Source: a virus
Virus record (IMG/VR): IMGVR_UViG_3300048625_000152
Span: 176,494-240,493 of that record
Direction: 5' to 3' (one strand)
Length of the DNA: 64,000 bases
Notes under the pieces: generated by a model
What the model was told of the DNA's origin: nothing
Database searches by the model: none
What the model saw: the letters and a program-made list of their open reading frames with translations, nothing else
Shown: piece after piece, positions 1 to 64,000 of the stretch
Position numbering within the stretch: position 1 is the first letter of the stretch
Layout of the letters: every line of letters starts with the position of its first letter
Translations under genes and position numbers: made by a program

Positions 1-357
1 GATAAGCAAGCTGCGATTGCTAACAGAATTTACGCCAACCGTATGGGCAACGGCCCAGAAGAATCGGGTGACGGATATCGCTATTGCGGGCGTGGCTTAA
101 TCCAGCTAACTGGTAAAGACAATTACACCCGCTATGCACAAAGTCTTGAAATTGATGTAGAAGAAGCTAGCGAGCATTTAACTACATTTGAGGGTTGTGT
201 ACAAAGTGCAGCTTGGTTCTGGGAATCTAACAACTTGAACCAATTTGCTGATAAAGGCGACATTCTAATGTTGACTAAACGCATTAATGGCGGTACCATT
301 GGACTTGAGGATCGCATTAAGCATTACCAACACGCATTGCACGTACTAGGCGCTTGA
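1..357 (+). CDS. GH19-family endolysin (chitinase-like), 5' truncated by window
   Basis: The reading frame is open from base 1, so the N-terminus lies outside the window; the ATG at 43 is internal. The motif YRYCGRGLIQLTGKDNY is the GH19 chitinase/lysozyme signature. In phages this family cuts peptidoglycan at lysis. The rest (AAWFWES, TKRINGG, R then Y) follows the usual C-terminal half of GH19 endolysins. It is followed one base later by the inner-membrane spanin, so it opens a lysis cassette. The catalytic glutamates of the N-terminal half are not visible here. Confidence 0.88.
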   Translation, partial: DKQAAIANRIYANRMGNGPEESGDGYRYCGRGLIQLTGKDNYTRYAQSLEIDVEEASEHLTTFEGCVQSAAWFWESNNLNQFADKGDILMLTKRINGGTIGLEDRIKHYQHALHVLGA

Positions 358-358
358 T

Positions 359-820
359 ATGTGGTTGCTACATTTCCTACCCGACAGCTTCCTGCAATTT
401 GTAGTTCACGCTATCTTAATTGCGGGTATCATCGGTACATTCCTAAGTTTCTTTGTTGTTAACAGGATTCTTATGTCTCTGCCAATGTTGTCTAGTTACG
501 TTAATATAGCACAGCTTGTTAGTGCAATTACCTTGGCTGCAGGTGTTTACTTCGAAGGTGGGTATGCAGCGGAAACGCAATGGCGTGCCCGGGTTGCTGA
601 AATGGAAGTTAAAGTAGCAGCAGCAGAAGCTGAAGCTAAAACTGCCAATGATAAGCTAGCAAAGAAGAGTAAGGAAAAAGTTCGAGTAATTCGTGAGAAG
701 GCTGTAGTGGTTAAACAATACATCACTCGTGAAGTTACCAAATATGATGCTACCTGCAAGATCCCCGAGCCGGTAGTTAAAGCACACAACGCCGCAGCAA
801 AGAACGAGGCCATTAAATGA
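359..820 (+). CDS. Rz-like inner-membrane spanin (i-spanin)
   Basis: This 153-residue protein has hydrophobic segments at about residues 10-35 and 40-60, then a long charged alanine-rich coiled coil (about 68-120). It ends in a small region with Cys in the pattern YDATCKIPEPVVKAHNAAAKN, which is typical of phage Rz proteins. I-spanins sit in the inner membrane and join an outer-membrane lipoprotein to disrupt the outer membrane at lysis. It lies directly behind the endolysin, and an Rz1-like lipoprotein follows one gene later. One more hydrophobic segment than a minimal Rz is present, so a combined holin/spanin-like topology is possible. Confidence 0.72.
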   Translation: MWLLHFLPDSFLQFVVHAILIAGIIGTFLSFFVVNRILMSLPMLSSYVNIAQLVSAITLAAGVYFEGGYAAETQWRARVAEMEVKVAAAEAEAKTANDKLAKKSKEKVRVIREKAVVVKQYITREVTKYDATCKIPEPVVKAHNAAAKNEAIK

Positions 821-1197
821 AAATTAACGAAATTATTACAGAAGCATGTTGGGACGGTTATAAGCGTGTTCCTGGTACAAAGGAGTATTCTCCGGGTAGT
901 TGTGAAAAGGCAGAAGAAAGTGCCGTTGACGAAACCGCAGCTTGGCAAAAGAAGTCAGGTAAGAATAAAAATGGCGGCCTAAATCAAAAGGGTGTTGACA
1001 GCTATCGTAGAGAGCATCCAGGCAGCAAACTACAAACCGCAGTCACTAAAAAGCCTAGTGAACTAAAGCCGGACAGCAAAGATGCCAAGCGCCGTAAGAG
1101 TTTCTGTGCTCGAATGAGTGGCATGGAAGGCCCAATGAAGGACGAAAACGGTAAGCCAACTCGCAAGGCACTGGCTTTGCGTAAATGGAATTGCTAA
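817..1197 (+). CDS. Small basic protein with capsid-targeting-like N-terminus
   Basis: This 126-residue protein overlaps the spanin gene by ATGA. It starts MKINEIITEA, which matches the T4 internal-protein pattern MKxxxFIxE followed by a small residue, the site cut by the prohead protease. The C-terminal half is Lys/Arg-rich and contains KRRKSFCARMSGM and LALRKWNC, features I recall from small conserved proteins of marine T4-like phages (possibly DUF6321). A virion-internal, DNA-associated role is an inference. Its place inside the lysis cassette is odd for a head protein. Confidence 0.55.
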   Translation: MKINEIITEACWDGYKRVPGTKEYSPGSCEKAEESAVDETAAWQKKSGKNKNGGLNQKGVDSYRREHPGSKLQTAVTKKPSELKPDSKDAKRRKSFCARMSGMEGPMKDENGKPTRKALALRKWNC

Positions 1198-1466
1198 TGA
1201 AATATACGTTAATCGCGTTTGCACTATTATTATCAGGATGTAGCACAACTGCACCGGTTGTGGCTAAGTTCCCCGACGAACCGGGCAAAGCCGCTATGGA
1301 GTCATGTCCACAGCTGACGACAGTAGAGAACGGGGTGAAGTTGAGTGAGTTGACTGCGACGGTGACGCAGAATTACAGCACCTACTACGAGTGTGCAGTA
1401 AAGGTTGATACCTGGCAGGAATGGTATCGAGTACAAAAACAAATTTTTGAGGGAGTATCTAAATGA
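1197..1466 (+). CDS. Rz1-like outer-membrane spanin lipoprotein (o-spanin)
   Basis: The start is the ATG at 1197, which overlaps the preceding stop; an upstream ATG at 1185 would place extra residues before the signal peptide. The protein begins MKYTLIAFALLLSGCSTT, a clear lipoprotein signal with lipobox LSGC. The mature part is about 70 residues with NYSTYYECAVKVDTWQEWY, a pattern common in separated o-spanins of myophages. It would be lipidated, sorted to the outer membrane and pair with the Rz-like protein. The presence of an o-spanin argues for a Gram-negative host. Confidence 0.75.
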   Translation: MKYTLIAFALLLSGCSTTAPVVAKFPDEPGKAAMESCPQLTTVENGVKLSELTATVTQNYSTYYECAVKVDTWQEWYRVQKQIFEGVSK

Positions 1467-1519
1467 GCGACCGTAAAGAAGAATGTCCACATTGTGGACA
1501 CAAGCATCCAAAGAACTAA
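1463..1519 (+). CDS. 18-residue CxxC peptide, possible zinc-binding micro-ORF
   Basis: An ATG overlaps the o-spanin stop as ATGA and opens a frame of 18 codons reading MSDRKEECPHCGHKHPKN before TAA. CPHCGHKH has the spacing of half a zinc ribbon. The stop-start coupling is identical to that of real genes around it, which argues for translation, but nothing is known about such a peptide and the frame could be fortuitous. A clear ribosome binding site (AAGGAG) for the next gene begins right after it. Confidence 0.35.
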   Translation: MSDRKEECPHCGHKHPKN

Positions 1520-1539
1520 AACTATAAAGGAGATCAAAG

Positions 1540-2085
1540 ATGGCAGAAGAAATCAAGGAAGCAAAACCCCTATCACGCTCGGAGCGTGAAGCACAAATTA
1601 AAGACAAAGCAGGCTTGGTGATTGTTATCATGGCATTGTTCATGGCGGTAACTACATACTTTGCAAACATACACAGTGGCGCAGCATTGAAGAATATGTT
1701 AAAGGCAACTGACACATACGCTTTCTTCCAGTCTAAGAGTATCAAGCAAACTATCGCCGAAGGTCAACGTGATGACTATCTAGCTCGCGGGGATAAGGCT
1801 AAAGCCGAATCATTGCAAGCAAAAATTGACCGTTACGAAAGCGATCCAGTCAAGGGCGAAGGTAAAAAAGAATTGCTAGCAAAAGCGCAAGCATACGAAG
1901 CTGCCCGCGACCAAGCAAGTAAGCACAGCCCATGGTTAACGTTTGCTAGCATGGCGTTCCAATTGGCTATTGTGTTGTTGAGTGCAAGTATCTTGTCAGT
2001 TAACAATAAGATGTATAAGTTTAGTGAAGTGGTTGCTGTTATTGGCATTGTTTTACTAAGTCAAGGCATTTGGCTTTGGTTCTAA
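1540..2085 (+). CDS. DUF4337-like membrane protein
   Basis: The start is preceded by AAAGGAG. This 181-residue protein has one hydrophobic segment at about 25-45 and two near the C-terminus (about 135-155 and 160-180), with a charged coiled-coil-like middle. The sequence TDTYAFFQSKSIKQT followed by a helical region and PWLTFASMAFQLAIVL fits my recollection of the DUF4337 family, small membrane proteins of bacteria and phages with unknown function. Its place between the spanins and the holin suggests a lysis-related or membrane role, which is inference. Confidence 0.6.
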   Translation: MAEEIKEAKPLSRSEREAQIKDKAGLVIVIMALFMAVTTYFANIHSGAALKNMLKATDTYAFFQSKSIKQTIAEGQRDDYLARGDKAKAESLQAKIDRYESDPVKGEGKKELLAKAQAYEAARDQASKHSPWLTFASMAFQLAIVLLSASILSVNNKMYKFSEVVAVIGIVLLSQGIWLWF

Positions 2086-2095
2086 GGAGTAAACA

Positions 2096-2593
2096 ATGTT
2101 TAAGAAATCAACTAAACCAGAAGTAGAAGTAGAAGTAGTCGAAACAGAAGTAGTAGGCAAAGGCGAATGGATGCAGAAATACTGGCGTCCATGTGCGGCC
2201 TTTATGTACATGGCATGCTGTTTATGCGACTTTGCCATCTTCCCAATTATGTTCACCGTTGTGCAGTTTTGGGAAACACAAGCGGCCAATGATGCATTCC
2301 GTCAATGGGTACCAATTACACTACAAGGCGGTGGCTTGTTCCATGTGAGTATGTGTGCAGTATTAGGCGTAAGTGCATATGGTCGTACACAAGAGAAGTT
2401 AGCTGGACAATCAGCAGTACCCGATGCAGCAGGTTTGCCTAGCCCAACATTATCTACAGCGACTCCAGCAGTGGCACCAACTGCAACTCCTGCACCAGCA
2501 GCGTTTACTCCAACCTTTGCTGCACCGACTGTGGTAGCAACAACAGCAAGTGGCAAGAAGATTGTCCCAGAAGCTGAACAACCATTACTATAA
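2096..2593 (+). CDS. Holin (3TM-type, T4-like phage family)
   Basis: This 165-residue protein has a charged N-terminus, the stretch GEWMQKYWRPCAAFMYMA and a hydrophobic block running to about residue 60. A second hydrophobic block, LQGGGLFHVSMCAVLGVSAYG, follows near residues 82-100 and then RTQEK. This layout is typical of 3TM holins in large myophages. The holin permeabilises the inner membrane to release the endolysin. The C-terminal 60 residues are a Pro/Ala/Thr-rich low-complexity tail, unusual for a holin. It belongs to the same operon as the endolysin and spanins. Confidence 0.7.
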   Translation: MFKKSTKPEVEVEVVETEVVGKGEWMQKYWRPCAAFMYMACCLCDFAIFPIMFTVVQFWETQAANDAFRQWVPITLQGGGLFHVSMCAVLGVSAYGRTQEKLAGQSAVPDAAGLPSPTLSTATPAVAPTATPAPAAFTPTFAAPTVVATTASGKKIVPEAEQPLL

Positions 2594-2602
2594 GGAAATA
2601 AT

Positions 2603-2800
2603 ATGAAAGATCTATTAGCAATCGTAATCGCAGTGTGTGCATTAACCGCACATGCTGGTGGCGAAAAGAAAGAAGTCTGCACTGAAGTAAAAGACAAAGC
2701 AGGCAAAGTGGTTAAGAACAAAGATGGTAGCACAAAGCAATCTTGTAAGACTATTAAGGTCCACAAGAAGGTCGAAGGCGAAAAAGTACCAACTAAGTAA
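2603..2800 (+). CDS. Small secreted lysine-rich protein
   Basis: This 65-residue protein begins MKDLLAIVIAVCALTAHAGG, a clean signal peptide with an AHA cleavage site. The mature part is about 47 residues, strongly basic, with two cysteines (EVC and QSC) that could form a disulfide in the periplasm. AAGGAAATA precedes the start. It is the last gene before a promoter and hairpin, so it ends the lysis operon. No family is recognised. Confidence 0.6.
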   Translation: MKDLLAIVIAVCALTAHAGGEKKEVCTEVKDKAGKVVKNKDGSTKQSCKTIKVHKKVEGEKVPTK

Positions 2801-2803
2801 CAC

Positions 2804-2832
2804 TTGACACCAAATGGAAAGTCCTGTATAAT
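2804..2832 (+). promoter_or_regulatory. Consensus sigma70 promoter
   Basis: TTGACA at 2804-2809 and TATAAT at 2827-2832 are separated by exactly 17 bp, a perfect match to the bacterial consensus. It lies directly after the lysis operon and upstream of the gene starting at 2852, so it probably drives the chaperone operon early. The -10 hexamer overlaps the palindrome at 2821-2845. Confidence 0.85.
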
Positions 2833-2851
2833 ATACATACAGGACTTTTTT
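2821..2851 (+). terminator. Hairpin plus T-run overlapping a promoter
   Basis: GTCCTGTAT (2821-2829) pairs perfectly with ATACAGGAC (2837-2845) around a 7-nt loop, and six T residues follow (2846-2851). This is the form of an intrinsic terminator for the lysis operon, but it contains the -10 box of the next promoter, so it could equally be a palindromic operator. Confidence 0.6.
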
Positions 2852-3067
2852 ATGAACCCAATTTATGAACTATTATCTAATCATCAATATGATGTATGGG
2901 ATGTTCCTACGCAGTTTCAAATCAGGAATGAAATTCTAGCTTTAGGAATCCCGGGTCTAGTAGATGTACAGTTTAACCTTAAAAGGTCAGAAGCGAAGGT
3001 GACGCCAGTGTTTGCACCCGAACAAGACTATACTTGGTATCAATTAAAATATGTCAACTCACTATGA
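2852..3067 (+). CDS. Small conserved-type hypothetical protein
   Basis: The start chosen is the ATG at 2852, just downstream of the promoter, rather than the in-frame TTG at 2804 that lies inside the -35 box. The transcript from the promoter would have a very short leader (about 10-15 nt). The 71-residue product starts MNPIYELLSNHQYDVW and has no recognised motif. It overlaps the DnaJ-like gene by 17 bases, so translation is probably coupled. Confidence 0.55.
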   Translation: MNPIYELLSNHQYDVWDVPTQFQIRNEILALGIPGLVDVQFNLKRSEAKVTPVFAPEQDYTWYQLKYVNSL

Positions 3068-3896
3068 AACGCTTGGCTTAACCGAGTCGGCAACACAAGA
3101 CGATATCAAAAAGGCATATCGCAGTCTTGCCAGCAAGAACCATCCCGACAAAGGTGGCAACACAGCTAAGTTCCAAGAAATCCAAGCAGCATACGCAGCG
3201 ATTGAAACTCCCGAAAAGCGTGAGCAATACGATGCTGAACGCAGTAACCCATTTGGCAATAGACAGCACGGCTTTAATACCGGCAATATGGATATCAATG
3301 ACCTAATGCGTAATTTTGGGTTTGCATTTAATGGTGCCGGATTCCAACAGCGCCAACAGCGTAACCGAGACATTCGAGTTACTGTGCAAATAAACTTAGC
3401 AGAAACATTGGAAGTTCAAAAGCGCACACTGAATATCAATACAAACCGGTCAACATCAGACCAAGTAGTTGATATCGAAATCCCGCGTGGTGTATACTCA
3501 GACAGCAGCATTAAGTATCCGGGTCTCGGCGACAACCTTTTTACCACATTGCCGCGTGGCGATTTGTATGTTAATATTGTTGTTATGCCGCACCCGAGAT
3601 TCCAAATTAACGGAATTGATTTGTTCACATCCATTGACATTGATTGCCTTGATGCTATAATTGGATGTAGCAAAGAGTTTACCACTTTAGACAACCGAAC
3701 TTTTAGTCTCACAGTACCACAAGGTACGCAGCCCGGGACTAAATTTAAAATTGGAGGACAGGGTCTTTATGCGCTAAATCAATCCAACAGGGGTAATTTG
3801 TATTTGATTGCAAATATCACTGTTCCAACAAATTTAACAGAAACTCAGGTAGAAGCCATTCGTCAACTAACTAAAAATCAAGATGCTACAAACTAA
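3051..3896 (+). CDS. dnaJ: DnaJ-like co-chaperone (type II, CbpA-like)
   Basis: Residues 1-67 are a complete J domain with the essential HPD motif (NHPDKGG), needed to stimulate Hsp70 ATPase. After a Gly/Asn/Gln-rich linker, residues about 105-275 form the two beta-rich C-terminal substrate-binding domains (DIEIPRGVYSDSSIKYPGLG, GDLYVNI, LTVPQGTQPGTKFKIGGQG). The CxxCxGxG zinc finger is absent, so it is a type II/CbpA-like protein. No DnaK is in the window, so it probably recruits host DnaK. It overlaps the ClpA-type unfoldase gene by 14 bases; together they may refold or destroy host or virion proteins. Confidence 0.9.
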   Translation: MSTHYETLGLTESATQDDIKKAYRSLASKNHPDKGGNTAKFQEIQAAYAAIETPEKREQYDAERSNPFGNRQHGFNTGNMDINDLMRNFGFAFNGAGFQQRQQRNRDIRVTVQINLAETLEVQKRTLNINTNRSTSDQVVDIEIPRGVYSDSSIKYPGLGDNLFTTLPRGDLYVNIVVMPHPRFQINGIDLFTSIDIDCLDAIIGCSKEFTTLDNRTFSLTVPQGTQPGTKFKIGGQGLYALNQSNRGNLYLIANITVPTNLTETQVEAIRQLTKNQDATN

Positions 3897-6174
3897 TCCA
3901 GAAATTGACCACATCGTTGCAGAAGCAACAAACCTTGCAAAAGAACACAAACACGAGTACGTGGTTGCAGAACACATGTTGCTCTGTCTTGTTAAATACA
4001 AGCCATTCAATGAATTGATTTACGGCTACGGCATCGATACTGATGGCTTGGTCAAAGACCTCGAAACATACATTGCAGGCCTAACAGACTTGGTTAACCC
4101 CGATGTTACTGAGCCAAAGAAGACTCATGCGCTGGAGCGTGTGTTTAATCGAGCATTTACGCAAGTGTTATTTTCTGCACGTACACACGTTCAAGTCATT
4201 GACTTGTTCCTGAGCTTGCACTCTGAGAACAGCACCTATGCACACTACTTCATGGTCAAGTACGGCATGGATCGTGCAAAACTTGTCGACTACTACAACA
4301 AGCACTATACAGAAGAAGCACATCGCAAAGAAGCTGGCAAAGAGAAAGCAGACGAGTTCATTGAGCAGTACTGTGCTAATCTAAACAAGCAGGCAATCGA
4401 AGGCACCATCGATCCAGTAATTGGTCGCGAATACGAGCTGGACGAAATTGCAGAAGTGTTGGCTAAGCGTAACAAGAGCAACGTGTTGTTGATTGGCGAT
4501 CCCGGTGTAGGTAAAACTGCCATTGCAGAAGGTCTTGCCCTTAACATTGTCAACGGCACTGTACCTGAGTACTTGAAAGACCACACTGTCTACAACTTGG
4601 ACATTGGTAGCTTGCTTGCTGGATCTAAGTACCGCGGCGAGTTTGAAGAAAAGTTCCAAGACGTTATTAAAGGTCTCAAAGCAAAAGGCAAGGCAATTTT
4701 GTTTATTGACGAAGCGCACCAGATGCGTGGGGCAGGTTCTGGTAGCAACAGCAGCGTCGACTTTGGTAATATGATCAAGCCTGCATTGACTAAAGGCCAA
4801 ATCAAAGTGTTAGCAAGCACAACTTGGGAAGAATACAGCCAGAGCTTTGAGAAGGATCGTGCATTGATGCGCCGTTTCCAGCGTATTACTGTTGATGAGC
4901 CAACTCCAGCAGTTGCTAAGGATATTCTTAAAGGTCTCAAAGAGAAGTTCGAATCATTCCATGGTGGCGTTATTACAGACGAAGCTATTGACGCAGCAGT
5001 TGATCTTAGCGTTCGTTACCAAACTGACAAGAAGCTGCCTGACAAAGCAATTGACTTGATTGACAGCACATGTGCTCGTCTTAAGATTAAGACTGTGGAC
5101 TTTGTTGTTACACGTAGCCATATTGTGGATGCAATCAGCAAGTTTACTAAGATCCCGGTTGAACAAATTGGTAATACCAACAATGGTGGTGCAATCACTA
5201 ACCTTGAAAGCAACATTAAAGTTAAATTGTATGGACAAGACCAAGCGGTTGATTCTGTATTGGAAAAGATCTACGTGGCACGAGCTGGCTTGAAGAGCTT
5301 GAACAAACCCGTTGGTAACTTCTTGTTCCTTGGCCCAACTGGTACAGGTAAAACTGAACTGGCTAAGTTACTTGCAGAGAACTTGGGCATGAAACTGTTG
5401 CGTTACGATATGAGCGAGTACCAAGAGAAGCACAGCGTGGCTAAACTGATTGGTGCGCCTCCTGGCTATGTTGGTTACGACGATGGCAACTTGGGCGGCG
5501 GAATGTTGATTAGTGACGTTGAGAAAAGCCCTAACAGTATCATCTTAATGGATGAGATTGAAAAAGCTCACCCCGACGTATCTAACATCTTGTTGAGCTT
5601 AATGGATGAAGGTATGGTTACTAGCAGCAACGGCAAGAAAGCTGACTGCCGTAACTGTATTGTGATCCTTACAAGTAACTTGGGTGCAGCAGCAAACGAG
5701 CGTAACAACATTGGTTTTGGTCGCAGTATGCAAAAGACTGACGAGGATGACAAAGCAGTTAAGGACTTCTTTAAGCCAGAGTTCCGCAATCGCTTAGACG
5801 GCATTGTTAAGTTCAACAAGCTGGACCAATTGAGTATGCGCAAGATTGTCAGCAAGTTTGTTAACGAAATCAACGTGTTGCTTGCAGAACGTCAGATCAA
5901 AGTGCGCTTGAGCGAGTCGGCTATTGATGAAATCATTGCTACAGGCTTTGATGCTAAGATGGGTGCTCGCCCTGTGCAACGTAAGATTAACGACTTGATT
6001 AAAGTACCATTGAGTAAGAAAATCTTGTTTGATAACATTGGTCCTAACACCATCATGGTAGTAGACTATGTTAATAAAGAGTTTACATTCGAAGCACAAT
6101 CAGCGTTTGACATCGCACCACAACCTACAGTAAACGAAGATGGTTTCATTGTTCTGGACCAAACTAAATCCTAA
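3883..6174 (+). CDS. clpA: ClpA-type AAA+ unfoldase
   Basis: This 763-residue protein matches bacterial ClpA in length and order: an N domain (1-145), AAA-1 with Walker A GDPGVGKT (205-212) and Walker B ILFIDEAH, and AAA-2 with Walker A GPTGTGKT (about 484-491) and ILMDEIEKAH. It lacks the middle coiled-coil of ClpB. The segment before PEFRNRLDG carries IGF at about residues 610-612, the position of the ClpP-docking IGL/IGF loop, so docking to host ClpP is predicted. No ClpP gene is in the window. It follows the DnaJ-like gene with overlapping codons. Confidence 0.93.
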   Translation: MLQTNPEIDHIVAEATNLAKEHKHEYVVAEHMLLCLVKYKPFNELIYGYGIDTDGLVKDLETYIAGLTDLVNPDVTEPKKTHALERVFNRAFTQVLFSARTHVQVIDLFLSLHSENSTYAHYFMVKYGMDRAKLVDYYNKHYTEEAHRKEAGKEKADEFIEQYCANLNKQAIEGTIDPVIGREYELDEIAEVLAKRNKSNVLLIGDPGVGKTAIAEGLALNIVNGTVPEYLKDHTVYNLDIGSLLAGSKYRGEFEEKFQDVIKGLKAKGKAILFIDEAHQMRGAGSGSNSSVDFGNMIKPALTKGQIKVLASTTWEEYSQSFEKDRALMRRFQRITVDEPTPAVAKDILKGLKEKFESFHGGVITDEAIDAAVDLSVRYQTDKKLPDKAIDLIDSTCARLKIKTVDFVVTRSHIVDAISKFTKIPVEQIGNTNNGGAITNLESNIKVKLYGQDQAVDSVLEKIYVARAGLKSLNKPVGNFLFLGPTGTGKTELAKLLAENLGMKLLRYDMSEYQEKHSVAKLIGAPPGYVGYDDGNLGGGMLISDVEKSPNSIILMDEIEKAHPDVSNILLSLMDEGMVTSSNGKKADCRNCIVILTSNLGAAANERNNIGFGRSMQKTDEDDKAVKDFFKPEFRNRLDGIVKFNKLDQLSMRKIVSKFVNEINVLLAERQIKVRLSESAIDEIIATGFDAKMGARPVQRKINDLIKVPLSKKILFDNIGPNTIMVVDYVNKEFTFEAQSAFDIAPQPTVNEDGFIVLDQTKS

Positions 6175-6895
6175 GATCGTTTGCGAAGATACACGTAAGC
6201 AGTTCTATGGCCAGTTTTGTTATAAGCTGGTCATAGAGGCTCACGGTAGTAGGTCTATCACCGACACGAGGCCCAATGATTACATTGCAAATCACTTAGC
6301 CGACAGACTATCTAAGCAAAAGCATTTTAACTATGGCGGAAGTTGGGCATCACAATCCAATTGGGCACTGCGGCAAGCAGATGAACTAAAAAAATCAGAC
6401 CCTGTATTCCTTGAAGAATTGCGCAGTATCAAAAATGGATATGGTAATCGTATACGAATGCGCATTGAGGAGCCCTGGCTACAGGTTTATACTAAAGACG
6501 AGCAGACTCTTAGAGACATTGCCACAAGACTAAACTACGATCGAACTATTGCTAGCAGACTATTAAGTATTAGTACACCAGCTAGCCCGGAACAGCAGGC
6601 ATTGCTAGAAGCGGGTCATATTATTGCAGCACCTAATTCTAAGCAAGAATACAAATACAAGATAGTGCTCAGAGACGGATCCTACAGCATGGAAACCAAG
6701 CAGTCAATTGTTAATTATTTAAAAACAATGGGCAGCGAAGTTAAAGTTTCTAAAGCTAATATGAACATGTTATCGGGCCCATTGAAATACATATGGGGTT
6801 GTTTTGTTTATACCAACGACCCATCTATTACAACAATGATCGGATTGATTGCTCCGGGGATGGTCGGAAAAATTCACGAGATCGTGAAACCGTGA
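6140..6895 (+). CDS. Conserved-type phage protein of unknown function
   Basis: This 251-residue protein overlaps the clpA end by 35 bases if the ATG at 6140 is used; a TTG start a few codons later is also possible. Features include YGQFCYKLVIEAHG, YGNRIRMRIEEPWLQVYTKDEQTL and a second half beginning YKYKIVLRDGSYS. Two related alpha/beta-like halves may be present, as YKLVIEAHG and YKIVLRDG occupy similar places. No enzyme motif is recognised. It ends just before a late-promoter-like site. Confidence 0.55.
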   Translation: MVSLFWTKLNPKIVCEDTRKQFYGQFCYKLVIEAHGSRSITDTRPNDYIANHLADRLSKQKHFNYGGSWASQSNWALRQADELKKSDPVFLEELRSIKNGYGNRIRMRIEEPWLQVYTKDEQTLRDIATRLNYDRTIASRLLSISTPASPEQQALLEAGHIIAAPNSKQEYKYKIVLRDGSYSMETKQSIVNYLKTMGSEVKVSKANMNMLSGPLKYIWGCFVYTNDPSITTMIGLIAPGMVGKIHEIVKP

Positions 6896-6903
6896 AATAA
6901 ATA
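6896..6903 (+). promoter_or_regulatory. T4-late-promoter-like octamer AATAAATA
   Basis: AATAAATA lies 26 bp upstream of the small gene at 6929 and heads the run of virion-type genes. T4 late promoters use TATAAATA at -10 without a -35 box. It is one of several NNTAAATA sites placed ahead of virion-like genes here. Confidence 0.4.
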
Positions 6904-6928
6904 CTACTATAATATCAAGGAGCCCGAG

Positions 6929-7096
6929 ATGGCAAAAATTCAAGAACAAGTAATCGTAATCAGACTTAGCAAATTGGTTAAAGATTCCGACGATCACTAC
7001 CCAGACCTAGCAACTGAAGAAGTTGTTGCTAGCTTAGAACAAGTAACACAAGAATTGGTTGCAGCCGGCGTAGTAGTCGAAGTTGCAGCTGGATAA
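6929..7096 (+). CDS. Small acidic hypothetical protein (55 aa)
   Basis: AAGGAG lies nine bases before the ATG at 6929. The product begins MAKIQEQVIVIRLSKLVKD and ends in a helical LVAAGVVVEVAAG stretch. The short beta-strand (VIVIRLSKLV) plus helix pattern suggests a small alpha/beta fold. It is the first gene after the late-promoter-like site. It resembles the tiny conserved proteins next to structural genes in T4-like phages, but I cannot name it. Confidence 0.65.
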   Translation: MAKIQEQVIVIRLSKLVKDSDDHYPDLATEEVVASLEQVTQELVAAGVVVEVAAG

Positions 7097-7115
7097 CTCA
7101 CACAAGAAAGTAAAC

Positions 7116-8006
7116 ATGGTTAAAAAAGTAACTACACCCGCCTCTGGGCAATCCACCTCTGACGCTATTGCTGCAATCAAAGCAGCATCAGAAGCAGCAC
7201 AACAAACAGCAGCACCTGCTCCAAAGCCACAAGGTACGCCGTTTGATTTCTCTAAGTGCCATTTGCACATCGGTATTCCTTGCTATGGCGGCATGATGAG
7301 CGAGCCAACTGTTACCAGTTTGTTGCGTTTTATTTTGCTTGCACAACAAGTGGGACTAAACTGGAGCCTGGATACAATGGTCAATGAATCATTAGTTACC
7401 CGTGCTCGCAATAACTTAATGGCTAAGATGATGACTAATCCTCAAGCCACACACTTTTTCTTCATCGATGCAGACATCCGTTTTGAACCCGACGCTCCAT
7501 TAAAGATGATGGCATGTGACAAGGAAGTTATTGGTGGCCTGTATCCCAAGAAAGCATTACCAGTCAACTACGTTATTAACTTGAACCCACAAACAAAGGT
7601 ACAAGGCGATATCTTTACAGTAGATACAATGGGCACAGGCTTCTTGATGTTTAAAAAGACAGTGTACGAGCAGTTGATTGCAGCACACCCAGAGACCAAG
7701 TATGTTGATGACGTGGGATTAGGTAAGCAATACGAGCCAATGATGTACAGCATCTTTGATTGTGAAATTGATGAGCGCGGGCATTACTTGAGTGAAGACT
7801 GGTTGTTCTGCCGTCGATGGCAAAAACTAGGTGGCGAGATTTGGGCACACGGTAAAGTGTTGTTGAACCACATTGGGCACTACGAGTTCCAAGGTGACTT
7901 GAGTAAGATGCCACAGTTTGGTGCACCAGTTGCACAGCCAGAAGGCCAACAGTTACCACAGGCATTAACCGATGCTATGAATATGGCTGTTAAAAAGGAC
8001 GCATAA
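7116..8006 (+). CDS. GT-A-like glycosyltransferase
   Basis: The start chosen is the ATG at 7116, after the preceding gene ends; an ATG at 7083 would overlap it. After an Ala/Pro-rich tail of about 38 residues, the protein shows a GT-A fold pattern: IGIPCYGG, VTRARNNLMAKMMTN, and FFIDADIRFEPD with the DxD metal/nucleotide-sugar site. An acidic SEDWLFCRRWQKLGG near the C-terminus resembles the base region of family-2-type enzymes. It probably transfers a sugar to virion protein, DNA base or host glycan. The neighbours are virion-like, which favours structural glycosylation. Confidence 0.75.
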   Translation: MVKKVTTPASGQSTSDAIAAIKAASEAAQQTAAPAPKPQGTPFDFSKCHLHIGIPCYGGMMSEPTVTSLLRFILLAQQVGLNWSLDTMVNESLVTRARNNLMAKMMTNPQATHFFFIDADIRFEPDAPLKMMACDKEVIGGLYPKKALPVNYVINLNPQTKVQGDIFTVDTMGTGFLMFKKTVYEQLIAAHPETKYVDDVGLGKQYEPMMYSIFDCEIDERGHYLSEDWLFCRRWQKLGGEIWAHGKVLLNHIGHYEFQGDLSKMPQFGAPVAQPEGQQLPQALTDAMNMAVKKDA

Positions 8007-8476
8007 TGCAAGAAATTGAAAAGATCAAGTTTCGAATCGGCATTAGTGGTACGTACTGGGACAAGAAACCCCAGTACAGCATTGCTATTTCTGGTAAAGA
8101 ATATGCAGCGGGATATATTGCCGCTGCATCTGGTGAAACAGAATACCACGAATTCTTAGTTGACTTAGTTGACGGCGATCATCAATTGGAGATTTCCTTG
8201 TTAAACAAAGAAAGCTCAGACACTGTTAAGGACAACTCTGGCGAAAACTTTACTATCGTAAAGGATATGTTACTTAACGTTGATCACATTGAAATCGACG
8301 ACATTGACATTGGGCACTTGAGACACTCAAAGAGCCATTACGCTCCAGTTAAAAAGCAAGTATATAACGGTGCTATTGTTGATCGCATTGATCAGTGTGT
8401 AAACATGGGGTGGACTGGTACGTACATTCTCGAATTTAGCAGTCCTTTCTACCTCTGGCTATTGGAAAACCTATAA
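8006..8476 (+). CDS. Beta-sandwich-like protein (possible carbohydrate-binding module)
   Basis: This 156-residue protein overlaps the glycosyltransferase stop (TAATG). Alternating strands (KFRIGISGTYWDKKPQYSI, HEFLVDLVDGDHQLEISL) and the tryptophans resemble carbohydrate-binding or Ig-like modules that I recall from marine myophages. The 89-residue protein at 10226 shares the layout (polar strand, W-x-x-x-P, strand, then a D-G/N-x-H/W-x-L-x-I turn). A virion-surface or adhesive role is inferred. No catalytic motif is seen. Confidence 0.5.
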   Translation: MQEIEKIKFRIGISGTYWDKKPQYSIAISGKEYAAGYIAAASGETEYHEFLVDLVDGDHQLEISLLNKESSDTVKDNSGENFTIVKDMLLNVDHIEIDDIDIGHLRHSKSHYAPVKKQVYNGAIVDRIDQCVNMGWTGTYILEFSSPFYLWLLENL

Positions 8477-8486
8477 GCCGTTTTAG

Positions 8487-8494
8487 ACTAAATA
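8487..8494 (+). promoter_or_regulatory. Late-promoter-like octamer ACTAAATA
   Basis: ACTAAATA lies 20 bp upstream of the start at 8514 in a short intergenic gap. It is identical to the octamer at 10495-10502, which precedes another large virion-like gene. Confidence 0.4.
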
Positions 8495-8513
8495 CAGCAA
8501 TAACGGAATTTTT

Positions 8514-10229
8514 ATGTTTATTGCTGAAATGTTTACTGAAGCGGCACAGCCGCAAGTAGTTGTAATTTACCCAGGGCGTTTCCAGCCCTTCCATCTAGGA
8601 CATCGCGACGTATTTGAAAGCCTACAAGCCAAATACGGTCGCGATAACGTCTACATTGCAACTAGCAACAAGACAGAGCTGCCTAAAAGTCCCTTTAACT
8701 TCACAGACAAGACAGTGTTAATGCACGCCGCTGGTGTGCCTAACGATCGCATCTTAGAAGTTAAAAGCCCTTACATCCTTCCTCCACAATTTGACCCTGC
8801 ATCTACTGTGTTTGTAGTTGCAGTTGGCGCCCCTGACGCAGATCGCCTAAAGCCTGGCACATACAAGAAAGATGGCCAGCCTAGTTACTACCAAAAGTTT
8901 GAAGATCTAAACAAGTGTCAAACTGCCGATAAGCATGGCTACGTTATTATTGCAGCAGAACGCAAGAAAGTCATCACAATCAATGGTCAGCAATACGATG
9001 CTAGCCACGGCACTGAAAATCGCGCATTGTGGAACAGTATCCGTAACGATGCTAAAGCACGTGGCGAATACCTATTGCAAATGTACGGTCGCAATGACCC
9101 AGAAGTGGGCCGTATCCTAGACAAAATCCCAATGAATGAGGACTCTATCAGTCCACATGCTACAGACAGTGCAAGTGCTATTCCTGGTATTAGCGAGCAT
9201 ATTGTTAAACACGGTAGTCAGTACCGTTTGCTTAGTAAGCATGGTAACAAAAATCTAGGTACTTTCCCAACTAAAGCCGCTGCACAAAAGCACGAGCGCG
9301 AAGTGCAGTACTTTAAGCATGCCAATGAAAATGCAGTCCCGCAGTGGACAGAGTTGGGTGAGGAGCTGTCAATAGAAGACAAGATGGCTATCTTCGAAGC
9401 ATACTACATTGATGGAACATTGCTAGAATCAGATAACCACACCGCTGAATATTTTACCGGGCTAGATAGATTTTCTAGTACGCCAGTAAAAAATAAAAAA
9501 TACATTGTGACTCCATTGATGCTGATTCAGAATAGAATCATACCACTCAACTCCGATCTTATACATGCAACGCTAGTTGGAAAAAGTGGAAATCAATACT
9601 TATTTGTAAACGATGCAGGCGAGACTATTAAATTTCCGAGCAATCAAACAAGCAAACACGGAATGTCACACACGTTTATATTCGATAATAGCAAAGCATA
9701 TGACAATTTTAGAGCCGAAATTGCAATAAAATTTAATGTAGAATTGCCAGATGCTGCCATTGATGAAGCCTACGACCACAATGCCCCATTTAATGCGGCA
9801 GACTTCAATCGTCACATGGCGCAGCTAAGAGCACGTGAAGAATTGCGCAAGACTGATCCGATGAAAGCATTAGTTGGTGACTTGATTGACAAAGAACATG
9901 AAAAAGACCGGTTAGCTAAACGCAAACCAGCAGACGATAGCTCGTTGGACATTAACGATCCACGTCATCCCGGGTGGGGCGCATTGCATAACCCACTAGG
10001 CGAAGATGCAGCAGGTGTAGGTGTTGTTAGCAACAGCAAAGATCCACGATACGTAATGGCCACCATGGGCGATCAAAATGATGTTGACGCTAGCACATTA
10101 CCTAAAATGATGAAAGCATACGGCTTAACCCGTAAGTTACCTAAACACAAGATCAAAGAAGCAGAGCAGTTATTAAGCCGTTTAACACAGTTACAAGAAC
10201 AGTTAGCGACCCTAAAGGCTAGAAAATGA
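8514..10229 (+). CDS. Head-targeted-type protein with NMN-adenylyltransferase-like domain
   Basis: The protein (571 aa) begins MFIAEMFTEAA, matching a prohead-protease propeptide (FTE then A). Residues 15-200 form a nucleotidylyltransferase fold with GRFQPFHLGHRD (21-32), the HxGH site of NMN/pantetheine adenylyltransferases, and DASHGTENRALW as a likely SxTxxR-type motif. Substrate cannot be fixed by eye; NMN is the best guess. Residues about 225-275 (EHIVKHGSQYRLLSK...) form a small separate domain, and the C-terminus is a leucine-rich helix. It may be packaged and injected, or act in NAD metabolism. Confidence 0.65.
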   Translation: MFIAEMFTEAAQPQVVVIYPGRFQPFHLGHRDVFESLQAKYGRDNVYIATSNKTELPKSPFNFTDKTVLMHAAGVPNDRILEVKSPYILPPQFDPASTVFVVAVGAPDADRLKPGTYKKDGQPSYYQKFEDLNKCQTADKHGYVIIAAERKKVITINGQQYDASHGTENRALWNSIRNDAKARGEYLLQMYGRNDPEVGRILDKIPMNEDSISPHATDSASAIPGISEHIVKHGSQYRLLSKHGNKNLGTFPTKAAAQKHEREVQYFKHANENAVPQWTELGEELSIEDKMAIFEAYYIDGTLLESDNHTAEYFTGLDRFSSTPVKNKKYIVTPLMLIQNRIIPLNSDLIHATLVGKSGNQYLFVNDAGETIKFPSNQTSKHGMSHTFIFDNSKAYDNFRAEIAIKFNVELPDAAIDEAYDHNAPFNAADFNRHMAQLRAREELRKTDPMKALVGDLIDKEHEKDRLAKRKPADDSSLDINDPRHPGWGALHNPLGEDAAGVGVVSNSKDPRYVMATMGDQNDVDASTLPKMMKAYGLTRKLPKHKIKEAEQLLSRLTQLQEQLATLKARK

Positions 10230-10495
10230 ACCACACTTGCATTGACGTAGACGTTTGGTGCAAGTGGGACACAACACCGCCAGCATACAGAGTCTATATT
10301 GATGACCAACTGCTAACGGAGCGCACGTTTATTTGGGAAACCAGTAGACACTATATCCGTGAGCACATTGAAGTTTATTTAGACAATGGCTGGCATGAAT
10401 TACGTATTGAAAAATGCAGCAACACTGATGCACAATTTATCACTAACAATGTTGCAGTAAACGGACAAGGTGCAGGCCTCAAGTTTATTGTGTAA
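10226..10495 (+). CDS. Small beta-sandwich-like protein
   Basis: This 89-residue protein overlaps the preceding stop by ATGA. It has alternating strands (CIDVDVWCKWD, AYRVYIDDQLL, IEVYLDNGWHELRIEK) and resembles a shortened version of the protein at 8006. A carbohydrate-binding or Ig-like fold is possible. It stands just upstream of a late-promoter-like site and the next head-type gene, so it is probably a minor structural component. No enzyme motif is seen. Confidence 0.5.
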   Translation: MNHTCIDVDVWCKWDTTPPAYRVYIDDQLLTERTFIWETSRHYIREHIEVYLDNGWHELRIEKCSNTDAQFITNNVAVNGQGAGLKFIV

Positions 10496-10502
10496 CTAAA
10501 TA
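10495..10502 (+). promoter_or_regulatory. Late-promoter-like octamer ACTAAATA
   Basis: ACTAAATA overlaps the end of the preceding stop codon and sits 20 bp before the start at 10522, the same spacing as the copy at 8487-8494. Confidence 0.4.
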
Positions 10503-10521
10503 TAATATACAGGAAATTCGC

Positions 10522-11985
10522 ATGAAGACAACAGATTTTATCACAGAACACAACGCATTTATCGCCCAAGATGCAGGTGAAATGCACTCAGACCACGAAG
10601 TACAAATGGCTCGTGCCGACTGCTACCACGCAGCAGACTACGCTATCAAGCTACACAAGATTCTAGCCCAAGCTAACGACAATGGTAACATCGAGGGATG
10701 GGTAAGCGAGAAGATTACTCTTGCAAACGATTACCTACGTACAGTATACGAATACCTAAGCTACGAAGACAAAGAAGTTGACTTACATGCGATGCCTACA
10801 TTTGCATTTGAATCAGCCGAAGCTCAATTGCAAGCTGCATTGGAAGAAGGTTATTCAATGGCTGATGTACAGCGTGACGCAGAAGCTAATGCACGTAAGT
10901 CAGTGGACAGAATGACTGCTCCACAGGAGAAGACTCCGTTTATGGCGCAAGTGGGCAAGAAGATTGTTGGCGGCGTAACTGGCGCAGTTAAAGGCGCATA
11001 TAAAGGCTTCACTGGACAAGTAAACGAAGTGGATCCACGCAACTTTGACAGCGACGAAGATTATTACGCAGCTCGTAATGCTCCTGCAAAGCAGAGACAC
11101 CGTGGTCAACAAACACCTGGTGTAAACCCAGATGATGAAGCATACTTCCGTGAAATCTTCCGCAAGAAGCGTGCGGCCGCTGCCAAAGCACAACAAGATG
11201 GTGAGCAAGGTGTGGCGGAAGGCCAACTAAACGAATACTTAGTAAAAGCTGGCATGCCAGTTAAGGATGTGCTAGCACTAAACCTATTCCAGGACTTTGA
11301 TCCGGTGGAAGGTGCCGCTGCACAGTTTCCAGAGTTTGCACAAGAGCCTATGTGGCAACAGGTTGTGCGTAAGTATGCACCTATTGCCAACATGCTAGAG
11401 AAAAAGCTATTGGCACAAAAGCGTCGACTGACAGATGCCGAAGCAGAAGCAGTTGACGAAACATGGTATGACGGTTCAGATGCTTACGACGACATGGAAA
11501 TTGAATATCTAATCGACATCTATAATCAACAGATTGACACCCTAGAAGCATTGCTAGCCGGTAATTTAACCGACGAAGAGTTTTTGGAGCAAGGTGTTGC
11601 TGAGGGCGTTGCAGAAACAATGCCATTGAATGACGCTGTAAAAGTGTTACGTCAGTATGGTGCAGATAATTTCAAAACTACCAGCAACGAATTGCATTTT
11701 TATAAAAATGGCAGACCTTTACGTGTTGACTTAATCTGGAACAGCGATACAACTCGCAGTGTAAGTATTAGTCAATTGAATGCAGCTACTCGTAGCTTAA
11801 AAGGTCAAGGTGTTGCTGAAGGCAAGCAAACAGTTAGCGAGATGACTGCTGGCGGCACAGGCGCAGGTGGATTTGCTACTGGCCCAGCAGGCGGAACAGG
11901 CAAGCCAGGGACAGGTGTTCCTAAGCGTGTAAAGAATGTTGCAAAACGTTTAACCCCTAAGATCGGTACAGGAATCTACAAATGA
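10522..11985 (+). CDS. Modular head-internal-type protein with QGVAEG repeats
   Basis: The 487-residue protein begins MKTTDFITEH, close to the T4 capsid-targeting sequence. It is built of segments separated by QGVAEG linkers at residues 229-234, 357-362 and 429-434: an N-terminal helical region (about 20-115, many Ala/Asp/Glu), a Gly/Lys-rich KKIVGGVTGAVKGAYKGF patch (about 155), a helical domain (about 235-350), a small alpha/beta domain (365-425), and a Gly/Pro-rich basic tail. A packaged precursor cut by the prohead protease at VAE-G is a reasonable inference. No enzyme is recognised. The stop overlaps the next gene. Confidence 0.6.
   Translation: MKTTDFITEHNAFIAQDAGEMHSDHEVQMARADCYHAADYAIKLHKILAQANDNGNIEGWVSEKITLANDYLRTVYEYLSYEDKEVDLHAMPTFAFESAEAQLQAALEEGYSMADVQRDAEANARKSVDRMTAPQEKTPFMAQVGKKIVGGVTGAVKGAYKGFTGQVNEVDPRNFDSDEDYYAARNAPAKQRHRGQQTPGVNPDDEAYFREIFRKKRAAAAKAQQDGEQGVAEGQLNEYLVKAGMPVKDVLALNLFQDFDPVEGAAAQFPEFAQEPMWQQVVRKYAPIANMLEKKLLAQKRRLTDAEAEAVDETWYDGSDAYDDMEIEYLIDIYNQQIDTLEALLAGNLTDEEFLEQGVAEGVAETMPLNDAVKVLRQYGADNFKTTSNELHFYKNGRPLRVDLIWNSDTTRSVSISQLNAATRSLKGQGVAEGKQTVSEMTAGGTGAGGFATGPAGGTGKPGTGVPKRVKNVAKRLTPKIGTGIYK
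11206..11223 (+). repeat. QGVAEG-coding repeat copy 1
   Basis: The 18-nt unit CAAGGTGTGGCGGAAGGC is identical at every base to the copy at 12657-12674 in the next gene, including synonymous sites, and codes a linker between protein modules. Confidence 0.75.
11590..11616 (+). repeat. QGVAEG-coding repeat copy 2 (extended QGVAEGVAE)
   Basis: It codes QGVAEG and immediately a second VAE; bases differ from copy 1 only at third positions (GTT GCT GAG). Confidence 0.7.
11806..11823 (+). repeat. QGVAEG-coding repeat copy 3
   Basis: It codes QGVAEG at the border between the small alpha/beta module and the Gly/Pro-rich tail, with the GTT GCT GAA codon version. Confidence 0.7.
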
Positions 11986-14336
11986 GCGATATGCGTAAAC
12001 TACTAGAGTCAATGAACAAGTTCGCTGGAGAGCCAGAACAAAAACCCGGCGATCAAGTTCGCGGTACTGAAAAAGCCACTAAGCGTAAAGATGGTAAACA
12101 TCCTTTTGCTGGTCGTTTAGTGGGCGCAGCAGAAAGCAAGAACATGCTTGCTGATCTAGAAAAAGAACTAACCGAGAATGCAGTTAAACATTCACTTGCA
12201 GAAGAGTTCGCGCAGTACAAACAACAAGTAGACGAATTTGCCCCAGACGAAGGTGGAGGCTCACGTAAGTTTATTCCATGGGCAGAATTCATCGAACAAG
12301 TAAAACAAATCGTAGCTAAAGACTTTGACTGTGTAGAAAACGTTGTTAAGACAACAATCAAAGCCCGCTTTGTTCCACATGACCCAATGGAGTTTGGTCC
12401 AACAATGCTTTACTCATACTACGAGACTAGAGCAGGTCGTAAGGGTGCGCATAGCACTCGCGGAGCTATCCAAATTGGTAAGTACACTGGCGGCGGCTTT
12501 ACTGGACAAATAAAAGGCAAACTACTCACTACATTTAGTTTGTTAAAAGGTCATCCGTTTGAGCGTCACTTTGATTTGACCTTTGACAACATCTACAAGA
12601 TTGCCAATATCATCATGGGTAATACACAAGGTGCCTTAGAGTTCAACCCACAACAGCAAGGTGTGGCGGAAGGCTTAGGTGGCGGAGGTGGATTCGCAGC
12701 AACTCCCAAATATAAAGTAGGCGATACTGTTTGTGTGCGTGGCTATCAGGGTTCAGGCAAAATTGCATTCATCAAAGACATCAATGATGTTGGCGTTATA
12801 TTTGACCATCCACAAAAGGGATTGAAAGTTAAAACTACTATTAACAAGTTATTACCAAGGCAAGGTGTGGCGGAAGAACAATCTCAACCAGTCAAGTACC
12901 GTGCAACAGTTGAGTACGGACCTACTGCGGCAGACGCACATTTTGTCACAGTAACAGCAACATCAACAGAAGAAGCAGAAGCTAAAGTTGAAGCATGGTG
13001 CAAGAAGAAGGGTGTTCGTAACCCAATGATTACTATCAACGGCGCAGATAGACCAATGGCTGAAGGCGAGGAAGAAGCGTTACAGTACGCAACTCAAGCT
13101 CACGCTGGTCAAACTAGAGCCGGTGGTGATCCATACATCACTCACCCGATGCGTGTTGCTGATCATATTAGACAATATAAACAATCTCACAACCTTGAAG
13201 CACTAATTAGTGCTGCATATTTGCACGACACAGTTGAAGATACCGATACTACACATGAGATTTTGCATGACTTGTTTGGTGGTCTAGTTGCTAGCCTGGT
13301 CCAAGAACTAACAAGTGATCCTGAACAAATTAAACAGATGGGCAAGGCTCAGTACTTAGCACACAAGATGGCTGCAATGAGCAGCTACGGTCTTGTAATT
13401 AAACTTGCCGATAGATTAGACAACGTCAAGGACATTACTACCGCTAGAACTCCGCAGTGGAGAGCAAAGTATAAAGCAGAAACAGAGCACATTCTTAACT
13501 TCATTGAAAAGAACCGTGTGTTAACTGGTACACATCGCAAGCTAATTGGTCTTATTCGTAACAAGATTGGCGAATTAGTTGAACCACAGGTACAAGAAAA
13601 CTACAGCGACGAAGCACAGCCTATTCAAAACGACACAGCCGTTGAAGCATATGGTTATGCTTACAACAAGCGCGATCAGCGTGTAATGTGGCGCAAGGAA
13701 TTCAGCAGTCAAGAAGCAGCATACAAGTGGGCTGACAGCAAGAACGCTACAGTAATAGGTATTCGTGCAGCAGCGCAATCAATGGAAGAAGGGACAAACC
13801 CAACTGACACAGTTACAATGGATATTCCATTAATGATTCGCTTGTTTGAATATGCTCGCGAAGATGCCAAAACAGATATGGATCTACATGACGTTGCTGA
13901 ACGTTTAATTAAATTAAGCGCAGGTGGTCAAACATTGACTATGGACAACTACAACGATATTTGCCCCGGTCAAGAAACAGTTGACGAAGCAGTTCCTGCT
14001 CCTGTTGCTACCGCAGGTGGCGTAGCTGGTGCAACTCAACCATCTACACAAGCAACCGCCCCGGGCGCTGCACCTAATCCAGCACAAGCTGCGGCAGCTA
14101 AACAAAATCAAGCCAAGCTACAACAAAATCTAGCTAACTTAAAGACCGCTGGGGTGCAAATTGACCCTGCTAAGGCAGCACAGACATTGCAAAAGACTGA
14201 CACCGGTGCACCAATGAATTCAATGGATAAAGATACCATTGCTGCAATGGCTCCTGCCATTGGTAATGTTATGTCAAACCCGTCAACTGCTACCCAACTA
14301 AATACACTAATAAAGAAGGCCGGCGGCGGAGTATAA
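11982..14336 (+). CDS. Modular head-targeted-type protein with SpoT/MESH1-like (p)ppGpp hydrolase domain
   Basis: The 784-residue protein starts MSDMRKLLESMNKF (LLE then S fits a prohead cleavage site). Modules: an unrecognised domain (about 60-220), QGVAEG (226-231), a KOW/SH3-like strand domain (235-290), QGVAEE (294-299), a small alpha/beta domain (300-358), MAEGEEE, then an HD hydrolase (about 361-530). The HD part has THPMRVADHI (H388), AAYLHDTVEDT (H415, D416) and IKLADRLDNVKDI (D477), the full metal site of RelA/SpoT hydrolases; no synthetase domain exists. The C-terminus is Ala/Gln-rich. It may remove (p)ppGpp, or NADPH as MESH1 does, when delivered with the DNA. Confidence 0.75.
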   Translation: MSDMRKLLESMNKFAGEPEQKPGDQVRGTEKATKRKDGKHPFAGRLVGAAESKNMLADLEKELTENAVKHSLAEEFAQYKQQVDEFAPDEGGGSRKFIPWAEFIEQVKQIVAKDFDCVENVVKTTIKARFVPHDPMEFGPTMLYSYYETRAGRKGAHSTRGAIQIGKYTGGGFTGQIKGKLLTTFSLLKGHPFERHFDLTFDNIYKIANIIMGNTQGALEFNPQQQGVAEGLGGGGGFAATPKYKVGDTVCVRGYQGSGKIAFIKDINDVGVIFDHPQKGLKVKTTINKLLPRQGVAEEQSQPVKYRATVEYGPTAADAHFVTVTATSTEEAEAKVEAWCKKKGVRNPMITINGADRPMAEGEEEALQYATQAHAGQTRAGGDPYITHPMRVADHIRQYKQSHNLEALISAAYLHDTVEDTDTTHEILHDLFGGLVASLVQELTSDPEQIKQMGKAQYLAHKMAAMSSYGLVIKLADRLDNVKDITTARTPQWRAKYKAETEHILNFIEKNRVLTGTHRKLIGLIRNKIGELVEPQVQENYSDEAQPIQNDTAVEAYGYAYNKRDQRVMWRKEFSSQEAAYKWADSKNATVIGIRAAAQSMEEGTNPTDTVTMDIPLMIRLFEYAREDAKTDMDLHDVAERLIKLSAGGQTLTMDNYNDICPGQETVDEAVPAPVATAGGVAGATQPSTQATAPGAAPNPAQAAAAKQNQAKLQQNLANLKTAGVQIDPAKAAQTLQKTDTGAPMNSMDKDTIAAMAPAIGNVMSNPSTATQLNTLIKKAGGGV
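12657..12674 (+). repeat. QGVAEG-coding repeat copy 4
   Basis: Identical over 18 nt to copy 1 in the neighbouring gene; it separates the N-terminal domain from a KOW/SH3-like domain. Confidence 0.75.
12861..12878 (+). repeat. QGVAEE-coding repeat copy 5
   Basis: The first 16 nt are identical to copies 1 and 4; the last codon is GAA instead of GGC. It separates the KOW-like and small alpha/beta modules. Confidence 0.7.
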
Positions 14337-14337
14337 C

Positions 14338-15507
14338 ATGTTTTTAAATCAGATATTTGAGGGGCTCAACAAGGGTACAGAAAGTACCGTAACTTTTGTC
14401 ATTGACGGTGAACGTTCATATGAACATGTAATGCAGAAGTTTGGGAACTACATTGATTGGGCCGGTGATTACATGACTGCTCCCCGTTCAATCTTTAATC
14501 AAATTGAAGAGATTGTATACAGCACAGGTGGCGAAGTTGAGGAAGTTACAGGGCACGAATTACCAGAAAGCTGGAAAGATACTGCTACATTACTTGGCGC
14601 CCCGGTTGTTGCTGGCGCACTAGCAGTCGGAGCTCAACATTTTGATGACCAAAAACCACACGTTCGAGTTGGTGGACAAAATGCCATGGTTGTACAATAT
14701 GATTCTAGTCGTATTCCTGGCAATGCTATGGTGTTAAAAGGTGCAGATGGTAAAATGTATCGTGTTTGGCAGCAATCGGGCAAGGGCATGAGCAAGATGA
14801 CACTAGCTGCACCTGCTGAAGTTAAAGAAGGTATCCTCGATCGCTTCAAGAAGAAAGCACCAGAACCGGAGATGGCCGATCCAGGGAACTACCCACGTGG
14901 TAGAGCAGACATTGACCAGTGGATGACAGACACTGTTGAGTACTATAAAGTCAAACACCCCGAATCATTGTTTAAATTGTTCTGCCCAAGCTATAAAGAT
15001 TATCTACCTGTAAGAGTGCGTGTGGGCACATCCGAACAGATTATGGCTCAACACATGGGCACATACAAACAATTACGTGACGCTAACCCAGAAGCCAAGA
15101 AGTTGGCAAGACAGCGTTATACTGAGTACGAGAAGTATCCAAGCGGCCCGAGCGACGATTACACTAATAAAGTAGCAGAAGGTGCAGACGAGCGCAAGCA
15201 CAATGCACTATGGGCACAGATCACTGACTACGAAAAGCGTCAAGCTAAAGCAGAACGCTATGGCCGTGATACCCAAGCACAGCACTTCAAACAAATGGCA
15301 GATCAGCTACGTGCTAAATTGCCAACTAGCGACAATCCAATTAATGAATTGTCTAATGAGAAGTTAGCACAATACAAAACAACCGCTGCCGCCGATGCAA
15401 GTGCATCCGACAAGCGTGGCGAGTATGATCGTGGTAACAAACGATTTAGTGGCATAGTTAAAGCAACTAACAAACAATTTGCCAACGATGCCAAGAAGCA
15501 CAGATAA
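14338..15507 (+). CDS. Modular head-targeted-type protein with marine-phage C-terminal module
   Basis: This 389-residue protein starts MFLNQIFEGLNKG (IFE then G, a prohead-protease-like site). Residues about 15-70 look like a small alpha/beta domain, then a hydrophobic LLGAPVVAGALAVGA (about 84-98) and a strand domain. VAEG at 279-282 precedes a helical C-terminal module (ERKHNALWAQITDYEKRQAKAERYG ... LSNEKLAQYKTTAAADASASD) that I recall at the C-termini of other marine-phage proteins. It probably belongs to the same packaged protein set as its two upstream neighbours. No enzyme is recognised. Confidence 0.6.
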   Translation: MFLNQIFEGLNKGTESTVTFVIDGERSYEHVMQKFGNYIDWAGDYMTAPRSIFNQIEEIVYSTGGEVEEVTGHELPESWKDTATLLGAPVVAGALAVGAQHFDDQKPHVRVGGQNAMVVQYDSSRIPGNAMVLKGADGKMYRVWQQSGKGMSKMTLAAPAEVKEGILDRFKKKAPEPEMADPGNYPRGRADIDQWMTDTVEYYKVKHPESLFKLFCPSYKDYLPVRVRVGTSEQIMAQHMGTYKQLRDANPEAKKLARQRYTEYEKYPSGPSDDYTNKVAEGADERKHNALWAQITDYEKRQAKAERYGRDTQAQHFKQMADQLRAKLPTSDNPINELSNEKLAQYKTTAAADASASDKRGEYDRGNKRFSGIVKATNKQFANDAKKHR

Positions 15508-16579
15508 ATCAACTTCGGGATTCGTACATGCGATAGCAAAGTTTTTGCCTATCGCTGTTCGCATCCTTGAGATTGAAAAGCTACCTAAAATTGTCCCGGT
15601 ACTAGTAATGCCGGGCAATGATGAACAAGGTAGCTTTGGTGCATATAACGATGCAACGGAAACCATTTACATTGCAATCGAACACCGTCACCCGATTGAT
15701 ATTCTACGTACACTAGCACACGAGCTAGTGCATTGGCGGCAGCGCGAAGAAGATCGTTTACCACCCGGCGCAGGCGCAACAGGTAGTCCAGAAGAAAATG
15801 AAGCAAACGCAATGGCTGGGGTTGTTTTGCGTGAGTTTGGCAAGAAGTACCCTAAGTTCTTTAACGAGCCTGCTATTATCAAAGAAGACTTTGAATACGT
15901 ACAAAACAACATTGCTTACCACGACACCCTAAATTCTGCTGCATGGAAAAACGATCGCTTACGTCCAGAAGTTAAATTAAAGCTAATGCAGATCGCCAAG
16001 GTGTTTGTAGACTACTTGGAAATACCTGACTTTAAGGTGCTAGATATCGTCTTAACCGGTAGTATGTGTAACTATAACTACACGAAATACAGCGATTTTG
16101 ACCTTCATATTGTCACTCGCTACTCTGACCTACAATGCGACGATATTGCTGCGGCGTTTTATCGTGCTAAAAAACAAATATGGAATGACGCACACGATGT
16201 AACCATTCGTGGATACGATGTAGAACTATATGTAGAGGATTCTGAAGAACCACCAGTTAGTGCAGGTGTCTACAGTATCCTGAACGATCGTTGGATTAAC
16301 GAACCCAAGTTTGAACCACCAAGCATTGATGATTCTGCGGTTAACCACAAAGTACACGACCTAATTAAACAAATCGATACCGCATTAGCTACCGCAGATG
16401 ATTCAGCAGACATACAACGCATTACAGATAAGATCCGCAAGATGCGCAGAAGTGGACTAGACCAATACGGTGAGTTTGGTGTAGAAAACTTGGCCTACAA
16501 AGTTTTACGCAACCTTGGATATATTGATAAATTAATAAAAGCACACCTTCACAAGCAAGATGACGAATTGAGCTTGTGA
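15488..16579 (+). CDS. Fusion of HExxH metalloprotease-like and nucleotidyltransferase domains
   Basis: The start chosen is the ATG at 15488; a TTG at 15479 is possible. Residues 1-125 carry LAHELVHWRQREED with H78, E79 and H82, the zinc motif of metallopeptidases, and a later EENEANAMA that may supply the third ligand. Residues about 150-300 have LTGSMCNYNYTKYSDFDLH (G191-S192, D203, D205), the GS...DxD site of the polymerase-beta nucleotidyltransferase superfamily. The product (363 aa) could cleave a protein and modify RNA, nucleotide or protein. It overlaps the preceding head-type gene by 20 bases and ends the virion-type block. Confidence 0.65.
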   Translation: MPRSTDKSTSGFVHAIAKFLPIAVRILEIEKLPKIVPVLVMPGNDEQGSFGAYNDATETIYIAIEHRHPIDILRTLAHELVHWRQREEDRLPPGAGATGSPEENEANAMAGVVLREFGKKYPKFFNEPAIIKEDFEYVQNNIAYHDTLNSAAWKNDRLRPEVKLKLMQIAKVFVDYLEIPDFKVLDIVLTGSMCNYNYTKYSDFDLHIVTRYSDLQCDDIAAAFYRAKKQIWNDAHDVTIRGYDVELYVEDSEEPPVSAGVYSILNDRWINEPKFEPPSIDDSAVNHKVHDLIKQIDTALATADDSADIQRITDKIRKMRRSGLDQYGEFGVENLAYKVLRNLGYIDKLIKAHLHKQDDELSL

Positions 16580-16588
16580 AGAAACCAA

Positions 16589-16676
16589 ACCTACCTTAGG
16601 TCCGTTGATGTCAACGGTTAGGAGCTCTGCTCCAGGCGTCACAGGGGCGGCTGCTGCCCCAGCAATCGGCTACGCC
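16589..16676 (+). ncRNA. Structured intergenic RNA of tandem hairpins
   Basis: This gap between genes holds four consecutive perfect stems: ACCTA/TAGGT (16589-16601), CCGTTGA/TCAACGG (16602-16617), GGAGC/GCTCC (16621-16633), and GGCGT/ACGCC (16635-16676) which encloses GGGGC/GCCCC (16644-16660). It is richer in GC than the surrounding genes. It is not a tRNA (no T-loop or CCA). It could be a processed 3' end, a phage small RNA or a regulatory element. Confidence 0.45.
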
Positions 16677-16687
16677 AGGCTCTTGCT

Positions 16688-16703
16688 AAAGTGAGCACTT
16701 TTT
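16688..16703 (+). terminator. Short hairpin with T-run, terminator-like
   Basis: AAAGTG (16688-16693) pairs with CACTTT (16696-16701) and runs into a T-stretch. It ends the structured RNA region and precedes a promoter, so it may terminate the upstream virion-type operon. The two-nt loop would open to a larger one in reality, which weakens it. Confidence 0.4.
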
Positions 16704-16713
16704 CCGATATCCG

Positions 16714-16742
16714 TTGCTTTTGCAAATAAGTAACTGTACAAT
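16714..16742 (+). promoter_or_regulatory. Sigma70-like promoter
   Basis: TTGCTT (16714-16719) and TACAAT (16737-16742) are 17 bp apart, 23 bp before the start at 16765. A small palindrome (TTGCTTTTGCAA) covers the -35 box. Confidence 0.6.
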
Positions 16743-16764
16743 ATGTTTTTCAACAGGAGATTAT

Positions 16765-17040
16765 ATGGATAACGACAACGGATACAACCGCAGCTTCAAC
16801 GGTGATGCAAAAATCAAATTGCTTCAATTGGTTAACGAAGGCATGCAAGTCATGAATGAAGTTGAGACTTTGAACGAAGGCCTTAACGACACAATCAAAG
16901 CTATCGCAGAAGAACTGGAAATCAAACCAGCTATCCTTAAGAAAGCAGTACGCATTGCATACAAGGCTAAGTTAGGTGAGACCAATCGCGATCACGACGA
17001 GCTTAACACAATCCTCGAAACTGTGGGCAAAACCCTTTGA
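16765..17040 (+). CDS. DsbA-like dsDNA-binding/late transcription protein (tentative)
   Basis: The start is the ATG at 16765 behind CAGGAG. This 91-residue helical protein contains LNEGLNDTIKAIAEELEIKPAILKKAVRIAYKAKLGETN, which resembles the T4 DsbA type: a GIKxxxxKxLxxxAxxE pattern followed by a basic helix. T4 DsbA binds double-stranded DNA at late promoters. The match is by general pattern and length (T4 DsbA is 89 aa). It heads an operon running into the DNA polymerase. Confidence 0.5.
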   Translation: MDNDNGYNRSFNGDAKIKLLQLVNEGMQVMNEVETLNEGLNDTIKAIAEELEIKPAILKKAVRIAYKAKLGETNRDHDELNTILETVGKTL

Positions 17041-17324
17041 ACGTTGTTATTGACATTTGGAAATGGATTAAGGCCGACTTTAAGGCCTGGCCCTTCCGTT
17101 TCTGTTTAGAAGTAGCGGCGTGGATAGCTAGTATCGGGTGTTCTGTCACTATGATGCTGACTGTTCCTACCCCACCCTTCCTTATACTGTACCCACTGTT
17201 TATTAGTCAGTGTGCTATTTTTGGGTGGAGTGCGTGGTCTAGAGGTAGCTTTGGAATGTTAGCTAACTATGTGTTATTGGTAAGTATTGACAGTGTTGCA
17301 TTGTTTAGGTTAGTCACAATGTAA
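17037..17324 (+). CDS. Conserved-type phage membrane protein
   Basis: The start is a TTG that overlaps the preceding TGA stop. The 95-residue product has KADFKAWPFRFCLEVAAW followed by three hydrophobic segments (about 25-43, 47-65, 72-92). The pattern FRF-x-LE-x-x-AW and SIGCS near the first membrane segment, with TVPTPP and WSRGSFGMLANY, is one I recall from small membrane proteins widespread in marine T4-like phages. The function is unknown. It lies between replication-linked genes. Confidence 0.6.
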   Translation: MNVVIDIWKWIKADFKAWPFRFCLEVAAWIASIGCSVTMMLTVPTPPFLILYPLFISQCAIFGWSAWSRGSFGMLANYVLLVSIDSVALFRLVTM

Positions 17325-17389
17325 CGGAATCGCCCACCTTACGGGCATGTAGAGTATGTGTGAGCTCAAAATTACACTTAGGAGAAAAT

Positions 17390-17542
17390 ATGAGTAATCG
17401 AAATTACTTCGAAGATGAGGACCTCATCGAAATTTGCGAGCAGTGCGAAAACTGCTTTCACCCAAATGGCTGCATTAGACAGTGCGCCATTGACAGCTTT
17501 GTGCTAGAAGACGTAGCAATGATCAGAGGCGAAAACAAATGA
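17390..17542 (+). CDS. Cysteine-rich small protein
   Basis: The start at ATG 17390 is set by TAGGAG six bases upstream; the in-frame GTG at 17360 lacks such a site. The 50-residue acidic protein has CEQCENCFHPNGCIRQC, five cysteines and one histidine within 17 residues, probably a zinc or Fe-S site. It overlaps the DNA polymerase start by ATGA, so translation of the two is coupled. No family is recognised. Confidence 0.6.
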   Translation: MSNRNYFEDEDLIEICEQCENCFHPNGCIRQCAIDSFVLEDVAMIRGENK

Positions 17543-20208
17543 GTTACGTTGACGCAATCTTTGACAGAGCAAAAGACAAGATCCATGTAGTAGAACGAGT
17601 TAACGGCGAACGTGTTTTTCGTGAATACCCAGCCGAATACATGTTTTATTATGACGATCCACGCGGCAAGTTCCGCACCATCTACGACACACCTGTGTCT
17701 AGATTTAGTACTCGTAACAACAAAGAGTACCAGAAAGAGCTACGCATCAACAGCGACAAGAGACTTTGGGAAAGTGATATTAACCCAATCTTTCGTTGCC
17801 TTGAAAGTAACTACTTAGGCGCTAGCTCACCTAAGCTACAAACAGCCTTTTTCGACATTGAGGTCGACTTTGATCCAGTACGTGGTTACAGTCGACCTGA
17901 AGATCCCTTTAACCCAATTACTGCTATCTCTGTGTACCTAGACTGGCTAGACAAGATGGTTACTCTAGTAGTACCACCTAAGACCTATAGCTGGGAAACT
18001 GCACAAGAGATTTGTAATCGCTTTGAAAACTGCTATCTGTTTGAAAAAGAAAAGGACATGCTAGACACGTTCCTTGACTTGATTGAAGACGCAGACATCC
18101 TAAGTGGTTGGAACAGTGAAGGCTTTGATATTCCCTATACCACAATGCGTATTACTAAGGTGTTGAGTAAAGACGACACTAGACGATTATGCTTGTGGGG
18201 ACAAATGCCGAAGCAGCGTATGTTTGAACGTTTTGGTGCAGAACAATTGACATTCGACTTGTTGGGTCGTGTGCATTTGGACTATATGCAACTGTACCGC
18301 AAGTACACATATGAAGAACGACACAGTTATAGTTTGGACGCCATTGGCGAATATGAACTAGATGAGCGTAAGACAGCCTACGAAGGCACGTTGGACCAAT
18401 TGTACAACAAAGACTTTCCTACGTTTATTGAATATAACCGACAAGATACCATGTTGTTAGCAAAGCTAGACAAGAAACTACGTTTCCTAGATCTTGCTAA
18501 CGAACTTGCACACGACAACACCGTGTTGTTACAGACCACAATGGGTGCGGTAGCTGTAACGGAGCAGGCGATTATCAACGAAGCTCACGCAAGAGGTATG
18601 ATTGTTCCTAATAGAAAGAGTCGAGATGATCAAGGTGAAACACAAGCGGCAGGTGCCTACGTTGCTTACCCCAAAAAGGGAGTACACAACTACATCGGAG
18701 CGATTGACATTAACTCGCTCTACCCCTCGGCTATTCGAGCCCTTAACATGGGCCCAGAAACAATCGTCGGACAACTGCGAACCACAATGACTGACAAGTA
18801 TATTGCAGACAAAATGGCCGCAGGGTCTAGTTTTGCAGATGCTTGGGAAAACATGTTTGGTACACTAGAGTATCAAGCGGTAATGGAAGGCAAGCCCGGT
18901 ACAGAAATCACCATTGATTGGGAAGGTGGCGGCGAAACTGTACACAGTGCAGCCGATGTGTGGAAGATTATCTTTGAAGGTAATCAGCCTTGGACTATCA
19001 GTGCCAATGGTACAATTTTTAAATATGACATGAAGGGTATTATTCCCGGACTGCTAGAAAGATGGTATGCCGAACGAAAAGAAATGCAAGCCAAAAAGAA
19101 GACCGCAACAACTCCTGAGGACACAGCGTTCTGGGACAAGCGACAGCTCGTTAAAAAAATTAACCTCAACAGCTTATACGGCGCCATCCTCAATGCAGGT
19201 TGTCGCTTCTTCGATCAACGCATTGGTCAGAGCACAACGCTCACTGGCCGCATCATCGCCAAGCACATGGACGCAACAGTCAACGAAGCGATTACTGGCA
19301 AATATGACCACGTTGGTGACTCGGTTATCTACGGTGACACAGACTCGGTATACTTTAGTGCGTGGCCTGCCATTAAAGCGGAAGTAGAAGCAGGTACGAT
19401 GGAGTGGAACAAAGACATCTGCGTTCAACTCTACGATACCATTGCTGACGGAGTCAACGATAGCTTTCCGGAATTCATGGAACGTGCATGTCACTGTCCG
19501 CGAGAAATGGGTGCTATCATTAAAGGTGGACGTGAACTAGTTGCTTACAAAGGTTTGTTTATCAAGAAGAAACGTTACGCAGTGCTAATTTACGATTTGG
19601 AAAACAAGCGATTGGATACAGATGGTAAGCCAGGCAAAGTTAAAGCCATGGGCCTTGACTTGAAGCGTAGTGATACACCTAAGATTGTACAAGACTTCCT
19701 GAGTGAGATTTTGCTTGATGTGTTAACTAGCGAAGGCGACGATGTACGCCAAGTTGTAATTGACAAGGTGCGTAACTTCAAACTAGAGTTTGCTGCAAAG
19801 CCAGCTTGGGAAAAGGGCACACCCAAACGTGTAAACAACTTAACCAAGTACACTGCGGCAGAAGTTGCACAAGGTAAAGCCAACATGCCCGGACACGTTC
19901 GCGCCGCTATGAACTGGAACAGCCTAAAGCGTATGCACAGTGACAACTACTCAACAGGTATTGTTGACGGTATGAAGACTATCGTATGTAAGCTAAAGGA
20001 TAATCCATTGGGTTATACCAGCGTTGGTTATCCAACCGACGAAGCACACATCCCGCAATGGTTCAAGGATTTGCCGTTTGACCAAGACTTAATGGAAACC
20101 ACTATCGTGGACCAAAAGGTTGAGAACTTGTTGGGAGTATTGGAGTGGAAGATCTCTGAGAGCACTGACATTAAAACAACGTTTGATAGTTTGTTTAGTT
20201 GGGAATAA
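17539..20208 (+). CDS. 43: Family B replicative DNA polymerase (gp43-like)
   Basis: This 889-residue enzyme (T4 gp43 is 898) has all exonuclease motifs: FFDIEVDF (D106, E108), GWNSEGFDIPY and YNRQDTMLL. It also has all polymerase motifs: A (DINSLYPSAIRALN), B (KKINLNSLYGAILNAG) and C (YGDTDSVYFS). It replicates the phage genome with 3'-5' proofreading, tethered by the sliding clamp encoded at 21194. The last residues, TTFDSLFSWE, look like a clamp-binding tail with FDSLF. No intein or split is visible. Confidence 0.97.
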   Translation: MSYVDAIFDRAKDKIHVVERVNGERVFREYPAEYMFYYDDPRGKFRTIYDTPVSRFSTRNNKEYQKELRINSDKRLWESDINPIFRCLESNYLGASSPKLQTAFFDIEVDFDPVRGYSRPEDPFNPITAISVYLDWLDKMVTLVVPPKTYSWETAQEICNRFENCYLFEKEKDMLDTFLDLIEDADILSGWNSEGFDIPYTTMRITKVLSKDDTRRLCLWGQMPKQRMFERFGAEQLTFDLLGRVHLDYMQLYRKYTYEERHSYSLDAIGEYELDERKTAYEGTLDQLYNKDFPTFIEYNRQDTMLLAKLDKKLRFLDLANELAHDNTVLLQTTMGAVAVTEQAIINEAHARGMIVPNRKSRDDQGETQAAGAYVAYPKKGVHNYIGAIDINSLYPSAIRALNMGPETIVGQLRTTMTDKYIADKMAAGSSFADAWENMFGTLEYQAVMEGKPGTEITIDWEGGGETVHSAADVWKIIFEGNQPWTISANGTIFKYDMKGIIPGLLERWYAERKEMQAKKKTATTPEDTAFWDKRQLVKKINLNSLYGAILNAGCRFFDQRIGQSTTLTGRIIAKHMDATVNEAITGKYDHVGDSVIYGDTDSVYFSAWPAIKAEVEAGTMEWNKDICVQLYDTIADGVNDSFPEFMERACHCPREMGAIIKGGRELVAYKGLFIKKKRYAVLIYDLENKRLDTDGKPGKVKAMGLDLKRSDTPKIVQDFLSEILLDVLTSEGDDVRQVVIDKVRNFKLEFAAKPAWEKGTPKRVNNLTKYTAAEVAQGKANMPGHVRAAMNWNSLKRMHSDNYSTGIVDGMKTIVCKLKDNPLGYTSVGYPTDEAHIPQWFKDLPFDQDLMETTIVDQKVENLLGVLEWKISESTDIKTTFDSLFSWE

Positions 20209-20211
20209 TCC

Positions 20212-21147
20212 ATGACTATGAAACTACACGATGTTGTAGAGCTACAGCAAGCTCTTGTGGACTTGGTGCCTACTAAAGGCATTGAGCACGAGATTGATGC
20301 TATAGTAGGCAATATTGATCTAATCAAGGGAAAGTACACAGAAGACTATGCCTACAGATTAGATCAATTGCAAACTAGCTTACGAGAAATCAAGGCTAGC
20401 TTGCATAAGCCATTGGCGCTAGTTGATGACATTAAAGATATTGTTGGACAAGACCTAACTGATGCCACTGCTAAGTTTGATGCAGTCGATTATCAAGATG
20501 AATTGCGGTATGCTAATGCAGAACGTATACGTCAAGTGCGTCAACTGTATGTACCAAACGGTGCAGACGAAATCGTTACTAGGGCCATTGACTTATATGT
20601 TGATTGGCGATACCCTGGATTGGAAATCGGTTGCCGTGATGGACACTGGACCAAGTATCTAGTAAGTTGCGACCCATTGTACATTACAGATGTATTCCAG
20701 GAGTTTTTAGATAGCACATCCAGTAACTATCCTGAAGAGTACCAACAACGCCTGCGCCCATACTTGATTGAAAATCAAAATCTATCCATGCTACCTCAGA
20801 ATCAATATGGTTTTGTGTTTAGTTGGAACTTCTTTAACTACTTGACATTGGCTAACATTAAACATTATCTAACACAGGTATTCACTCTGCTTCGCCCAGG
20901 CGGAACATTCATGTTCAGTTACAACAACGCAGACTTAGCAGCAGGCGCAGCGTATGCCGACAGCTACTTTATGAGCTATGCGCCCAAGCATCTTCTAGTT
21001 CCCATTTGCGAAGAACTTGGGTATGAAGTGATTGGCACAACTGATATCGAACCCGCAGTAAGCTGGTTAGAGATCAGAAAACCCGGAACACTTAAAATGA
21101 TTAAAGCTCATCAAGTTTTAGGTGAAATAAAATACGTTAACCCTTGA
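20212..21147 (+). CDS. SAM-dependent methyltransferase with N-terminal coiled coil
   Basis: Residues 1-95 are charged and helical. Residues about 120-290 form a class I methyltransferase: LEIGCRDGHWTKYLV (motif I), FVFSWNFFNYLTLANIKHYL and LRPGGTFMFSYNN (post-motif loop). The substrate is unknown. The position between DNA polymerase and sliding clamp suggests a nucleic-acid target, but the fold also fits small-molecule or sugar methylation. It starts three bases after the polymerase stop. Confidence 0.72.
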   Translation: MTMKLHDVVELQQALVDLVPTKGIEHEIDAIVGNIDLIKGKYTEDYAYRLDQLQTSLREIKASLHKPLALVDDIKDIVGQDLTDATAKFDAVDYQDELRYANAERIRQVRQLYVPNGADEIVTRAIDLYVDWRYPGLEIGCRDGHWTKYLVSCDPLYITDVFQEFLDSTSSNYPEEYQQRLRPYLIENQNLSMLPQNQYGFVFSWNFFNYLTLANIKHYLTQVFTLLRPGGTFMFSYNNADLAAGAAYADSYFMSYAPKHLLVPICEELGYEVIGTTDIEPAVSWLEIRKPGTLKMIKAHQVLGEIKYVNP

Positions 21148-21172
21148 TATTTTCTAAATATATCTATATACT
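21144..21172 (+). promoter_or_regulatory. Sigma70-like promoter with internal late-like octamer
   Basis: TTGATA (21144-21149) and TATACT (21167-21172) are 17 bp apart, 22 bp before the sliding clamp start. TCTAAATA (21153-21160), a late-promoter-like octamer, lies in the spacer, so the gene may be read both early and late. Confidence 0.6.
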
Positions 21173-21193
21173 ACACATTACATTGGAGAACAC

Positions 21194-21928
21194 ATGCAAG
21201 ACAATCTAAAAGACATCGTACAGCACACATTTGGACTAGGTTCAATTGAGTTGGTTAAAGTGACCGGCACTGCAAGCGAAACAGTCCTAAACACAATCGC
21301 CGAAGATCGTTCGGTTATTGTTGAGGCTAAATTTAAAAACCCAGTACCAGAATTTGTTGGTACGTTTGGTATGCCTAACTTGGGCAAACTAAAAACAATC
21401 CTTAACATCGAAGTATATCGCGACGATGCTAAGTTGAGCATTAACACACAGCAAAACTCTGCAGGCGAAACTGTTCCAGCTGGTATCCACTTTGAAAACA
21501 AAGATGGTGACTTTAAGAACGATTATCGCTTCATGAGTGCAGAAGTTGTTAACGACAAACTCAAAGCAGTTAAGTTCAAAGGCGTTCGTTGGGGTGTTGA
21601 TGTAGTTCCTACTATTGCCAGCATCCAGCGTATGCGCTTCATGGCTAGTGCTAACAGCGAAGAAACTACGTTTACTGCTAAAACAGAAAACGGAGCACTC
21701 AAGTTCTTCTTCGGTGATTCGTCAAGTCACGCAGGTAACTTTGTTTTTGATAACAACGTTAGTGGCACATTAACTAAGAGCTGGTCTTGGCCAGTAGACG
21801 CAGTTATTAGCATCCTCGGATTGCCGGGTGACAAGACCTTCAAGATCAGCGATGAAGGTGCTGCAATGATTACCGTTGACAGCGGCATTGCTGATTACAG
21901 CTACATTATTCCTGCTCAACAGAAGTAA
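21194..21928 (+). CDS. 45: Sliding clamp (gp45-like)
   Basis: This 244-residue protein (T4 gp45 is 228) has the gp45 pattern of two PCNA-like domains: FGMPNLGKLKTILN in domain 1, FENKDGDFKNDYRFMSAEVV and FKGVRWGVDVVPT at the domain junction, and the closing strand region FKISDEGAAMITVDSG. It forms a trimeric ring that tethers DNA polymerase and, in T4, activates late transcription. It has its own promoter. Loader subunits (gp44/62) are not in the window. Confidence 0.85.
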   Translation: MQDNLKDIVQHTFGLGSIELVKVTGTASETVLNTIAEDRSVIVEAKFKNPVPEFVGTFGMPNLGKLKTILNIEVYRDDAKLSINTQQNSAGETVPAGIHFENKDGDFKNDYRFMSAEVVNDKLKAVKFKGVRWGVDVVPTIASIQRMRFMASANSEETTFTAKTENGALKFFFGDSSSHAGNFVFDNNVSGTLTKSWSWPVDAVISILGLPGDKTFKISDEGAAMITVDSGIADYSYIIPAQQK

Positions 21929-22554
21929 TGTCTTTAGGTCATCTGATACCTAGAGGATACCGTCCCGGTAGTGGGTTAATATCCCCTACTGGGATTTTCT
22001 ATTTAAGTATCCCCAAGAACGCCAGCACATATATGAGCAATTTGCTGGTTGCCAATGATTGGTGTCACAATGACGTATACAGTCCCGATATTAAGGAATG
22101 TATAGTTGTTCTACGTGATCCAGTTGATCGTTGGCTCAGTGGCTTTGCAACGTATGCAGCTAGCTGGTTGCTCGGGGAAGGATATGGTAGCGATCATTTC
22201 AGGGAAGACTATAATGATCTCACACAGCGAATCATCTTTGATCAAATTGTATTTGACGACCACACCACTGAACAAGTAAAATACGTAGAGCAACTAGGTG
22301 ACCATAAGATTACATTCTTTAAACTCAATTACGAGTTGGGAATGAACTTAGAAAGTTTTTTAGATTGCAAGCTAGGTCTAAATAACCCTATAGCAGATAA
22401 CGCAGGCGAAGACAATTACGATACTAAAATGATTGCCAAGCACATGAGATTCAGAGTAGAACAAGATCCCGTTCTACGTGCTAAGATTATTGCGCGATAT
22501 GCTGCCGACTACGAACTAATTAAAACAGCAAACTATTACAATGAGCCAAGATAA
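21928..22554 (+). CDS. Sulfotransferase-family protein
   Basis: This 208-residue protein has IFYLSIPKNASTYMSNLL, the 5'-phosphosulfate loop (PKxxST) of PAPS-dependent sulfotransferases, and VVLRDPVDRWLSGFATY, the 3'-phosphate site (RDPxxRxxSGF). Both sites are intact. It would transfer sulfate from PAPS to a sugar or other acceptor. A CysC-like P-loop protein at 62927-63349 could help make PAPS. It overlaps the clamp stop and the TGT-like gene. Confidence 0.78.
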   Translation: MSLGHLIPRGYRPGSGLISPTGIFYLSIPKNASTYMSNLLVANDWCHNDVYSPDIKECIVVLRDPVDRWLSGFATYAASWLLGEGYGSDHFREDYNDLTQRIIFDQIVFDDHTTEQVKYVEQLGDHKITFFKLNYELGMNLESFLDCKLGLNNPIADNAGEDNYDTKMIAKHMRFRVEQDPVLRAKIIARYAADYELIKTANYYNEPR

Positions 22555-24235
22555 TTTAACAAGCAAACAAAAAGATTACGCAGTATTCTTGCCAGCTATT
22601 AGCGGCTTCTACGGTACGTTTGTGGGCAAACAGCGTGTTAACAACGACTATGTTGATCCAGCACGTTTCCCGCAAGGACTAACTGACATGGAGCAGATGA
22701 ACTGGCTTAACGATCAAAAGGGCTTGTTCCCGTATAAGTGGAGTCTCTATTCAGGTGGACATGCTAACTTAGATCTCACTAAAGAAGACCCAAGTGAGGA
22801 CATGGTTCGCAAACGTGACCCAAACACTATCCTGCTAGGTGACTCGGGTGGATTCCAGATTGCCAAAGGCTTGTGGGAAGGCGAATGGCGTGATCCTAAC
22901 AGCCAAGAAGTCAAAGACAAAATGGCTGCAATGGTAGCACTAGGTGTAGAAGTTAAGCCGGTGTTAGACAAAGCTGGTAAGCCAGTTATTGGTAAAAAAG
23001 GCCCTAAGACTGTTACTATTGATCATGCTAAAAACTATCAAAATTTAATTGATGCAGCACAAAAGAAGCGCAGTGCGATTCTAACCTGGCTAGATAGTAT
23101 CAGTAACTACGGTATGGGATTAGATATTCCAACTTGGGTTATCCATGACAAGAAGGCCAGCGATGCCTGCGGTATCAAAACCCTCAACGAAGCAGTAGCG
23201 GCCACAAAGTATAACAACGAATACTTTATGGCGCAGCGTAAAGGTAAGAACAACGGCGGTACTAAGTTCTTAAACGTGCTCCAGGGTGACAATCATGACA
23301 GCGCAGAAGATTGGTATCAAGTAATGAAAGAGTATTGCGATCCTGTTAAGTATCCCGATACGCACTTTGATGGCTGGGCAATGGGAGGTCAGAACATGTG
23401 TGACGTACACTTGATCTTAAAACGCCTAGTGGCCCTACGTTACGACAACTTACTACAAGAGGGCAAACATGATTGGATGCACTTCTTGGGCACAAGTAAA
23501 CTAGAATGGGCAGTATTGCTCACAGTCATCCAACGTGCAATTCGTAAGTATGTTAATCCTGCGTTTACTATTAGCTTCGACTGTGCAAGCCCGTTTCTGG
23601 CCACTGCTAATGGACAAGTATATTTTGAAAATGTATTCCCACAGGATGGTAAATGGTCTTATCGTATGGCGCCGAGCGCAGATGATAAGAAGTACGCAAC
23701 CGATACACGTAAGTGGAGTGCCGGTGTAGTTGCAGATGGTATCTACGATAACTGGGAAGACAGTCCACTAAGTGACTTGTTTAAAATGAAAGATATTTGC
23801 ATCTATAAACCCGGCGATCTAAATAAGATTAGCAAGGAGGGCAAAACATCATGGGATAGTTTTAGTTACGCATTGCTTATGGGACATAACGTATGGATGC
23901 ACTTGACTGCGGTACAAGAAGCTAATAGACGATTTGATGCAGGTGAGCATCCAGCAATGATGCGATCAGAAAAGCCGCTTGCGCCTTTCTTTGAAGACAT
24001 TGTTGAAGCTATTTTTGCAGCACCTGATCGCGAAACAGCAGAAGAGATTATCGAAATGTACGGTGGCCCAAATGGTTACTGGACTGAGATTATTGGTACT
24101 CGCGGATTTAAGGGCAAGAAGGCAGTAAGTGCTCGACCAATGTTTGGCAAGCTGTTTATTGTAGAAGATCCAAGCAGCGACGACGACACTGAATTTGACG
24201 AAACAGCATTAGACAACTTAGAGGACACACAATGA
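22541..24235 (+). CDS. dpdA: TGT/DpdA-like guanine transglycosylase
   Basis: The 564-residue protein has a TGT-type barrel with LLGDSGGFQIAKG (D101 of DSGGFQ), FLNVLQGDNHDSAEDWY (the VQGG-like loop), FDGWAMGGQN, WMHFLGTSK and FTISFDCASPF (D347, the likely nucleophile). The CxCxxC zinc site of tRNA enzymes is not seen, and the protein is about 190 residues longer than bacterial TGT. Both features fit phage DpdA proteins, which insert 7-deazaguanines into DNA in place of guanine. FolE, QueD and QueE in the window would supply the base. A tRNA target cannot be excluded. Confidence 0.82.
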   Translation: MSQDNLTSKQKDYAVFLPAISGFYGTFVGKQRVNNDYVDPARFPQGLTDMEQMNWLNDQKGLFPYKWSLYSGGHANLDLTKEDPSEDMVRKRDPNTILLGDSGGFQIAKGLWEGEWRDPNSQEVKDKMAAMVALGVEVKPVLDKAGKPVIGKKGPKTVTIDHAKNYQNLIDAAQKKRSAILTWLDSISNYGMGLDIPTWVIHDKKASDACGIKTLNEAVAATKYNNEYFMAQRKGKNNGGTKFLNVLQGDNHDSAEDWYQVMKEYCDPVKYPDTHFDGWAMGGQNMCDVHLILKRLVALRYDNLLQEGKHDWMHFLGTSKLEWAVLLTVIQRAIRKYVNPAFTISFDCASPFLATANGQVYFENVFPQDGKWSYRMAPSADDKKYATDTRKWSAGVVADGIYDNWEDSPLSDLFKMKDICIYKPGDLNKISKEGKTSWDSFSYALLMGHNVWMHLTAVQEANRRFDAGEHPAMMRSEKPLAPFFEDIVEAIFAAPDRETAEEIIEMYGGPNGYWTEIIGTRGFKGKKAVSARPMFGKLFIVEDPSSDDDTEFDETALDNLEDTQ

Positions 24236-24735
24236 TCAGAGAAGGCCACGAAGAAGTCAAGTTCTTCCAAGGCAAGGAAGTAGAACATACTCCCGCATTT
24301 GGAAAACAAACCCTGTTTGTAGTGGGCATACAGCCATTGGCAGATATTGCACTTAACCTACACGGTGCGGACCATATCTACTTTGGTGCCAATATGAGCT
24401 TTCCGAATCCTGCAATTAACGATCCGGTTTGGAACGATTGGGAAAACATGATTCGTCCGTTTTTGGAAAAAGGATATACTTGTACGCTAGACATTGATGC
24501 TAAATGTGTTGAAGGCCTACTAGAAGGATGTCTATGCGAACATCATAACTTTATTCCGATGATTTCGGTGAAACTGCCGTATTTACAACAGCTAGGTTAT
24601 AATGCTACAATTAAGCTAGACGACAAAGACTTTGCAGCAACTAACCCAGGTGTTTGGTGCCACAGTGTTCACAACCTTATGGATCGAAAAGTATTTACTG
24701 ATTGGTCCAGCTATACGAAAGACGAAACTTTATGA
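24232..24735 (+). CDS. Conserved-type phage protein next to the TGT-like gene
   Basis: This 167-residue protein overlaps the TGT-like gene by ATGA. It begins MIREGHEEVKFFQGKEVEHTPAF and continues TLFVVGIQPL, HIYFGANMSF, TLDIDAKCVEGLLEGCLCEHHNF. The alternating strands and helices suggest a Rossmann-like or alpha/beta fold with several Cys and His (C-x3-LEGCLCEHH). I recall similar proteins in cyanophages but no assigned function. Its tight coupling suggests it works with the transglycosylase. Confidence 0.55.
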   Translation: MIREGHEEVKFFQGKEVEHTPAFGKQTLFVVGIQPLADIALNLHGADHIYFGANMSFPNPAINDPVWNDWENMIRPFLEKGYTCTLDIDAKCVEGLLEGCLCEHHNFIPMISVKLPYLQQLGYNATIKLDDKDFAATNPGVWCHSVHNLMDRKVFTDWSSYTKDETL

Positions 24736-24917
24736 ACAACCTCCGTAAAGAGCAGTTACGTCTTGTGATTGCAGAAATGCGCCCAGACATTTCAGATAGC
24801 GATTTTGAAGCTATGTGGGACGAAATGCAAACTGCATGTACTACTCACTATTCAGACGTAGCAAACGAAGTCATTGACTTACATACCACAACCGACTCAC
24901 AAGGAATTATTAGATGA
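24732..24917 (+). CDS. Small helical acidic protein
   Basis: The ATG at 24732 overlaps the previous stop (ATGA) and is preferred over the in-frame upstream start at 24702. The 61-residue product starts MNNLRKEQLRLVIAEMRPD and is mostly helical with many acidic residues. No family is recognised. It overlaps the following gene by ATGA, in the same operon as the TGT-like gene. Confidence 0.5.
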   Translation: MNNLRKEQLRLVIAEMRPDISDSDFEAMWDEMQTACTTHYSDVANEVIDLHTTTDSQGIIR

Positions 24918-25363
24918 GCCAACGAGACCAAGCACTAGCAGATAAGCGTGAGCGTATCATGCAACGTGCAGACCGACAAATTTGGGTAACCTTCAAGAAA
25001 GAAGGCATTCACAAATACCCAGCAGCAGCAACTGATCCAGCACTAGCAACAGGCGACGAGTACGACGTTTCGTTCCTCGGCCTACCACATCGTCATATCT
25101 TTCACTTCCGTGTATGGATTGACGTGTTTCACAACGACCGCGACATTGAGTTTATCCAATTTAAACGTTGGCTCGAAAACTTGTATGCAGGCGGTACGCT
25201 AGAGCTCAACTTTAAGAGTTGCGAAATGATTGCAGATGATTTGTACACACAAATCAACACAAAGTATCCTGACCGCAGTGTCTGGATTGAAGTTGCCGAA
25301 GATGGTGAGAACGGCGCTTTAATTAAATATGAATCTCACCGCCCACAACTGATTAGTATCTAA
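24914..25363 (+). CDS. T-fold-like protein resembling QueD/PTPS, function unproven
   Basis: This 149-residue protein follows a QueD-like order: strand HRHIFHFRVWIDV, acidic IEFIQFKRWLENLY, helix KSCEMIADDLYTQI, then SVWIEVAEDGENGALIKYE. The KSCEMIADDL and WIEVAEDGENGA elements occupy the places of the PTxExLA and RVWETPxxxA elements of 6-carboxytetrahydropterin synthase. The cysteine/HGH zinc site of true QueD is not visible. It could be a non-catalytic T-fold, a QueF-like enzyme or unrelated. I recall homologues in cyanophages. It sits two genes behind the TGT-like gene. Confidence 0.5.
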   Translation: MSQRDQALADKRERIMQRADRQIWVTFKKEGIHKYPAAATDPALATGDEYDVSFLGLPHRHIFHFRVWIDVFHNDRDIEFIQFKRWLENLYAGGTLELNFKSCEMIADDLYTQINTKYPDRSVWIEVAEDGENGALIKYESHRPQLISI

Positions 25364-25374
25364 GGAAATATAAA

Positions 25375-25638
25375 ATGGCAAACGAACACCTGCAAAAGTA
25401 CTTGAAGATGAAACCCGAAGTTTCGCGTCTATTCAATGACCTCGAAGAGTACTTGGCGTTCTGTAAGAAGCAGGGCTACGTCTACGACGAAAGCCATCTC
25501 TACAACGAGAAAACACCGTGGGGCGAAATGCAGCGAGTTAAAGCTGGCAAGTTCCCCAAGGACAATTGGAGTCCGTATCCAAAAGAGCGTCGCGAATTTA
25601 AACCTCGTGACAAAAACAGCAACTGGAAGTACCGCTGA
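25375..25638 (+). CDS. Small conserved-type hypothetical protein
   Basis: This 87-residue basic protein starts after AAGGAAATATAAA. It has a helical N-terminal half and an aromatic/basic C-terminal half (PWGEMQRVKAGKFPKDNWSPYP then KERREFKPRD). The pattern KFPKDNWSPYPKE looks like a surface recognition stretch, but no function is known. It is followed two bases later by the next gene. Confidence 0.5.
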   Translation: MANEHLQKYLKMKPEVSRLFNDLEEYLAFCKKQGYVYDESHLYNEKTPWGEMQRVKAGKFPKDNWSPYPKERREFKPRDKNSNWKYR

Positions 25639-25640
25639 TT

Positions 25641-26048
25641 ATGAGCGCCACAAACGACATGGGCCAAGCAGAATTTGATCTACAACGGGTCATGGATCTG
25701 TTTGATACTGCCCTAATCAGTAAAGATGAGCGTGTAGTAAACGCCCTTCGCAATCTGTTGATGATTGTGGCGCTTACTAACCCCGAAGACGCTGATGCTA
25801 AAGGTGATATCGGTCCGCTACGTGCAATGGAGCGTGATTTGGATGCCGTACACAGTCGCATTCGCGGTCTAGAAGACCAAGTACGCCACATCACCGATGC
25901 ACTATCTCGCAATGAAACTGCTACTCGCTCGTATAACTCATACAACTGGCAACACGCAGTTGACCCATACGCTGATAAATGGCGTCAGAATATGAGCGAT
26001 ATCACCATGCGCGATTACTTAACAAAAATTAACGGAGGTCCTATTTAA
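25641..26048 (+). CDS. Hypothetical helical protein
   Basis: This 135-residue protein has two helices in the first 60 residues and a heptad-like stretch MERDLDAVHSRIRGLEDQVRHITDAL (about 55-80), probably a coiled coil, then a polar C-terminus. No family is recognised. It overlaps the following glycosyltransferase by its last base (TAATG). Confidence 0.5.
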   Translation: MSATNDMGQAEFDLQRVMDLFDTALISKDERVVNALRNLLMIVALTNPEDADAKGDIGPLRAMERDLDAVHSRIRGLEDQVRHITDALSRNETATRSYNSYNWQHAVDPYADKWRQNMSDITMRDYLTKINGGPI

Positions 26049-27226
26049 TGGGCAAGCTATATTACATGGGACTAGAGAGTTACAAAGCTCGCTATACCCT
26101 ACAACTTACAGAATGGAACAAACGTGTGTTTGATCGTCGCGGTGTTGAAGCAGTGTATGTTCCGGGCCTAACACTAGATAACAGTCAAAAGATTGTTACA
26201 GGACAAGTACTGGACGCACACGGTCGCAGCTACTTTGGTATGAGCCAGATTATGAATTTGGTTCGGTTGATGCAACAAGGAGCAGTAACTAAAGATGATG
26301 TTGTATATTTCGAAGACATGTTCCAACCAGGGATTGAAAGCCTACCCTACATCCTTAAACAAATCCCAGAGGCTTCGCGCCCAAGAATCTTTGTTCGTTG
26401 TCTCGCTCAGTCTATTGACCCTGACGATTTCGTACATGTTTGGGGAATGGGTGAATTTATGGGTCACTATGAACGCATGGTGGACAGCTTTGTCGATGGC
26501 GTGTTGGCCACTAATGAAGAAATGGTAATGCACATGAAGATTGCAGGTTGGAAATCACCAATCTACAATATTTCAGGATTGGTGTTTAACACCGAAGAAG
26601 TTCAAGAGCGTGTGGGCAATAAGATTACTCCATGGAATGAGCGTAAGCATCGCGTGGTATTCTCTGCACGTTGGGACCAAGAAAAGCAACCAGATTTTTA
26701 CATGGATGTTATCAAAGCATGGCACGAACGTCATCCTGGTTCGGGAGTAGAGTTTGCTGTTTGCTCGGGTGCTGTTCTTAAAAGCAATAACGATAGCTAC
26801 ATGGAACGTACACGTGGCATGCAGACTGCAGGATTGTTAACCATTTACGAAGACCTAGAAAAGAATCAGTACTATGACATTGTTAATAACTCTCGTGTTG
26901 TATTTAATTGTGCTTTACAAGATTGGGTCTCCAACACTGTCTCCGAAGCTGACGCGTTGGGATGTAATGTACTGTATCCTGCATATCGCTCTTTCCCTGA
27001 AACTTTTGGAAATGATCATACTCGTATGTATGTACCGTGGAGCATTGATGACGCATTAGACAAGCTAGAGAAGTTGCTACAAAAGCCAAGCGAAAACATG
27101 GGCAAGATTAGCGCATGGACTAGCGGTACTGCTGATCGCATTGTTGACATTATTGAAGGCAAAGGCGAACAGTGGTTGCGTATGTCGACTGACTATCGCA
27201 AGCATACACATGAGTCTAAATACTAA
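26048..27226 (+). CDS. GT-B-like glycosyltransferase
   Basis: This 392-residue protein has a two-domain glycosyltransferase layout. The N-terminal half contains VPGLTL and DVVYFEDMFQPG. The C-terminal half contains RVVFSARWDQEKQPDFYMDVI, typical of the start of the nucleotide-sugar domain in family 4-type enzymes. NNSRVVFNCALQDWVSNTVSEADALGCNVLYP follows, the usual acidic E-x-x-A-x-G-x-x-V donor motif. The acceptor is unknown (DNA base, virion or host glycan). GalE and a DegT-like protein follow in the same strand block. Confidence 0.75.
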   Translation: MGKLYYMGLESYKARYTLQLTEWNKRVFDRRGVEAVYVPGLTLDNSQKIVTGQVLDAHGRSYFGMSQIMNLVRLMQQGAVTKDDVVYFEDMFQPGIESLPYILKQIPEASRPRIFVRCLAQSIDPDDFVHVWGMGEFMGHYERMVDSFVDGVLATNEEMVMHMKIAGWKSPIYNISGLVFNTEEVQERVGNKITPWNERKHRVVFSARWDQEKQPDFYMDVIKAWHERHPGSGVEFAVCSGAVLKSNNDSYMERTRGMQTAGLLTIYEDLEKNQYYDIVNNSRVVFNCALQDWVSNTVSEADALGCNVLYPAYRSFPETFGNDHTRMYVPWSIDDALDKLEKLLQKPSENMGKISAWTSGTADRIVDIIEGKGEQWLRMSTDYRKHTHESKY

Positions 27227-27395
27227 ACAAGAAATTTGGGTCGAGTGCTGTCAAGCACGTTGGCCTACATTATCAGAAGCGGCTGCTTTAGCGTTAAGCA
27301 TGAGGGCTGCTAGTGAATACTATCTCGGGGGAGATCCCGAGATAGTTGAAGTATTTGAACAATACATAATGCTAAAAACTCTCAAAGGAATTTAA
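27210..27395 (+). CDS. Small hypothetical protein containing an in-frame hairpin
   Basis: The ATG at 27210 overlaps the glycosyltransferase end. The 61-residue acidic product contains ARWPTLSEAAALALSMRAASEYYLGGDPEIVEVFEQ, which is probably a helix pair. The coding sequence carries an 11-bp perfect hairpin (27319-27346). The gene could instead be a leader-like frame for that structure. No family is recognised. Confidence 0.5.
   Translation: MSLNTKQEIWVECCQARWPTLSEAAALALSMRAASEYYLGGDPEIVEVFEQYIMLKTLKGI
27319..27346 (+). other. 11-bp perfect hairpin inside a coding region
   Basis: ACTATCTCGGG (27319-27329) pairs with CCCGAGATAGT (27336-27346) around a 6-nt loop. It is not followed by a T-run and codes part of a small protein, so its meaning is unclear: an RNA processing site, an operator or a chance. 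Confidence 0.4.
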
Positions 27396-27397
27396 TA

Positions 27398-28063
27398 ATG
27401 GCTAAATGGAGCATCGAAGCAGAACAAAAGAAAAGCGCACTAGAAGTTCAACTATGGTTCAAAGACGGCCAAATCATTCGTAAAACAGAAGGCTACCGTT
27501 GGGGCACGTTTGTTTGCGAAAGTGATGATCAACCCGACATTGACTTAGCTAACGAAGGTAGCGATTACCGCATTGACGACGATGGCAATGACTGGGAACT
27601 AGATAGTCTTAATGATGGGTGTTGGACTGATTGGGAATTCCCTGACGATATGCCCGAGGAAGAGCAAGACCGTCTACGAGCACTATGGAACGAACTATGG
27701 TACGAAGGGCTTGAAGGCGAAGGATGGAGCCAAAACGAATGCGAATACTATTTAAATGGCCCATTGCGACTAACTAACGTAGACACTGGCGAAGAATGGT
27801 TAGGATCAACCGACCCCGCCACTGTTGTGCATACCATTGAGTTACCTACTGTGACACCAGAACCATTGCTAACCGATTGGTTCCCTGCTAAAATTAACCC
27901 CGTACACAAAGGCATCTACGAATGTGAGATGTCTGAAGTTGATGCTTGGCCTTATCCAAAACAACTAATGTTGACTTGGACTGGTAAAGCATGGAAAGAT
28001 GATGGTAAGTCCATCAAAGAAACCGTTAAGCAATGGCGTGGCCTCGCTAACCAATCTAAATAA
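27398..28063 (+). CDS. Acidic conserved-type hypothetical protein
   Basis: This 221-residue protein is very acidic (a stretch of Asp/Glu in residues 45-110) with many Trp. The C-terminal 60 residues, DWFPAKINPVHKGIYECEM and LTWTGKAWKDDGKSIKETVKQWRGL, form a strand domain I recall at the end of other phage proteins of unknown role. A DNA-mimic function is possible because of the charge, but this is only inference. AAGGAATTTAATA precedes the start. Confidence 0.5.
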   Translation: MAKWSIEAEQKKSALEVQLWFKDGQIIRKTEGYRWGTFVCESDDQPDIDLANEGSDYRIDDDGNDWELDSLNDGCWTDWEFPDDMPEEEQDRLRALWNELWYEGLEGEGWSQNECEYYLNGPLRLTNVDTGEEWLGSTDPATVVHTIELPTVTPEPLLTDWFPAKINPVHKGIYECEMSEVDAWPYPKQLMLTWTGKAWKDDGKSIKETVKQWRGLANQSK

Positions 28064-28086
28064 TCATTTAACAAAAGGAAAATAAA

Positions 28087-28269
28087 ATGACAAATCTACA
28101 ACCACTATTCGACGCATATTTGGCAGAGAATGAAAAGTTTGAATCAGGCAACAATGCAGCCGGCACCCGTGCTCGTAAAGCATTGCAAGAACTTGCTAAG
28201 GGCGTAAAAGCTCGTCGCAACGAAATCACTGAAACCAAGAACGCACGAGCAGAAGCTAAAAAGGCCTAA
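28087..28269 (+). CDS. Histone H1-like (Hc1-type) small protein
   Basis: This 60-residue protein has the pattern NEKFESGNNAAGTRARKALQELAKGVKARRNEITETKNA. It closely follows chlamydial/Bacteroidetes Hc1-type proteins (FExxGNxAAGTRxRKxLQELxKxxxxxRxEI). It is basic and helical and would bind and condense DNA. It starts behind AAAGGAAAATAAA. A second H1-like protein is encoded at 38766. It may help package or protect DNA; a direct effect on the host nucleoid is an alternative. Confidence 0.65.
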   Translation: MTNLQPLFDAYLAENEKFESGNNAAGTRARKALQELAKGVKARRNEITETKNARAEAKKA

Positions 28270-29253
28270 ATGTCAAAGACCGTTATTGTCACTGGCGGAT
28301 GTGGGTACATTGGTAGTCACGTTGCTCGAGCTTTCAAACAAGAAGGCTACACTGTACACATTGTTGACACTGTTTACCGTGAACACACTGTCAAGGACAT
28401 TGACGGTCATTTGATCAATTGCTTTGCTAGCAAAGCTGCACTCAGCATGTACATCATGCTGCAACCAGACATTATTGTGCATTGTGCAGGCACTAGTCTA
28501 GTTGGCCCAAGCATGACAAATCCAGCAGAGTATTACGATAACAACGTTAGTAAGACTATTAAGATGCTGGATGTGTTAAAGGATTTACCAAAGCGGCCTA
28601 CTATTATGTTTAGTAGTAGCGCCAGCGTATATGGGGTTCCCAAAGAATCACCAATAACAATAAACAGCCCCTTACAGCCAATTAGCCCTTACGGTTCAAC
28701 TAAAATGATCGTTGAACAAGTGCTAAAGGATTACGGTTCCGCATATGGATTTAACACCATTTGCTTTAGATATTTTAATGCTGCTGGCGCGGCAGTAACT
28801 GGTGACTTAGGGCAAGAGCCCGATGCAACACATCTAGTTGCACGAGCAATTGAAGCAAGCCTAAGCGGCAGATTAGTTACTATCAATGGCGACGACTTTG
28901 ACACATTAGATGGTACCTGCGTTCGCGACTACGTACACGTTTGGGATATTGCTGTGGCACACACTAAGGCAGCAGAGTTCTTTGCTATCCATTATGGCCC
29001 AGACACTATTGCTGGCCATCATGTGTTTAACTTAGGTACCGGTAGCGGGTACAGTAACAAAGAAATCGTTGACTACGTTTACGAAACATACGGATTAACT
29101 ACAGTCAAGTATGGTCCACGTAGACAGGGTGATCCAGACCTGTTAGTAGCAGATCCATCTGTGGCTAACTCAGTATTGGGATGGTATCCAATTAACAGCA
29201 GTATAAAAAACATCATTGACACAGCATATAACTGGTACAAGAATCGTGTTTGA
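28270..29253 (+). CDS. galE: UDP-glucose 4-epimerase-like protein
   Basis: This 327-residue short-chain dehydrogenase begins VIVTGGCGYIGSHVARAF (GxxGxxG NAD site). It has the catalytic SSSASVYG and YGSTKMIVEQ (YxxxK) of GalE-type extended enzymes, RYFNAAGA, and GTCVRDYVHVWDIAVAH, the last being characteristic of GalE. Length is close to bacterial GalE (338). It interconverts UDP-glucose and UDP-galactose, supplying sugar donors for the nearby glycosyltransferase. It ends in an overlap with the DegT-like gene. Confidence 0.85.
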   Translation: MSKTVIVTGGCGYIGSHVARAFKQEGYTVHIVDTVYREHTVKDIDGHLINCFASKAALSMYIMLQPDIIVHCAGTSLVGPSMTNPAEYYDNNVSKTIKMLDVLKDLPKRPTIMFSSSASVYGVPKESPITINSPLQPISPYGSTKMIVEQVLKDYGSAYGFNTICFRYFNAAGAAVTGDLGQEPDATHLVARAIEASLSGRLVTINGDDFDTLDGTCVRDYVHVWDIAVAHTKAAEFFAIHYGPDTIAGHHVFNLGTGSGYSNKEIVDYVYETYGLTTVKYGPRRQGDPDLLVADPSVANSVLGWYPINSSIKNIIDTAYNWYKNRV

Positions 29254-29842
29254 TAAAATTAAGAAATTTGAAATTGCGTTAGCAGAATTTACCGGCGCAC
29301 CCTATGCAATCATGACCGATTGCTGCACACATGCAATTGAACTTTGTATGAGATATGACAAGGTAGAGTTTTGCGCATTTACCCCATTTACATACTTGAG
29401 TATTCCGATGTTGATGCACAAACTCAATATTCAATATTACTACGAAGTTGGGTCACCTGCACAATGGGTAGGCGAATACAAGTTTCGAAAAACTAGAATC
29501 TGGGATAGTGCTAGACGATTGGAAGAAAACATGTATCATCCGGGGCAAATTCAATGTTTGAGTTTTGGGCACACAAAGCCTTTACATATTGGTCGCGGAG
29601 GTGCTATACTACTAGATGACAAGGCGGCCTATGATGCGTTAATTTTAATGCGCTATGATGGACGCGACCTAAATATTAAACCATGGGAATCTCAGAAAGA
29701 GTTTAGAGTTGGGTATCATTATAAGCCTACACCTGAAGAAGCAGTACAAGGACTTGCATTGCTTGAAGGAGTTAAGGTTAATAAACCCAAACCAGTAACC
29801 GTTGAGTACCCAGACCTAAGAACAATCACTATCAAGGACTAA
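29246..29842 (+). CDS. Short DegT/DnrJ-like PLP aminotransferase
   Basis: The start is probably the GTG at 29246, overlapping the galE stop; a TTG at 29216 is possible. The 198-residue product has FTGAPYAIMTDCCTHAIEL, then LSFGHTKPLHIGRGGAILLDD with the PLP lysine, the core of DegT/DnrJ/EryC1 sugar aminotransferases. It is only about half the family length (a full-size member is encoded at 57424), and the C-terminal small domain is missing. It may be a minimal enzyme, a scaffold, or decayed. Confidence 0.65.
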   Translation: MFDKIKKFEIALAEFTGAPYAIMTDCCTHAIELCMRYDKVEFCAFTPFTYLSIPMLMHKLNIQYYYEVGSPAQWVGEYKFRKTRIWDSARRLEENMYHPGQIQCLSFGHTKPLHIGRGGAILLDDKAAYDALILMRYDGRDLNIKPWESQKEFRVGYHYKPTPEEAVQGLALLEGVKVNKPKPVTVEYPDLRTITIKD

Positions 29843-29843
29843 A

Positions 29844-30545
29844 ATGACAGATACAAGTAAAAACTTATCACAAGTTATTCGCGACAAGATGCGAGCAGAC
29901 AATAAACGCTTTTGGGCAGGCGACAACATTAGTGAGTATGTTGGCGAAGAAGAAAAAGAATCATTGATTAGCGAAGCAGCAGAAGCATTTGAAAAAGTAC
30001 TTGACACACTATTGATTGACCGTGAAAATGATCCGAACTCAAAAGGCACAGCAAGGCGTCTTGCAAAAATGTACTACAACGAAATTATGGCTGGGCGGTA
30101 CGATGCGAGCCCTAGCGCAACTGCGTTTCCCAATGATAGCGATGGCGCATACGACGGAATGTTGGTTGTGCGCAGTGAGCTTAAGAGCATGTGTAGCCAT
30201 CATCACCAACCTGTTACAGGTGTGGCTTACATTGGTATTATTGCTGGACAGAAACTCATCGGATTATCGAAGTATACCAGGATTGCGCAGTGGTGCGCAA
30301 GACGTGGAACACTACAAGAAGAACTGTGTATGGACATCGCTCGTGAGATTGAACTTGCAACTGGATCACAGGACGTTGCAGTTTATATTCAAGCTACCCA
30401 CGGGTGTTGTGAGAATCGTGGTATCATGGCTCACTCTAGCCTTACTCAGACCACAGTACTACGCGGAGCCTTTAAAGAAGACGCAAGCGTAAAGAAAGAG
30501 TTCTTTGACAACATCAAATTGCAACAAGAGTTTGCACCACGCTAA
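29844..30545 (+). CDS. folE: GTP cyclohydrolase I (FolE)
   Basis: This 233-residue protein has the FolE core: MCSHHHQPVTGVAYIGI with C117 and the following histidines that bind zinc, LIGLSKYTRIAQWCARRGTLQEELCMDIAREI, and ATHGCCENRGI holding the second zinc cysteine. It converts GTP to 7,8-dihydroneopterin triphosphate, the first step to 7-deazaguanine and to folate. The presence of QueD and QueE on the same strand points to the deazaguanine use. It starts after the short DegT-like gene with one base between. Confidence 0.95.
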   Translation: MTDTSKNLSQVIRDKMRADNKRFWAGDNISEYVGEEEKESLISEAAEAFEKVLDTLLIDRENDPNSKGTARRLAKMYYNEIMAGRYDASPSATAFPNDSDGAYDGMLVVRSELKSMCSHHHQPVTGVAYIGIIAGQKLIGLSKYTRIAQWCARRGTLQEELCMDIAREIELATGSQDVAVYIQATHGCCENRGIMAHSSLTQTTVLRGAFKEDASVKKEFFDNIKLQQEFAPR

Positions 30546-30554
30546 GGAAACAAC

Positions 30555-30770
30555 ATGAACGCCGCAGACATGACAACAGCACTGATCAATCGTGCAAAGG
30601 TATTAAACGAGTTTATGGTCACAACTGAAATGCCTAGTGACTTTAGATTTAACGGTATGGTACCATTTGATATGCAAATTAAAGATGGTATTATTTACGC
30701 ACATGTCTGGGGCGTAGACTTTGACGAAGCGTGTATGCGTTTAGATCAATTTTTAGACACCTGCAAGTAA
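30555..30770 (+). CDS. Small hypothetical protein
   Basis: This 71-residue protein follows AAGGAAACAAC. It is predicted as two helices (ALINRAKVLNEFMVTTE) and a strand-helix end (GIIYAHVWGVDFDEACMRLDQFL). No family is recognised. It sits directly between folE and a cupin-like gene, so it may be part of the deazaguanine operon only by position. Confidence 0.5.
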   Translation: MNAADMTTALINRAKVLNEFMVTTEMPSDFRFNGMVPFDMQIKDGIIYAHVWGVDFDEACMRLDQFLDTCK

Positions 30771-30778
30771 AGCCAACT

Positions 30779-31237
30779 ATGAAGCAGTGGATTCTCAACT
30801 GGCTTGAAGCACACGGTCGCAAACGTATTGTTATGGACCGTGTAAACAACGAACCCTATTTAGAGCGTTACTATGTATTTCTTAAAGACCGTGAGAATTT
30901 CCCCTTTAACATTTTTCTGCACAAGTTTCTTAAGTCAGATCCCGATGACGTGCATGATCATCCTTGGAATTACCGAACTCTTATCTTAAAGGGCGGGTAC
31001 TGGGAATGGCAACCTCAGTTTAACAGCAAGGGTCACAAGATTGGCGAGATTGCAACATGGCGTGGTGCTGGATCATTCCGTAGTGCAAAAGCCAATAGCT
31101 ATCATCGCATTGAGCTTGATCCCAGTATTGAATGTTGGACACTGTTTATGCCAGGTCGTAAGCGTCGCGAATGGGGATTCCTTAGTAAAGGCACATGGAT
31201 ACAATGGCAAAAATATCTAGCAAGCAGATCACAATAA
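30779..31237 (+). CDS. Cupin-like phage protein
   Basis: The ATG at 30779 follows the previous gene by eight bases. The 152-residue protein has DDVHDHPWNYRTLILKGGYWEW and GSFRSAKANSYHRIELDP followed by CWTLFMPG, a cupin-type double strand roll with candidate metal histidines (HDH, then H in SYHRIEL). I recall this as a conserved phage family. It could be a metal-dependent enzyme or binding protein; context places it between FolE and a Rieske oxygenase, but no substrate can be named. Confidence 0.6.
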   Translation: MKQWILNWLEAHGRKRIVMDRVNNEPYLERYYVFLKDRENFPFNIFLHKFLKSDPDDVHDHPWNYRTLILKGGYWEWQPQFNSKGHKIGEIATWRGAGSFRSAKANSYHRIELDPSIECWTLFMPGRKRREWGFLSKGTWIQWQKYLASRSQ

Positions 31238-31542
31238 TGAACGGATCCTATCCTGTAGACTTGTTTGAGCTTACAGAAGAGGCAGCTGAGTACCTACGTG
31301 CTCGTGGAGCAGTTATCCCGAGTAGCACAACGTCGTGGGGCACTGTATCCTATCTAGTGCAGTTCCCTGGGTGCAAGCCTAGTTATAGCAACCGCGCCGG
31401 TGGCAATACAGGTACTAGAGTATTCTTTCCAGACGAAGACACTATCCTGATGTTTAGCATAGTATACGGGCACCTAATACAGAATTGTAGAATTGAGTCT
31501 ATCATGGACATGATCATTAACGAACGGATACTTAAACAATGA
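31237..31542 (+). CDS. Hypothetical protein, deazaguanine region
   Basis: The start chosen is the ATG at 31237, which overlaps the cupin stop (TAATG). An in-frame ATG at 31204 lies inside the upstream gene. The 101-residue product contains VSYLVQFPGCKPSYSNRAGGNTGTRVFFPDED and a C-terminal helix. No motif is recognised. It overlaps the following gene by four bases. Confidence 0.45.
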   Translation: MNGSYPVDLFELTEEAAEYLRARGAVIPSSTTSWGTVSYLVQFPGCKPSYSNRAGGNTGTRVFFPDEDTILMFSIVYGHLIQNCRIESIMDMIINERILKQ

Positions 31543-31877
31543 TTGCACTACCACCAGGATGCACTGTAACCTATGCAGTATGGATTGACGTTAAGGAAAT
31601 GACTACTGAACTCATTGAGTGGTGCGAGCTAGTTGGCGGCCGTAAGAAAGTTGACAGCTATTACAATCACCGTGGCAACAAAATAGATAAAGAGTACATT
31701 GCATTTGGTAAAGCCAAGTGGTGCCACTATCATCAAAACGGCACCGGTGGTATCCGCATACACTTTCACGGAGATGATGCTTCAACAGCAAGCATGTTCT
31801 TGCTCAAGTTCATGGATAATGTAACTGCACATAATTTAAAAGAAGTACAAGATAGAGTAGAACATGGATTTGTTTAA
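31539..31877 (+). CDS. Hypothetical protein, deazaguanine region
   Basis: This 112-residue protein overlaps both neighbours (ATGA at the start). It has YAVWIDVKEMTTELIEWC, a repeated histidine stretch KAKWCHYHQNGTGGIRIHFHGDD, and a C-terminal helix. The HYHQ/HFHGDD clusters could bind a metal. It ends inside the first codons of the Rieske oxygenase gene, which suggests coupled translation. Confidence 0.45.
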   Translation: MIALPPGCTVTYAVWIDVKEMTTELIEWCELVGGRKKVDSYYNHRGNKIDKEYIAFGKAKWCHYHQNGTGGIRIHFHGDDASTASMFLLKFMDNVTAHNLKEVQDRVEHGFV

Positions 31878-32685
31878 AGGACCGGTGCCAAGACTTTTTG
31901 GGCACAAGGATAGTTTAAAAGATAATAAGTTTTTTGCATCTAACAAGTTTGTTATTAACCAACAGTTCGAAGCATTTACTAACATCTGTCCGCATCGCGG
32001 ATTTCCTATTTTGCAGCCAGCTGGCGTTGCAGATAATATGCGTTGCGAGCTACATGGCTGGCAATGGAACGATGACGGAACGCCTACTAATAACTCGGCA
32101 TGTTTAAAGCCCCGTAATCTTACAGTTGGCAAAAGTGGGCTGATGTTTATGGACTGGCAGGAACCCTCTGACGCAAAATGGGTCAATGACTTGGCTAACG
32201 ATTCGTTTACCTATAGTCACAGTACACGCAGAACAGGAACCGGTGACTGGAAGTGGCAAATGGAAATGCACGTGGATCTGCTACACGTTGACAAGATTCA
32301 CCCATTGCTAACTAGTTACGTAGACATACACAAGTTGCAAACTGAATACGGTAGTGATTGGGTTTGTCAGCACCATGAACACGGATGGTGGCTATTCATT
32401 TACCCATTCACTCATATCGAGTGGGAACCAGGATGCTTGTACTTTAGCGAAATGGTACAAACCGACTATGGGTATGAAGTATACATCCATTACTTGTTTA
32501 ATGAGTCTACTCCGCAGCATGTGCGAGAAAACTTTATTAAGGTAGCAGAAGTCACATTTGACGAAGACGTAGATGCAGTTAATCGGCTATCGCTAAACAA
32601 TAAATACAGAACACCATCAAAAACTCTCGACCCACTAGAAGTAGACATCAAGCACTTCTATGATTGGTATAAAGCAAACACCTAA
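31864..32685 (+). CDS. Rieske-type non-heme iron oxygenase 1
   Basis: This 273-residue protein has ICPHRGFPIL (C42, H44) and RCELHGWQW (C61, H64), the [2Fe-2S] Rieske ligands, then DWKWQMEMHVDLLHVDKIHPLL, the D-x2-H-x4-H motif of ring-hydroxylating oxygenases (D138, H141, H146), and DEDVDAV for the third iron ligand (233-235). Both redox domains are therefore complete. It would hydroxylate or demethylate a substrate with electrons from a host reductase. It sits between FolE and QueD, so a deazaguanine or modified DNA base is a possible substrate; this is inference. Confidence 0.82.
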   Translation: MDLFKGPVPRLFGHKDSLKDNKFFASNKFVINQQFEAFTNICPHRGFPILQPAGVADNMRCELHGWQWNDDGTPTNNSACLKPRNLTVGKSGLMFMDWQEPSDAKWVNDLANDSFTYSHSTRRTGTGDWKWQMEMHVDLLHVDKIHPLLTSYVDIHKLQTEYGSDWVCQHHEHGWWLFIYPFTHIEWEPGCLYFSEMVQTDYGYEVYIHYLFNESTPQHVRENFIKVAEVTFDEDVDAVNRLSLNNKYRTPSKTLDPLEVDIKHFYDWYKANT

Positions 32686-33578
32686 TGTACTGTAGAAACA
32701 ACTGGCTCACTTATTCGTTTGGCGGAAATCCTCGCCGTATTCGTGATGAGGATTTAACTGTACAATTCACAGAGCAAGCAGATAAGATACTGCCACTGGA
32801 AGAAATAGCTATTTCAACTGCCAAGGAAATCTATGCAATGTACCCAAATATCTACGTTGCACTTAGTGGTGGTTGCGATAGCGAATATGTAGCAAAGAGC
32901 TTTAAAGCTGCTGGAGTCCCGTTCAAAGCCATTATGATGACTTGTAAAGGTTATCTCATGATTGGCGAATGGTACGCCGATAAGTGGTGTGCTGAAAATG
33001 ATGTTGAACTTATTAAGTTTGAAGTAGACCCGTTTGAATTTATAGATTACGGTAAGCGCACAGTAGGAAGAATTAAAGGTATCAGTTGGTTCGGCGCAAC
33101 TGTTAACTTAGTAGCCAATGAAGTTGAACGTCTAGGTGGATACTTAGTAACTGGCGCATTACCATCATATTACCCTGATCCAAAATTGCGACTTGTTAAA
33201 GCAGATCGTGAATTTGCGGAAACTTTTCGTGGGTTTATGTTTGACGAGAGCGATTTCTATATAGAGATAGTAAACCCAAACAAGCACCCGTGGGCTTTCT
33301 TTTATTGGTCTCCGGAAATGCTTGCAAGCGTAATTTATCATTGGGACACTTCTCAGCCTGTTGAGGATAACAAATGGCGTCTGTTTGATTTGCTGCCTCG
33401 TCCTAAGCTAACCGGGTGCGAGTTCTTTACTCATAACTATATAGCCAAGACTATCCCCGAGTATAACGATTTGTTTAAATGGGCACACGCACATGTACCA
33501 TTGAATTGGGGTGCCAGAGATTTTGCTCCATGCCCTGATAGAGAAGAATTTTTAAAAATACTATGTCGCACTCAGTAA
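32685..33578 (+). CDS. PP-loop ATP-pyrophosphatase-like protein 1
   Basis: The ATG overlaps the Rieske stop. The 297-residue product carries VALSGGCDSEYVAKSF (SGGxDS at 61-66), the PP-loop of N-type ATP pyrophosphatases that adenylate a substrate before amidation, thiolation or cyclisation. The CxxCxxC zinc site of QueC is not visible. HPWAFFYWSPEMLAS (about residues 203-217) is shared with the next two genes. It may fill the QueC place, but the family assignment (asparagine synthase-, PAPS reductase- or QueC-like) is open. Confidence 0.62.
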   Translation: MYCRNNWLTYSFGGNPRRIRDEDLTVQFTEQADKILPLEEIAISTAKEIYAMYPNIYVALSGGCDSEYVAKSFKAAGVPFKAIMMTCKGYLMIGEWYADKWCAENDVELIKFEVDPFEFIDYGKRTVGRIKGISWFGATVNLVANEVERLGGYLVTGALPSYYPDPKLRLVKADREFAETFRGFMFDESDFYIEIVNPNKHPWAFFYWSPEMLASVIYHWDTSQPVEDNKWRLFDLLPRPKLTGCEFFTHNYIAKTIPEYNDLFKWAHAHVPLNWGARDFAPCPDREEFLKILCRTQ

Positions 33579-34417
33579 CGATCAATGCTGGACACAGTAA
33601 CTGGTATTCAGTTACATTAATAGCAGTCGAGCACCCTAGGTTGTCAACAGTTAGTATGAGCTTTAATCACACAGAGGTCATCGATACATTAACATTCCAT
33701 GAGGCCGCCGATTATACTGCTAAGTTAATTAATGATCGATGTAGCAATCTCTACTTAGCAATGAGCGGAGGCCTTGATAGTGACTATGTTGCTGAAGTAT
33801 TATTCCGAAACGGTATCTCGTTTACTCCAATAATTGCAATAACGCCAGACAACGTTGAAACTCATTGCGCATTACATTGGTGCAAACTACACAACATAGA
33901 ACCAGTTATACTCACCTTTATTGAGAATGATCCAAGGCTGGTACGCCAGTTTAGATTAATTGCAAAAGACCTGAAGCAAGTGTCGGGGCTAACTAACATA
34001 GTATCCTACTTAGCTGAATACGTTAGCAACAAAGGCGGCCAACTGTTAGTGGGCGATAGTCCAATCGGGGCTCACACTGATGACTACTATCAGCCAGCTG
34101 GGGAGATATTCGACATTGAGTGGTTTTCGTTTATTACCGAGTTTATGCAGCCCGGCGTACATCCTGGCGCATTTTTCCAATATACACCAGAGCTGTTCCT
34201 TGCAATAGCAAAGTCGCTTAATGTCAACGTAAGCGAATCTGCAGGCAAGGCTGAATTGTATAGTCTTCCGTACAAACCCAAGGACACGAATCCAACACTA
34301 CCAATTTCGTTAGCAGTTAGGAAACAGTTAGCGGAATTTGCAGGCGTAGGTATGTATAGTTTCTTCCCTGCACTCACGTGGCACAAAGACCAATTGATTA
34401 AGTTACTGTTGAGATGA
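33563..34417 (+). CDS. PP-loop ATP-pyrophosphatase-like protein 2
   Basis: This 284-residue paralogue overlaps the preceding gene by 16 bases. SGGLDS is at residues 68-73, preceded by AADYTAKLINDRCSNLYLA and followed by VLFRNGISFTPIIAI. HPGAFFQYTPELFLAIAKSL recurs near residue 196. It is closest to protein 3 by eye (shared AADYTA, SGGLDS, FTP, HPGAFF). Tandem copies may form a hetero-oligomer or have split substrates. Confidence 0.62.
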   Translation: MSHSVTINAGHSNWYSVTLIAVEHPRLSTVSMSFNHTEVIDTLTFHEAADYTAKLINDRCSNLYLAMSGGLDSDYVAEVLFRNGISFTPIIAITPDNVETHCALHWCKLHNIEPVILTFIENDPRLVRQFRLIAKDLKQVSGLTNIVSYLAEYVSNKGGQLLVGDSPIGAHTDDYYQPAGEIFDIEWFSFITEFMQPGVHPGAFFQYTPELFLAIAKSLNVNVSESAGKAELYSLPYKPKDTNPTLPISLAVRKQLAEFAGVGMYSFFPALTWHKDQLIKLLLR

Positions 34418-35262
34418 AAATTGGACACAATGAGTGGGCATCTATTAACTTAGAAAATAATAGCCCCGGGAATATAACATCACCGTTTGCATTTGAAACA
34501 ACTGCGACCCCGGCGGTAATGTCATTTGATGATGCTGCTGATTATACTGCACAGTTGGTTGCAGACAAGTACGCCAACCTGCACCTGTGTTTAAGTGGCG
34601 GCCTTGATAGCGAGTTTGTGGCTAAAGTGTTAGTTAGAAACAGTATCGCGTTCACTCCGGTGATAGTGGCTGCTGACTATGTTGAATCAGAGAATTGGTA
34701 TGCTTATAAATTCTGCCAAGATAATAACCTAACCCCGCTAGTATTAGATTTTAGCGGGAAAGAAAAGCATACTGAATTAGTTAAAATGCTTATTGCACAT
34801 GCCCATAAACATTGTTTGCCATTTGACCGTTCTTTGATTGTAAACATTGTTGCAGACTTACTGCCCAACGCCTGTGTATTAACAGGGTACGGCGATCCGG
34901 TTCATGTTTCATCTACTTTTTACGAACCCATTGGCGACCTAGTTGAGTTAACTGACCACGATTATTTTTTAGATGTGGTACACGGATCTAAGCATCCCGG
35001 TGCATTTTTCTCATACACTCCCGAATTATTTGCTGCACTGGTTAGGGAGCTTGACACAACTAAGAACACCCAAATAGCAAAAGCTGACTTGTATGGTATT
35101 CTCTGCAGATCAAAAATACAATCATCCTTTTTCAACTTTTACCAATTGCCCGAACTTGAATTTATTATTAAAAAGAGTTTGAGTAAGTTAGGTAAAAACC
35201 CAGAGCACCAAGCGTTCTTTATAAATAGAGATACACTACTCAATAAGTTCAGCGGCCTTTAG
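34414..35262 (+). CDS. PP-loop ATP-pyrophosphatase-like protein 3
   Basis: This 282-residue protein overlaps protein 2 by ATGA. SGGLDS (61-66) sits after AADYTAQLVADKYANLHLCL; FFSYTPELFAALVREL appears near residue 195. All three share the motif order and length, showing gene triplication inside this operon. The substrate is unknown. It ends before a gap with an RBS-covering hairpin ahead of queD. Confidence 0.62.
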   Translation: MKIGHNEWASINLENNSPGNITSPFAFETTATPAVMSFDDAADYTAQLVADKYANLHLCLSGGLDSEFVAKVLVRNSIAFTPVIVAADYVESENWYAYKFCQDNNLTPLVLDFSGKEKHTELVKMLIAHAHKHCLPFDRSLIVNIVADLLPNACVLTGYGDPVHVSSTFYEPIGDLVELTDHDYFLDVVHGSKHPGAFFSYTPELFAALVRELDTTKNTQIAKADLYGILCRSKIQSSFFNFYQLPELEFIIKKSLSKLGKNPEHQAFFINRDTLLNKFSGL

Positions 35263-35291
35263 AGCATCATCCCGCTATACAAATTCTGCTG

Positions 35292-35314
35292 CCTATGCTA
35301 AAATTTAACATAGG
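35292..35314 (+). promoter_or_regulatory. Hairpin overlapping the queD ribosome binding site
   Basis: CCTATG (35292-35297) pairs with CATAGG (35309-35314); the second arm covers the start of AGGAG (35312-35316), the Shine-Dalgarno of queD. It may lower translation when folded. The stem is short and its stability is uncertain. Confidence 0.35.
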
Positions 35315-35323
35315 AGAATAAGC

Positions 35324-35824
35324 ATGACGACACCCGTTCAATACAAATATACAAGTACTAAAGAGTACCATAACGCATTTCCTGTTGCATACAGACAATG
35401 GCGTGCTGACTCGCACTGCAATAAGATTCACGGCTACGCATTTAGCATGAAGTTCTATTTTGGAACTAATGACCTAGACGTTCGTAACTGGGCCGCTGAT
35501 TACGGTGGACTTAAAGAACTAAAGAAGACACTCGAAGATCAATTTGACCACACTCTTATCGTTGCACAAGATGATCCAGAAATGGAGACATTCAAACTGC
35601 TACAAGAGAAGGGCATGGCCAAGATTGTTGTGTTGCCTGCACTAGGATGCGAAGCACTAAGTGACATGCTGTACAAGTATGTGAATGGTGTTTACATTCC
35701 AGAAATGTGGGGCCCACATGAAGCAGCTCGTTTGTGGTGTTACCGCGTGGAAGTTCGTGAAACACAAAGCAACATGGCATACCGTGACGGCCACCGTGAA
35801 TGGAATGAAGACCTATTTGCGTAA
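35324..35824 (+). CDS. queD: 6-carboxytetrahydropterin synthase-like (QueD)
   Basis: This 166-residue protein has EYHNAF (H16), ADSHCNKIHGYAF with C32 as catalytic cysteine and H36, acidic DYGGLKELKKTLEDQFDHT, CEALSDMLYKYV and VEVRET (catalytic Glu). This is a PTPS/QueD T-fold. The usual HGH zinc motif reads HGY, a variant I associate with a phage/alphaproteobacterial QueD subfamily. It makes 6-carboxytetrahydropterin from dihydroneopterin triphosphate, between FolE and QueE. It overlaps the next gene. Confidence 0.88.
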   Translation: MTTPVQYKYTSTKEYHNAFPVAYRQWRADSHCNKIHGYAFSMKFYFGTNDLDVRNWAADYGGLKELKKTLEDQFDHTLIVAQDDPEMETFKLLQEKGMAKIVVLPALGCEALSDMLYKYVNGVYIPEMWGPHEAARLWCYRVEVRETQSNMAYRDGHREWNEDLFA

Positions 35825-35981
35825 ATTTTGGCATCTATGGGCTAAGGCCCTAGGAGAAAAAGCAGGCAGCTCGGATGCAGAAGCAGACCGTATTGCCTGC
35901 ATTCGAACTGCCATCGTAATGTGCTACGTCATAACCAACTGCTTTATTGTAGCGGGCGTGATAAAGCATTGGAATCAATGA
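35805..35981 (+). CDS. Small membrane protein
   Basis: The ATG at 35805 lies in the end of queD (20-base overlap) and is preferred over a longer frame whose first 40 residues would read through queD. The 58-residue product, MKTYLRKFWHLWAKALGEKA, then SDAEADRIACIRTAIVMCYVITNCFIVAGVIKHW, has one transmembrane helix. The pattern KALGEKxxxxDxEADRIAxIRT resembles small membrane proteins I recall from marine phages. Its function is unknown. Confidence 0.6.
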   Translation: MKTYLRKFWHLWAKALGEKAGSSDAEADRIACIRTAIVMCYVITNCFIVAGVIKHWNQ

Positions 35982-36826
35982 TGTTTAAAAATATACCAAA
36001 AATCTATGCGCATAAGTCTGCGATGAGCGCAGGCAACTTTGTTACGCCCGAAGTTATTCTCAATCAAGGCACAGACACAGTTGCTAATTTGTTTCATAGA
36101 TTTTGTCCGCATCGCATGTACCCAATGCACTCACCCGGAGAAGTAGTACAAGAAGTCTATTGTAAGTTTCATGACTTTAAATGGGCAGTAGACGGTACAC
36201 CATTAAACAATCCCAAGAAACTAACCTGCGGAACTGCACAAGTTGGGCGTAGTGGGTTAGTGTTCAAGGACTTTGTGGAACCCGATCATTCATGGGTACA
36301 AGACCTAGCTGCTGAAGATGCGCTGGAATATAGCCACAGTTGCAAGGGTACGAGCAAGGGTAGCTGGCTTTGGTTAATGGACGCAGAAGCAGACCTGTTG
36401 CACGTACATCAAAATGGTATCCATCCATTCTTGTCAAAGCAAGTGGACTTAGGTGACATCCAGATGGACCAAGGTGATGGCTGGATCTTGCAAACACATC
36501 CTACTGGTTGGTGGTTGTATATTTTCCCGTTTACGTTTGTTGAATACGGGCGTGACGGAATGGTTATGGTTAATACTGTTATTCCACATGACATTAAGAG
36601 CGAATACGGGTTTGACTGGATCACACAATTCTATTACAATAGCAATGCAAGTGCCGACAGACGGTTTATCTTTGAGACACTAGAAACAGTGTTCAAAGAA
36701 GATGTTGCTACTGCTGAATTACAAAAAGGCAATTACTTTCCATTAATGAAAGCCATGAACCGATACGAAGACCATTGCGTACACTTTGGCAAATGGGTAA
36801 GGGATAACAAGATTAAAGATGAATAA
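35978..36826 (+). CDS. Rieske-type non-heme iron oxygenase 2
   Basis: The ATG at 35978 overlaps the preceding stop (ATGA). This 282-residue paralogue of the gene at 31864 has RFCPHRMYPMH (C43, H45) and VYCKFHDFKW (C62, H65), then WLMDAEADLLHVHQNGIHPFL. The second iron site reads D139, H142, H144 and H149, with a two-residue insertion relative to the first enzyme. FKEDVATAEL carries the likely acidic ligand. Both copies keep every Rieske ligand, so both look functional, probably on different substrates. Confidence 0.8.
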   Translation: MMFKNIPKIYAHKSAMSAGNFVTPEVILNQGTDTVANLFHRFCPHRMYPMHSPGEVVQEVYCKFHDFKWAVDGTPLNNPKKLTCGTAQVGRSGLVFKDFVEPDHSWVQDLAAEDALEYSHSCKGTSKGSWLWLMDAEADLLHVHQNGIHPFLSKQVDLGDIQMDQGDGWILQTHPTGWWLYIFPFTFVEYGRDGMVMVNTVIPHDIKSEYGFDWITQFYYNSNASADRRFIFETLETVFKEDVATAELQKGNYFPLMKAMNRYEDHCVHFGKWVRDNKIKDE

Positions 36827-37112
36827 ACAACAAGAAATTATGGACATCCTGCAAGAAGAATGTGCAGAAGTAATCCAAGCAGTTAGTAAAGCCCGTCGAT
36901 TTGGCCTAGATAACTCTCACAAGTCTGGTAAGACACAGCGAGAGAATCTAGAAACAGAGATAGGTGATGTGCTTTGCATGATTGAACTGCTAAACGAGCG
37001 CGGAGTGATTGACGCTGCTAGCGTACAAGCTGCTATCCTTGCCAAGCGAGAAAAGCTACACCACTGGTCAAATATTTTTAAGGACGACTCATGCACCCCA
37101 ACATCGAAGTAA
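36819..37112 (+). CDS. mazG: MazG-like nucleotide pyrophosphohydrolase
   Basis: This 97-residue protein has LQEECAEVIQAVSKARRFG and ENLETEIGDVLCMIELL, the EExxE...ExxD metal site of MazG/all-alpha NTP pyrophosphohydrolases. It hydrolyses nucleoside triphosphates to monophosphates and pyrophosphate; in phages it may clean non-canonical nucleotides or alter signalling nucleotides. It overlaps the Rieske gene by 8 bases and the following gene by 22 bases, so it is in the deazaguanine operon. Confidence 0.82.
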   Translation: MNKQQEIMDILQEECAEVIQAVSKARRFGLDNSHKSGKTQRENLETEIGDVLCMIELLNERGVIDAASVQAAILAKREKLHHWSNIFKDDSCTPTSK

Positions 37113-37309
37113 AAGAATTTACAGTTAAGGACGAAACTGCGTTCCGTATGCGAGTGCGTATGTGGAAATGCACTAGTCCCACTGACCTAAATAGCTTAGA
37201 GATTATTCAAGAATGTATGCGCGACGGAGAAGTTGACTTCACTAGCACATACAATTTTCTAATGACAGACGAAGAACTAAAAACACTAGCACAAGGATTG
37301 ATGAAATAA
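37091..37309 (+). CDS. Small hypothetical protein
   Basis: This 72-residue protein overlaps mazG by 22 bases. It has VKEFTVKDETAFRMRVRMWKC (strands), then a helix IIQECMRDGEVD and a C-terminal helix MTDEELKTLAQGLMK. No family is recognised. It is followed immediately by queE, so co-translation with it is likely. Confidence 0.5.
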   Translation: MHPNIEVKEFTVKDETAFRMRVRMWKCTSPTDLNSLEIIQECMRDGEVDFTSTYNFLMTDEELKTLAQGLMK

Positions 37310-37310
37310 T

Positions 37311-38183
37311 ATGTTTGGAACAAATGAAATTATTGGTAAGAAGTATTTTAAGGATGCTCCGGCAGACAGCTTGTTTGTAACTAGCATGTTCTTTACACTG
37401 CAAGGCGAAGGCCCTTATGCAGGTATGCCCGCATTGTTTATTCGATTGGCTAAATGTAATCTAGTATGCAGTTTTTGTGATACATTTTTTGATGACGGCG
37501 ATTGGATGACTTACGATCAAATCGAAGGCAAAATGTATGCAGCTATCAACGACTATTGGAACAAGCAAGGTAAAGCAACACCAACATGGGCAAACAATGG
37601 TTTAAATAACTATCCCGGTGTTGTGTTAGTAATGACTGGCGGCGAACCGCTCCTGCAGGAGAACATTAGTGCATTTATGGCACGTCAACTTGCACATTTC
37701 AAGGCAGTTCAAGTCGAAAGTAACGGCATTCCTGTTACTGATGTTCCTGTTGGTGTAACGCTAGTGTGTAGCCCTAAGTGTGCCGAGAAAGATGGTAAAG
37801 CTACCAAATACTTTGCGCCGTCGGCAACTATCTTGCAACGTGCAGACTGTTTGAAGTTTGTTATGAGTGCAGATGCAGACAGTCCGTATAACAGCGTACC
37901 GCAGTGGGCACATGACTGGAAAGTAGCAACAGGCAAAGAGATCTATTGCAGCCCAATGAACGTGTACAACAGTTTCCCACAGAAGATCAAATTGCTTCGT
38001 GCAGAAAAAGGCAACATCACAATGGCTGAACGCAGCACAGTTGATGAAGTTATCAGCTTCTGGGAACCGGGCTTGTTAGACTTGAAGGCCAACCAGGCCA
38101 ACCATGAATACGCTGCACACTATTGCATTGAGCATGGGTTCAAACTCAACCTGCAAATGCACTTATATGCGAGCCTAGCATGA
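37311..38183 (+). CDS. queE: 7-carboxy-7-deazaguanine synthase (QueE)
   Basis: This 290-residue radical SAM enzyme has AKCNLVCSFCDTFF, C-x3-C-x2-C (C49, C53, C56) for the [4Fe-4S] cluster, the N-terminal FFTLQGEGPYAGMPALFIRL typical of QueE, and VMTGGEPLLQ for SAM binding. It converts 6-carboxytetrahydropterin to 7-carboxy-7-deazaguanine (CDG). With FolE and QueD it completes the CDG path; no recognisable QueC follows in the window. It ends in an ATGA overlap with the next gene. Confidence 0.93.
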   Translation: MFGTNEIIGKKYFKDAPADSLFVTSMFFTLQGEGPYAGMPALFIRLAKCNLVCSFCDTFFDDGDWMTYDQIEGKMYAAINDYWNKQGKATPTWANNGLNNYPGVVLVMTGGEPLLQENISAFMARQLAHFKAVQVESNGIPVTDVPVGVTLVCSPKCAEKDGKATKYFAPSATILQRADCLKFVMSADADSPYNSVPQWAHDWKVATGKEIYCSPMNVYNSFPQKIKLLRAEKGNITMAERSTVDEVISFWEPGLLDLKANQANHEYAAHYCIEHGFKLNLQMHLYASLA

Positions 38184-38377
38184 CCAATCCATGTGCATGT
38201 TTAGGACCACAATGTGGTGAAGCACATTGCCCCTGCGTTATGGAAGGTCAAGGACTGGAACGTAGCGCAGAGTGGCAAGCGCAGAACAGCCCCGAAGCTA
38301 TTGCTCGAGTCAATGCAGAGCTAAGAGCGGTTTTTGATGAAATATTCGAAAGACGAAATGAGCGAAACACACATTAG
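38180..38377 (+). CDS. Cysteine-rich small protein
   Basis: This 65-residue protein has MTNPCACLGPQCGEAHCPC, five cysteines and one histidine in the first 20 residues, then a charged helix. It may bind zinc or iron. It overlaps queE (ATGA) and the following DUF2061-like gene (20 bases). No family is recognised; a role as a small iron-sulfur partner of the radical SAM or Rieske enzymes is speculation. Confidence 0.5.
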   Translation: MTNPCACLGPQCGEAHCPCVMEGQGLERSAEWQAQNSPEAIARVNAELRAVFDEIFERRNERNTH

Positions 38378-38534
38378 AACTATTGCACGGACTGTTACTT
38401 ATCGATTAGTAGCATTACTGATAACTGCCCTATGGACAGGGCTAGGTGATGCAGTAGCTATCCATTTTATATTGGCTATTGTGCAATACACAATGGAACG
38501 AGCATGGCTACGAATTAAATGGGGTAAGAGATAA
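38358..38534 (+). CDS. DUF2061-like membrane protein 1
   Basis: The ATG at 38358 is chosen inside the previous gene end. The 58-residue product reads TIARTVTYRLVALLITALWTG then AVAIHFILAIVQYTMERAWLRIKWG, matching DUF2061 (RTxxKTxxWR ... ERxWxxIxWG), a family of two-helix membrane proteins in bacteria and phages. A second member is encoded on the minus strand at 63346. The function is unknown. Confidence 0.72.
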   Translation: MSETHIRTIARTVTYRLVALLITALWTGLGDAVAIHFILAIVQYTMERAWLRIKWGKR

Positions 38535-38764
38535 TGTCGGGATTTGATCCGGGTGTGCAAATGTACGATCCGTTCAATAACAGGGCACATTTTAAATACG
38601 TGTTCTGTGCTTGGCCACGTAAGTGTTATAATACAGGGCGCTGGATGTTTATGGAAGTGTCCATTCGCGGGCGTAGGATTATCACAGGACCGGGAACGCC
38701 TGTGATTGAAGATCGTTGGTACCACAGACACGAAGCGATTATAATGATGATAAAAGGAATTTAA
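38534..38764 (+). CDS. Small hypothetical protein
   Basis: This 76-residue basic aromatic protein starts in overlap with the preceding stop. It has HFKYVFCAWPRKCYNTGRWMF and RWYHRHEAIIMMIKGI. Several His, Trp and Cys residues are present. No family is recognised. It ends one base before the H1-like gene. Confidence 0.45.
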   Translation: MSGFDPGVQMYDPFNNRAHFKYVFCAWPRKCYNTGRWMFMEVSIRGRRIITGPGTPVIEDRWYHRHEAIIMMIKGI

Positions 38765-38765
38765 T

Positions 38766-39305
38766 ATGGCAACAAAGAAACCAGTGACTGCTAAAAAGAC
38801 AGTACCAGCTAAGAAACCAGTGACTGCTAAAAAGACAGTCGCTAAAAAGACAGTAGCCGAACCTACACCAAAGACGGCAAAGCGTAAACTAAGCGATGCA
38901 ACAATCAATAAAATGACTAGTGCTATGTCTCCTAAGAAGGCACCTGCTAAGAAGCCTGCTACCCCAGCAAAAGCTAAACTAACAGTTAAAGGCAAGAGTC
39001 CCAAGGATGTAGCAACAGCAAAAGGAGACCCGTATGTGACTATTACTAGCGTAGAGCTAGATACTGATAATATTGGCAACGGAGCATTTGAACTAGATTG
39101 GAACGACATCTTTGTTGCTAAATTAGTACGTGCAGGCTACCAAGGCAAAACCGATGCCGATGTTGTCGACAATTGGTTCAAGACCATTTGCCGTAATATT
39201 CTCACAGAAGAGTATGAGCAATGGGAAGCTAACCAACCAGAAGAAATGCGGCCACGTGTTATCGACCGTCGTGACTTAGGTGGCGGAAAAACAGAAGTAA
39301 GCTAA
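38766..39305 (+). CDS. H1-like Lys/Ala/Pro-rich N-terminus fused to a conserved-type phage domain
   Basis: Residues 1-85 are repeats of the type AKKPVTAKKTV, like bacterial histone H1-like (Hc2) tails that bind DNA. Two 29-nt direct repeats (38775-38803 and 38811-38839) encode it. Residues 90-179 form an acidic-basic domain with GNGAFELDWNDIFVAKLVRAGY and TDADVVDNWFKTICRNILTEEYEQWE, a helical module I recall from other phages. It may attach a partner to DNA. Repeat number probably varies between relatives. Confidence 0.65.
   Translation: MATKKPVTAKKTVPAKKPVTAKKTVAKKTVAEPTPKTAKRKLSDATINKMTSAMSPKKAPAKKPATPAKAKLTVKGKSPKDVATAKGDPYVTITSVELDTDNIGNGAFELDWNDIFVAKLVRAGYQGKTDADVVDNWFKTICRNILTEEYEQWEANQPEEMRPRVIDRRDLGGGKTEVS
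38775..38839 (+). repeat. Two identical 29-nt direct repeats (period 36 nt)
   Basis: Units at 38775-38803 and 38811-38839 are identical; a 14-nt part recurs at 38841-38854. They encode AKKPVTAKKTV repeats and may expand or contract by slippage. Confidence 0.85.
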
Positions 39306-39556
39306 TGGAATCCCTACCGATCCCTAAAACTATAAAGGTATACCAGCTTCTTAAAATGACTGGCGCATACATCAGCGGAGTATCGTCATCTACGCCAAAC
39401 TCACTTTCGATGGGCATTGGGTTTTATCTCTCACTACAAGAAGCCGAACACATGCGTACACTCGAAATTCTTAAAGATACAACTGCTGCCGGAATAACAA
39501 AACCAACGTGGCATATCTTTGAACTAGAGTTTCCTAATCCGGCGTACACAGAATGA
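39305..39556 (+). CDS. Small hypothetical protein
   Basis: This 83-residue protein starts in overlap with the previous stop (TAATG). It contains KVYQLLKMTGAYISGV and FYLSLQEAEHMRTLEILKD, a helix-strand mix, and ends THEFELEFPNPAYTE-like with acidic strands. No family is recognised. It overlaps the following gene by ATGA. Confidence 0.45.
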   Translation: MESLPIPKTIKVYQLLKMTGAYISGVSSSTPNSLSMGIGFYLSLQEAEHMRTLEILKDTTAAGITKPTWHIFELEFPNPAYTE

Positions 39557-39864
39557 TATCAGTCCACATAAACGGAGTGCTCCAAGTACCCGGTATAGAC
39601 TATGTTACTGCTAAAAACACAGTGAGCTTCTCTAGTCCCCCGGGAGCAGGAGACCTTATTCACGTTAGTGGCCCACGCGGCACCATTGCTAATATCATGG
39701 CCGATGGGACTACGTATCTTTACCAAATGATAACTGATATTGAGAGGCACGACAGTATCATGAATCTGTTAAACGATGCCGCATTTTATTATGACAACCC
39801 AGCAGTGGCAGATGAGTTAGAACGACTACGAGTGGTTGTTGAATTGGTAAGAGCAAATGGTTGA
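39553..39864 (+). CDS. Hypothetical protein with structural-protein-like strand pattern
   Basis: This 103-residue protein begins MISVHINGVLQVPGIDYVTAK, a pattern (NGVLQ-P-G-x-DY) typical of phage tail or fibre modules that repeat short strands, followed by FSSPPGAGDLIHVSG. The C-terminal half is helical (YQMITDIERHDSIMNLLND). It may be a small structural or chaperone-like part. Confidence in function is low. Confidence 0.5.
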   Translation: MISVHINGVLQVPGIDYVTAKNTVSFSSPPGAGDLIHVSGPRGTIANIMADGTTYLYQMITDIERHDSIMNLLNDAAFYYDNPAVADELERLRVVVELVRANG

Positions 39865-40060
39865 AATAGAAATCGATTGCGGATACTTGTGGTTAGCTGA
39901 CCAGTTAGAAAAGCACGTTGGTCCACGGAAGTTTGTCCTACACAATCGCATAGGTGGCGATGGATGGGACGTTAGGCCCGGTGATCCGTCAAACAAGGGA
40001 AGGTCCGTAGCAAGGTTTGATGATCCCAAGATGGCTACATTTATACAATTGAAATTATGA
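39857..40060 (+). CDS. Small hypothetical protein
   Basis: This 67-residue protein overlaps both neighbours. It has MVEIEIDCGYLWLADQLEKHV, then VLHNRIGGDGWDVRPGDPS and a final strand. Gly/Asp-rich loops suggest a compact alpha/beta fold. No family is recognised. Confidence 0.4.
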   Translation: MVEIEIDCGYLWLADQLEKHVGPRKFVLHNRIGGDGWDVRPGDPSNKGRSVARFDDPKMATFIQLKL

Positions 40061-40770
40061 TTCTATATGTTAATGGCGACAGCCACAGTGTTGCGGCAGA
40101 GGCTGTAAATCCGGCAGCGTTTGCTAACGATGGCCATGCGTATTGGGACACCCCCAACCGACACGGCCATCGAGACAATATTGCAGTTAGCTACAGTAAG
40201 AAGATTGCAGATCAGCTCGATTGCAGTTGGATCAACCAAGGCGAAAGCGGCGGTAGTAACGACCGTATCATTCGCACAACAGATATCTTCCTTGAAACCA
40301 GCGATATCAAGGATCTAGTATTATTAATTGGATGGACGACGTGGGAGCGTGAAGAGTGGCTGCACAACAGTGTATACTATCAAATTAGCGCAAGCGGAAC
40401 TGACCACGTACCGCTCGAGTTACGCAACAAATACAAACAGTGGGTGATATCCAGGGAGCAGCAATACGCAAACAATGAGCTAACGTGGCATAAGCGTATA
40501 TGGGACTACCATCAAAAGCTCAACAGCTTAGGTATTAAGCACCTGTTCTTCAACACCTACAGTTACTTTGGACATGTAAAACTAAACAGTTTGCCTAGAT
40601 ACAACTGGGGTAACAATTACATCAACCCATATGACGAAAACAGTACATACTTCCATTGGTTAAGGGACAATGGATACAAAACAGTTAGTGAACACTCGTA
40701 CCATTATGGTAAGGACGCACATGCCGCTTGGGCCAACTACCTAATACCACATATTCAAGGATTGCAGTGA
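40057..40770 (+). CDS. SGNH hydrolase-like protein (DUF6071-like)
   Basis: This 237-residue protein begins MILYVNGDSHSVAAEAV, with block I GDSHS. It has GESGGSNDRIIRTT, matching block III GxxxN, and ends with GKDAHAAWANYL, the D-x-H of block V. These are the catalytic blocks of SGNH/GDSL hydrolases; I recall DUF6071 for such phage proteins. It could remove acyl groups from a glycan or other ester. It overlaps the following sugar methyltransferase gene. Confidence 0.65.
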   Translation: MILYVNGDSHSVAAEAVNPAAFANDGHAYWDTPNRHGHRDNIAVSYSKKIADQLDCSWINQGESGGSNDRIIRTTDIFLETSDIKDLVLLIGWTTWEREEWLHNSVYYQISASGTDHVPLELRNKYKQWVISREQQYANNELTWHKRIWDYHQKLNSLGIKHLFFNTYSYFGHVKLNSLPRYNWGNNYINPYDENSTYFHWLRDNGYKTVSEHSYHYGKDAHAAWANYLIPHIQGLQ

Positions 40771-41861
40771 GAGAACAATTTGCATTATTACCAACTAGAA
40801 ACTTAGAAATTGCTCGTAGCGGAATGCCAGTTACACCAACTGGTGCATGGGGCAAAACCACATGTGAATACGATGAAGAGTTTATGTCAAGGCTTGCAGC
40901 CTTTGCCAAATCCCAATCTACATTGCATAACTATGGTGCGATGTGGAACGGACATTCTGCTAATCACGCAGTTCTAATGAATTACTTGCTTAACGATCAG
41001 TTACGCGATGCACACAACTACCTCAATCACTTTCATGATACTCCGTTAATGCACGGCATTACACAAGGTGATTGGTCAGCAAACAATATCCGCAGTGACC
41101 AAATTATTGCACAACAGATTTGCAATCGCATCTGGGACGTATTACTTGGAGTATGCGAGTACCTGGCTATCGTTCCTGTGCAAAATCCCGAACAAGGTCC
41201 AGTTGCATTATCTGTGCCAATTGACACCCTCGCATATCTACTATCAAGTAATGTACCGGGCTACCGTCCACTAAAGTGGCAAGGAGGTCTGTATGGGTTA
41301 AACACTAATATTGGTATCATGGGCGAGCGAGACCTTACTTCACTCTATCTAGCACATAAGATACATGCACGATTCCCTACTGCTGATGCAGCTATTATGG
41401 AAATCGGTGGCGGTGGTGGATATATTCCCTATTGGCTGCACCTAATGGGGCATCGCAATATTACTATGGTAGATCTACCCACTATTATCATTTGCCAAGC
41501 ATATCAGTTATCTGCAAACTTAGGTAAAGAGCATTTGTTGTTACCAAATGAATCTGGTACCGCAGCGATTCGTTGGCTGACCCCAGATCAAATTGCAACA
41601 GATACTGCCCATTTTGATTGTGTAGTTAACACTGACAGTATGCCCGAAATGGCAATTGAGCATGTGCGTAACTATCTAGACATTATCAATTCTAGGTCCA
41701 AGACTTTCTTTAGTGTCAATCAAGAAACCGAAACTGGAGGACAGCACTCAGTACATAAGCTAGCAAAAGAATACCAAATGAGCTTAACTGAGCGCAGTCT
41801 ATTTTGGTTGCGTAGGGGTTATACTGAAGAATGGTACTTTATGCTCAATAATTGGGCGTAA
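40767..41861 (+). CDS. Putative sugar O-methyltransferase
   Basis: The start is the GTG at 40767 overlapping the previous stop; upstream in-frame codons lie inside the SGNH gene. The 364-residue product has IMEIGGGGGYIPYWLHLMG (SAM motif I), TMVDLPTIIICQAYQLS and CVVNTDSMPEM, the layout of the putative sugar O-methyltransferase group I recall from bacterial glycan clusters. It probably methylates a sugar. Terminal residues are aromatic (LFWLRRGYTEEWYFM). It ends before a promoter. Confidence 0.65.
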   Translation: MREQFALLPTRNLEIARSGMPVTPTGAWGKTTCEYDEEFMSRLAAFAKSQSTLHNYGAMWNGHSANHAVLMNYLLNDQLRDAHNYLNHFHDTPLMHGITQGDWSANNIRSDQIIAQQICNRIWDVLLGVCEYLAIVPVQNPEQGPVALSVPIDTLAYLLSSNVPGYRPLKWQGGLYGLNTNIGIMGERDLTSLYLAHKIHARFPTADAAIMEIGGGGGYIPYWLHLMGHRNITMVDLPTIIICQAYQLSANLGKEHLLLPNESGTAAIRWLTPDQIATDTAHFDCVVNTDSMPEMAIEHVRNYLDIINSRSKTFFSVNQETETGGQHSVHKLAKEYQMSLTERSLFWLRRGYTEEWYFMLNNWA

Positions 41862-41867
41862 CACACA

Positions 41868-41896
41868 TTGACGTTATTGGCACAATGTGCTATTAT
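41868..41896 (+). promoter_or_regulatory. Sigma70-like promoter for the RNase H/FEN gene
   Basis: TTGACG (41868-41873) and TATTAT (41891-41896) are 17 bp apart, five bases before the start at 41902, so the leader would be very short or absent. A short palindrome (GCACAATGTGC) lies in the spacer. Confidence 0.65.
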
Positions 41897-41901
41897 TACA
41901 C

Positions 41902-42891
41902 ATGAAATATTTAATCGTAGACACTGCAAACACTTTCTTCCGCGCACGACATGCGGCACATCGACAAGCTGATACATGGGACCGATTGGGTTTTGCTATC
42001 CACGTTACCCTGGCTAGCATCGGCAAAGCGTTCCGTGAACAAAAAGCAGACCACGTTATCATCTGCTTAGAAGGCAAGAGCTGGCGCAAAGGTTACTATA
42101 CTCCGTACAAGGCCAATCGTACTGTGGCTCGTGCTGCACTTACCGAAGCCGAGCAAGAAGAAGAAAAGCTGTTCTGGGAAAGTTTCGACGAACTTAAAAC
42201 TTTCTTTATTGAGAAAAGCAACTGCACAATCCTGCAACACCCTAACTTGGAAGCCGATGATTTGATTGCCGGCTTCATCCAAGCCCACCCAGAAGATCAA
42301 CACACAATCGTTAGTAGTGACAGCGACTTCTACCAGTTACTGTCAGAAAATGTCCAACAATATAACGGGATTAGCGATGAGCTCCACACAATCAAAGGTA
42401 TCTTCGATGCGAAAGGTGCCCCAGTCAAAGATAAGAAAACTAAAGAACCCAAAAAGATACCGGACCCTAAGTGGATTCTCTTCGAAAAGTGTATGCGCGG
42501 CGACACTAGCGATAACGTCTTCTCGGCCTACCCGGGAGTACGGACCAAGGGTACAAAAAATAAGGTTGGACTCGAGGAGGCGTTCGGGGATCGTGAGGCT
42601 AAAGGGTTCGCGTGGAACAATCTAATGTTGCAACGTTGGGTCGACCATAATGGGGTCGAGCACAAGGTGTTGGATGACTACAACCGAAACGTCACACTCA
42701 TTGACTTGACTGCCCAACCCGACGATGTTAAACTGCAAATTGCAGAAACTATTGCAACTAACAGTGTTCCAAAAGATGTAGCACAAATTGGTACAAAGTT
42801 TCTTAAATTTTGCGGCAAGTACGAATTGAAACGCATCAGCGACAACTTGCAAAACTACGTAGACTTTCTTTCAAAGGCATATCCAGAATGA
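41902..42891 (+). CDS. rnh: T4 RNase H-like 5'-3' exonuclease (FEN family)
   Basis: The start chosen is the ATG at 41902 (MKYLIVDTANTFFRARHAA). The 329-residue protein carries the FEN acidic sites: VDTANTF, CLEGKSWRKGYYTPYKANR, LEADDLIAGFI (ExDD), VSSDSDFYQLL (DxD) and RGDTSDNVFSAYPGV. Length (T4 Rnh is 305) and order match T4 RNase H, which removes RNA primers from lagging strands and trims flaps. It has its own sigma70-like promoter and overlaps the following gene by ATGA. Confidence 0.9.
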   Translation: MKYLIVDTANTFFRARHAAHRQADTWDRLGFAIHVTLASIGKAFREQKADHVIICLEGKSWRKGYYTPYKANRTVARAALTEAEQEEEKLFWESFDELKTFFIEKSNCTILQHPNLEADDLIAGFIQAHPEDQHTIVSSDSDFYQLLSENVQQYNGISDELHTIKGIFDAKGAPVKDKKTKEPKKIPDPKWILFEKCMRGDTSDNVFSAYPGVRTKGTKNKVGLEEAFGDREAKGFAWNNLMLQRWVDHNGVEHKVLDDYNRNVTLIDLTAQPDDVKLQIAETIATNSVPKDVAQIGTKFLKFCGKYELKRISDNLQNYVDFLSKAYPE

Positions 42892-43430
42892 TTACATTAA
42901 AACAATTCCTTGAAGCAGGCCAGTACCGTGTTACCGAAGGTAGCGATTTCCAATGGCAATGCTTTGGTCCAAATGCCTACGCATTAGACGTGCAGATCAG
43001 TGGATGGGATAGCAACAGCGCATCAATTATTTTTGATCGAGTAACGCAAGAAGTCTATCAAGCTGCTTGTTACGATTACAAAAACAACCGCGCTTATCGA
43101 CTATTTGGCAGTGATGATCTTCGTCGTATGCACACCGCAGAAGCATTGGTACGCAACGTAGGACATAAGCAAGCATGGGATGATGTTAACTACGTTGATC
43201 TCGAAGTTGAAGAAGACTTTGTGGAAAAAATGACTGCTATTATGTCAGAGCAAGAATACGACACAATGGTTAGTATTCCACTGGACCTTGACCGAGACAC
43301 ATTGCACGACTTGATGTTGCGAGCACATGCAAAGAACATTACATTGAACGAAATGGTTGCAGAAATATTGCAACTGGCCATCGATCATGCAGAAGAAGTT
43401 GTAGAGGGCGCAGATGGATTTCAAGGCTAA
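42888..43430 (+). CDS. Conserved-type protein with capsid-targeting-like N-terminus
   Basis: The ATG at 42888 overlaps the rnh stop. The 180-residue product begins MITLKQFLEAGQYRV, where FLE followed by A matches a prohead-protease-type site. The C-terminal half has LDLDRDTLHDLMLRAHAKNITLNEMVAEILQLAIDHAEE, a ribbon-helix-helix-like helical part I recall from cyanophage proteins. Function is unknown; the gene is next to replication genes, so the N-terminal resemblance may be coincidental. Confidence 0.55.
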   Translation: MITLKQFLEAGQYRVTEGSDFQWQCFGPNAYALDVQISGWDSNSASIIFDRVTQEVYQAACYDYKNNRAYRLFGSDDLRRMHTAEALVRNVGHKQAWDDVNYVDLEVEEDFVEKMTAIMSEQEYDTMVSIPLDLDRDTLHDLMLRAHAKNITLNEMVAEILQLAIDHAEEVVEGADGFQG

Positions 43431-43644
43431 AGTAACTGAGTTAGCACTGCAAGCAGGTGGCAGTCATTACCCGAGCGTGAATCGTTCGCAAATGGAGTCG
43501 TATACCAGGTTAGTAATTGCTGAATGTATCTCTGCCCTGACTGAAGGCGAGCGTGGTCACATTTGCACAAACTTTGATCAAGGCCAATACGAAGCCACTC
43601 TCGCAGGCGCAGAGTCTGCTATTAATCGGAGATTTGGACTATGA
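43414..43644 (+). CDS. Small conserved-type phage protein
   Basis: This 76-residue protein overlaps the preceding gene by 17 bases. It has KVTELALQAGGSHYPSVN and RLVIAECISALTEGER, a helix-turn pattern common in short phage proteins of the form ERIxELAxQAG...FAELIVRECA. No function is known. Confidence 0.55.
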   Translation: MDFKAKVTELALQAGGSHYPSVNRSQMESYTRLVIAECISALTEGERGHICTNFDQGQYEATLAGAESAINRRFGL

Positions 43645-43871
43645 CGTTTGCTAAACACAAATCCACTATCCGTGCCATTAGGCAAGGCGAAGCAGACTTT
43701 ACACTAGTAGACGGGTTTTCTATATACCCCCGCGCAATGGCGCATATCCTGCCCCAATGTCCGCCTGACGTTCGAGACATGGTTAATTTTGCACTAGCAA
43801 AAGGTTACCTGCAATTGGTATCACACGTACACGACAACGAATTAATGTGGGAGAAACTAAATCATGATTGA
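43641..43871 (+). CDS. Small conserved-type phage protein
   Basis: This 76-residue protein overlaps both neighbours (ATGA at the start). It contains YPRAMAHILPQCPPDVRDMVNFALAKGYLQLVSHV, mostly helices, with a central helical hairpin around PPDV. No family is recognised. Confidence 0.5.
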   Translation: MTFAKHKSTIRAIRQGEADFTLVDGFSIYPRAMAHILPQCPPDVRDMVNFALAKGYLQLVSHVHDNELMWEKLNHD

Positions 43872-44232
43872 AGCTGCACTATTACTACTGGTCTTGTTCC
43901 AACTTAAACACTGGTACATCGACTTTGTTAACCAAGACATGGACGAAGTTAACAGCAAAGGTCATTACGGACAATGGCTAGGTATTCGCCACAGCCTTAA
44001 ACACGGACTCGGTACCTACATTGCAGTGGCACTAGTAGTTGGTGCAGAGTATTGGATCTTTGCTCTAGTTATCGCACTAGTTGACTTTGTGATTCACTAT
44101 CACACCGACTGGGCTAAAATGAACTGGGGCAATAGAGATATTCAAACTCCTGCGTTTTGGGCGCACTTGGGACTTGATCAAATGGTGCATCAAGTTACCT
44201 ACATCCTGTTAGCTTATATGGTGTGTGCATGA
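43864..44232 (+). CDS. DUF3307-like membrane protein
   Basis: This 122-residue protein has hydrophobic segments at about 3-18, 50-75 and 105-120. HWYIDFVNQ, GIRHSLKHGLGTYIAV and DFVIHYHTDWAKMNWG follow the DUF3307 pattern of charged helices with histidines between membrane segments. The function of the family is unknown. It overlaps the next gene by ATGA. Confidence 0.65.
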   Translation: MIEAALLLLVLFQLKHWYIDFVNQDMDEVNSKGHYGQWLGIRHSLKHGLGTYIAVALVVGAEYWIFALVIALVDFVIHYHTDWAKMNWGNRDIQTPAFWAHLGLDQMVHQVTYILLAYMVCA

Positions 44233-44588
44233 TTAAGAGTGTTACTGGGGGCACTGGCATTGTAGTTGATAGTGGGTATTCTACTATGCCGTATATCAGC
44301 CAAAATTCAAACAACCCAATGCAGGGAATGTTGCGCATCACAGGCAACGATCTCCAAGTATTTGACGGGTCGACGTGGATACACGTAGGCGGGGCCTTTC
44401 CGAGTATTTCGCTAACTGGGACAGCACAATCTGCTATCCACTGGGTACAAGAAAAGATGGCCGAAGAAGAAAGCATCAAGCGGCTAGCCGAAAAGCATCC
44501 TGCTGTAGCGGATGCAGTAAACACAATCAACGAAGCATACGAAAAACTTAAAGTTATTGTTGCTCTAACAGAGGAAGAAAATAAATGA
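44229..44588 (+). CDS. Hypothetical protein, structural-like N-terminus
   Basis: The ATG at 44229 overlaps the previous stop; a GTG at 44223 is possible. The 119-residue product has VTGGTGIVVDSGYSTMPYI and MLRITGNDLQVFDGSTWIHVG, strand and Gly/Asn-rich turns like those of tail-fibre or tail-pin modules, then a helical C-terminus (ESIKRLAEKHPAVADAVNTINEAYEKLK). It may be a minor virion protein. Confidence 0.5.
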   Translation: MIKSVTGGTGIVVDSGYSTMPYISQNSNNPMQGMLRITGNDLQVFDGSTWIHVGGAFPSISLTGTAQSAIHWVQEKMAEEESIKRLAEKHPAVADAVNTINEAYEKLKVIVALTEEENK

Positions 44589-44863
44589 AAAGATGGCTAA
44601 GAAATCGACTACATCAATTCTTGTACCCAGCCGACGAGGCTGTGTCAATTAGTGCATCAACTGCAAAGTATGCAAATCGAGTTGAGACAGCAAGTGAAAT
44701 ACAGTTCACAGTATCAGCAGCACGTGGTGGGTTGATTGTGTGTGTCCGCACTTACGATAAGCAACGTGACCGTCACGATTACGTTAATCACATTATCCAC
44801 GACGATGAAGATGTATCCAAAAATGTTGCAGACATTGTGTCTGTAGAATTGATGAAGGCCTAA
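44585..44863 (+). CDS. Paralogue pair member A, hypothetical
   Basis: This 92-residue protein overlaps the preceding gene by ATGA. Residues 38-90, IQFTVSAARGGLIVCVRTYD ... HDDEDVSKNVADIVSVELMK, align by eye with IDIRVTPATGGYIVSINPRS ... VSNDQDLGSEIGKIITLTCLKK of the next gene, so the two are tandem paralogues. It seems to be strand-rich with a C-terminal helix. No function is known. Confidence 0.55.
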   Translation: MKRWLRNRLHQFLYPADEAVSISASTAKYANRVETASEIQFTVSAARGGLIVCVRTYDKQRDRHDYVNHIIHDDEDVSKNVADIVSVELMKA

Positions 44864-44864
44864 T

Positions 44865-45161
44865 ATGTCACAAGCTAATATGGCCACTGCAAATCACGTT
44901 ACATTAGGTGCATTAGGTGCAGGTGGTCCCTACGCTATTGCTGGGTCAGGTCTGATGGCTGGTGTCGATACTGGTACAAGGCATGAGTTTGATCAGGGCA
45001 TTGATATTCGTGTAACTCCTGCTACCGGTGGGTATATTGTTAGCATTAACCCTAGATCAAGTTACAATCGTGTTCCGGATCTACACATTGTATCCAATGA
45101 CCAAGATTTAGGCTCAGAAATTGGTAAGATTATTACACTAACTTGCCTTAAGAAAGATTAA
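44865..45161 (+). CDS. Paralogue pair member B, hypothetical
   Basis: This 98-residue protein shares its C-terminal 50 residues with the preceding one, while its N-terminus (MSQANMATANHVTLGALGAGGPYAIAG) is Ala/Gly-rich and unrelated. One base separates the genes. No function is known. Confidence 0.55.
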   Translation: MSQANMATANHVTLGALGAGGPYAIAGSGLMAGVDTGTRHEFDQGIDIRVTPATGGYIVSINPRSSYNRVPDLHIVSNDQDLGSEIGKIITLTCLKKD

Positions 45162-45163
45162 GA

Positions 45164-45634
45164 ATGATGACAATCGTAGCAAAGCCAGTTATTAAAAACA
45201 AGTACTGGATTGTGGAATCAGATGGTACTAAAATTGCCACAATCCAAGCAATTGAAGAGGGTGGCGGATACGCATACGTGCATGACGATACTCGCGAGCA
45301 ATTTGCAAGTATCAAGCTAATTAGCAAAAAGTACAATATTGTATTTGATACCACTAAGCCAACTAAAACAAAGATTACACACGAAGCGTATGGATTCCCT
45401 TGCTCCAGCAAACCATATAATCAAGTATGGGATGTTCAGCGCAAGCTGCCTATCTATAGCAAGGAGCCTAAGAGCAAGAGTTTATATTGCGCAGGGCACT
45501 ATGCAATTAAATTCAACAACACTTGGATCACAGAGTTTTGCCCCAAGAACATTACAGTTAGTCGCTATGAGCACCACGGGCCATTTATAACCAAAACAGA
45601 AGCCACTAATAAAATTAAAGAATTAAAAGCATAA
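45164..45634 (+). CDS. Conserved-type T4-like phage protein
   Basis: This 156-residue protein has YWIVESDGTKIATIQ, then ITHEAYGFPCSSKPYNQVWDVQRKLPIYSKEPKSKSLYCAGHYAIKF and FCPKNITVSRYEHHGPF. The pattern GFPCxxKPYNxVWDVQxKLPIYxK with later CAGxY and FCPKxxxxxRYE is one I recall as well conserved in marine T4-like phages. Four cysteines may bind zinc. Function is unknown. Confidence 0.65.
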   Translation: MMTIVAKPVIKNKYWIVESDGTKIATIQAIEEGGGYAYVHDDTREQFASIKLISKKYNIVFDTTKPTKTKITHEAYGFPCSSKPYNQVWDVQRKLPIYSKEPKSKSLYCAGHYAIKFNNTWITEFCPKNITVSRYEHHGPFITKTEATNKIKELKA

Positions 45635-45852
45635 TGGAACAACTATCCTTGGCTATCCGTACATTCAATGATCGGGTAAAGCAACTAAACCAAACCAATG
45701 GCAAGCAAGTGGTCTTGTCTGCACAGGAAGCACGTAGCTTACATAACGACATCTACGCATTACTTGCCAACGTTGCAGAGTTATCTGCACAAGGTGGCGC
45801 AGTGACAGACGAAGTTATCCAAATTAGTGTTGATGGCGGTGGTTTTAAATAA
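45634..45852 (+). CDS. Small helical conserved-type phage protein
   Basis: This 72-residue protein overlaps the preceding gene by the last base (TAATG). It has FNDRVKQLNQTNGKQVVLSAQEARSLHNDIYALLANVAEL, a helical pair, and a polar C-terminus. I recall similar small proteins in marine phages; the role is unknown. It ends before a late-promoter-like site. Confidence 0.5.
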   Translation: MEQLSLAIRTFNDRVKQLNQTNGKQVVLSAQEARSLHNDIYALLANVAELSAQGGAVTDEVIQISVDGGGFK

Positions 45853-45869
45853 TATACGTAGATTACTGA

Positions 45870-45877
45870 GATAAATA
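45870..45877 (+). promoter_or_regulatory. Late-promoter-like octamer GATAAATA
   Basis: GATAAATA lies 22 bp before the start at 45899. The next bases (TTATTATCAAGG) resemble those after the site at 6896 (CTACTATAATATCAAGG). Confidence 0.4.
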
Positions 45878-45898
45878 TTATTATCAAGGAACTATGAA

Positions 45899-46186
45899 AT
45901 GTCGAGACCTAAGCCAACAGTACTGTTAGAACACGTTAACAAAACCAACTACAAAAGCGATCAAGTATTAGCCAGCGAAGGCATCTGGGCGGTCTTCTAT
46001 GATAACCAGCCGATTAACTTAAAGACTAGCAATGTTTTGATCTCGTACCCAGGGCCGAAGTATCGGAAAAATTCTTTTAGCAATCCGGGCCATGCAATTA
46101 ACTTGGCCAAGAAACTAAACACCCTTTTTAAGACAGACAAATTTACAGTAGTTCTATTAAAAGCCGGTGACCAAGTCTACCCGTAA
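45899..46186 (+). CDS. Conserved-type T4-like phage protein
   Basis: This 95-residue basic protein has RPKPTVLLEHVNKTNYKSDQVLASEGIWAVFYDNQPINL and YPGPKYRKNSFSNPGHAINLAKKLNTLFKTDKF. The pattern RPKPTVLLE-x-x-x-KxxYKSxQVL and PGPKYxKxSFSNPGHA is one I recall as conserved across marine T4-like phages. Its function is unknown. It overlaps the following gene by 20 bases. Confidence 0.62.
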   Translation: MSRPKPTVLLEHVNKTNYKSDQVLASEGIWAVFYDNQPINLKTSNVLISYPGPKYRKNSFSNPGHAINLAKKLNTLFKTDKFTVVLLKAGDQVYP

Positions 46187-46535
46187 TCCACAGCACGATT
46201 GGTTCGTCAAGGCCGTTGTTGCTGCCGGCCTTGAGGTTAGCATGGTCGGGGATGTCACTAAGCTATGGTGGCGTAACCCATTGAACCACAGTAGCCTACG
46301 ACTAACTTCAATTGGTCATACCTGGTTCACTAAGCGTTCCAAGTTTCCTTCCCACCAAATTGATCTTCTAACAGGAGTAACTGGCAAGCAGATGCTACAG
46401 TTAGAGCGCTTGTTTAAAGAGCCTTACTTTATCAAATCCAATAAAAGCATCTTCCTGTATGGTGAAAGCGATGCTATAATGTTGCAGCTACACGCAGGCA
46501 ATTTGGGTCAATATTTAGATAACCTGCAAATGTAA
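46167..46535 (+). CDS. Conserved-type phage protein
   Basis: The start is the GTG at 46167, which codes inside the previous gene end. The 122-residue basic protein contains WWRNPLNHSSLRLTSIGHTWFTKRSKFPSHQIDLLTGVTGKQMLQLERLFKEPYFI, a layout I recall from similar small proteins of large phages. It is followed by a strong promoter. The function is unknown. Confidence 0.55.
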   Translation: MTKSTRNPQHDWFVKAVVAAGLEVSMVGDVTKLWWRNPLNHSSLRLTSIGHTWFTKRSKFPSHQIDLLTGVTGKQMLQLERLFKEPYFIKSNKSIFLYGESDAIMLQLHAGNLGQYLDNLQM

Positions 46536-46548
46536 TACTTTAGTGTAA

Positions 46549-46577
46549 TTGACACAATAAGAAATTCCCGTTATAAT
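46549..46577 (+). promoter_or_regulatory. Consensus sigma70 promoter
   Basis: TTGACA (46549-46554) and TATAAT (46572-46577) are 17 bp apart, a perfect consensus, 55 bp before the ParB-like gene. Confidence 0.85.
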
Positions 46578-46582
46578 TCGAC

Positions 46583-46603
46583 TACCTGTTTAAGTTACAG
46601 GTA
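46583..46603 (+). promoter_or_regulatory. 7-bp hairpin at the 5' end of the ParB-like transcript
   Basis: TACCTGT (46583-46589) pairs with ACAGGTA (46597-46603) around a 7-nt loop. It would form at the very 5' end of the transcript from the promoter before it, as an operator palindrome or a 5' stability hairpin. Confidence 0.45.
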
Positions 46604-46631
46604 ATTCAATCTCTATACAAAGGAAAATCTT

Positions 46632-47825
46632 ATGGCAACCGCCGCACCAGTCTCTACTCCTGTGCAACGCACAATCAACCGTGGAGCGAATCCGTTTGCA
46701 CCAATGGTCATTCAACAAAATGTAAATATGACGCCTCAAGGCGCAGCAAATATTTACGAGCCGCTCACAGTACGTGGGGCACGAGCTCATACCAATTCTC
46801 ATGTGCAGCAAGCACTAAACAATCTTCGCATTCGACTTGGCGGAGAAAAATACACCCACAAACATTTCGGTGAACTGATCTGGGCTAAAATTAGCGACCT
46901 GGACATCAATATCGAGATTCAGCGCGACGAGGATGCGGAACATCAGGCTAACGTGCTTGAACGATTTGATCCACGTATTGCAATGCCTGTGATGGCAACC
47001 AAACTTGCAAACGGTCGTTATAGTGTGTGGGAAGGTCAACAAACTTCCTGCTTGTACTACCATTTGTATACTGCCGGTTTGATCGACGGCGACTTCCTTG
47101 TGCAAGTAAAAGCGTTCGACGAAGACATGGAAGTACCGGGCACAGACTTGCAGGGCGAAGCTGTTGGTAACTATGGTTTCCGCCAAATTAACGGTGGTGG
47201 CCGCAAGGGCATTGATGCGTATCACTTGCATCGTAGTCGAGTTAACGGTGTACGTTTATATGCCAGCAACTTTGACGAAGACGTACAAAGCGAAGCAATC
47301 CAGTGTGCAATGGAAAAGAACAACATGTTCCCAGCAAAGGCTAGTGATGCTCGAGGGCAACTTGCAACACCAGGCATGGTAACTTACATTCATGGTTTAA
47401 ACACCATTGCAGGACATGGTACCGACATGAAGTTGTTTAAAAAGTCTATCCAGGACCTGGAGTGGGCACTTGCGTGGCACAACAAGTACTACCCTGCTGA
47501 AAAGGGCGTAGATGGTGGTTTTATTCTTGCATTTGGTCGATTGCATCACGCTTCTCGAACTGCCAAGACACCAGCGACATTGACCCCTGCGGTTGAGCAA
47601 GATTTGTACAATCTGTTCCGCTCTGTGTATGGATCTCCCAAATCCTTTCACAAGGACTGTAAGTCACGCTTGGAAAAGTTCCAAGACGACAACGGCTTGG
47701 TACGTTCATGGAGCGACGGTTGCTTGACCCCGATCCTGGTAATGGATTACTACAATCCTGCTAAGTTTGCTGGTAAACTGAGCTTGCCACAAGTGCCCGA
47801 CAGCCAAAAATACGCAGGGTACTAA
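46632..47825 (+). CDS. ParB-like nuclease-fold protein
   Basis: This 397-residue protein follows AAGGAAAATCTT. Residues about 75-150 resemble a ParB/Srx N-terminal domain: ISDLDINIEIQRDEDAEHQANVLERFDPRIAMPVMATKL and YSVWEGQQTSCL. ParB-like domains bind DNA or hydrolyse CTP. The remaining 250 residues (NGGGRKGIDAYHLHRSRVNGV, SRLEKFQDDNGL) are not recognised and may give substrate specificity. It has its own consensus promoter and 5' hairpin. Confidence 0.65.
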   Translation: MATAAPVSTPVQRTINRGANPFAPMVIQQNVNMTPQGAANIYEPLTVRGARAHTNSHVQQALNNLRIRLGGEKYTHKHFGELIWAKISDLDINIEIQRDEDAEHQANVLERFDPRIAMPVMATKLANGRYSVWEGQQTSCLYYHLYTAGLIDGDFLVQVKAFDEDMEVPGTDLQGEAVGNYGFRQINGGGRKGIDAYHLHRSRVNGVRLYASNFDEDVQSEAIQCAMEKNNMFPAKASDARGQLATPGMVTYIHGLNTIAGHGTDMKLFKKSIQDLEWALAWHNKYYPAEKGVDGGFILAFGRLHHASRTAKTPATLTPAVEQDLYNLFRSVYGSPKSFHKDCKSRLEKFQDDNGLVRSWSDGCLTPILVMDYYNPAKFAGKLSLPQVPDSQKYAGY

Positions 47826-47826
47826 A

Positions 47827-48186
47827 ATGACAGCGCCAAAGGTATATTACTTCTATCTTTGGCGTCATCGTTATGTTGATGACGTCACTGAGCAAATTGT
47901 CACTAGGACCTGTCTTGGTATTACAAGCAACCCGTCAAATCGAATTCACGGATATGAAGGACATGTGGGACACCCTGTAAAATTTACAGGATTGTGGTCT
48001 GGGCCAGAACGATTGATCCGCGAAATTGAAACTAAAATCAAAAGCGATTTCCACAGCTACTTGTTTGTGGGCACCGATAACTATCGTTACGAATGGATTG
48101 ATGAGCGCATCGAGCACCAATCCGTGCATGACTGGGTTATGTGGGAAATCGAAAACAGCTACATCGGAATTACCAAGGTGATCTAA
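47827..48186 (+). CDS. GIY-YIG-like small nuclease (tentative)
   Basis: This 119-residue protein has YYFYLWRHRYVDDVTEQIV, TCLGITSNPSNRIHGYEGHVG and GLWSGPERLIREIETKIKSDFHSYL, then RYEWIDERI. The order YxxL(W)-x-GIT-xNPxxRxxxYxxH then E-x-E-x-x-x-K matches a GIY-YIG fold: strand-turn, LGxTxNxxxRxxxH, helix with a glutamate. It follows one base after the ParB-like stop. A nicking or repair function is possible. Confidence 0.5.
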   Translation: MTAPKVYYFYLWRHRYVDDVTEQIVTRTCLGITSNPSNRIHGYEGHVGHPVKFTGLWSGPERLIREIETKIKSDFHSYLFVGTDNYRYEWIDERIEHQSVHDWVMWEIENSYIGITKVI

Positions 48187-48642
48187 ATGGAAGACGAAGA
48201 ACTAATTTTTAAACGATTCTCAGCAGACAAGCAGGATCAAGTGCGGGCATTGGTAAACTATGCCACGCTGATGGGGCTGTCAGGTAAGGATCTTGTTAGC
48301 ATTGGTGGCAAGCTGGATCGCATTAAAGCTAGCCGTGAACGAAAACAGCGTATCGCGATTGTCCAAGGTTATCAAGTCAAACCCATTGGGAATGATGCTA
48401 ACAAAACCAAAGCTGAACAAGCCCGTGCAGTCAACCGTCGATTCAAATTGGAAACTGCCACTGGCGCTTACTACTTTGAACAGCACTACACAGGCTGGAA
48501 GGTTACCAACCCTCGGACCAAAGTGTCTATTAGACATAACAGTGACTACTACGAATGGGGCCGTGGTGTGCTGTATGACTTGCGCGAGCGTTACAACTTG
48601 CTAATGGACTATCATGAAGGACTGTTACAACTAAACTTCTAA
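48187..48642 (+). CDS. Hypothetical basic protein
   Basis: This 151-residue protein follows directly on the preceding stop. It is basic and helical (LVSIGGKLDRIKASRERKQRIAIVQGYQ) with a strand region YYFEQHYTGWKVTNPRTKVSIRHNSDYYEW. No family is recognised. It ends before a 9-bp hairpin and a promoter. Confidence 0.5.
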   Translation: MEDEELIFKRFSADKQDQVRALVNYATLMGLSGKDLVSIGGKLDRIKASRERKQRIAIVQGYQVKPIGNDANKTKAEQARAVNRRFKLETATGAYYFEQHYTGWKVTNPRTKVSIRHNSDYYEWGRGVLYDLRERYNLLMDYHEGLLQLNF

Positions 48643-48661
48643 AACAGAAGTATTAGTTTTG

Positions 48662-48685
48662 GGCTGTTGCGTAATTGCAACAGCC
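48662..48685 (+). terminator. 9-bp hairpin downstream of the 48187 gene
   Basis: GGCTGTTGC (48662-48670) pairs perfectly with GCAACAGCC (48677-48685) around GTAATT. No T-run follows, so it could be a rho-dependent or processed end or an operator. Confidence 0.4.
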
Positions 48686-48697
48686 TATCGTCTTGAT

Positions 48698-48726
48698 TTG
48701 TCCGAAATGACAAATTATGGTATAAT
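48698..48726 (+). promoter_or_regulatory. Sigma70-like promoter, family A copy 1
   Basis: TTGTCC (48698-48703) and TATAAT (48721-48726) are 17 bp apart. The region matches the promoter at 49243 in much of the spacer and the following bases ACATAGCAAA. TTTGTC/GACAAA form an inverted repeat around the -35 box. Confidence 0.75.
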
Positions 48727-48755
48727 AGATACATAGCAAACAAACAGAGGTTGGC

Positions 48756-49229
48756 ATGTTTCAAAAGTACACAGACGCACTGGCATTAATGGACACCACC
48801 ATCGCAGTCAACGATGCAGTAATTGCAGCAAACGGTGACTTTGGTACATGGTACTACAGTGAGCGTGGTACTGAGATTAATGCTCCTATTTGCGCTGCAT
48901 GGGACAATCTGTATACTTTTGTACACAACAATTTCCCTGCTCCAGTTAGCTTCGGAAATTCTCCTTATGCCGATCCAGACAAAGAAAAGTATGTGTCGGA
49001 CGTTAATGAAATGGTTGCGATGTTTGGCAAGGATCGAGAGACCTTAGAAACAGAATTGCGCAAGATTCCTCCTGTAATTGCAGAGGTGGCTTTTCCAGTG
49101 TACATTGCACGGCATCTCTTACGTGATCAGAAGTTGGCAATTATCCCGGACCGTTTGACTACGTTTAACGAATTCCACCAGCGTTACGGCTACATGATTA
49201 TCACTGGCAGCGAAAAACCCCGCAAATAA
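48756..49229 (+). CDS. Hypothetical protein sharing a C-terminal tail with MoxR
   Basis: This 157-residue protein starts behind AGAGGTTGGC. It has helical parts (ALALMDTTIAVNDAVIAAN, YVSDVNEMVAMFGKDRETLETEL) and ends TTFNEFHQRYGYMIITGSEK, which resembles NFDEFHKRFGKYIIAASGK at the C-terminus of the MoxR ATPase at 49698. The shared tail suggests a common binding partner or a duplicated 3' end. It has its own promoter. Confidence 0.5.
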   Translation: MFQKYTDALALMDTTIAVNDAVIAANGDFGTWYYSERGTEINAPICAAWDNLYTFVHNNFPAPVSFGNSPYADPDKEKYVSDVNEMVAMFGKDRETLETELRKIPPVIAEVAFPVYIARHLLRDQKLAIIPDRLTTFNEFHQRYGYMIITGSEKPRK

Positions 49230-49242
49230 TTGCAGATTTTGG

Positions 49243-49271
49243 TTGACCCGAAATGAAAGATCGGGTATAAT
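49243..49271 (+). promoter_or_regulatory. Sigma70-like promoter, family A copy 2
   Basis: TTGACC (49243-49248) and TATAAT (49266-49271) are 17 bp apart. CCGAAATGA and ACATAGCAAA are shared with the promoter at 48698. CCCGA/TCGGG form an inverted repeat in the spacer. Confidence 0.78.
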
Positions 49272-49303
49272 AACTACATAGCAAAGCAAAACAGGAGTTT
49301 TAA

Positions 49304-49507
49304 ATGAGTTTCGAAAAACGTGTTCTTAACAAAGTGTCTGACATCCTGGGCACCGATACACCGGCAGCGTTCACTAGCGGTACGTTGTTTGTTGTTTGCA
49401 CACCACGTGATGCAGTCATGCTAGAGACTGCATTGATCGACGTCACTAACGGTGGTGTGATTGTTAGCAAGACTCCTGCAGAGTTTGCGTTTGACTTTGT
49501 TGCTTAA
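49304..49507 (+). CDS. Small hypothetical protein
   Basis: This 67-residue protein follows AGGAGTTTTAA. It reads FEKRVLNKVSDILGTDTPAAFTSGTLFVVCTPRDAVMLETALIDVTNGGVIVSKTPAEFAFDF: helices and strands of a compact alpha/beta fold. No family is recognised. It has its own promoter. Confidence 0.5.
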   Translation: MSFEKRVLNKVSDILGTDTPAAFTSGTLFVVCTPRDAVMLETALIDVTNGGVIVSKTPAEFAFDFVA

Positions 49508-49531
49508 TTGCAACACAATGCAAAAAGAGTT

Positions 49532-49559
49532 TTGCCAATAAAGAAAAGAGTGTTACAAT
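49532..49559 (+). promoter_or_regulatory. Sigma70-like promoter, family B copy 1
   Basis: TTGCCA (49532-49537) and TACAAT (49554-49559) are 16 bp apart. The segment CCAATAAAGAAAA recurs in the promoter at 51144. GAGTGT/ACACTC flank the -10 box. Confidence 0.65.
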
Positions 49560-49566
49560 ACACTCA

Positions 49567-49587
49567 TAGCAAGAAAACAACTTGCTA
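49567..49587 (+). promoter_or_regulatory. 7-bp hairpin downstream of promoter B1
   Basis: TAGCAAG (49567-49573) pairs with CTTGCTA (49581-49587), near the predicted transcript 5' end. The 190-nt gap at 49508-49697 holds only two promoters and this hairpin; I see no gene in it. Confidence 0.4.
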
Positions 49588-49625
49588 GCAAAGTTCAAGG
49601 GTGTTGTGTAAAAGCAACACACTAT

Positions 49626-49654
49626 ATGACAAGAAAAGACTCTTGTTGTATAAT
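49626..49654 (+). promoter_or_regulatory. Sigma70-like promoter for the MoxR gene
   Basis: ATGACA (49626-49631) and TATAAT (49649-49654) are 17 bp apart, 43 bp before the MoxR start. A second transcription entry from the promoter at 49532 is likely. Confidence 0.7.
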
Positions 49655-49697
49655 AAGTTTTTAATGTGTTAGTTAGTCCATTTCAAAGGAGTTAAAA

Positions 49698-50798
49698 ATG
49701 GCAGTTACCGAGTCCCGTTCAGTCACCCCAGGTGAAGCCCGTAGCCGTGTGTTGCGAGCATTTAAAAACAAACGTCCCGTGTTTATGTGGGGCCCTCCTG
49801 GTATCGGTAAGTCCGAGCTCGTGCAAGAGCTGACTGACGAACTTGGTGGTCACATGATTGACTTGCGTTTGGGCCAGATGGAACCCACTGACATTCGTGG
49901 TATTCCTTTCTTCAACAAGGACAACGGCAAGATGGATTGGGCTCCCCCAATTGACCTGCCAGACGACGAGTTGGCTAGCCAATTCCCTGTGGTTGTGCTG
50001 TTCTTGGACGAAATGAACACTGCTGCTCCTGCTGTTCAAGCTGCTGGCTACCAGCTGATTTTGAACCGTCGAGTGGGCAAGTATGTGTTGCCTGATAACG
50101 TTGTTATCGTGGCTGCTGGTAACCGCGAAAGCGACAAGGGTGTGAGCTACCGTATGCCAAGCCCATTGGCTAACCGTTTCGTCCACTTGGAAGTGCGTCC
50201 AGACTTCGAGTCTTGGCAGACTTGGGCTGTGGGCAAGAAAGTTCACAAGGACGTTGTGGGTTACTTGAGTTACGCCAAGCAATTCTTGTTTGACTTTGAT
50301 CCAAAGTCTTCAAGCCGTGCGTTTGCTACTCCACGTACATGGAGCTTCGTGTCAGACTTCTTGTATGACGAAGAAGCAACTGACGCAGAGTTGATGGACT
50401 TGATCGCAGGTACTGTTGGCGAAGGCGTTGCTGTGCAGTTCATGGCTCACCGCAAGGTTGCTGGACAAATGCCTAACCCAACTGACATCTTGGCCGGCAA
50501 GGTCAAGGAGTTGAAGGTTAAGGAAGTGAGTGCTATGTACTCCCTGACCATTAGCATGTGCTACGAGTTGCAAGACTCGTACAAGAAGTTGGGCAAGGAC
50601 AAGATGGCTGACTGGCATGCCCAGGCTGACAACTTCCTGAGCTTTATGATGGCTAACTTCACTACTGAGTTGGTTGTTATGGGTGCCCGAGTTGCGCTAA
50701 CAACTTACAACCTGCCAATGGTGCCAGGCAAGATGCCGAACTTTGACGAGTTCCACAAGCGTTTTGGCAAGTACATCATCGCAGCTTCTGGCAAGTAA
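49698..50798 (+). CDS. MoxR-type AAA+ ATPase
   Basis: This 366-residue protein has FMWGPPGIGKSELVQ (Walker A 32-39), LGQMEPTDIRGIPFF, VVVLFLDEMNTAAPAVQAAGYQLILNRRVG (Walker B 101-107 and sensor region), and AAGNRESDKGVSYRMPSPLANRF. This is the MoxR/RavA-type order. MoxR ATPases act as chaperones with VWA partners. The next-but-one gene encodes an HExxH-VWA protein, forming a typical MoxR-VWA pair. It has its own promoters and a terminator. Confidence 0.88.
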   Translation: MAVTESRSVTPGEARSRVLRAFKNKRPVFMWGPPGIGKSELVQELTDELGGHMIDLRLGQMEPTDIRGIPFFNKDNGKMDWAPPIDLPDDELASQFPVVVLFLDEMNTAAPAVQAAGYQLILNRRVGKYVLPDNVVIVAAGNRESDKGVSYRMPSPLANRFVHLEVRPDFESWQTWAVGKKVHKDVVGYLSYAKQFLFDFDPKSSSRAFATPRTWSFVSDFLYDEEATDAELMDLIAGTVGEGVAVQFMAHRKVAGQMPNPTDILAGKVKELKVKEVSAMYSLTISMCYELQDSYKKLGKDKMADWHAQADNFLSFMMANFTTELVVMGARVALTTYNLPMVPGKMPNFDEFHKRFGKYIIAASGK

Positions 50799-50809
50799 TT
50801 GCTGTTAAC

Positions 50810-50832
50810 AAAAGGGGCTTAGGCCCCTTTTT
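50810..50832 (+). terminator. Intrinsic terminator after the MoxR gene
   Basis: AAAAGGGGC (50810-50818) pairs with GCCCCTTTT (50823-50831) around a 4-nt loop and continues into T residues. This is a classical intrinsic terminator. Confidence 0.88.
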
Positions 50833-50836
50833 CACT

Positions 50837-51133
50837 ATGTCACATACACAATACAGTATAGTTAAGATGGACAAGCGCCATAAAGGGTTTGGCGTGTTTA
50901 CCTATTATGTTGATTTCTGGAAAACAAAAGAACACCTGAGAAATCCAAGTGTGATGATGCAGGATTTCAATGCCCGTCGAGTGTGGTGCTGGGAGAACTT
51001 TGGTCCAGGTCTAGAGTTGGATTACACTACATGGGGCACAGATGCAAGTTGGGCATGGTGGCGTGATACCAGTCACATGCAACTTTACTTCGCAGATGCC
51101 AGTTTAAGTGCATATCTACTGTATTGGGACTAA
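50837..51133 (+). CDS. Small hypothetical protein between MoxR and VWA genes
   Basis: This 98-residue protein starts directly behind the terminator hairpin, so it may have a poor leader. It is rich in aromatics (VFTYYVDFWKTKEHLRNPS, WCWENFGPGLELDYTTW). No family is recognised. It could be expressed by read-through from upstream. Confidence 0.4.
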   Translation: MSHTQYSIVKMDKRHKGFGVFTYYVDFWKTKEHLRNPSVMMQDFNARRVWCWENFGPGLELDYTTWGTDASWAWWRDTSHMQLYFADASLSAYLLYWD

Positions 51134-51143
51134 AATGGTCAAC

Positions 51144-51172
51144 TTGACCAATAAAGAAAACAGTGTTATAAT
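51144..51172 (+). promoter_or_regulatory. Sigma70-like promoter, family B copy 2
   Basis: TTGACC (51144-51149) and TATAAT (51167-51172) are 17 bp apart. CCAATAAAGAAAA and AGTGTTA...ACACT are shared with the promoter at 49532. It drives the metallopeptidase-VWA gene. Confidence 0.8.
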
Positions 51173-51197
51173 ACACTTAGTTTAAAAAGGAACACAA

Positions 51198-52466
51198 ATG
51201 TCTGAATCTACACAAGCAGAAAAGCCAAAAGTTAAAACAGTTACAGATCCCAAAGTGGATGCTGCTGCCCGCGAAAAACTGATTACTGCCCGTATTGGCT
51301 TGCTGTTAAAGGCTCCCTTCTTTGGCAACTTAGCTACACGCATGACACTCACTAATGCAGATGAGTGGTGCGGTACTGCCGCTACTGACGGTCGCAAGTT
51401 CTATTACAATAGCGAATTCGTGAACAAAATGCCACTCAAGCAAGTTGAGTTCTTGGTAGGTCACGAAGTGCTTCACGCGGTTTACGACCACATGGGACGC
51501 CGAGGCGACCGTGATCCTAAGATCTCTAACATTGCTGCTGACTTCTGTGTTAACGCAGACTTGATCGACCAGAAGGTTGGCGAGAAGATCACTGTAGTGG
51601 GTATGCTGTACGATCCCAAGTACAAAGGCATGAGCATGGAAGAAGTCTACGACGACTTGATGCAAAACGCTAATAAAATGGATATCAGCAAGTTGCTGAG
51701 CCAAGTGTTAGACGAGCATTTGGATGGCGACGGTGATGACGACGAAGATGGTGATGGCGACAAAGATGGCAAGGGCCGCCCTAAGCTGAGTGCCGCAGAA
51801 AAGAAAGCAATCAAAGATGAGCTGAAAGAAGCTATGATTGCTGCTGCACAGGCTGTTGGCGCAGGTAACTTGCCCGCAGGTGTTAAGCGTCTTGTTAAGG
51901 ACATGCTGGAGCCACAAATTTCTTGGAAAGAGCTGTTGGAGCAACAAATCCAAAGCACTATCAAGAGTGACTACACATTTGCACGTCCCGGACGTAAGAG
52001 CTGGCACATGGATGCTATCTTGCCTGCACAAAAGCCCGGCGAGACCATTGACGTTGTGATTGGCATTGACACTTCTGGTTCTATTACCGACCACGACTTG
52101 AAGATCTTCTTGAGCGAGATCAAGGGCATTATGGAATCGTACGATGAGTACAAGATCCACGTAATGGGCTGGGATACCCAAGTTCACAACCACGCAGACT
52201 TTACAAGTGAAAACTTGGAAGACATTGCAGGCTTTGTGCCAGGCGGCGGCGGCGGTACTGACCCAATGTGCGTGTGGGAACGCTTGATCGAAGAAGGCAT
52301 TGAGCCTAAGAAGCTGATTATGTTTACTGACTACTGCTTCTTTGGTTGGACTCCAGACAAGGTTGCTAACTACTGCGACACAGTGTGGATTATCAAAGGT
52401 AACCCAAGTGCCGAACCCGAGTTTGGTGTGTGGGCACACTACGAAAACGCTACGAAAGGCAAATGA
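51198..52466 (+). CDS. HExxH metallopeptidase-like domain plus VWA-like domain
   Basis: This 422-residue protein has FLVGHEVLHAVYDHMG (H89, E90, H93), the zinc motif of the putative metallopeptidase family that co-occurs with MoxR ATPases, and an acidic linker (DGDGDDDEDGDGDKDG). A VWA-like domain follows with VVIGIDTSGSITDHDL (MIDAS D291-x-S-x-S), then FVPGGGGGTDP and LIMFTDYCFFGW. The AAA+ gene before it and this gene form a MoxR-VWA system, possibly for activating or removing target proteins. The peptidase active site is present. Confidence 0.85.
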   Translation: MSESTQAEKPKVKTVTDPKVDAAAREKLITARIGLLLKAPFFGNLATRMTLTNADEWCGTAATDGRKFYYNSEFVNKMPLKQVEFLVGHEVLHAVYDHMGRRGDRDPKISNIAADFCVNADLIDQKVGEKITVVGMLYDPKYKGMSMEEVYDDLMQNANKMDISKLLSQVLDEHLDGDGDDDEDGDGDKDGKGRPKLSAAEKKAIKDELKEAMIAAAQAVGAGNLPAGVKRLVKDMLEPQISWKELLEQQIQSTIKSDYTFARPGRKSWHMDAILPAQKPGETIDVVIGIDTSGSITDHDLKIFLSEIKGIMESYDEYKIHVMGWDTQVHNHADFTSENLEDIAGFVPGGGGGTDPMCVWERLIEEGIEPKKLIMFTDYCFFGWTPDKVANYCDTVWIIKGNPSAEPEFGVWAHYENATKGK

Positions 52467-52467
52467 G

Positions 52468-52830
52468 ATGACACAAGCAACTAACACAACTGAAGTAAGC
52501 GAAGACGGTATGTCTGCCGAAAAGTGGGAGGGCATGACTGACGCAGAGAAGGCCAAGTATGCCCGTAGCCAAGAGAATTATCTCAACGCTCCTACTGACA
52601 TGCAAGATGCAATCGATCGCATTATGGAACTTGAGATGCGTCTCGAGGACCTAGCCCGTGCAAGTGAGATTGTTGAGATTACTCGACAGTTTGAATTGTT
52701 CGAAGGCTTCCGACGCGAAGCGGAAGCTGCACTAGAGAAGAAGATCACAATCGACCGTCCTATCCCAACAGAGAAAATGAAGATTACCATTGTCACCAAC
52801 GACGAAGCTGACACAAAGGAGAAAGCATAA
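52468..52830 (+). CDS. Hypothetical acidic helical protein
   Basis: The start chosen is the ATG at 52468, two bases after the VWA stop. The 120-residue protein is highly charged with a likely coiled coil (MQDAIDRIMELEMRLEDLARA...REAEAALEKKITIDRPI). It may be a MoxR-VWA accessory by position. No family is recognised. It overlaps the next gene by TAATG. Confidence 0.5.
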   Translation: MTQATNTTEVSEDGMSAEKWEGMTDAEKAKYARSQENYLNAPTDMQDAIDRIMELEMRLEDLARASEIVEITRQFELFEGFRREAEAALEKKITIDRPIPTEKMKITIVTNDEADTKEKA

Positions 52831-53522
52831 TGTTTGTAACTGGAATTTATCGAGATGCAACAGGCATCAATCAAGCAATGGGTCGCGTGTATTTTTACAT
52901 GATGACTGCTGTACTTAACAGTATGATTGTTAGTTTCCTAGTGGGACACAATCATGAACTGATGCAATTCTTTTTTACCGGTGTAATGAAATGGGTTGTG
53001 CTGTTTGCACCCTTAGTGGCGATTTTCTTTATCACTCCTGCGATTGCTGCTGACCCACCTGCATCAGTATCTGTTGGACTGCTGCATGTATTTGCTGCAC
53101 TAATGGGATTGAGCATGTCAGCCATCTTTGTAGTCTACTCAATGGGCAGTATCTTTACTGCGTTCATGGGCGCTGCTGTGCTGTTCGGAGTGATGAGCAT
53201 TTACGGATACTTTACTAAGAAGGATCTAAGTGGCATGGGACAGATGCTGTTCATTGCGCTAATTGCTATTATCATTGCTAGCTTGATTAACTTGTTCATT
53301 GGCAGCACTGTAATGCAGATGGTTATTAGTGCTATTGCGATTGTGATCTTTTTGGGATTCACCGCATACGACACTCAACAAATCCGCGAAGCAGTTAGTG
53401 TCGAAGGCGAAGATACTACCGCAGTAGAAGTACTCGGAGCACTGAACCTGTATCTAGATTTCATTAACTTGTTTGTTAACTTGCTGCAACTGATTGGTGT
53501 TGCCCCGGGCAACGATGACTAA
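52830..53522 (+). CDS. Bax inhibitor-1/YccA-family membrane protein
   Basis: This 230-residue protein has about seven hydrophobic segments and the family signatures YGYFTKKDLSGMGQMLFIAL, IIASLINLFIG, FLGFTAYDTQQIRE and ALNLYLDFINLFVNLL, which are hallmarks of BI-1/YbhL/YccA proteins. In E. coli, YccA is a modulator of the FtsH protease, and some BI-1 members are pH-gated calcium-leak channels. It follows the MoxR-VWA genes, so a role in membrane protein quality control or calcium flux during infection is possible. Confidence 0.87.
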   Translation: MFVTGIYRDATGINQAMGRVYFYMMTAVLNSMIVSFLVGHNHELMQFFFTGVMKWVVLFAPLVAIFFITPAIAADPPASVSVGLLHVFAALMGLSMSAIFVVYSMGSIFTAFMGAAVLFGVMSIYGYFTKKDLSGMGQMLFIALIAIIIASLINLFIGSTVMQMVISAIAIVIFLGFTAYDTQQIREAVSVEGEDTTAVEVLGALNLYLDFINLFVNLLQLIGVAPGNDD

Positions 53523-53812
53523 TGCTAAAGCATAACGAAGTCAATCCGCTTGCTGTTTTTGGATTGCGAAGGGTAGATCACTGCCCTCCGCATTTCACTA
53601 AGGTAACGTTTGATCTTGCAACCCAAGAGAAAACAGTTACTGATTGGATTTGGGAACACTTGGATGGACGCTTTTACATAGGCGACTTCTACATCGAATC
53701 CACTGGTAGCGGAGTTAACATGCAAAAAATGGTTGCATTTGAAACTCCCGGAGAAGCCAGCTATTTCAGTCTAATACTGGACACCATTAACCAGTATCAA
53801 TCAGACTTCTAA
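53522..53812 (+). CDS. Small conserved-type phage protein
   Basis: This 96-residue protein starts in overlap with the preceding stop (TAATG). It has HFTKVTFDLATQEKTVTDWIWEHLDGRFYIGDFYI and VAFETPGEASYFSLILDTINQY. The pattern IxDWIxENLxGRFYxG and FExPxEASYFxLxLDxIN is one I recall in cyanophages. The function is unknown. Confidence 0.55.
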   Translation: MLKHNEVNPLAVFGLRRVDHCPPHFTKVTFDLATQEKTVTDWIWEHLDGRFYIGDFYIESTGSGVNMQKMVAFETPGEASYFSLILDTINQYQSDF

Positions 53813-53831
53813 GAAATTTTTCGTCTCTGTG

Positions 53832-53869
53832 ATCCTATCGTAAATAACTATAGTTATTACGCATAGGAT
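53832..53869 (+). promoter_or_regulatory. Large near-palindromic hairpin upstream of the 53875 gene
   Basis: ATCCTAT (53832-53838) and ATAGGAT (53863-53869) close a stem that continues inward with CGTAA/TTACG and ATAAC/GTTAT, with two one-base bulges. CGTAAATA (53839-53846) inside is late-promoter-like. It may be an operator or leader hairpin. Confidence 0.5.
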
Positions 53870-53874
53870 ACACA

Positions 53875-54117
53875 ATGAGTACAGAGCAAACCCAAACCCC
53901 CGAACAAGTACAACCAGAAGCGCCAAGCCTGCAACTAGCAGACATGGTTTTAATGCTGAAGGTTATTCAAGCCACTGCACAACGCGGTGCAATTCGCGCC
54001 GAAGAAATGGCCGAAGTTGGTGCATTGCACGATAAGCTAGTTAAGTTCTTAACTGCTACCGGAGCACTACAGCCTGCACCACAACCACAACCCACTGAGG
54101 AGAATCAAAATGGCTAA
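53875..54117 (+). CDS. Small hypothetical protein with Pro/Gln-rich ends
   Basis: This 80-residue protein starts 5 bases after the hairpin. It is MSTEQTQTPEQVQPEAPSLQ, then helices (MVLMLKVIQATAQRGAIRAEEMAEVGALHDKLVKFL), ending in a Pro/Gln-rich tail. The central helix pair resembles small conserved phage proteins seen upstream of the 54110-type gene. Function is unknown. Confidence 0.5.
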   Translation: MSTEQTQTPEQVQPEAPSLQLADMVLMLKVIQATAQRGAIRAEEMAEVGALHDKLVKFLTATGALQPAPQPQPTEENQNG

Positions 54118-54808
54118 GCACGTAGGTAAACATAACGATCGGAAAGTAGTTATTCTATTCCGTGAAGTTCCAGACGAAGGACACATGTGTCTTGTAATTT
54201 ATAGTGACTTGCTACCACGCATGATCCACGATGACTTGATGCGAGCTGTCGAAGGTGATGCTGGACAATCTGCTAAAGAGATTGCAGATGTATTACACAG
54301 AACATATATGCAAGATGGACGAATCTTATTGTCAGTATTGCATCAAGAAGGCATGATCAAGAAGGTTCCGTGTAACCAAGTTCTAGTTACTCCTAACGCA
54401 AAGTCAAGTGTGCGTTTAGATGAACTAAACAAGATTTTAAATGAAATGGCAATGGGCGAAGGTGCTGTTAAGCGTCTAGCAGAAATTGATGCAAACAAGG
54501 GTATGACCGGCAAGCGTGGGCAAGCTGCTGATGCCCGTGAAGTAGGTATGCCTGCTAATAGCAGAGCAAATGCAGGTGTCGAAGGTTCGATGAGTGCAGA
54601 ACAATATGTAGCAGGTGTACTATCTGATTCAGATCTAGCACAACAACGTCTAACTCAAGCAGCCGATATGAAGCGCCAAGCCGAAGCTATGTTAGCCGAA
54701 GCTGCTCGTCTTGAAACAGAAGCAAGCACACTAAACCCTACTGCACCTACTACAGATGGCACAAGAAAAACCACAAAAGCCAAAGCGACCAAAAAGCAAG
54801 CGGCTTAA
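54110..54808 (+). CDS. Conserved-type T4-like phage protein
   Basis: This 232-residue protein begins MAKHVGKHNDRKVVILFREV, followed by HMCLVIYSDLLPRMIHDDLMRAVEGDAGQSAKEIADVLHRTYMQDGR and PNAKSSVRLDELNKILNEMAMGEGAVKRLAEID. I recall the same layout from many cyanophages, where it is an uncharacterised T4-like core gene. The C-terminal third is a coiled, Ala-rich and basic tail. It overlaps the following gene by 53 bases. Confidence 0.6.
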   Translation: MAKHVGKHNDRKVVILFREVPDEGHMCLVIYSDLLPRMIHDDLMRAVEGDAGQSAKEIADVLHRTYMQDGRILLSVLHQEGMIKKVPCNQVLVTPNAKSSVRLDELNKILNEMAMGEGAVKRLAEIDANKGMTGKRGQAADAREVGMPANSRANAGVEGSMSAEQYVAGVLSDSDLAQQRLTQAADMKRQAEAMLAEAARLETEASTLNPTAPTTDGTRKTTKAKATKKQAA

Positions 54809-55100
54809 TCTAAGCAGCAAAAAACAATGGGAGGCCATCCTCAAAGACGTTGAGAAAGAGGATGTGCCCATTGAGATGTTGGAGTCAATAGTAGTGAACC
54901 TAACCGATGGAACACAAGTTGTTATTGATATCCAGGAAATGCTTGCCGAAGGGGCCGATCCCGACGCTCTTAGAATTCACCTCGAAGAGCGATTGGAGAC
55001 CTTAGACGACATCATCGATGATGTTGATTTTTACATTAACATCGAGCAAGTGCGCCTTGCGGTGCAACCAGCAACAGATAATCTACTAAAGAACTTATGA
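54756..55100 (+). CDS. Conserved-type phage protein
   Basis: This 114-residue protein overlaps the preceding gene by 53 bases in another frame. After a basic N-terminus (KPQKPKRPKSKRLNL) it has VPIEMLESIVVNLTDGTQVVIDIQEMLAEGADPDALRIHLEERLETLDDIIDDVDFYINIEQV, acidic and helical. I recall the same order (preceded by the 54110-type protein) in marine T4-like phages. It overlaps the DHFR gene by ATGA. Confidence 0.58.
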   Translation: MAQEKPQKPKRPKSKRLNLSSKKQWEAILKDVEKEDVPIEMLESIVVNLTDGTQVVIDIQEMLAEGADPDALRIHLEERLETLDDIIDDVDFYINIEQVRLAVQPATDNLLKNL

Positions 55101-55606
55101 TAAACGCCCTTTTTGCCGTAGACCAATACGGCGGAATGGGGTTTAATGGCACACTGCCATGGCCCCACAACTCCGAAGATATGAAACACTTTAAACGACT
55201 TACAGATGGTCATGTAGTTGTAATGGGGCGAACCTCATGGGACGATCCTAAGTTACCTAAACCCTTAACCGGTCGTACGGTATATGTTGCAACCACTAAG
55301 CCTGTATTTCATGCAGCACAGATCAAAGGCGATCTTAAAGAAGAAATCCTTGCATTAGAAAAACGTCACCCAGACAAAATCATTTGGGTAGTAGGCGGGC
55401 CAAACGTATTGGAACAATGCGATGGTATCTTTGACAGAATGTACTTGACTCACATCAAGGGTTCATATAAAATAGATACTAAGATAAACTTAAAATCTCT
55501 GCTAACAGGGTGGAGCCCAGTACGTGCTACATCAGACGCAGCAAACAATTTCACTTACGTAATTTATGAACACCTATTTGGCCGCACTACAGGAAGTCCT
55601 GAATAA
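55097..55606 (+). CDS. frd: Dihydrofolate reductase
   Basis: This 169-residue enzyme begins MINALFAVDQYGGMGFNGTLPWPHNSEDMKHFK, has VVVMGRTSWDDPKLP and WVVGGPNVLEQC, the substrate and NADPH sites of DHFR. The length matches bacterial DHFR (159). It regenerates tetrahydrofolate for thymidylate synthase, whose gene overlaps its 3' end by 41 bases. The order frd-td is the T4 order. The key acidic residue of LPWP(H/N)xxxD is present. Confidence 0.9.
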   Translation: MINALFAVDQYGGMGFNGTLPWPHNSEDMKHFKRLTDGHVVVMGRTSWDDPKLPKPLTGRTVYVATTKPVFHAAQIKGDLKEEILALEKRHPDKIIWVVGGPNVLEQCDGIFDRMYLTHIKGSYKIDTKINLKSLLTGWSPVRATSDAANNFTYVIYEHLFGRTTGSPE

Positions 55607-56477
55607 AGGGACTGAGAAAACAGATCGTACCGGAACTGGCACTATTAGCCAATTTGGTATGCAGCAACGCTATAACCTAGCAGAATCATTTCCCGCAGTA
55701 ACAACAAAGAAGCTAGCTTGGCGCAGCGTAGTATCTGAGTTACTGTGGTTCATTGAAGGATCGGGCGATGAAAGACGACTCGCTGAGATATTACATGGAA
55801 CTCGTGACCCTAGCAAGACAACTATCTGGTCCGGTAACGCTGGAGCTGATTATTGGACTCCTAACGCAAAGTTCGCAGGAGACCTCGGACGAGTTTACGG
55901 AGTGCAATGGCGCAAATGGCGCACGCCAGTAGAGCACACACAAGAGACATTTAGAGATGACTTTGGCACTACATATAATAGACAGGGTAGTGTCCATTTT
56001 CAAGAAGTCGATCAACTTATGCAACTGATCGACGGTATTAAGCGAGATCCGCACGGACGAAGACATATTATATCAGCATGGAACCCAGGCGAGTTAGAAG
56101 CTATGGCCCTGCCACCGTGCCATATCTTAGCTCAGTTTTATGTATCAGATGGCAAACTAAGTTGCCAGATGTACCAACGAAGTTGTGATATGTTTTTAGG
56201 CGTACCGTTCAATGTCGCCAGCTATAGTTTGCTTACGCATCTGATAGCCAAAGTGTGCGATTTACAGGTCGGCGAGTTCGTTCACGTGCTAGGCGATGCA
56301 CACATATACCTAAATCACGTAGAGCAGGTAAAAGAACAATTGAAGCGTGAACCCTTACCTGCGCCACAACTATGGATCAACCCAGACATCAAAGATATCA
56401 CTAAGTTCACAATGGACGATATCAAGTTGATCGGTTACGAAAGCCATGCAGCAATTAAAGCGGAGATGGCAGTATGA
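55566..56477 (+). CDS. td: Thymidylate synthase
   Basis: This 303-residue protein has KTDRTGTGTISQFGMQQRYNL, WRSVVSELLWFIEGS, IKRDPHGRRHIISAWNP, LPPCHILAQFYVSDG with the nucleophilic cysteine, and QRSCDMFLGVPFNVASYSLL. It makes dTMP from dUMP and methylene-tetrahydrofolate. The length is close to bacterial ThyA (264) plus small insertions. No intron or intein is visible, unlike T4 td. It overlaps the DHFR and epimerase genes. Confidence 0.93.
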   Translation: MNTYLAALQEVLNKGTEKTDRTGTGTISQFGMQQRYNLAESFPAVTTKKLAWRSVVSELLWFIEGSGDERRLAEILHGTRDPSKTTIWSGNAGADYWTPNAKFAGDLGRVYGVQWRKWRTPVEHTQETFRDDFGTTYNRQGSVHFQEVDQLMQLIDGIKRDPHGRRHIISAWNPGELEAMALPPCHILAQFYVSDGKLSCQMYQRSCDMFLGVPFNVASYSLLTHLIAKVCDLQVGEFVHVLGDAHIYLNHVEQVKEQLKREPLPAPQLWINPDIKDITKFTMDDIKLIGYESHAAIKAEMAV

Positions 56478-57442
56478 AATTCATTGTAACAGGTGGCGCC
56501 GGCTTTATTGGCCACAACGTAGTTAGACAGTTAGAAGCACAAGGACACGAATGTTTCGTGATTGACAGTGTAACTGACTATGGGTTTGTTAACCGAGAAG
56601 AGCTTGACTACTTGTACAAATCACGTAGAAGTCGAATGAAGGCAAGTGTTCATCACTTTGACTTGTGCGACCGAAAGGCTGTGGAGGATTTCTTTAGAAC
56701 ATTCTCTGCAAACTGCGATGCAGTGATTCACCTTGCTAGCTTTCCAAGACAAAAGGTTGTAGGAGCTAACCCTGTATGGGGCAGCGAAGTGATGTCTACT
56801 GCTCTAGTTAACTTACTAGAACAGACTAAACTTAATCGGATTCCCAAGTTTGTTTACATCAGCTCTAGCATGGTGTACGGTGACTTTAAGGACGATGTTA
56901 CTGAGTCGGCTGTCTGCAATCCACAAGGCCAATATGGCATTATGAAATATATGGGAGAACACCTTGTTAAAGACTATACTCGTCGTGGCATTTTTGATCA
57001 CGTTATTATACGCCCCTCTGCTGTCTATGGTGAATACGACGTGGAAGACCGAGTCGTTTCCAAGTTTATGCTCTCAGCTATGCGCGGAGAAACTCTTAAG
57101 GTAAACGGCGCAAACGAAACGTTGGACTTTACATACGTAGAAGATGCTGCTGCCGGAATCGTTGCTGCTACCCTAAGCAAGCAAGCGGTTAACGGAACAT
57201 ACAACATCACCAAGAGCCATAGCTGTAGTTTATTACAAGCTGCTAGCCTTGCTATTAAGATTGCAGGCAAAGGCAAAGTAGAAGTACGTGACAAAGACGC
57301 AGACTTTCCTAGTCGAGGTGCATTAAACATTGATGCTGCCCGTAGAGACTTTGACTTTAATCCTAAGGTCGATGTTGAAGAAGGCTTCCAAAAGTATCAC
57401 GACTGGTTTAAATCGAGCCCGTTTTGGAAAACCCAAATCTAA
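56474..57442 (+). CDS. NAD-dependent epimerase/dehydratase
   Basis: This 322-residue protein has MKFIVTGGAGFIGHNVVRQL (NAD site), IHLASFPRQKV, YISSSMVYGDF and YGIMKYMGEHLV (YxxxK), the extended short-chain dehydrogenase pattern. NGANETLDFTYVEDAA is typical of UDP-sugar epimerases and dehydratases. It would act on a nucleotide sugar; specificity cannot be read. It overlaps thymidylate synthase (ATGA) and the aminotransferase gene. Confidence 0.82.
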   Translation: MKFIVTGGAGFIGHNVVRQLEAQGHECFVIDSVTDYGFVNREELDYLYKSRRSRMKASVHHFDLCDRKAVEDFFRTFSANCDAVIHLASFPRQKVVGANPVWGSEVMSTALVNLLEQTKLNRIPKFVYISSSMVYGDFKDDVTESAVCNPQGQYGIMKYMGEHLVKDYTRRGIFDHVIIRPSAVYGEYDVEDRVVSKFMLSAMRGETLKVNGANETLDFTYVEDAAAGIVAATLSKQAVNGTYNITKSHSCSLLQAASLAIKIAGKGKVEVRDKDADFPSRGALNIDAARRDFDFNPKVDVEEGFQKYHDWFKSSPFWKTQI

Positions 57443-58533
57443 TACCGTTCTTCGGATTACCCCGTCAGTACGCCAGTCTGCGTGAAGAATTGCTTAATGC
57501 AAGCGATGCAGTCTACCAGACTGGTCAGGTACTTAATGGACATCAAACATACACGTTTGAACAAGCCATTGCTGCACGTTGCCAAAGACGCTATGCTGTT
57601 GCAGTTGGGTCATGTACGCAGGGACTTATCTTCTCCTTGATGGCAGGCGTTGCAGCCGGAGACAAAGTAATGATACCCACTATCAGCTTTGCTGCCACAA
57701 TCAACAGTGTGCTACTAAGTGGGCACGAACCTGTATTTTGCGACACCGATTATAAAGCACTGATCGATCTTGAAAGCAGTGACTATGCACTCAAAGGTGC
57801 AGGAGTTGGTGCCATTATGTACGCCAACTTGTTTGGCAATACAATCGACTACGATCGCTTTAGAGTCATGACAGAGTTCTTTAATCAAGACTTGTTTATC
57901 CTAGAGGATGCTGCACAGAGCTTTGGTGCTAGCTACAAAGGTATCCCCAGTGGCAAGCTGGGTACTGCAGGTGTGCTGAGTTTTGATCCTACTAAAAATC
58001 TTCCCAACTATGGCAGTGGCGGAATGATTCTCACAGACGATTACGAGTTCTTCTGCAACATAGTAGACTTACGGGACAATGGTAAAACAAGCGGGCATCA
58101 AATCCCCGGGACTAACAGTAGAATGAGTGAAAGTGATTGTGCTCAAATGTTAGTGAAGCTCAAGCACTTTGATGATTGGCAAAAGCGTAGAACAGCCATT
58201 GCTGAGTACTATATTGAGAACCTTGTGTCTTACGTAGATGTGCTACTGCCCAATGACGATGTTGTACACGCATGGCACAAGTTTGTTATTCGCCTAAGTA
58301 ACCGACACGCATTGATGCAGTATATGCGTGACGCAGGCATCGAAACAAAGATACACTACGACAAGCCATTGTTTGAATTGCCAGTTGGTTACGAATACAC
58401 CGACTATATGAATGAATTCTTTAGAGAATCAAGTGCATATACACGCGAATGTATGAGCTTGCCTATCTACCCCGAAATGACTGATAGCGAAGTCGAACAT
58501 GTGGTTCGCACAATCAAAAAGTTCTTTAGTTAG
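57424..58533 (+). CDS. DegT/DnrJ/EryC1-family sugar aminotransferase
   Basis: The start is probably the TTG at 57424, overlapping the epimerase end. The 369-residue protein has QTYTFEQAIAARCQRRYAVAVGSCTQGLIFSL, PTISFAATINSVLLSG, FILEDAAQSFGASYKG and GVLSFDPTKNLPNYGSGGM, with the PLP lysine in PTKNLP. It is a full-length family member. With the epimerase upstream it probably makes an amino sugar nucleotide for glycosylation. Its last bases overlap the convergent minus-strand gene. Confidence 0.85.
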   Translation: MENPNLIPFFGLPRQYASLREELLNASDAVYQTGQVLNGHQTYTFEQAIAARCQRRYAVAVGSCTQGLIFSLMAGVAAGDKVMIPTISFAATINSVLLSGHEPVFCDTDYKALIDLESSDYALKGAGVGAIMYANLFGNTIDYDRFRVMTEFFNQDLFILEDAAQSFGASYKGIPSGKLGTAGVLSFDPTKNLPNYGSGGMILTDDYEFFCNIVDLRDNGKTSGHQIPGTNSRMSESDCAQMLVKLKHFDDWQKRRTAIAEYYIENLVSYVDVLLPNDDVVHAWHKFVIRLSNRHALMQYMRDAGIETKIHYDKPLFELPVGYEYTDYMNEFFRESSAYTRECMSLPIYPEMTDSEVEHVVRTIKKFFS

Positions 58534-59365
58534 CAGGCGCAGTTAATATAAACTGCTTATCGGTTTGTGTTAACTGCCACGTTGGTAATAAACGTTTGGC
58601 CATTCTAGCATACAACGATTGACGTGACTGTTCGTCTGCTGTGAATGTGAGTGCTGTTACTTTACCTTGATAACGCTGCAAGAACTCACGCATAATATCA
58701 GTGATAGTGGACATTACTTCAGCTGAATTACCAGTCCCAGTTAATCCAAATTTAGTAGTGCGGCCGCGTCCACGTTCGGCATTTTTAAACTCCACTTCCC
58801 ACGTACCATTCTCTCCGGGATAGGTATAGGCATGGAATTGATAGGGCACTTCGCCAATGTGGAATACTGCTACTGCTTCTTCACTGCCAGTGAAACTCCA
58901 TTTGTAGTCTTTACCAGGCTCAAATAGTTCAGCAAGAGATTGGCCCACTGTATCTTCGTTGTAGCCTTTGTGACCACGGGGCAGAATGTGTTTGCTTTGT
59001 TTGGATTGATTCCATGAGCGCCACATGCTGTTGCCCTGATCTGTTTGTATCCTGCTCGGAACAATGTCGTTGCCCAACATCTTAGCATAAGCATACATTG
59101 TGGTAGCTACACCCCGATCTTGGTACTTGGGCAAAACCCAGGTGTTTGCACTAACTAGTGAATTGTGGTCTTCGTCTATAATGAATTCAGTCGACGCAAT
59201 TTGTTTTCTACCATTGTATACTGTAATGACTAGTGTAGTACCGTAGCCTGAGTTGTTATCTGCTTCGGCCTTATACAGTAGTCCCCCAATCTCTTGCTCG
59301 TGCTTGAACTCTGAGTGATGAATATCGGGGTTAGTTGCTTCGGTTATAATTTCATTAATTCGCAT
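58526..59365 (-). CDS. Head-targeted-type protein with GNAT-like domain
   Basis: This 279-residue protein begins MRINEIITEATNPD, nearly identical to the start of the 817 protein (ITE followed by A), a prohead-protease-type propeptide. Residues about 50-125 resemble a GNAT acetyltransferase: STEFIIDEDHNS, VLPKYQDRGVATTMYAYAKML. The C-terminal module (about 150-275: WSFTGSEEAVAVFHIG, FGLTGTGNSAEVMSTITDIMREFLQRY, LTFTADEQSRQSLYARMAKRL) is a second domain I recall from marine-phage proteins. It may be packaged and act early. It converges on the aminotransferase gene. Confidence 0.65.
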   Translation of the reverse strand: MRINEIITEATNPDIHHSEFKHEQEIGGLLYKAEADNNSGYGTTLVITVYNGRKQIASTEFIIDEDHNSLVSANTWVLPKYQDRGVATTMYAYAKMLGNDIVPSRIQTDQGNSMWRSWNQSKQSKHILPRGHKGYNEDTVGQSLAELFEPGKDYKWSFTGSEEAVAVFHIGEVPYQFHAYTYPGENGTWEVEFKNAERGRGRTTKFGLTGTGNSAEVMSTITDIMREFLQRYQGKVTALTFTADEQSRQSLYARMAKRLLPTWQLTQTDKQFILTAPAN

Positions 59366-61813
59366 TCAGTATTTAGCATCGTAACGGGCACGTAGCCACG
59401 CCCATTCAAAGCTCAACTGTAGCTTTGCTAAATCACCCTGTACTTCTTCATAGTACGCAACGGCATCGTTAGCACCATCGATGCTGTAGTTGCTGTAGTT
59501 GCCTGCCGCAACTGTGCGCCATATTTCCAGTCTATGCTCAGTTTCCAGTGTAGGCTGTGTGTCCATAAACAATCGCAGCTTTAACACCTCTCTAAAGGCT
59601 GTGCGCCATGTGGTCCAAGCGTCTTGGTTATAGTGTGCTACCCCGCTAAGAATAGGCACCGATTCGTGCGGTTGTGACAGGGTAAAGTCAATTCCAGGGT
59701 CGTTATTTGCTAAAACAAGGCTCTTATTGTAGGCAATCATTCCTTGGTGTCCGTATACTAGTCCATTGACAGGATTCTGTGCGTTAAAGATGTAATGCTT
59801 GGGACCTTGCCAATAGTCCGGGCGGAACTCCCAGATATCTCTATTGCCAACTACTTCTAGCTTGGCAAACACTGCTAGAAACCAATCTGTTGTGCTGGCA
59901 TTAGCTGCGGCTTGATATGCAGCAACACGCCCATTAACCCCACGAATCCATTTTACATCGCGGTTACTCATGTACTCAGTATGCTCAAACCATTTTTGTT
60001 CGTCTGGCTCGCCATTGCTGATAAACACAATGTCCAAGTCCTTCACTGCCCGCATATTACGTAGGCGAGGATGTTCCACAAGGTGTGGGTAATCGTATAC
60101 TTGAGTCTTGATATACTTCTTAACATCGCGGGGAATCAAGCTGGTGCTTTTGTCTGCACTAACGTCAATGGCAATACGATCCTTCTCAGTCCACAGGCAT
60201 GTGGTATTTCCGATCATGCCTTTGTGTTGCGAGTCCTTTGTGAACAAGGCATACGGAGTAGTAAAGTTATGATTCTTGATTGCTTCTATTAGGTTGTCCG
60301 AGTTGTAATATACTGCTGGTACAGGATAACGCTTTACCTCGTGCCCATCTATGTAATTGATTACATTAAACCAATCCAGTAACTCCAGCTCAATCATTTG
60401 CTTTTTAAATGATTCAACATGTATGTAGAATGTGTCGCCACGTTGATCTTTGGATATCACCGATGCTGACTCATTAGAGAAGCAGTGTATCATTTCGCGT
60501 TGCCACGGCTCTGGTTCCCACGAGAAGTCAAATAGCCAGTAATCGCAGATGCTGTTGAGAATCCACACATACTCAGTGTCTGCGTTTTGCATGATACGCT
60601 TAAAGGTATCAAGGTAGGTGTTTGCAAAGCGTGTTTTTACTAGATCGGGAACTATAGCTAACATTGCAGTGTAATCAATATCGCTTTCGGGATTGCCGTG
60701 ATCTACGAAGTACATGTTGCAGTTGGTATCGGGTTTAACTACACTTTGGTCAGGCACAAAATTCAAGTTAGGAAACTCTTCTATATCTTTTGCCCACTCT
60801 GCATGGCGATTGAATTCCCACTTGTTGATTAGGAATGTGTCACTCCATTTGTTGTGCTGACTTGGAAACACATGGGTCATATACTGTTGCCATGGCTCGG
60901 CGTGCCAACGGAAGTCAAAGCCAGTGTAGTCATACTCGCTGCTAACTACCCAAAACTTATTGGTCTTGCTTCGTGCAACACATCGCTTGATTGTGTCCAT
61001 CATGCTGTTAGCATAACGCACCTTCGTGACATTGTGCAGTTCGTTAAGTCTATCGTAACGAACTTGTGCAGTCGGGTTGCCTTTATCAATGAAGAAAATA
61101 TCCAGCACTTGCATTGCAGTTAATTTGTGATACCCGAGAGTAGGCATTGGGCCCGCAAAGCTGATGTTGGTTGCGCCAGATACTGTGTAAGTTAATCCAA
61201 TGCTTTGTTGGTAGTCACTACCGAAGTGATACTCGTAAGGCGGATCAAGCGGATTTGGATGCCAACTAAAATCAACTGTTGATTCGTTAATCTCTTCTGG
61301 GACTACCCAATGAGTTTTGTCTGCTAATGCTGTAACCGTAAACGCACTACCGAACTTGATGCCAGTTGTATGCAACATGGTGTAGTAGACGCCGCTTGCA
61401 CTTTGATGTTGGCTAGGAAAGTGATAAGTGAAGTTGCCTTCGGTGGTGTCCGGGTGCCACGTTAGGTCCACAGAGTTCTGATCAATGTAATCGGGTATTG
61501 TCCATCCCGCAGGATAAGGTAAACGTTTAATTGATTGTTCAGCTCTAAAGTGATATTGTTTATGCGCATAGGTATCTACGTGCGCAAGAAATACATCACC
61601 GCATCGCTGATGTTGACTAGGCCATACATGCAGATGGCTGTGTTCCCACGGCGCAGGACGCCAATTGAAATCAAACCCAGTGTAATCGTTGCCCCCATAA
61701 ATATACCAGTAGTACCCAGTTTCACACTTGGCCGCTGCTGCTTCTATGCTCGGCGCATATTGTTCAAATTCAAATAGGTTTGGCTTGCGGCCATAATAAA
61801 ATACGTCAAACAT
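59366..61813 (-). CDS. 815-residue repeat protein with glycosyltransferase-like modules
   Basis: Four repeated units with the order D-x-x-F/Y-x-x-x-G-x-P ... W-x-x ... D-Y-x-x-F-D-F-x-W start at about residues 1, 236, 365 and 592, similar to GT-A-like domains. Six copies of a shorter element, W-x-P ... H-x-F/W-x-S-Q-H-x-x-x-x-D-x-F, occur at about 47-76, 116-145, 181-210, 299-328, 428-464 and 660-692. Such repeats are known from large marine-phage proteins of unclear function. It may glycosylate or scaffold virion or host glycans. The start codon is shared with the divergent gene. Confidence 0.7.
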   Translation of the reverse strand: MFDVFYYGRKPNLFEFEQYAPSIEAAAAKCETGYYWYIYGGNDYTGFDFNWRPAPWEHSHLHVWPSQHQRCGDVFLAHVDTYAHKQYHFRAEQSIKRLPYPAGWTIPDYIDQNSVDLTWHPDTTEGNFTYHFPSQHQSASGVYYTMLHTTGIKFGSAFTVTALADKTHWVVPEEINESTVDFSWHPNPLDPPYEYHFGSDYQQSIGLTYTVSGATNISFAGPMPTLGYHKLTAMQVLDIFFIDKGNPTAQVRYDRLNELHNVTKVRYANSMMDTIKRCVARSKTNKFWVVSSEYDYTGFDFRWHAEPWQQYMTHVFPSQHNKWSDTFLINKWEFNRHAEWAKDIEEFPNLNFVPDQSVVKPDTNCNMYFVDHGNPESDIDYTAMLAIVPDLVKTRFANTYLDTFKRIMQNADTEYVWILNSICDYWLFDFSWEPEPWQREMIHCFSNESASVISKDQRGDTFYIHVESFKKQMIELELLDWFNVINYIDGHEVKRYPVPAVYYNSDNLIEAIKNHNFTTPYALFTKDSQHKGMIGNTTCLWTEKDRIAIDVSADKSTSLIPRDVKKYIKTQVYDYPHLVEHPRLRNMRAVKDLDIVFISNGEPDEQKWFEHTEYMSNRDVKWIRGVNGRVAAYQAAANASTTDWFLAVFAKLEVVGNRDIWEFRPDYWQGPKHYIFNAQNPVNGLVYGHQGMIAYNKSLVLANNDPGIDFTLSQPHESVPILSGVAHYNQDAWTTWRTAFREVLKLRLFMDTQPTLETEHRLEIWRTVAAGNYSNYSIDGANDAVAYYEEVQGDLAKLQLSFEWAWLRARYDAKY

Positions 61814-62930
61814 GTATAATCTTAACAGTCATTACGAAAACATCTATCACTTCTTGTCTACTATTGTAGCACAACCAAGGGTATTATACCTACACCCATT
61901 TGGGTCAAGTCAACCGGAAAACATCGAAGTGCTAGCAAAGGATATGAGTCATTTGCCCAATAACGGCGACCCATTGTTTATCTTTTATGACCAAGAACCT
62001 ATCTATGGTGCGTACAATTTTAGATTGTTTGACTACATTAGAGATAACATGAGTGGCCCTTTTGTTCTTGTCACTACGGAAAAGGAAAGTAGTGGCGTTG
62101 AAGAGATTCGTGCTCGTTACGGTTGGGAGGTTGTGTATTACTTTCATCATGTGTTTGCCGCACATGATTGGTTCCGCGGATACAGCTACGATAGCAGATT
62201 AACAATACCAGTAGATAGAACAATAAAAAAGAAGTATGTGACATTTAATAGACTCACTAGTAATTCAAGGGTTTATAGAAGTTTGTTGATTAGTGAACTA
62301 ATCGAACGCAATATCCTAAGCAAAGGGCATGTTAGTTATAACGATACTTGCCCAGATGGCGGAACATACGTAGACAACTTATCATCTGCGGCATCAAATT
62401 GGTTAATATCATGGGATGCAGCGAACAAAGCCATTGCAAATATTTCAACGGCACCATTACCGTTACGTGTTGATTACAAAGACCGGGATTCAATTCCTAA
62501 TCATAGCTTTGTGTTAAGTGCAGTACCAGAGACTCAAGAGAGTTTTGTGTACGTGGTTACCGAAACTTGTTTCTGGGATCGTAAACATCACCTAACTGAA
62601 AAGATATTCAAACCTATTGTGAGCCAAATGCCATTCTTACTTGTTGGGCCTGCTCACAACTTAAAGTATTTACGCGAATACGGATTTGAAACATTTAGCC
62701 AATGGTGGGACGAAAGTTACGACGATATTGAGGATCCTGTGCTGCGACTAAAAGCTGTTGCAGATGTATTAGAAACTATCTGCAAAAAGACAGACAAGCA
62801 GTTAGAGCGTATGCTTAAAGAAATGCAGGATGTGCTCTCTTACAACTATAATCGATTCTACAGCCAAGACTTCTTGGATGCAGCTTGGTGTGAACTAACT
62901 GACAATCTACGATTTGCCATTCCGCTTTAA
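61812..62930 (+). CDS. Fucosyltransferase-like glycosyltransferase
   Basis: This 372-residue protein has LFIFYDQEPIYG, VTFNRLTSNSRVYRSLLISEL, and FVYVVTETCFWDRKHHLTEKIFKPIVSQMPFLLVG, then YLREYGFETFSQWWDESYDDIEDPVLRL. The motif TEKxFKPIxxxxPFxxxG is typical of GT10/fucosyltransferase-like and related marine-phage glycosyltransferases. It is transcribed away from the repeat protein, with the two start codons overlapping as CATG. Confidence 0.68.
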   Translation: MYNLNSHYENIYHFLSTIVAQPRVLYLHPFGSSQPENIEVLAKDMSHLPNNGDPLFIFYDQEPIYGAYNFRLFDYIRDNMSGPFVLVTTEKESSGVEEIRARYGWEVVYYFHHVFAAHDWFRGYSYDSRLTIPVDRTIKKKYVTFNRLTSNSRVYRSLLISELIERNILSKGHVSYNDTCPDGGTYVDNLSSAASNWLISWDAANKAIANISTAPLPLRVDYKDRDSIPNHSFVLSAVPETQESFVYVVTETCFWDRKHHLTEKIFKPIVSQMPFLLVGPAHNLKYLREYGFETFSQWWDESYDDIEDPVLRLKAVADVLETICKKTDKQLERMLKEMQDVLSYNYNRFYSQDFLDAAWCELTDNLRFAIPL

Positions 62931-63349
62931 TGCTTCATGTACTTTGCAACTACTTCTGCTAGTTGCTTGTGTGTATCATCAAACCAAGTGCTAACATGAT
63001 AATCACAGTAGGCAGGCTTTTCAAATAGTTTATTAGTGTCTTCAAATCTACCTTCGGTGATAGTGTCCATCCACACTGTAAACTCAGCATCAAATTCTGC
63101 TCTTGCTGCTTCAGTAGGGCATACAAAATCAGCTACTGCAATCTTACCGGCCTTAACTACGCCGTCGGCTAGATATTTCATACGCATTGCTTGACGCATA
63201 CGACCTTCGGGAGTAAAATCCCAGTCATTGTATTCGTCACGAACTGCATCTGCGTTAAGCCACACACCACCAATTAGCTCTGCAAATGGTTTAGCTAGCG
63301 TACTTTTGCCACTGCCCGGCAACCCAAATATTAAAATCTTTTTAGTCAT
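62927..63349 (-). CDS. APS-kinase-like P-loop kinase
   Basis: This 140-residue protein has LIFGLPGSGKSTLAKPF (P-loop), VWLNADAVRDEYNDWDFTPEGRMRQAMRM and VADFVCPTEAARAEF, the order of adenylylsulfate kinases (CysC) that phosphorylate APS to PAPS. It is shorter than CysC (201 aa). If active it would supply PAPS to the sulfotransferase at 21928. A nucleotide or sugar kinase is the alternative. It overlaps the minus-strand DUF2061 gene by ATGA. Confidence 0.68.
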   Translation of the reverse strand: MTKKILIFGLPGSGKSTLAKPFAELIGGVWLNADAVRDEYNDWDFTPEGRMRQAMRMKYLADGVVKAGKIAVADFVCPTEAARAEFDAEFTVWMDTITEGRFEDTNKLFEKPAYCDYHVSTWFDDTHKQLAEVVAKYMKH

Positions 63350-63549
63350 TCTCTACCCCATCTAATTTTATTCCAGGCACGTTCGTGCATAAAATATAAC
63401 ACAGTATTAATTACTAATTGTGTTGATGCTATTGCGCCAGCTATTTGAAGATTCCCAAGTACCAAATACGATATCAATAAAGTTGATGCGGTACCAGTTA
63501 CTCTCCAACTAATAGTCTTAGCAATACTTCTACTAGTTGCGTCAGTCAT
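63346..63549 (-). CDS. DUF2061-like membrane protein 2
   Basis: This 67-residue protein reads SIAKTISWRVTGTASTLLISYLVLGN, then VINTVLYFMHERAWNKIRWG. It matches DUF2061 (KTxSWR ... ERxWNKIxWGR) and is a second member, the first being at 38358. Both have two hydrophobic segments. It sits between the kinase and carbamoyltransferase genes. Confidence 0.75.
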   Translation of the reverse strand: MTDATSRSIAKTISWRVTGTASTLLISYLVLGNLQIAGAIASTQLVINTVLYFMHERAWNKIRWGRE

Positions 63550-64000
63550 GAACAGACCTTTACGCTGTATAATTGTTCAAAGCGGTCGGCGTCTGCACGA
63601 TCGTTTACCATTGGTTCCCCACGAATGTTAAGGCTTGTGTTTAACAGCATAGGGCATCCGGTCATTACATACCACTTCTCGAGCAGCTCTCTAATGCCGC
63701 TTCCATCTTTCGGCACTGTCTGGACACGACTAGTCCCGTCAGCGTGAACGATAGCAGGAAATAAGTCAGGTACCCTGCAACGAGCGACTGACTGCATATA
63801 CCTACTATGCTCGAAACCGCGAGGCATATCAAAGTAAGTATCAGCCAGTTCTTCCAAAATAACGGGCGCAAATGGTCTGAATTGTTGTCTACGTTTAATG
63901 TCATTTACTTTCTCCTTAATCTCGCTGCCTCTAGGATCTGCAAGCAGGCTTCTGTTTCCAAGTGCCCTTGGTCCGAATTCGGCTCGCCCGGAAGCCACTC
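63546..64000 (-). CDS. Carbamoyltransferase (NodU/CmcH-type), truncated at window end
   Basis: Only the C-terminal part is visible; the open frame runs off the window, so the first codon near 63998 is not the true start. GRAEFGPRALGNRSLLADPR and FRPFAPVILEE, then TGCPMLLNTSLNIRGEP, are the conserved C-terminal motifs of the NodU/CmcH O-carbamoyltransferases (the LNTSxNxxxEP motif is intact). The enzyme carbamoylates a sugar or base hydroxyl. In this cluster it probably completes a decorated sugar. Confidence 0.85.
   Translation of the reverse strand, partial: VASGRAEFGPRALGNRSLLADPRGSEIKEKVNDIKRRQQFRPFAPVILEELADTYFDMPRGFEHSRYMQSVARCRVPDLFPAIVHADGTSRVQTVPKDGSGIRELLEKWYVMTGCPMLLNTSLNIRGEPMVNDRADADRFEQLYSVKVCS

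Follow-up and report, generated by a model that had tools for sequence, protein, structure and literature searches.

The window analysed here comprises 64,000 nucleotides of IMG/VR virus record IMGVR_UViG_3300048625_000152 (positions 176,494–240,493 of the record), and positions 29844–38183 of it form a single plus-strand operon. The operon opens with FolE, GTP cyclohydrolase I (29844..30545; PF01227, E = 4.9e-40; PDB, 3.4e-25), which is followed by p71 (30555..30770; recurrent, 13 loci), a cupin of the 'cysteine dioxygenase' family phrog_4786 (30779..31237; 8e-41), p115 (31204..31542; recurrent, 10 loci) and p112 (31539..31877; recurrent, 21 loci). The ORFs p71, p115 and p112 have no assigned function, and p112 is often found immediately 5' of PP-loop or Rieske genes. 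Next come Rieske1, the catalytic subunit of a Rieske non-heme iron oxygenase (31864..32685; PF00355, 2.8e-9), and three tandem PP-loop ATPases, namely PPa (32685..33578; SGGCDSE), PPb (33563..34417; SGGLDSD; 35% identity to PPc and 26% to PPa) and PPc (34414..35262; SGGLDSE), the last lying immediately 5' of QueD. QueD, a CPH4 synthase of the phage HGY subfamily (35324..35824; PF01242, 2.5e-15; phrog_2389, 1.5e-35), precedes a second oxygenase, Rieske2 (35981..36826; PF00355, 1.3e-5; 34% identity to Rieske1), whose start is most likely 35981 rather than 35921. The operon ends with a MazG-type NTP pyrophosphohydrolase (36819..37112; PF03819, 2.4e-8), p72 (37091..37309; no assigned function and no Pfam match) and QueE, the radical SAM 7-carboxy-7-deazaguanine synthase (37311..38183; phrog_2076, 7.8e-47; PDB QueE, 4.7e-11). 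These matches bear out the initial annotation, which had placed FolE, QueD and QueE in one operon with two complete Rieske oxygenases, three PP-loop ATPases, a cupin-like protein and MazG. Its description of the genes as overlapping holds from the cupin through PPc, where successive genes overlap by 1–34 nt (1 nt between Rieske1 and PPa), but not ahead of QueD and Rieske2, where there are gaps of 61 and 156 nt, respectively.

A second contig (G001, 354 kb) carries the block at 100% identity, and G002 (321 kb) carries it at 78–100%, so it is not an accident of assembly. In G002 the Rieske2 cassette is cleanly missing and QueD overlaps MazG. Across related loci the cargo carried between FolE and QueE is highly variable. 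The cupin is a general phage gene (98 phage records) and MazG is irregular, being present in only some clusters, so neither was retained as a module member. QueD has HGY where HGH is expected; as the QueD proteins of Iggy, ACP17 and R5C have the same, this zinc-site oddity was dropped as a hint of new function.

A DpdA-like DNA guanine transglycosylase candidate of 564 aa (22541..24235, plus strand) lies outside the interval initially annotated, 5.6 kb upstream of the operon. It has homologues in PA5oct-group, Phosso and Vibrio 2.275.O phages, and in PA5oct-type phages the homologue lies upstream of QueE. Its TGT-like motifs (DSGGFQ...QGD...GWAMGG...HFLG...ISFDCAS) are in register with a TGT-like protein of ACP17 (hhalign probability 69, E = 4.5e-5); searches of Pfam, NCBIfam and PDB returned no TGT match. 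Directly after it, and like the two genes described next also on the plus strand, lies p167 (24232..24735), a conserved protein without assigned function that is present in all 41 DpdA loci with 5 kb downstream and has a 32% homologue within the ACP17 cluster. Equally constant (41 of 41 DpdA loci each) are p149 (phrog_17812; 24914..25363), a small QueD-like protein, and a glycosyltransferase (26048..27226; Glyco_trans_1_2, E = 2.7e-4, below the cut-off) that is part of this phage group's core set. The former has a weak QueD-like motif at its C-terminus and is a candidate DpdL-like CDG decarboxylase; homologues occur in the PA5oct group, Phosso, ACP17, BUCT-ZZ01, phiST and other phages, and the phiST cluster contains no annotated QueC. 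The glycosyltransferase has homologues in BUCT-ZZ01 (64%) and ACP17 (24%), and p149 adjoins it in both.

Both Rieske proteins are complete oxygenases, and in Rieske1 numbering the Rieske cluster ligands C42, H44, C61 and H64 (CxH...CxxH) and the residues of the 2-His-1-carboxylate iron site with its bridging Asp (D138, H141, H146, D235) are invariant among 33 sequences. The structural model of Rieske1 (pLDDT 94.5) matched CntA in Foldseek (3.6e-13), and judged by this model the family appears closest to the N-acting CntA (carnitine) and stachydrine N-demethylases. It shares their fold and the expected metal ligands, but the phage protein is only ~18% identical, is shorter (273 aa) and has no reductase of its own that we could find. 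No Fer2 or NAD_binding_1 domain of a cognate ferredoxin or reductase was detected in 23 phage records, and the redox partner could be supplied by the host. A genome scan for a bacterial source of the family yielded only short Rieske-domain matches at five loci, and INPHARED phages contained no relatives of Rieske1 or PPa.

The three PP-loop proteins gave almost no signal against Pfam (PPa alone matched PF03054, E = 0.0065, below its cut-off). All three contain SGGxDS, of which S61, G62, G63 and S66 are invariant over 68 relatives, and PPa modelled with AlphaFold (pLDDT 87, pTM 0.90) shows the Rossmann-type fold of an N-type ATP pyrophosphatase, in agreement with the class initially assigned. 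Foldseek matches of PPa were TtuA and LarE as well as beta-lactam, carbapenam and asparagine synthetases; the sulfur-transferase TtuA ranks equal to the amide synthetases, which weakens the case for ligase chemistry. Profile comparison favoured NH3-dependent NAD synthetases (1.9e-11; asparagine synthetase, 1e-3) over TtuA-type and LarE-type enzymes. K241 is present in 67 and R239 in 58 of the 68 relatives (R-P-K motif), and K241 may correspond to Lys443 of beta-lactam synthetase, the catalytic Lys in the R-x-K motif after the synthetase domain. The near-invariant C102 is the sole near-conserved Cys among the relatives, and PPa–c contain no CxxC pairs.

Rieske and PP-loop genes form a real, conserved module. 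Each of 34 distinct viral Rieske proteins is encoded no more than 1.2 kb from a PP-loop gene, and for 30 of them the distance is at most 300 bp. Half of these pairs (17/34) are located within deazaguanine clusters, usually in the order Rieske–PP–QueD, and a PP-loop gene is immediately upstream of QueD in 27 of the 33 clusters that have one. The other 17 pairs were found with no deazaguanine genes nearby; fatty-acid desaturases accompany them at 10 of 17 loci, often as an island, and acetyltransferases at some. The Rieske tree implies seven changes between the two contexts, and the module has therefore moved into or out of the cluster repeatedly. Cluster-linked PP-loop proteins mostly group together, apart from those of the islands, with four context changes over 76 sequences. 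The tie to the deazaguanine pathway suggested by the initial annotation thus stands as regards a conserved module that often adjoins QueD, but the module is not an obligate part of the pathway: PP-loop genes were present in 5 of 80 QueD-retrieved and 8 of 80 DpdA-retrieved loci, and Rieske genes in 3 of 80 and 4 of 80, respectively. Since most related loci have deazaguanine genes without the module, we regard the pair as optional cargo. The co-occurrence check proposed at the outset gave FolE and QueD in all six Rieske records over 150 kb, yet six records selected through their DNA polymerase all had QueD as well. With QueD general in the lineage, co-occurrence at the genome level carries no information, and it was rejected as evidence.

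Known phage 7-deazaguanine DNA modification of the DpdA type relies on DpdA with FolE, QueD, QueE and QueC, as in phages 9g, CAjan and Iggy (PMC6884629). The present phage likewise combines FolE, QueD, QueE and a DpdA-like gene in one dsDNA phage, and this giant phage very probably has a pathway of this type. It differs in that its DpdA candidate is of a very diverged type, its operon includes two Rieske oxygenases and three PP-loop ATPases, and p149, p167 and the glycosyltransferase are constant companions. That oxygenases and PP-loop proteins lie outside the usual deazaguanine set was correctly anticipated; the literature searched contained no report of a Rieske oxygenase, or of the recurring Rieske–PP module, paired with this pathway. 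A further difference is the absence of canonical QueC, which was not found in G000 (the window's own phage), in G001 or in any of the 47 records searched (PF06508: none in the window's phage and fragmentary matches only in relatives), and which in the searched set is also missing from relatives without PP-loop genes. QueC is dispensable for the dDG and dCDG forms and needed for preQ0-derived forms.

We infer the activity of the DpdA-like protein, the substrate of the module, the order of steps, the product and its role as follows. FolE, QueD and QueE supply 7-carboxy-7-deazaguanine (CDG); this compound, or one derived from it, would be put into DNA in exchange for guanine by the DpdA-like enzyme. 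The PP-loop proteins would activate a carboxylate by adenylation and couple it to an amine, in the manner of QueC and the phage ligase CmoY on their own substrates, the simplest candidate being the 7-carboxyl group of CDG or that of dCDG in DNA; the Rieske oxygenases would oxidise or dealkylate the resulting substituent via host redox partners. The resulting amidated and oxidised 7-deazaguanine would hide phage DNA from host nucleases. QueC belongs to the same ATPase class and acts on CDG (PMC13329287); the phage proteins share with it the N-type ATP pyrophosphatase class, SGGxDS and, in our proposal, the carboxylate activated, but as a separate family they lack a PF06508 match and its zinc-site motif C(x)8CxxCxxC (PMC13329287). 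There is precedent for an AMP-forming PP-loop ligase that uses a base-borne carboxyl group as its handle: CmoA–CmoX–CmoY of Synechococcus phage S-B43 makes 5-carboxymethylcytosine and then its glycine amide, CmoY being the ligase that joins glycine to the carboxylated base in DNA (PMC12783734). Here, the carboxylate would instead be on 7-deazaguanine, and a Rieske oxygenase is added. No CmoX-type C5-cytosine methyltransferase (PF00145) was present in the 20 records searched, and 5-carboxymethylcytosine was rejected as substrate on this ground. That an accessory module of amide-forming ligase and oxygenase decorates deazaguanine at its 7-substituent has, in our estimate, close to an even chance; amidation of the 7-carboxyl by at least one PP-loop ligase, followed by Rieske oxidation of the added group, with a sugar also possible, is put forward more tentatively.

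The core may instead make plain dDG, via p149 as a DpdL-like CDG decarboxylase, or dCDG, with the Rieske–PP pair being metabolic cargo that occupies a variable position ahead of QueD and acts not on DNA but on a lipid, sugar or small molecule of the host, an explanation to which we give substantial, if minority, weight. Should p149 decarboxylate CDG, the main product would no longer have the carboxyl handle; p149 accompanies all 41 DpdA loci and occurs in phiST. The lack of QueC in PP-less relatives points the same way, as does the variety of cargo between FolE and QueE, because of which location alone is weak as evidence. As the same pair also occurs away from deazaguanine genes, in half of all cases and many times in desaturase islands, it could act throughout on some other substrate. 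Against mere cargo, however, the repeated context changes involve the same slot adjoining QueD, the operon genes overlap tightly, and the PP-loop proteins of deazaguanine clusters mostly group with one another rather than with those of islands.

Two other roles for the PP-loop proteins appear improbable. As plain QueC replacements, converting CDG to ADG/preQ0 with the Rieske enzymes incidental, they would account for the missing QueC in 47 records, their position beside QueD and their shared ATPase class; yet most relatives with FolE, QueD and QueE have no PP-loop gene, for which reason this was rejected as the main idea, and three divergent copies in one phage are unneeded for a single step, the CxxC zinc motif of QueC (PMC13329287) is lacking, and the Rieske gene nearly always has a PP-loop gene beside it. 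Sulfur transfer of the TtuA, LarE or MnmA kind, thiolating a base or tRNA, is similarly doubtful: TtuA and LarE are among the top Foldseek matches and C102 is near-invariant, but this single Cys, the lack of CxxC pairs in PPa–c and the preference of the profile comparison for NAD synthetases all argue against it.

On the tailoring reading, which we prefer, the DNA of the phage may contain a new base with additional decoration, in line with the hypermodified base considered plausible in the initial annotation. Eight 7-deazaguanine forms, all simple, have reportedly been described in phage DNA (Cui 2023), and we know of no Rieske oxygenase that acts in DNA modification. If true, the proposal would provide the first such oxygenase and add a class to the known 7-deazaguanine bases, and would offer a defined gene set, in a large phage group (at least about 600 stretches), for assigning enzyme to base. 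A portable oxygenase–ligase module beside QueD would mean that phages diversify deazaguanine much as they do pyrimidines, which would give them new routes past restriction enzymes.

All genes that the initial annotation had placed in one interval, namely FolE, QueD, QueE, two Rieske oxygenases (Rieske1, Rieske2), three tandem PP-loop ATPases (PPa, PPb, PPc), a cupin and MazG, were present on the plus strand at 29844–38183, in the order FolE, p71, cupin, p115, p112, Rieske1, PPa, PPb, PPc, QueD, Rieske2, MazG, p72, QueE (p-numbers denote small proteins without assigned function). Its description as an overlapping-gene operon held from cupin through PPc, where neighbouring genes overlap by 1–34 nt, but not for QueD and Rieske2, which are preceded by gaps of 61 and 156 nt, respectively. 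The source virus record has 240.5 kb (window positions 176494–240493); the block recurs identically on a 354 kb IMG/VR contig and in similar form on a 321 kb contig. The latter lacks Rieske2 and its QueD directly overlaps MazG, which identifies Rieske2 as a cassette. Upstream of the interval are DNA polymerase (17539–20208), a DpdA-like protein (22541–24235), p167, p149 and a glycosyltransferase. We class the operon with the DpdA-type deazaguanine systems, as a variant carrying an accessory module of putative substrate.

Family matches were obtained for FolE, QueD and QueE. QueD (35324–35824) has HGY in place of the HGH zinc motif, and a further zinc ligand position is occupied by Tyr; phages Iggy, ACP17 and R5C likewise have HGY in their QueDs. 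Searches of Pfam, NCBIfam and PDB gave no TGT match for the DpdA-like protein. Its homologues occur in PA5oct-type phages (there upstream of QueE), Phosso and Vibrio 2.275.O, and it aligned in register with a TGT-like protein of ACP17 over DSGGFQ, QGD, GWAMG, HFLG and ISFDCAS (probability 69, E 4.5e-5); we take it as a putative, diverged DpdA. Canonical QueC was not found in this phage or the two related contigs, and a search over 47 records gave only partial PP-loop-type or C-terminal matches. Sequence reading alone assigned a sulfotransferase-like protein (21928–22554) just 5' of the DpdA-like gene. In some clusters (L056, L060, L102, L200, L151) the FolE–QueE interval holds phosphoribosyltransferase genes or a YhhQ-like protein (preQ0 transporter family, assigned from sequence).

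The PPa model (pLDDT 87, pTM 0.90) matched TtuA, beta-lactam synthetase, carbapenam synthetase, LarE, NAD synthetase and asparagine synthetase best in Foldseek (~3e-6 to 1e-4), and the family profile ranked NH3-dependent NAD synthetases (1.9e-11) before thiolase (5e-4) and asparagine synthetases (1e-3). Unlike QueC, PPa–c lack any CxxC. SGGxDS, E67, A98 and C102 are conserved, as is K241, which 67 of 68 sequences have within an R-P-K motif; the R-P-K of beta-lactam synthetase, containing its catalytic Lys443, is a candidate counterpart and a lead only. Rieske1 (pLDDT 94.5) has all eight expected metal and bridging ligands invariant and is nearest to carnitine monooxygenase CntA and stachydrine demethylase (1e-13 to 1e-12). 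Fer2 and NAD_binding_1 domains were found in none of 23 records searched, so the host would supply the electrons.

IMG/VR scans retrieved 22 Rieske and 51 PP-loop loci; by our own profiles, the only Rieske locus without a PP-loop gene was an edge fragment. Of 34 Rieske proteins (near-duplicates dropped, later loci added), all have a PP-loop gene no more than 1.2 kb away and 30 have one within 300 bp; 17 lie 6 kb or less from FolE, QueD or QueE. Clusters with PP-loop genes most commonly had the order (HIT gene)-(Rieske)-PP-QueD, and 27 of the 33 had PP directly 5' of QueD; where PP is missing, a gene labelled HIT-family from sequence most often occupies this slot. Queries independent of the module (QueD and DpdA, 80 loci each) recovered PP in at least 5 and 8 loci and Rieske in at least 3 and 4, respectively, many loci being incomplete and these rates thus minima; Rieske without PP never occurred. 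Even so, the module is optional. Among 19 additional large records drawn from scans with QueD, DpdA and the polymerase, a clear Rieske was present in one.

The PP-loop ATPases QueC and CmoY activate a base carboxylate for amide formation (PMC12783734; PMC13329287), CmoY doing so on DNA (PMC12783734). The FolE/QueD/QueE route terminates at a carboxylic acid, 7-carboxy-7-deazaguanine (CDG). In the simplest reading, PPa–c may attach one or more amines to CDG or to dCDG already in DNA, after which the Rieske enzymes would oxidise or dealkylate the group so added. We hold this reading tentatively, as a plausible account; that the Rieske-PP pair is unrelated cargo is possible, if somewhat less likely. 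Literature searches, which mostly did not cover subscription papers, found none that links Rieske oxygenases to deazaguanine or to DNA modification in phages, which does not establish novelty.

The proposed co-occurrence was seen, FolE and QueD being present in all six Rieske records >150 kb, but is uninformative per genome because polymerase-selected records carry QueD equally (6/6); the informative signal is position within the operon only. With the window's own relatives left out, 4 of 19 Rieske loci were in-cluster, a rough binomial giving P = 0.006 if the cluster makes up 4% of the genome and P = 0.06 if 8%; this support for clustering is weak, and incomplete contigs restrict the test. 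The Rieske tree (n = 34) required seven switches between deazaguanine-cluster and other contexts; in the PP tree most cluster-linked proteins formed one large group, with four context changes only. Fatty-acid desaturases accompanied the pair at 10 of 17 non-cluster versus 0 of 16 cluster loci, and GNAT acetyltransferases at 4 of the 17; other non-cluster neighbours were 2OG oxygenases, further PP-loop proteins and, once, an acyl carrier protein with its synthase, several labels being read from sequence. With such neighbours, the pair is either a general tailoring module on more than one scaffold or acts on a non-DNA target in both contexts. Phage islands L108 (4188–13983), L114 (5772–15714), L120 (5893–12336) and L003 (1397–17884) hold desaturases, GNATs, 2OG oxygenases, B12-type radical SAM proteins, PP-loop proteins and Rieske, with the acyl carrier protein and synthase in L108, a lipid- or natural-product-like gene set.

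The glycosyltransferase (26048–27226) was present in 41/41 DpdA loci of the group, has homologues adjoining p149 in BUCT-ZZ01 (64%) and ACP17 (24%), and is followed by a nucleotide-sugar epimerase (28270–29253) and a DegT-like aminotransferase fragment (29216–29842); the deazaguanine base may possibly carry a sugar. p149 (24914–25363, phrog_17812) complicates the amidation reading. It occurs in each of the 41 DpdA loci that extend far enough downstream; its carriers among catalogued phages are PA5oct-type phages, Phosso, ACP17, BUCT-ZZ01, phiST and a small number of others. p149 has a QueD-like C-terminal motif. The phiST cluster has no annotated QueC, and phiST DNA reportedly carries dDG. DpdL is a CDG decarboxylase, and p149 is a candidate DpdL-type enzyme. 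If p149 decarboxylates CDG, phages of this group may have plain 7-deazaguanine as their baseline base; the Rieske-PP module would then supplement this route or compete with it.
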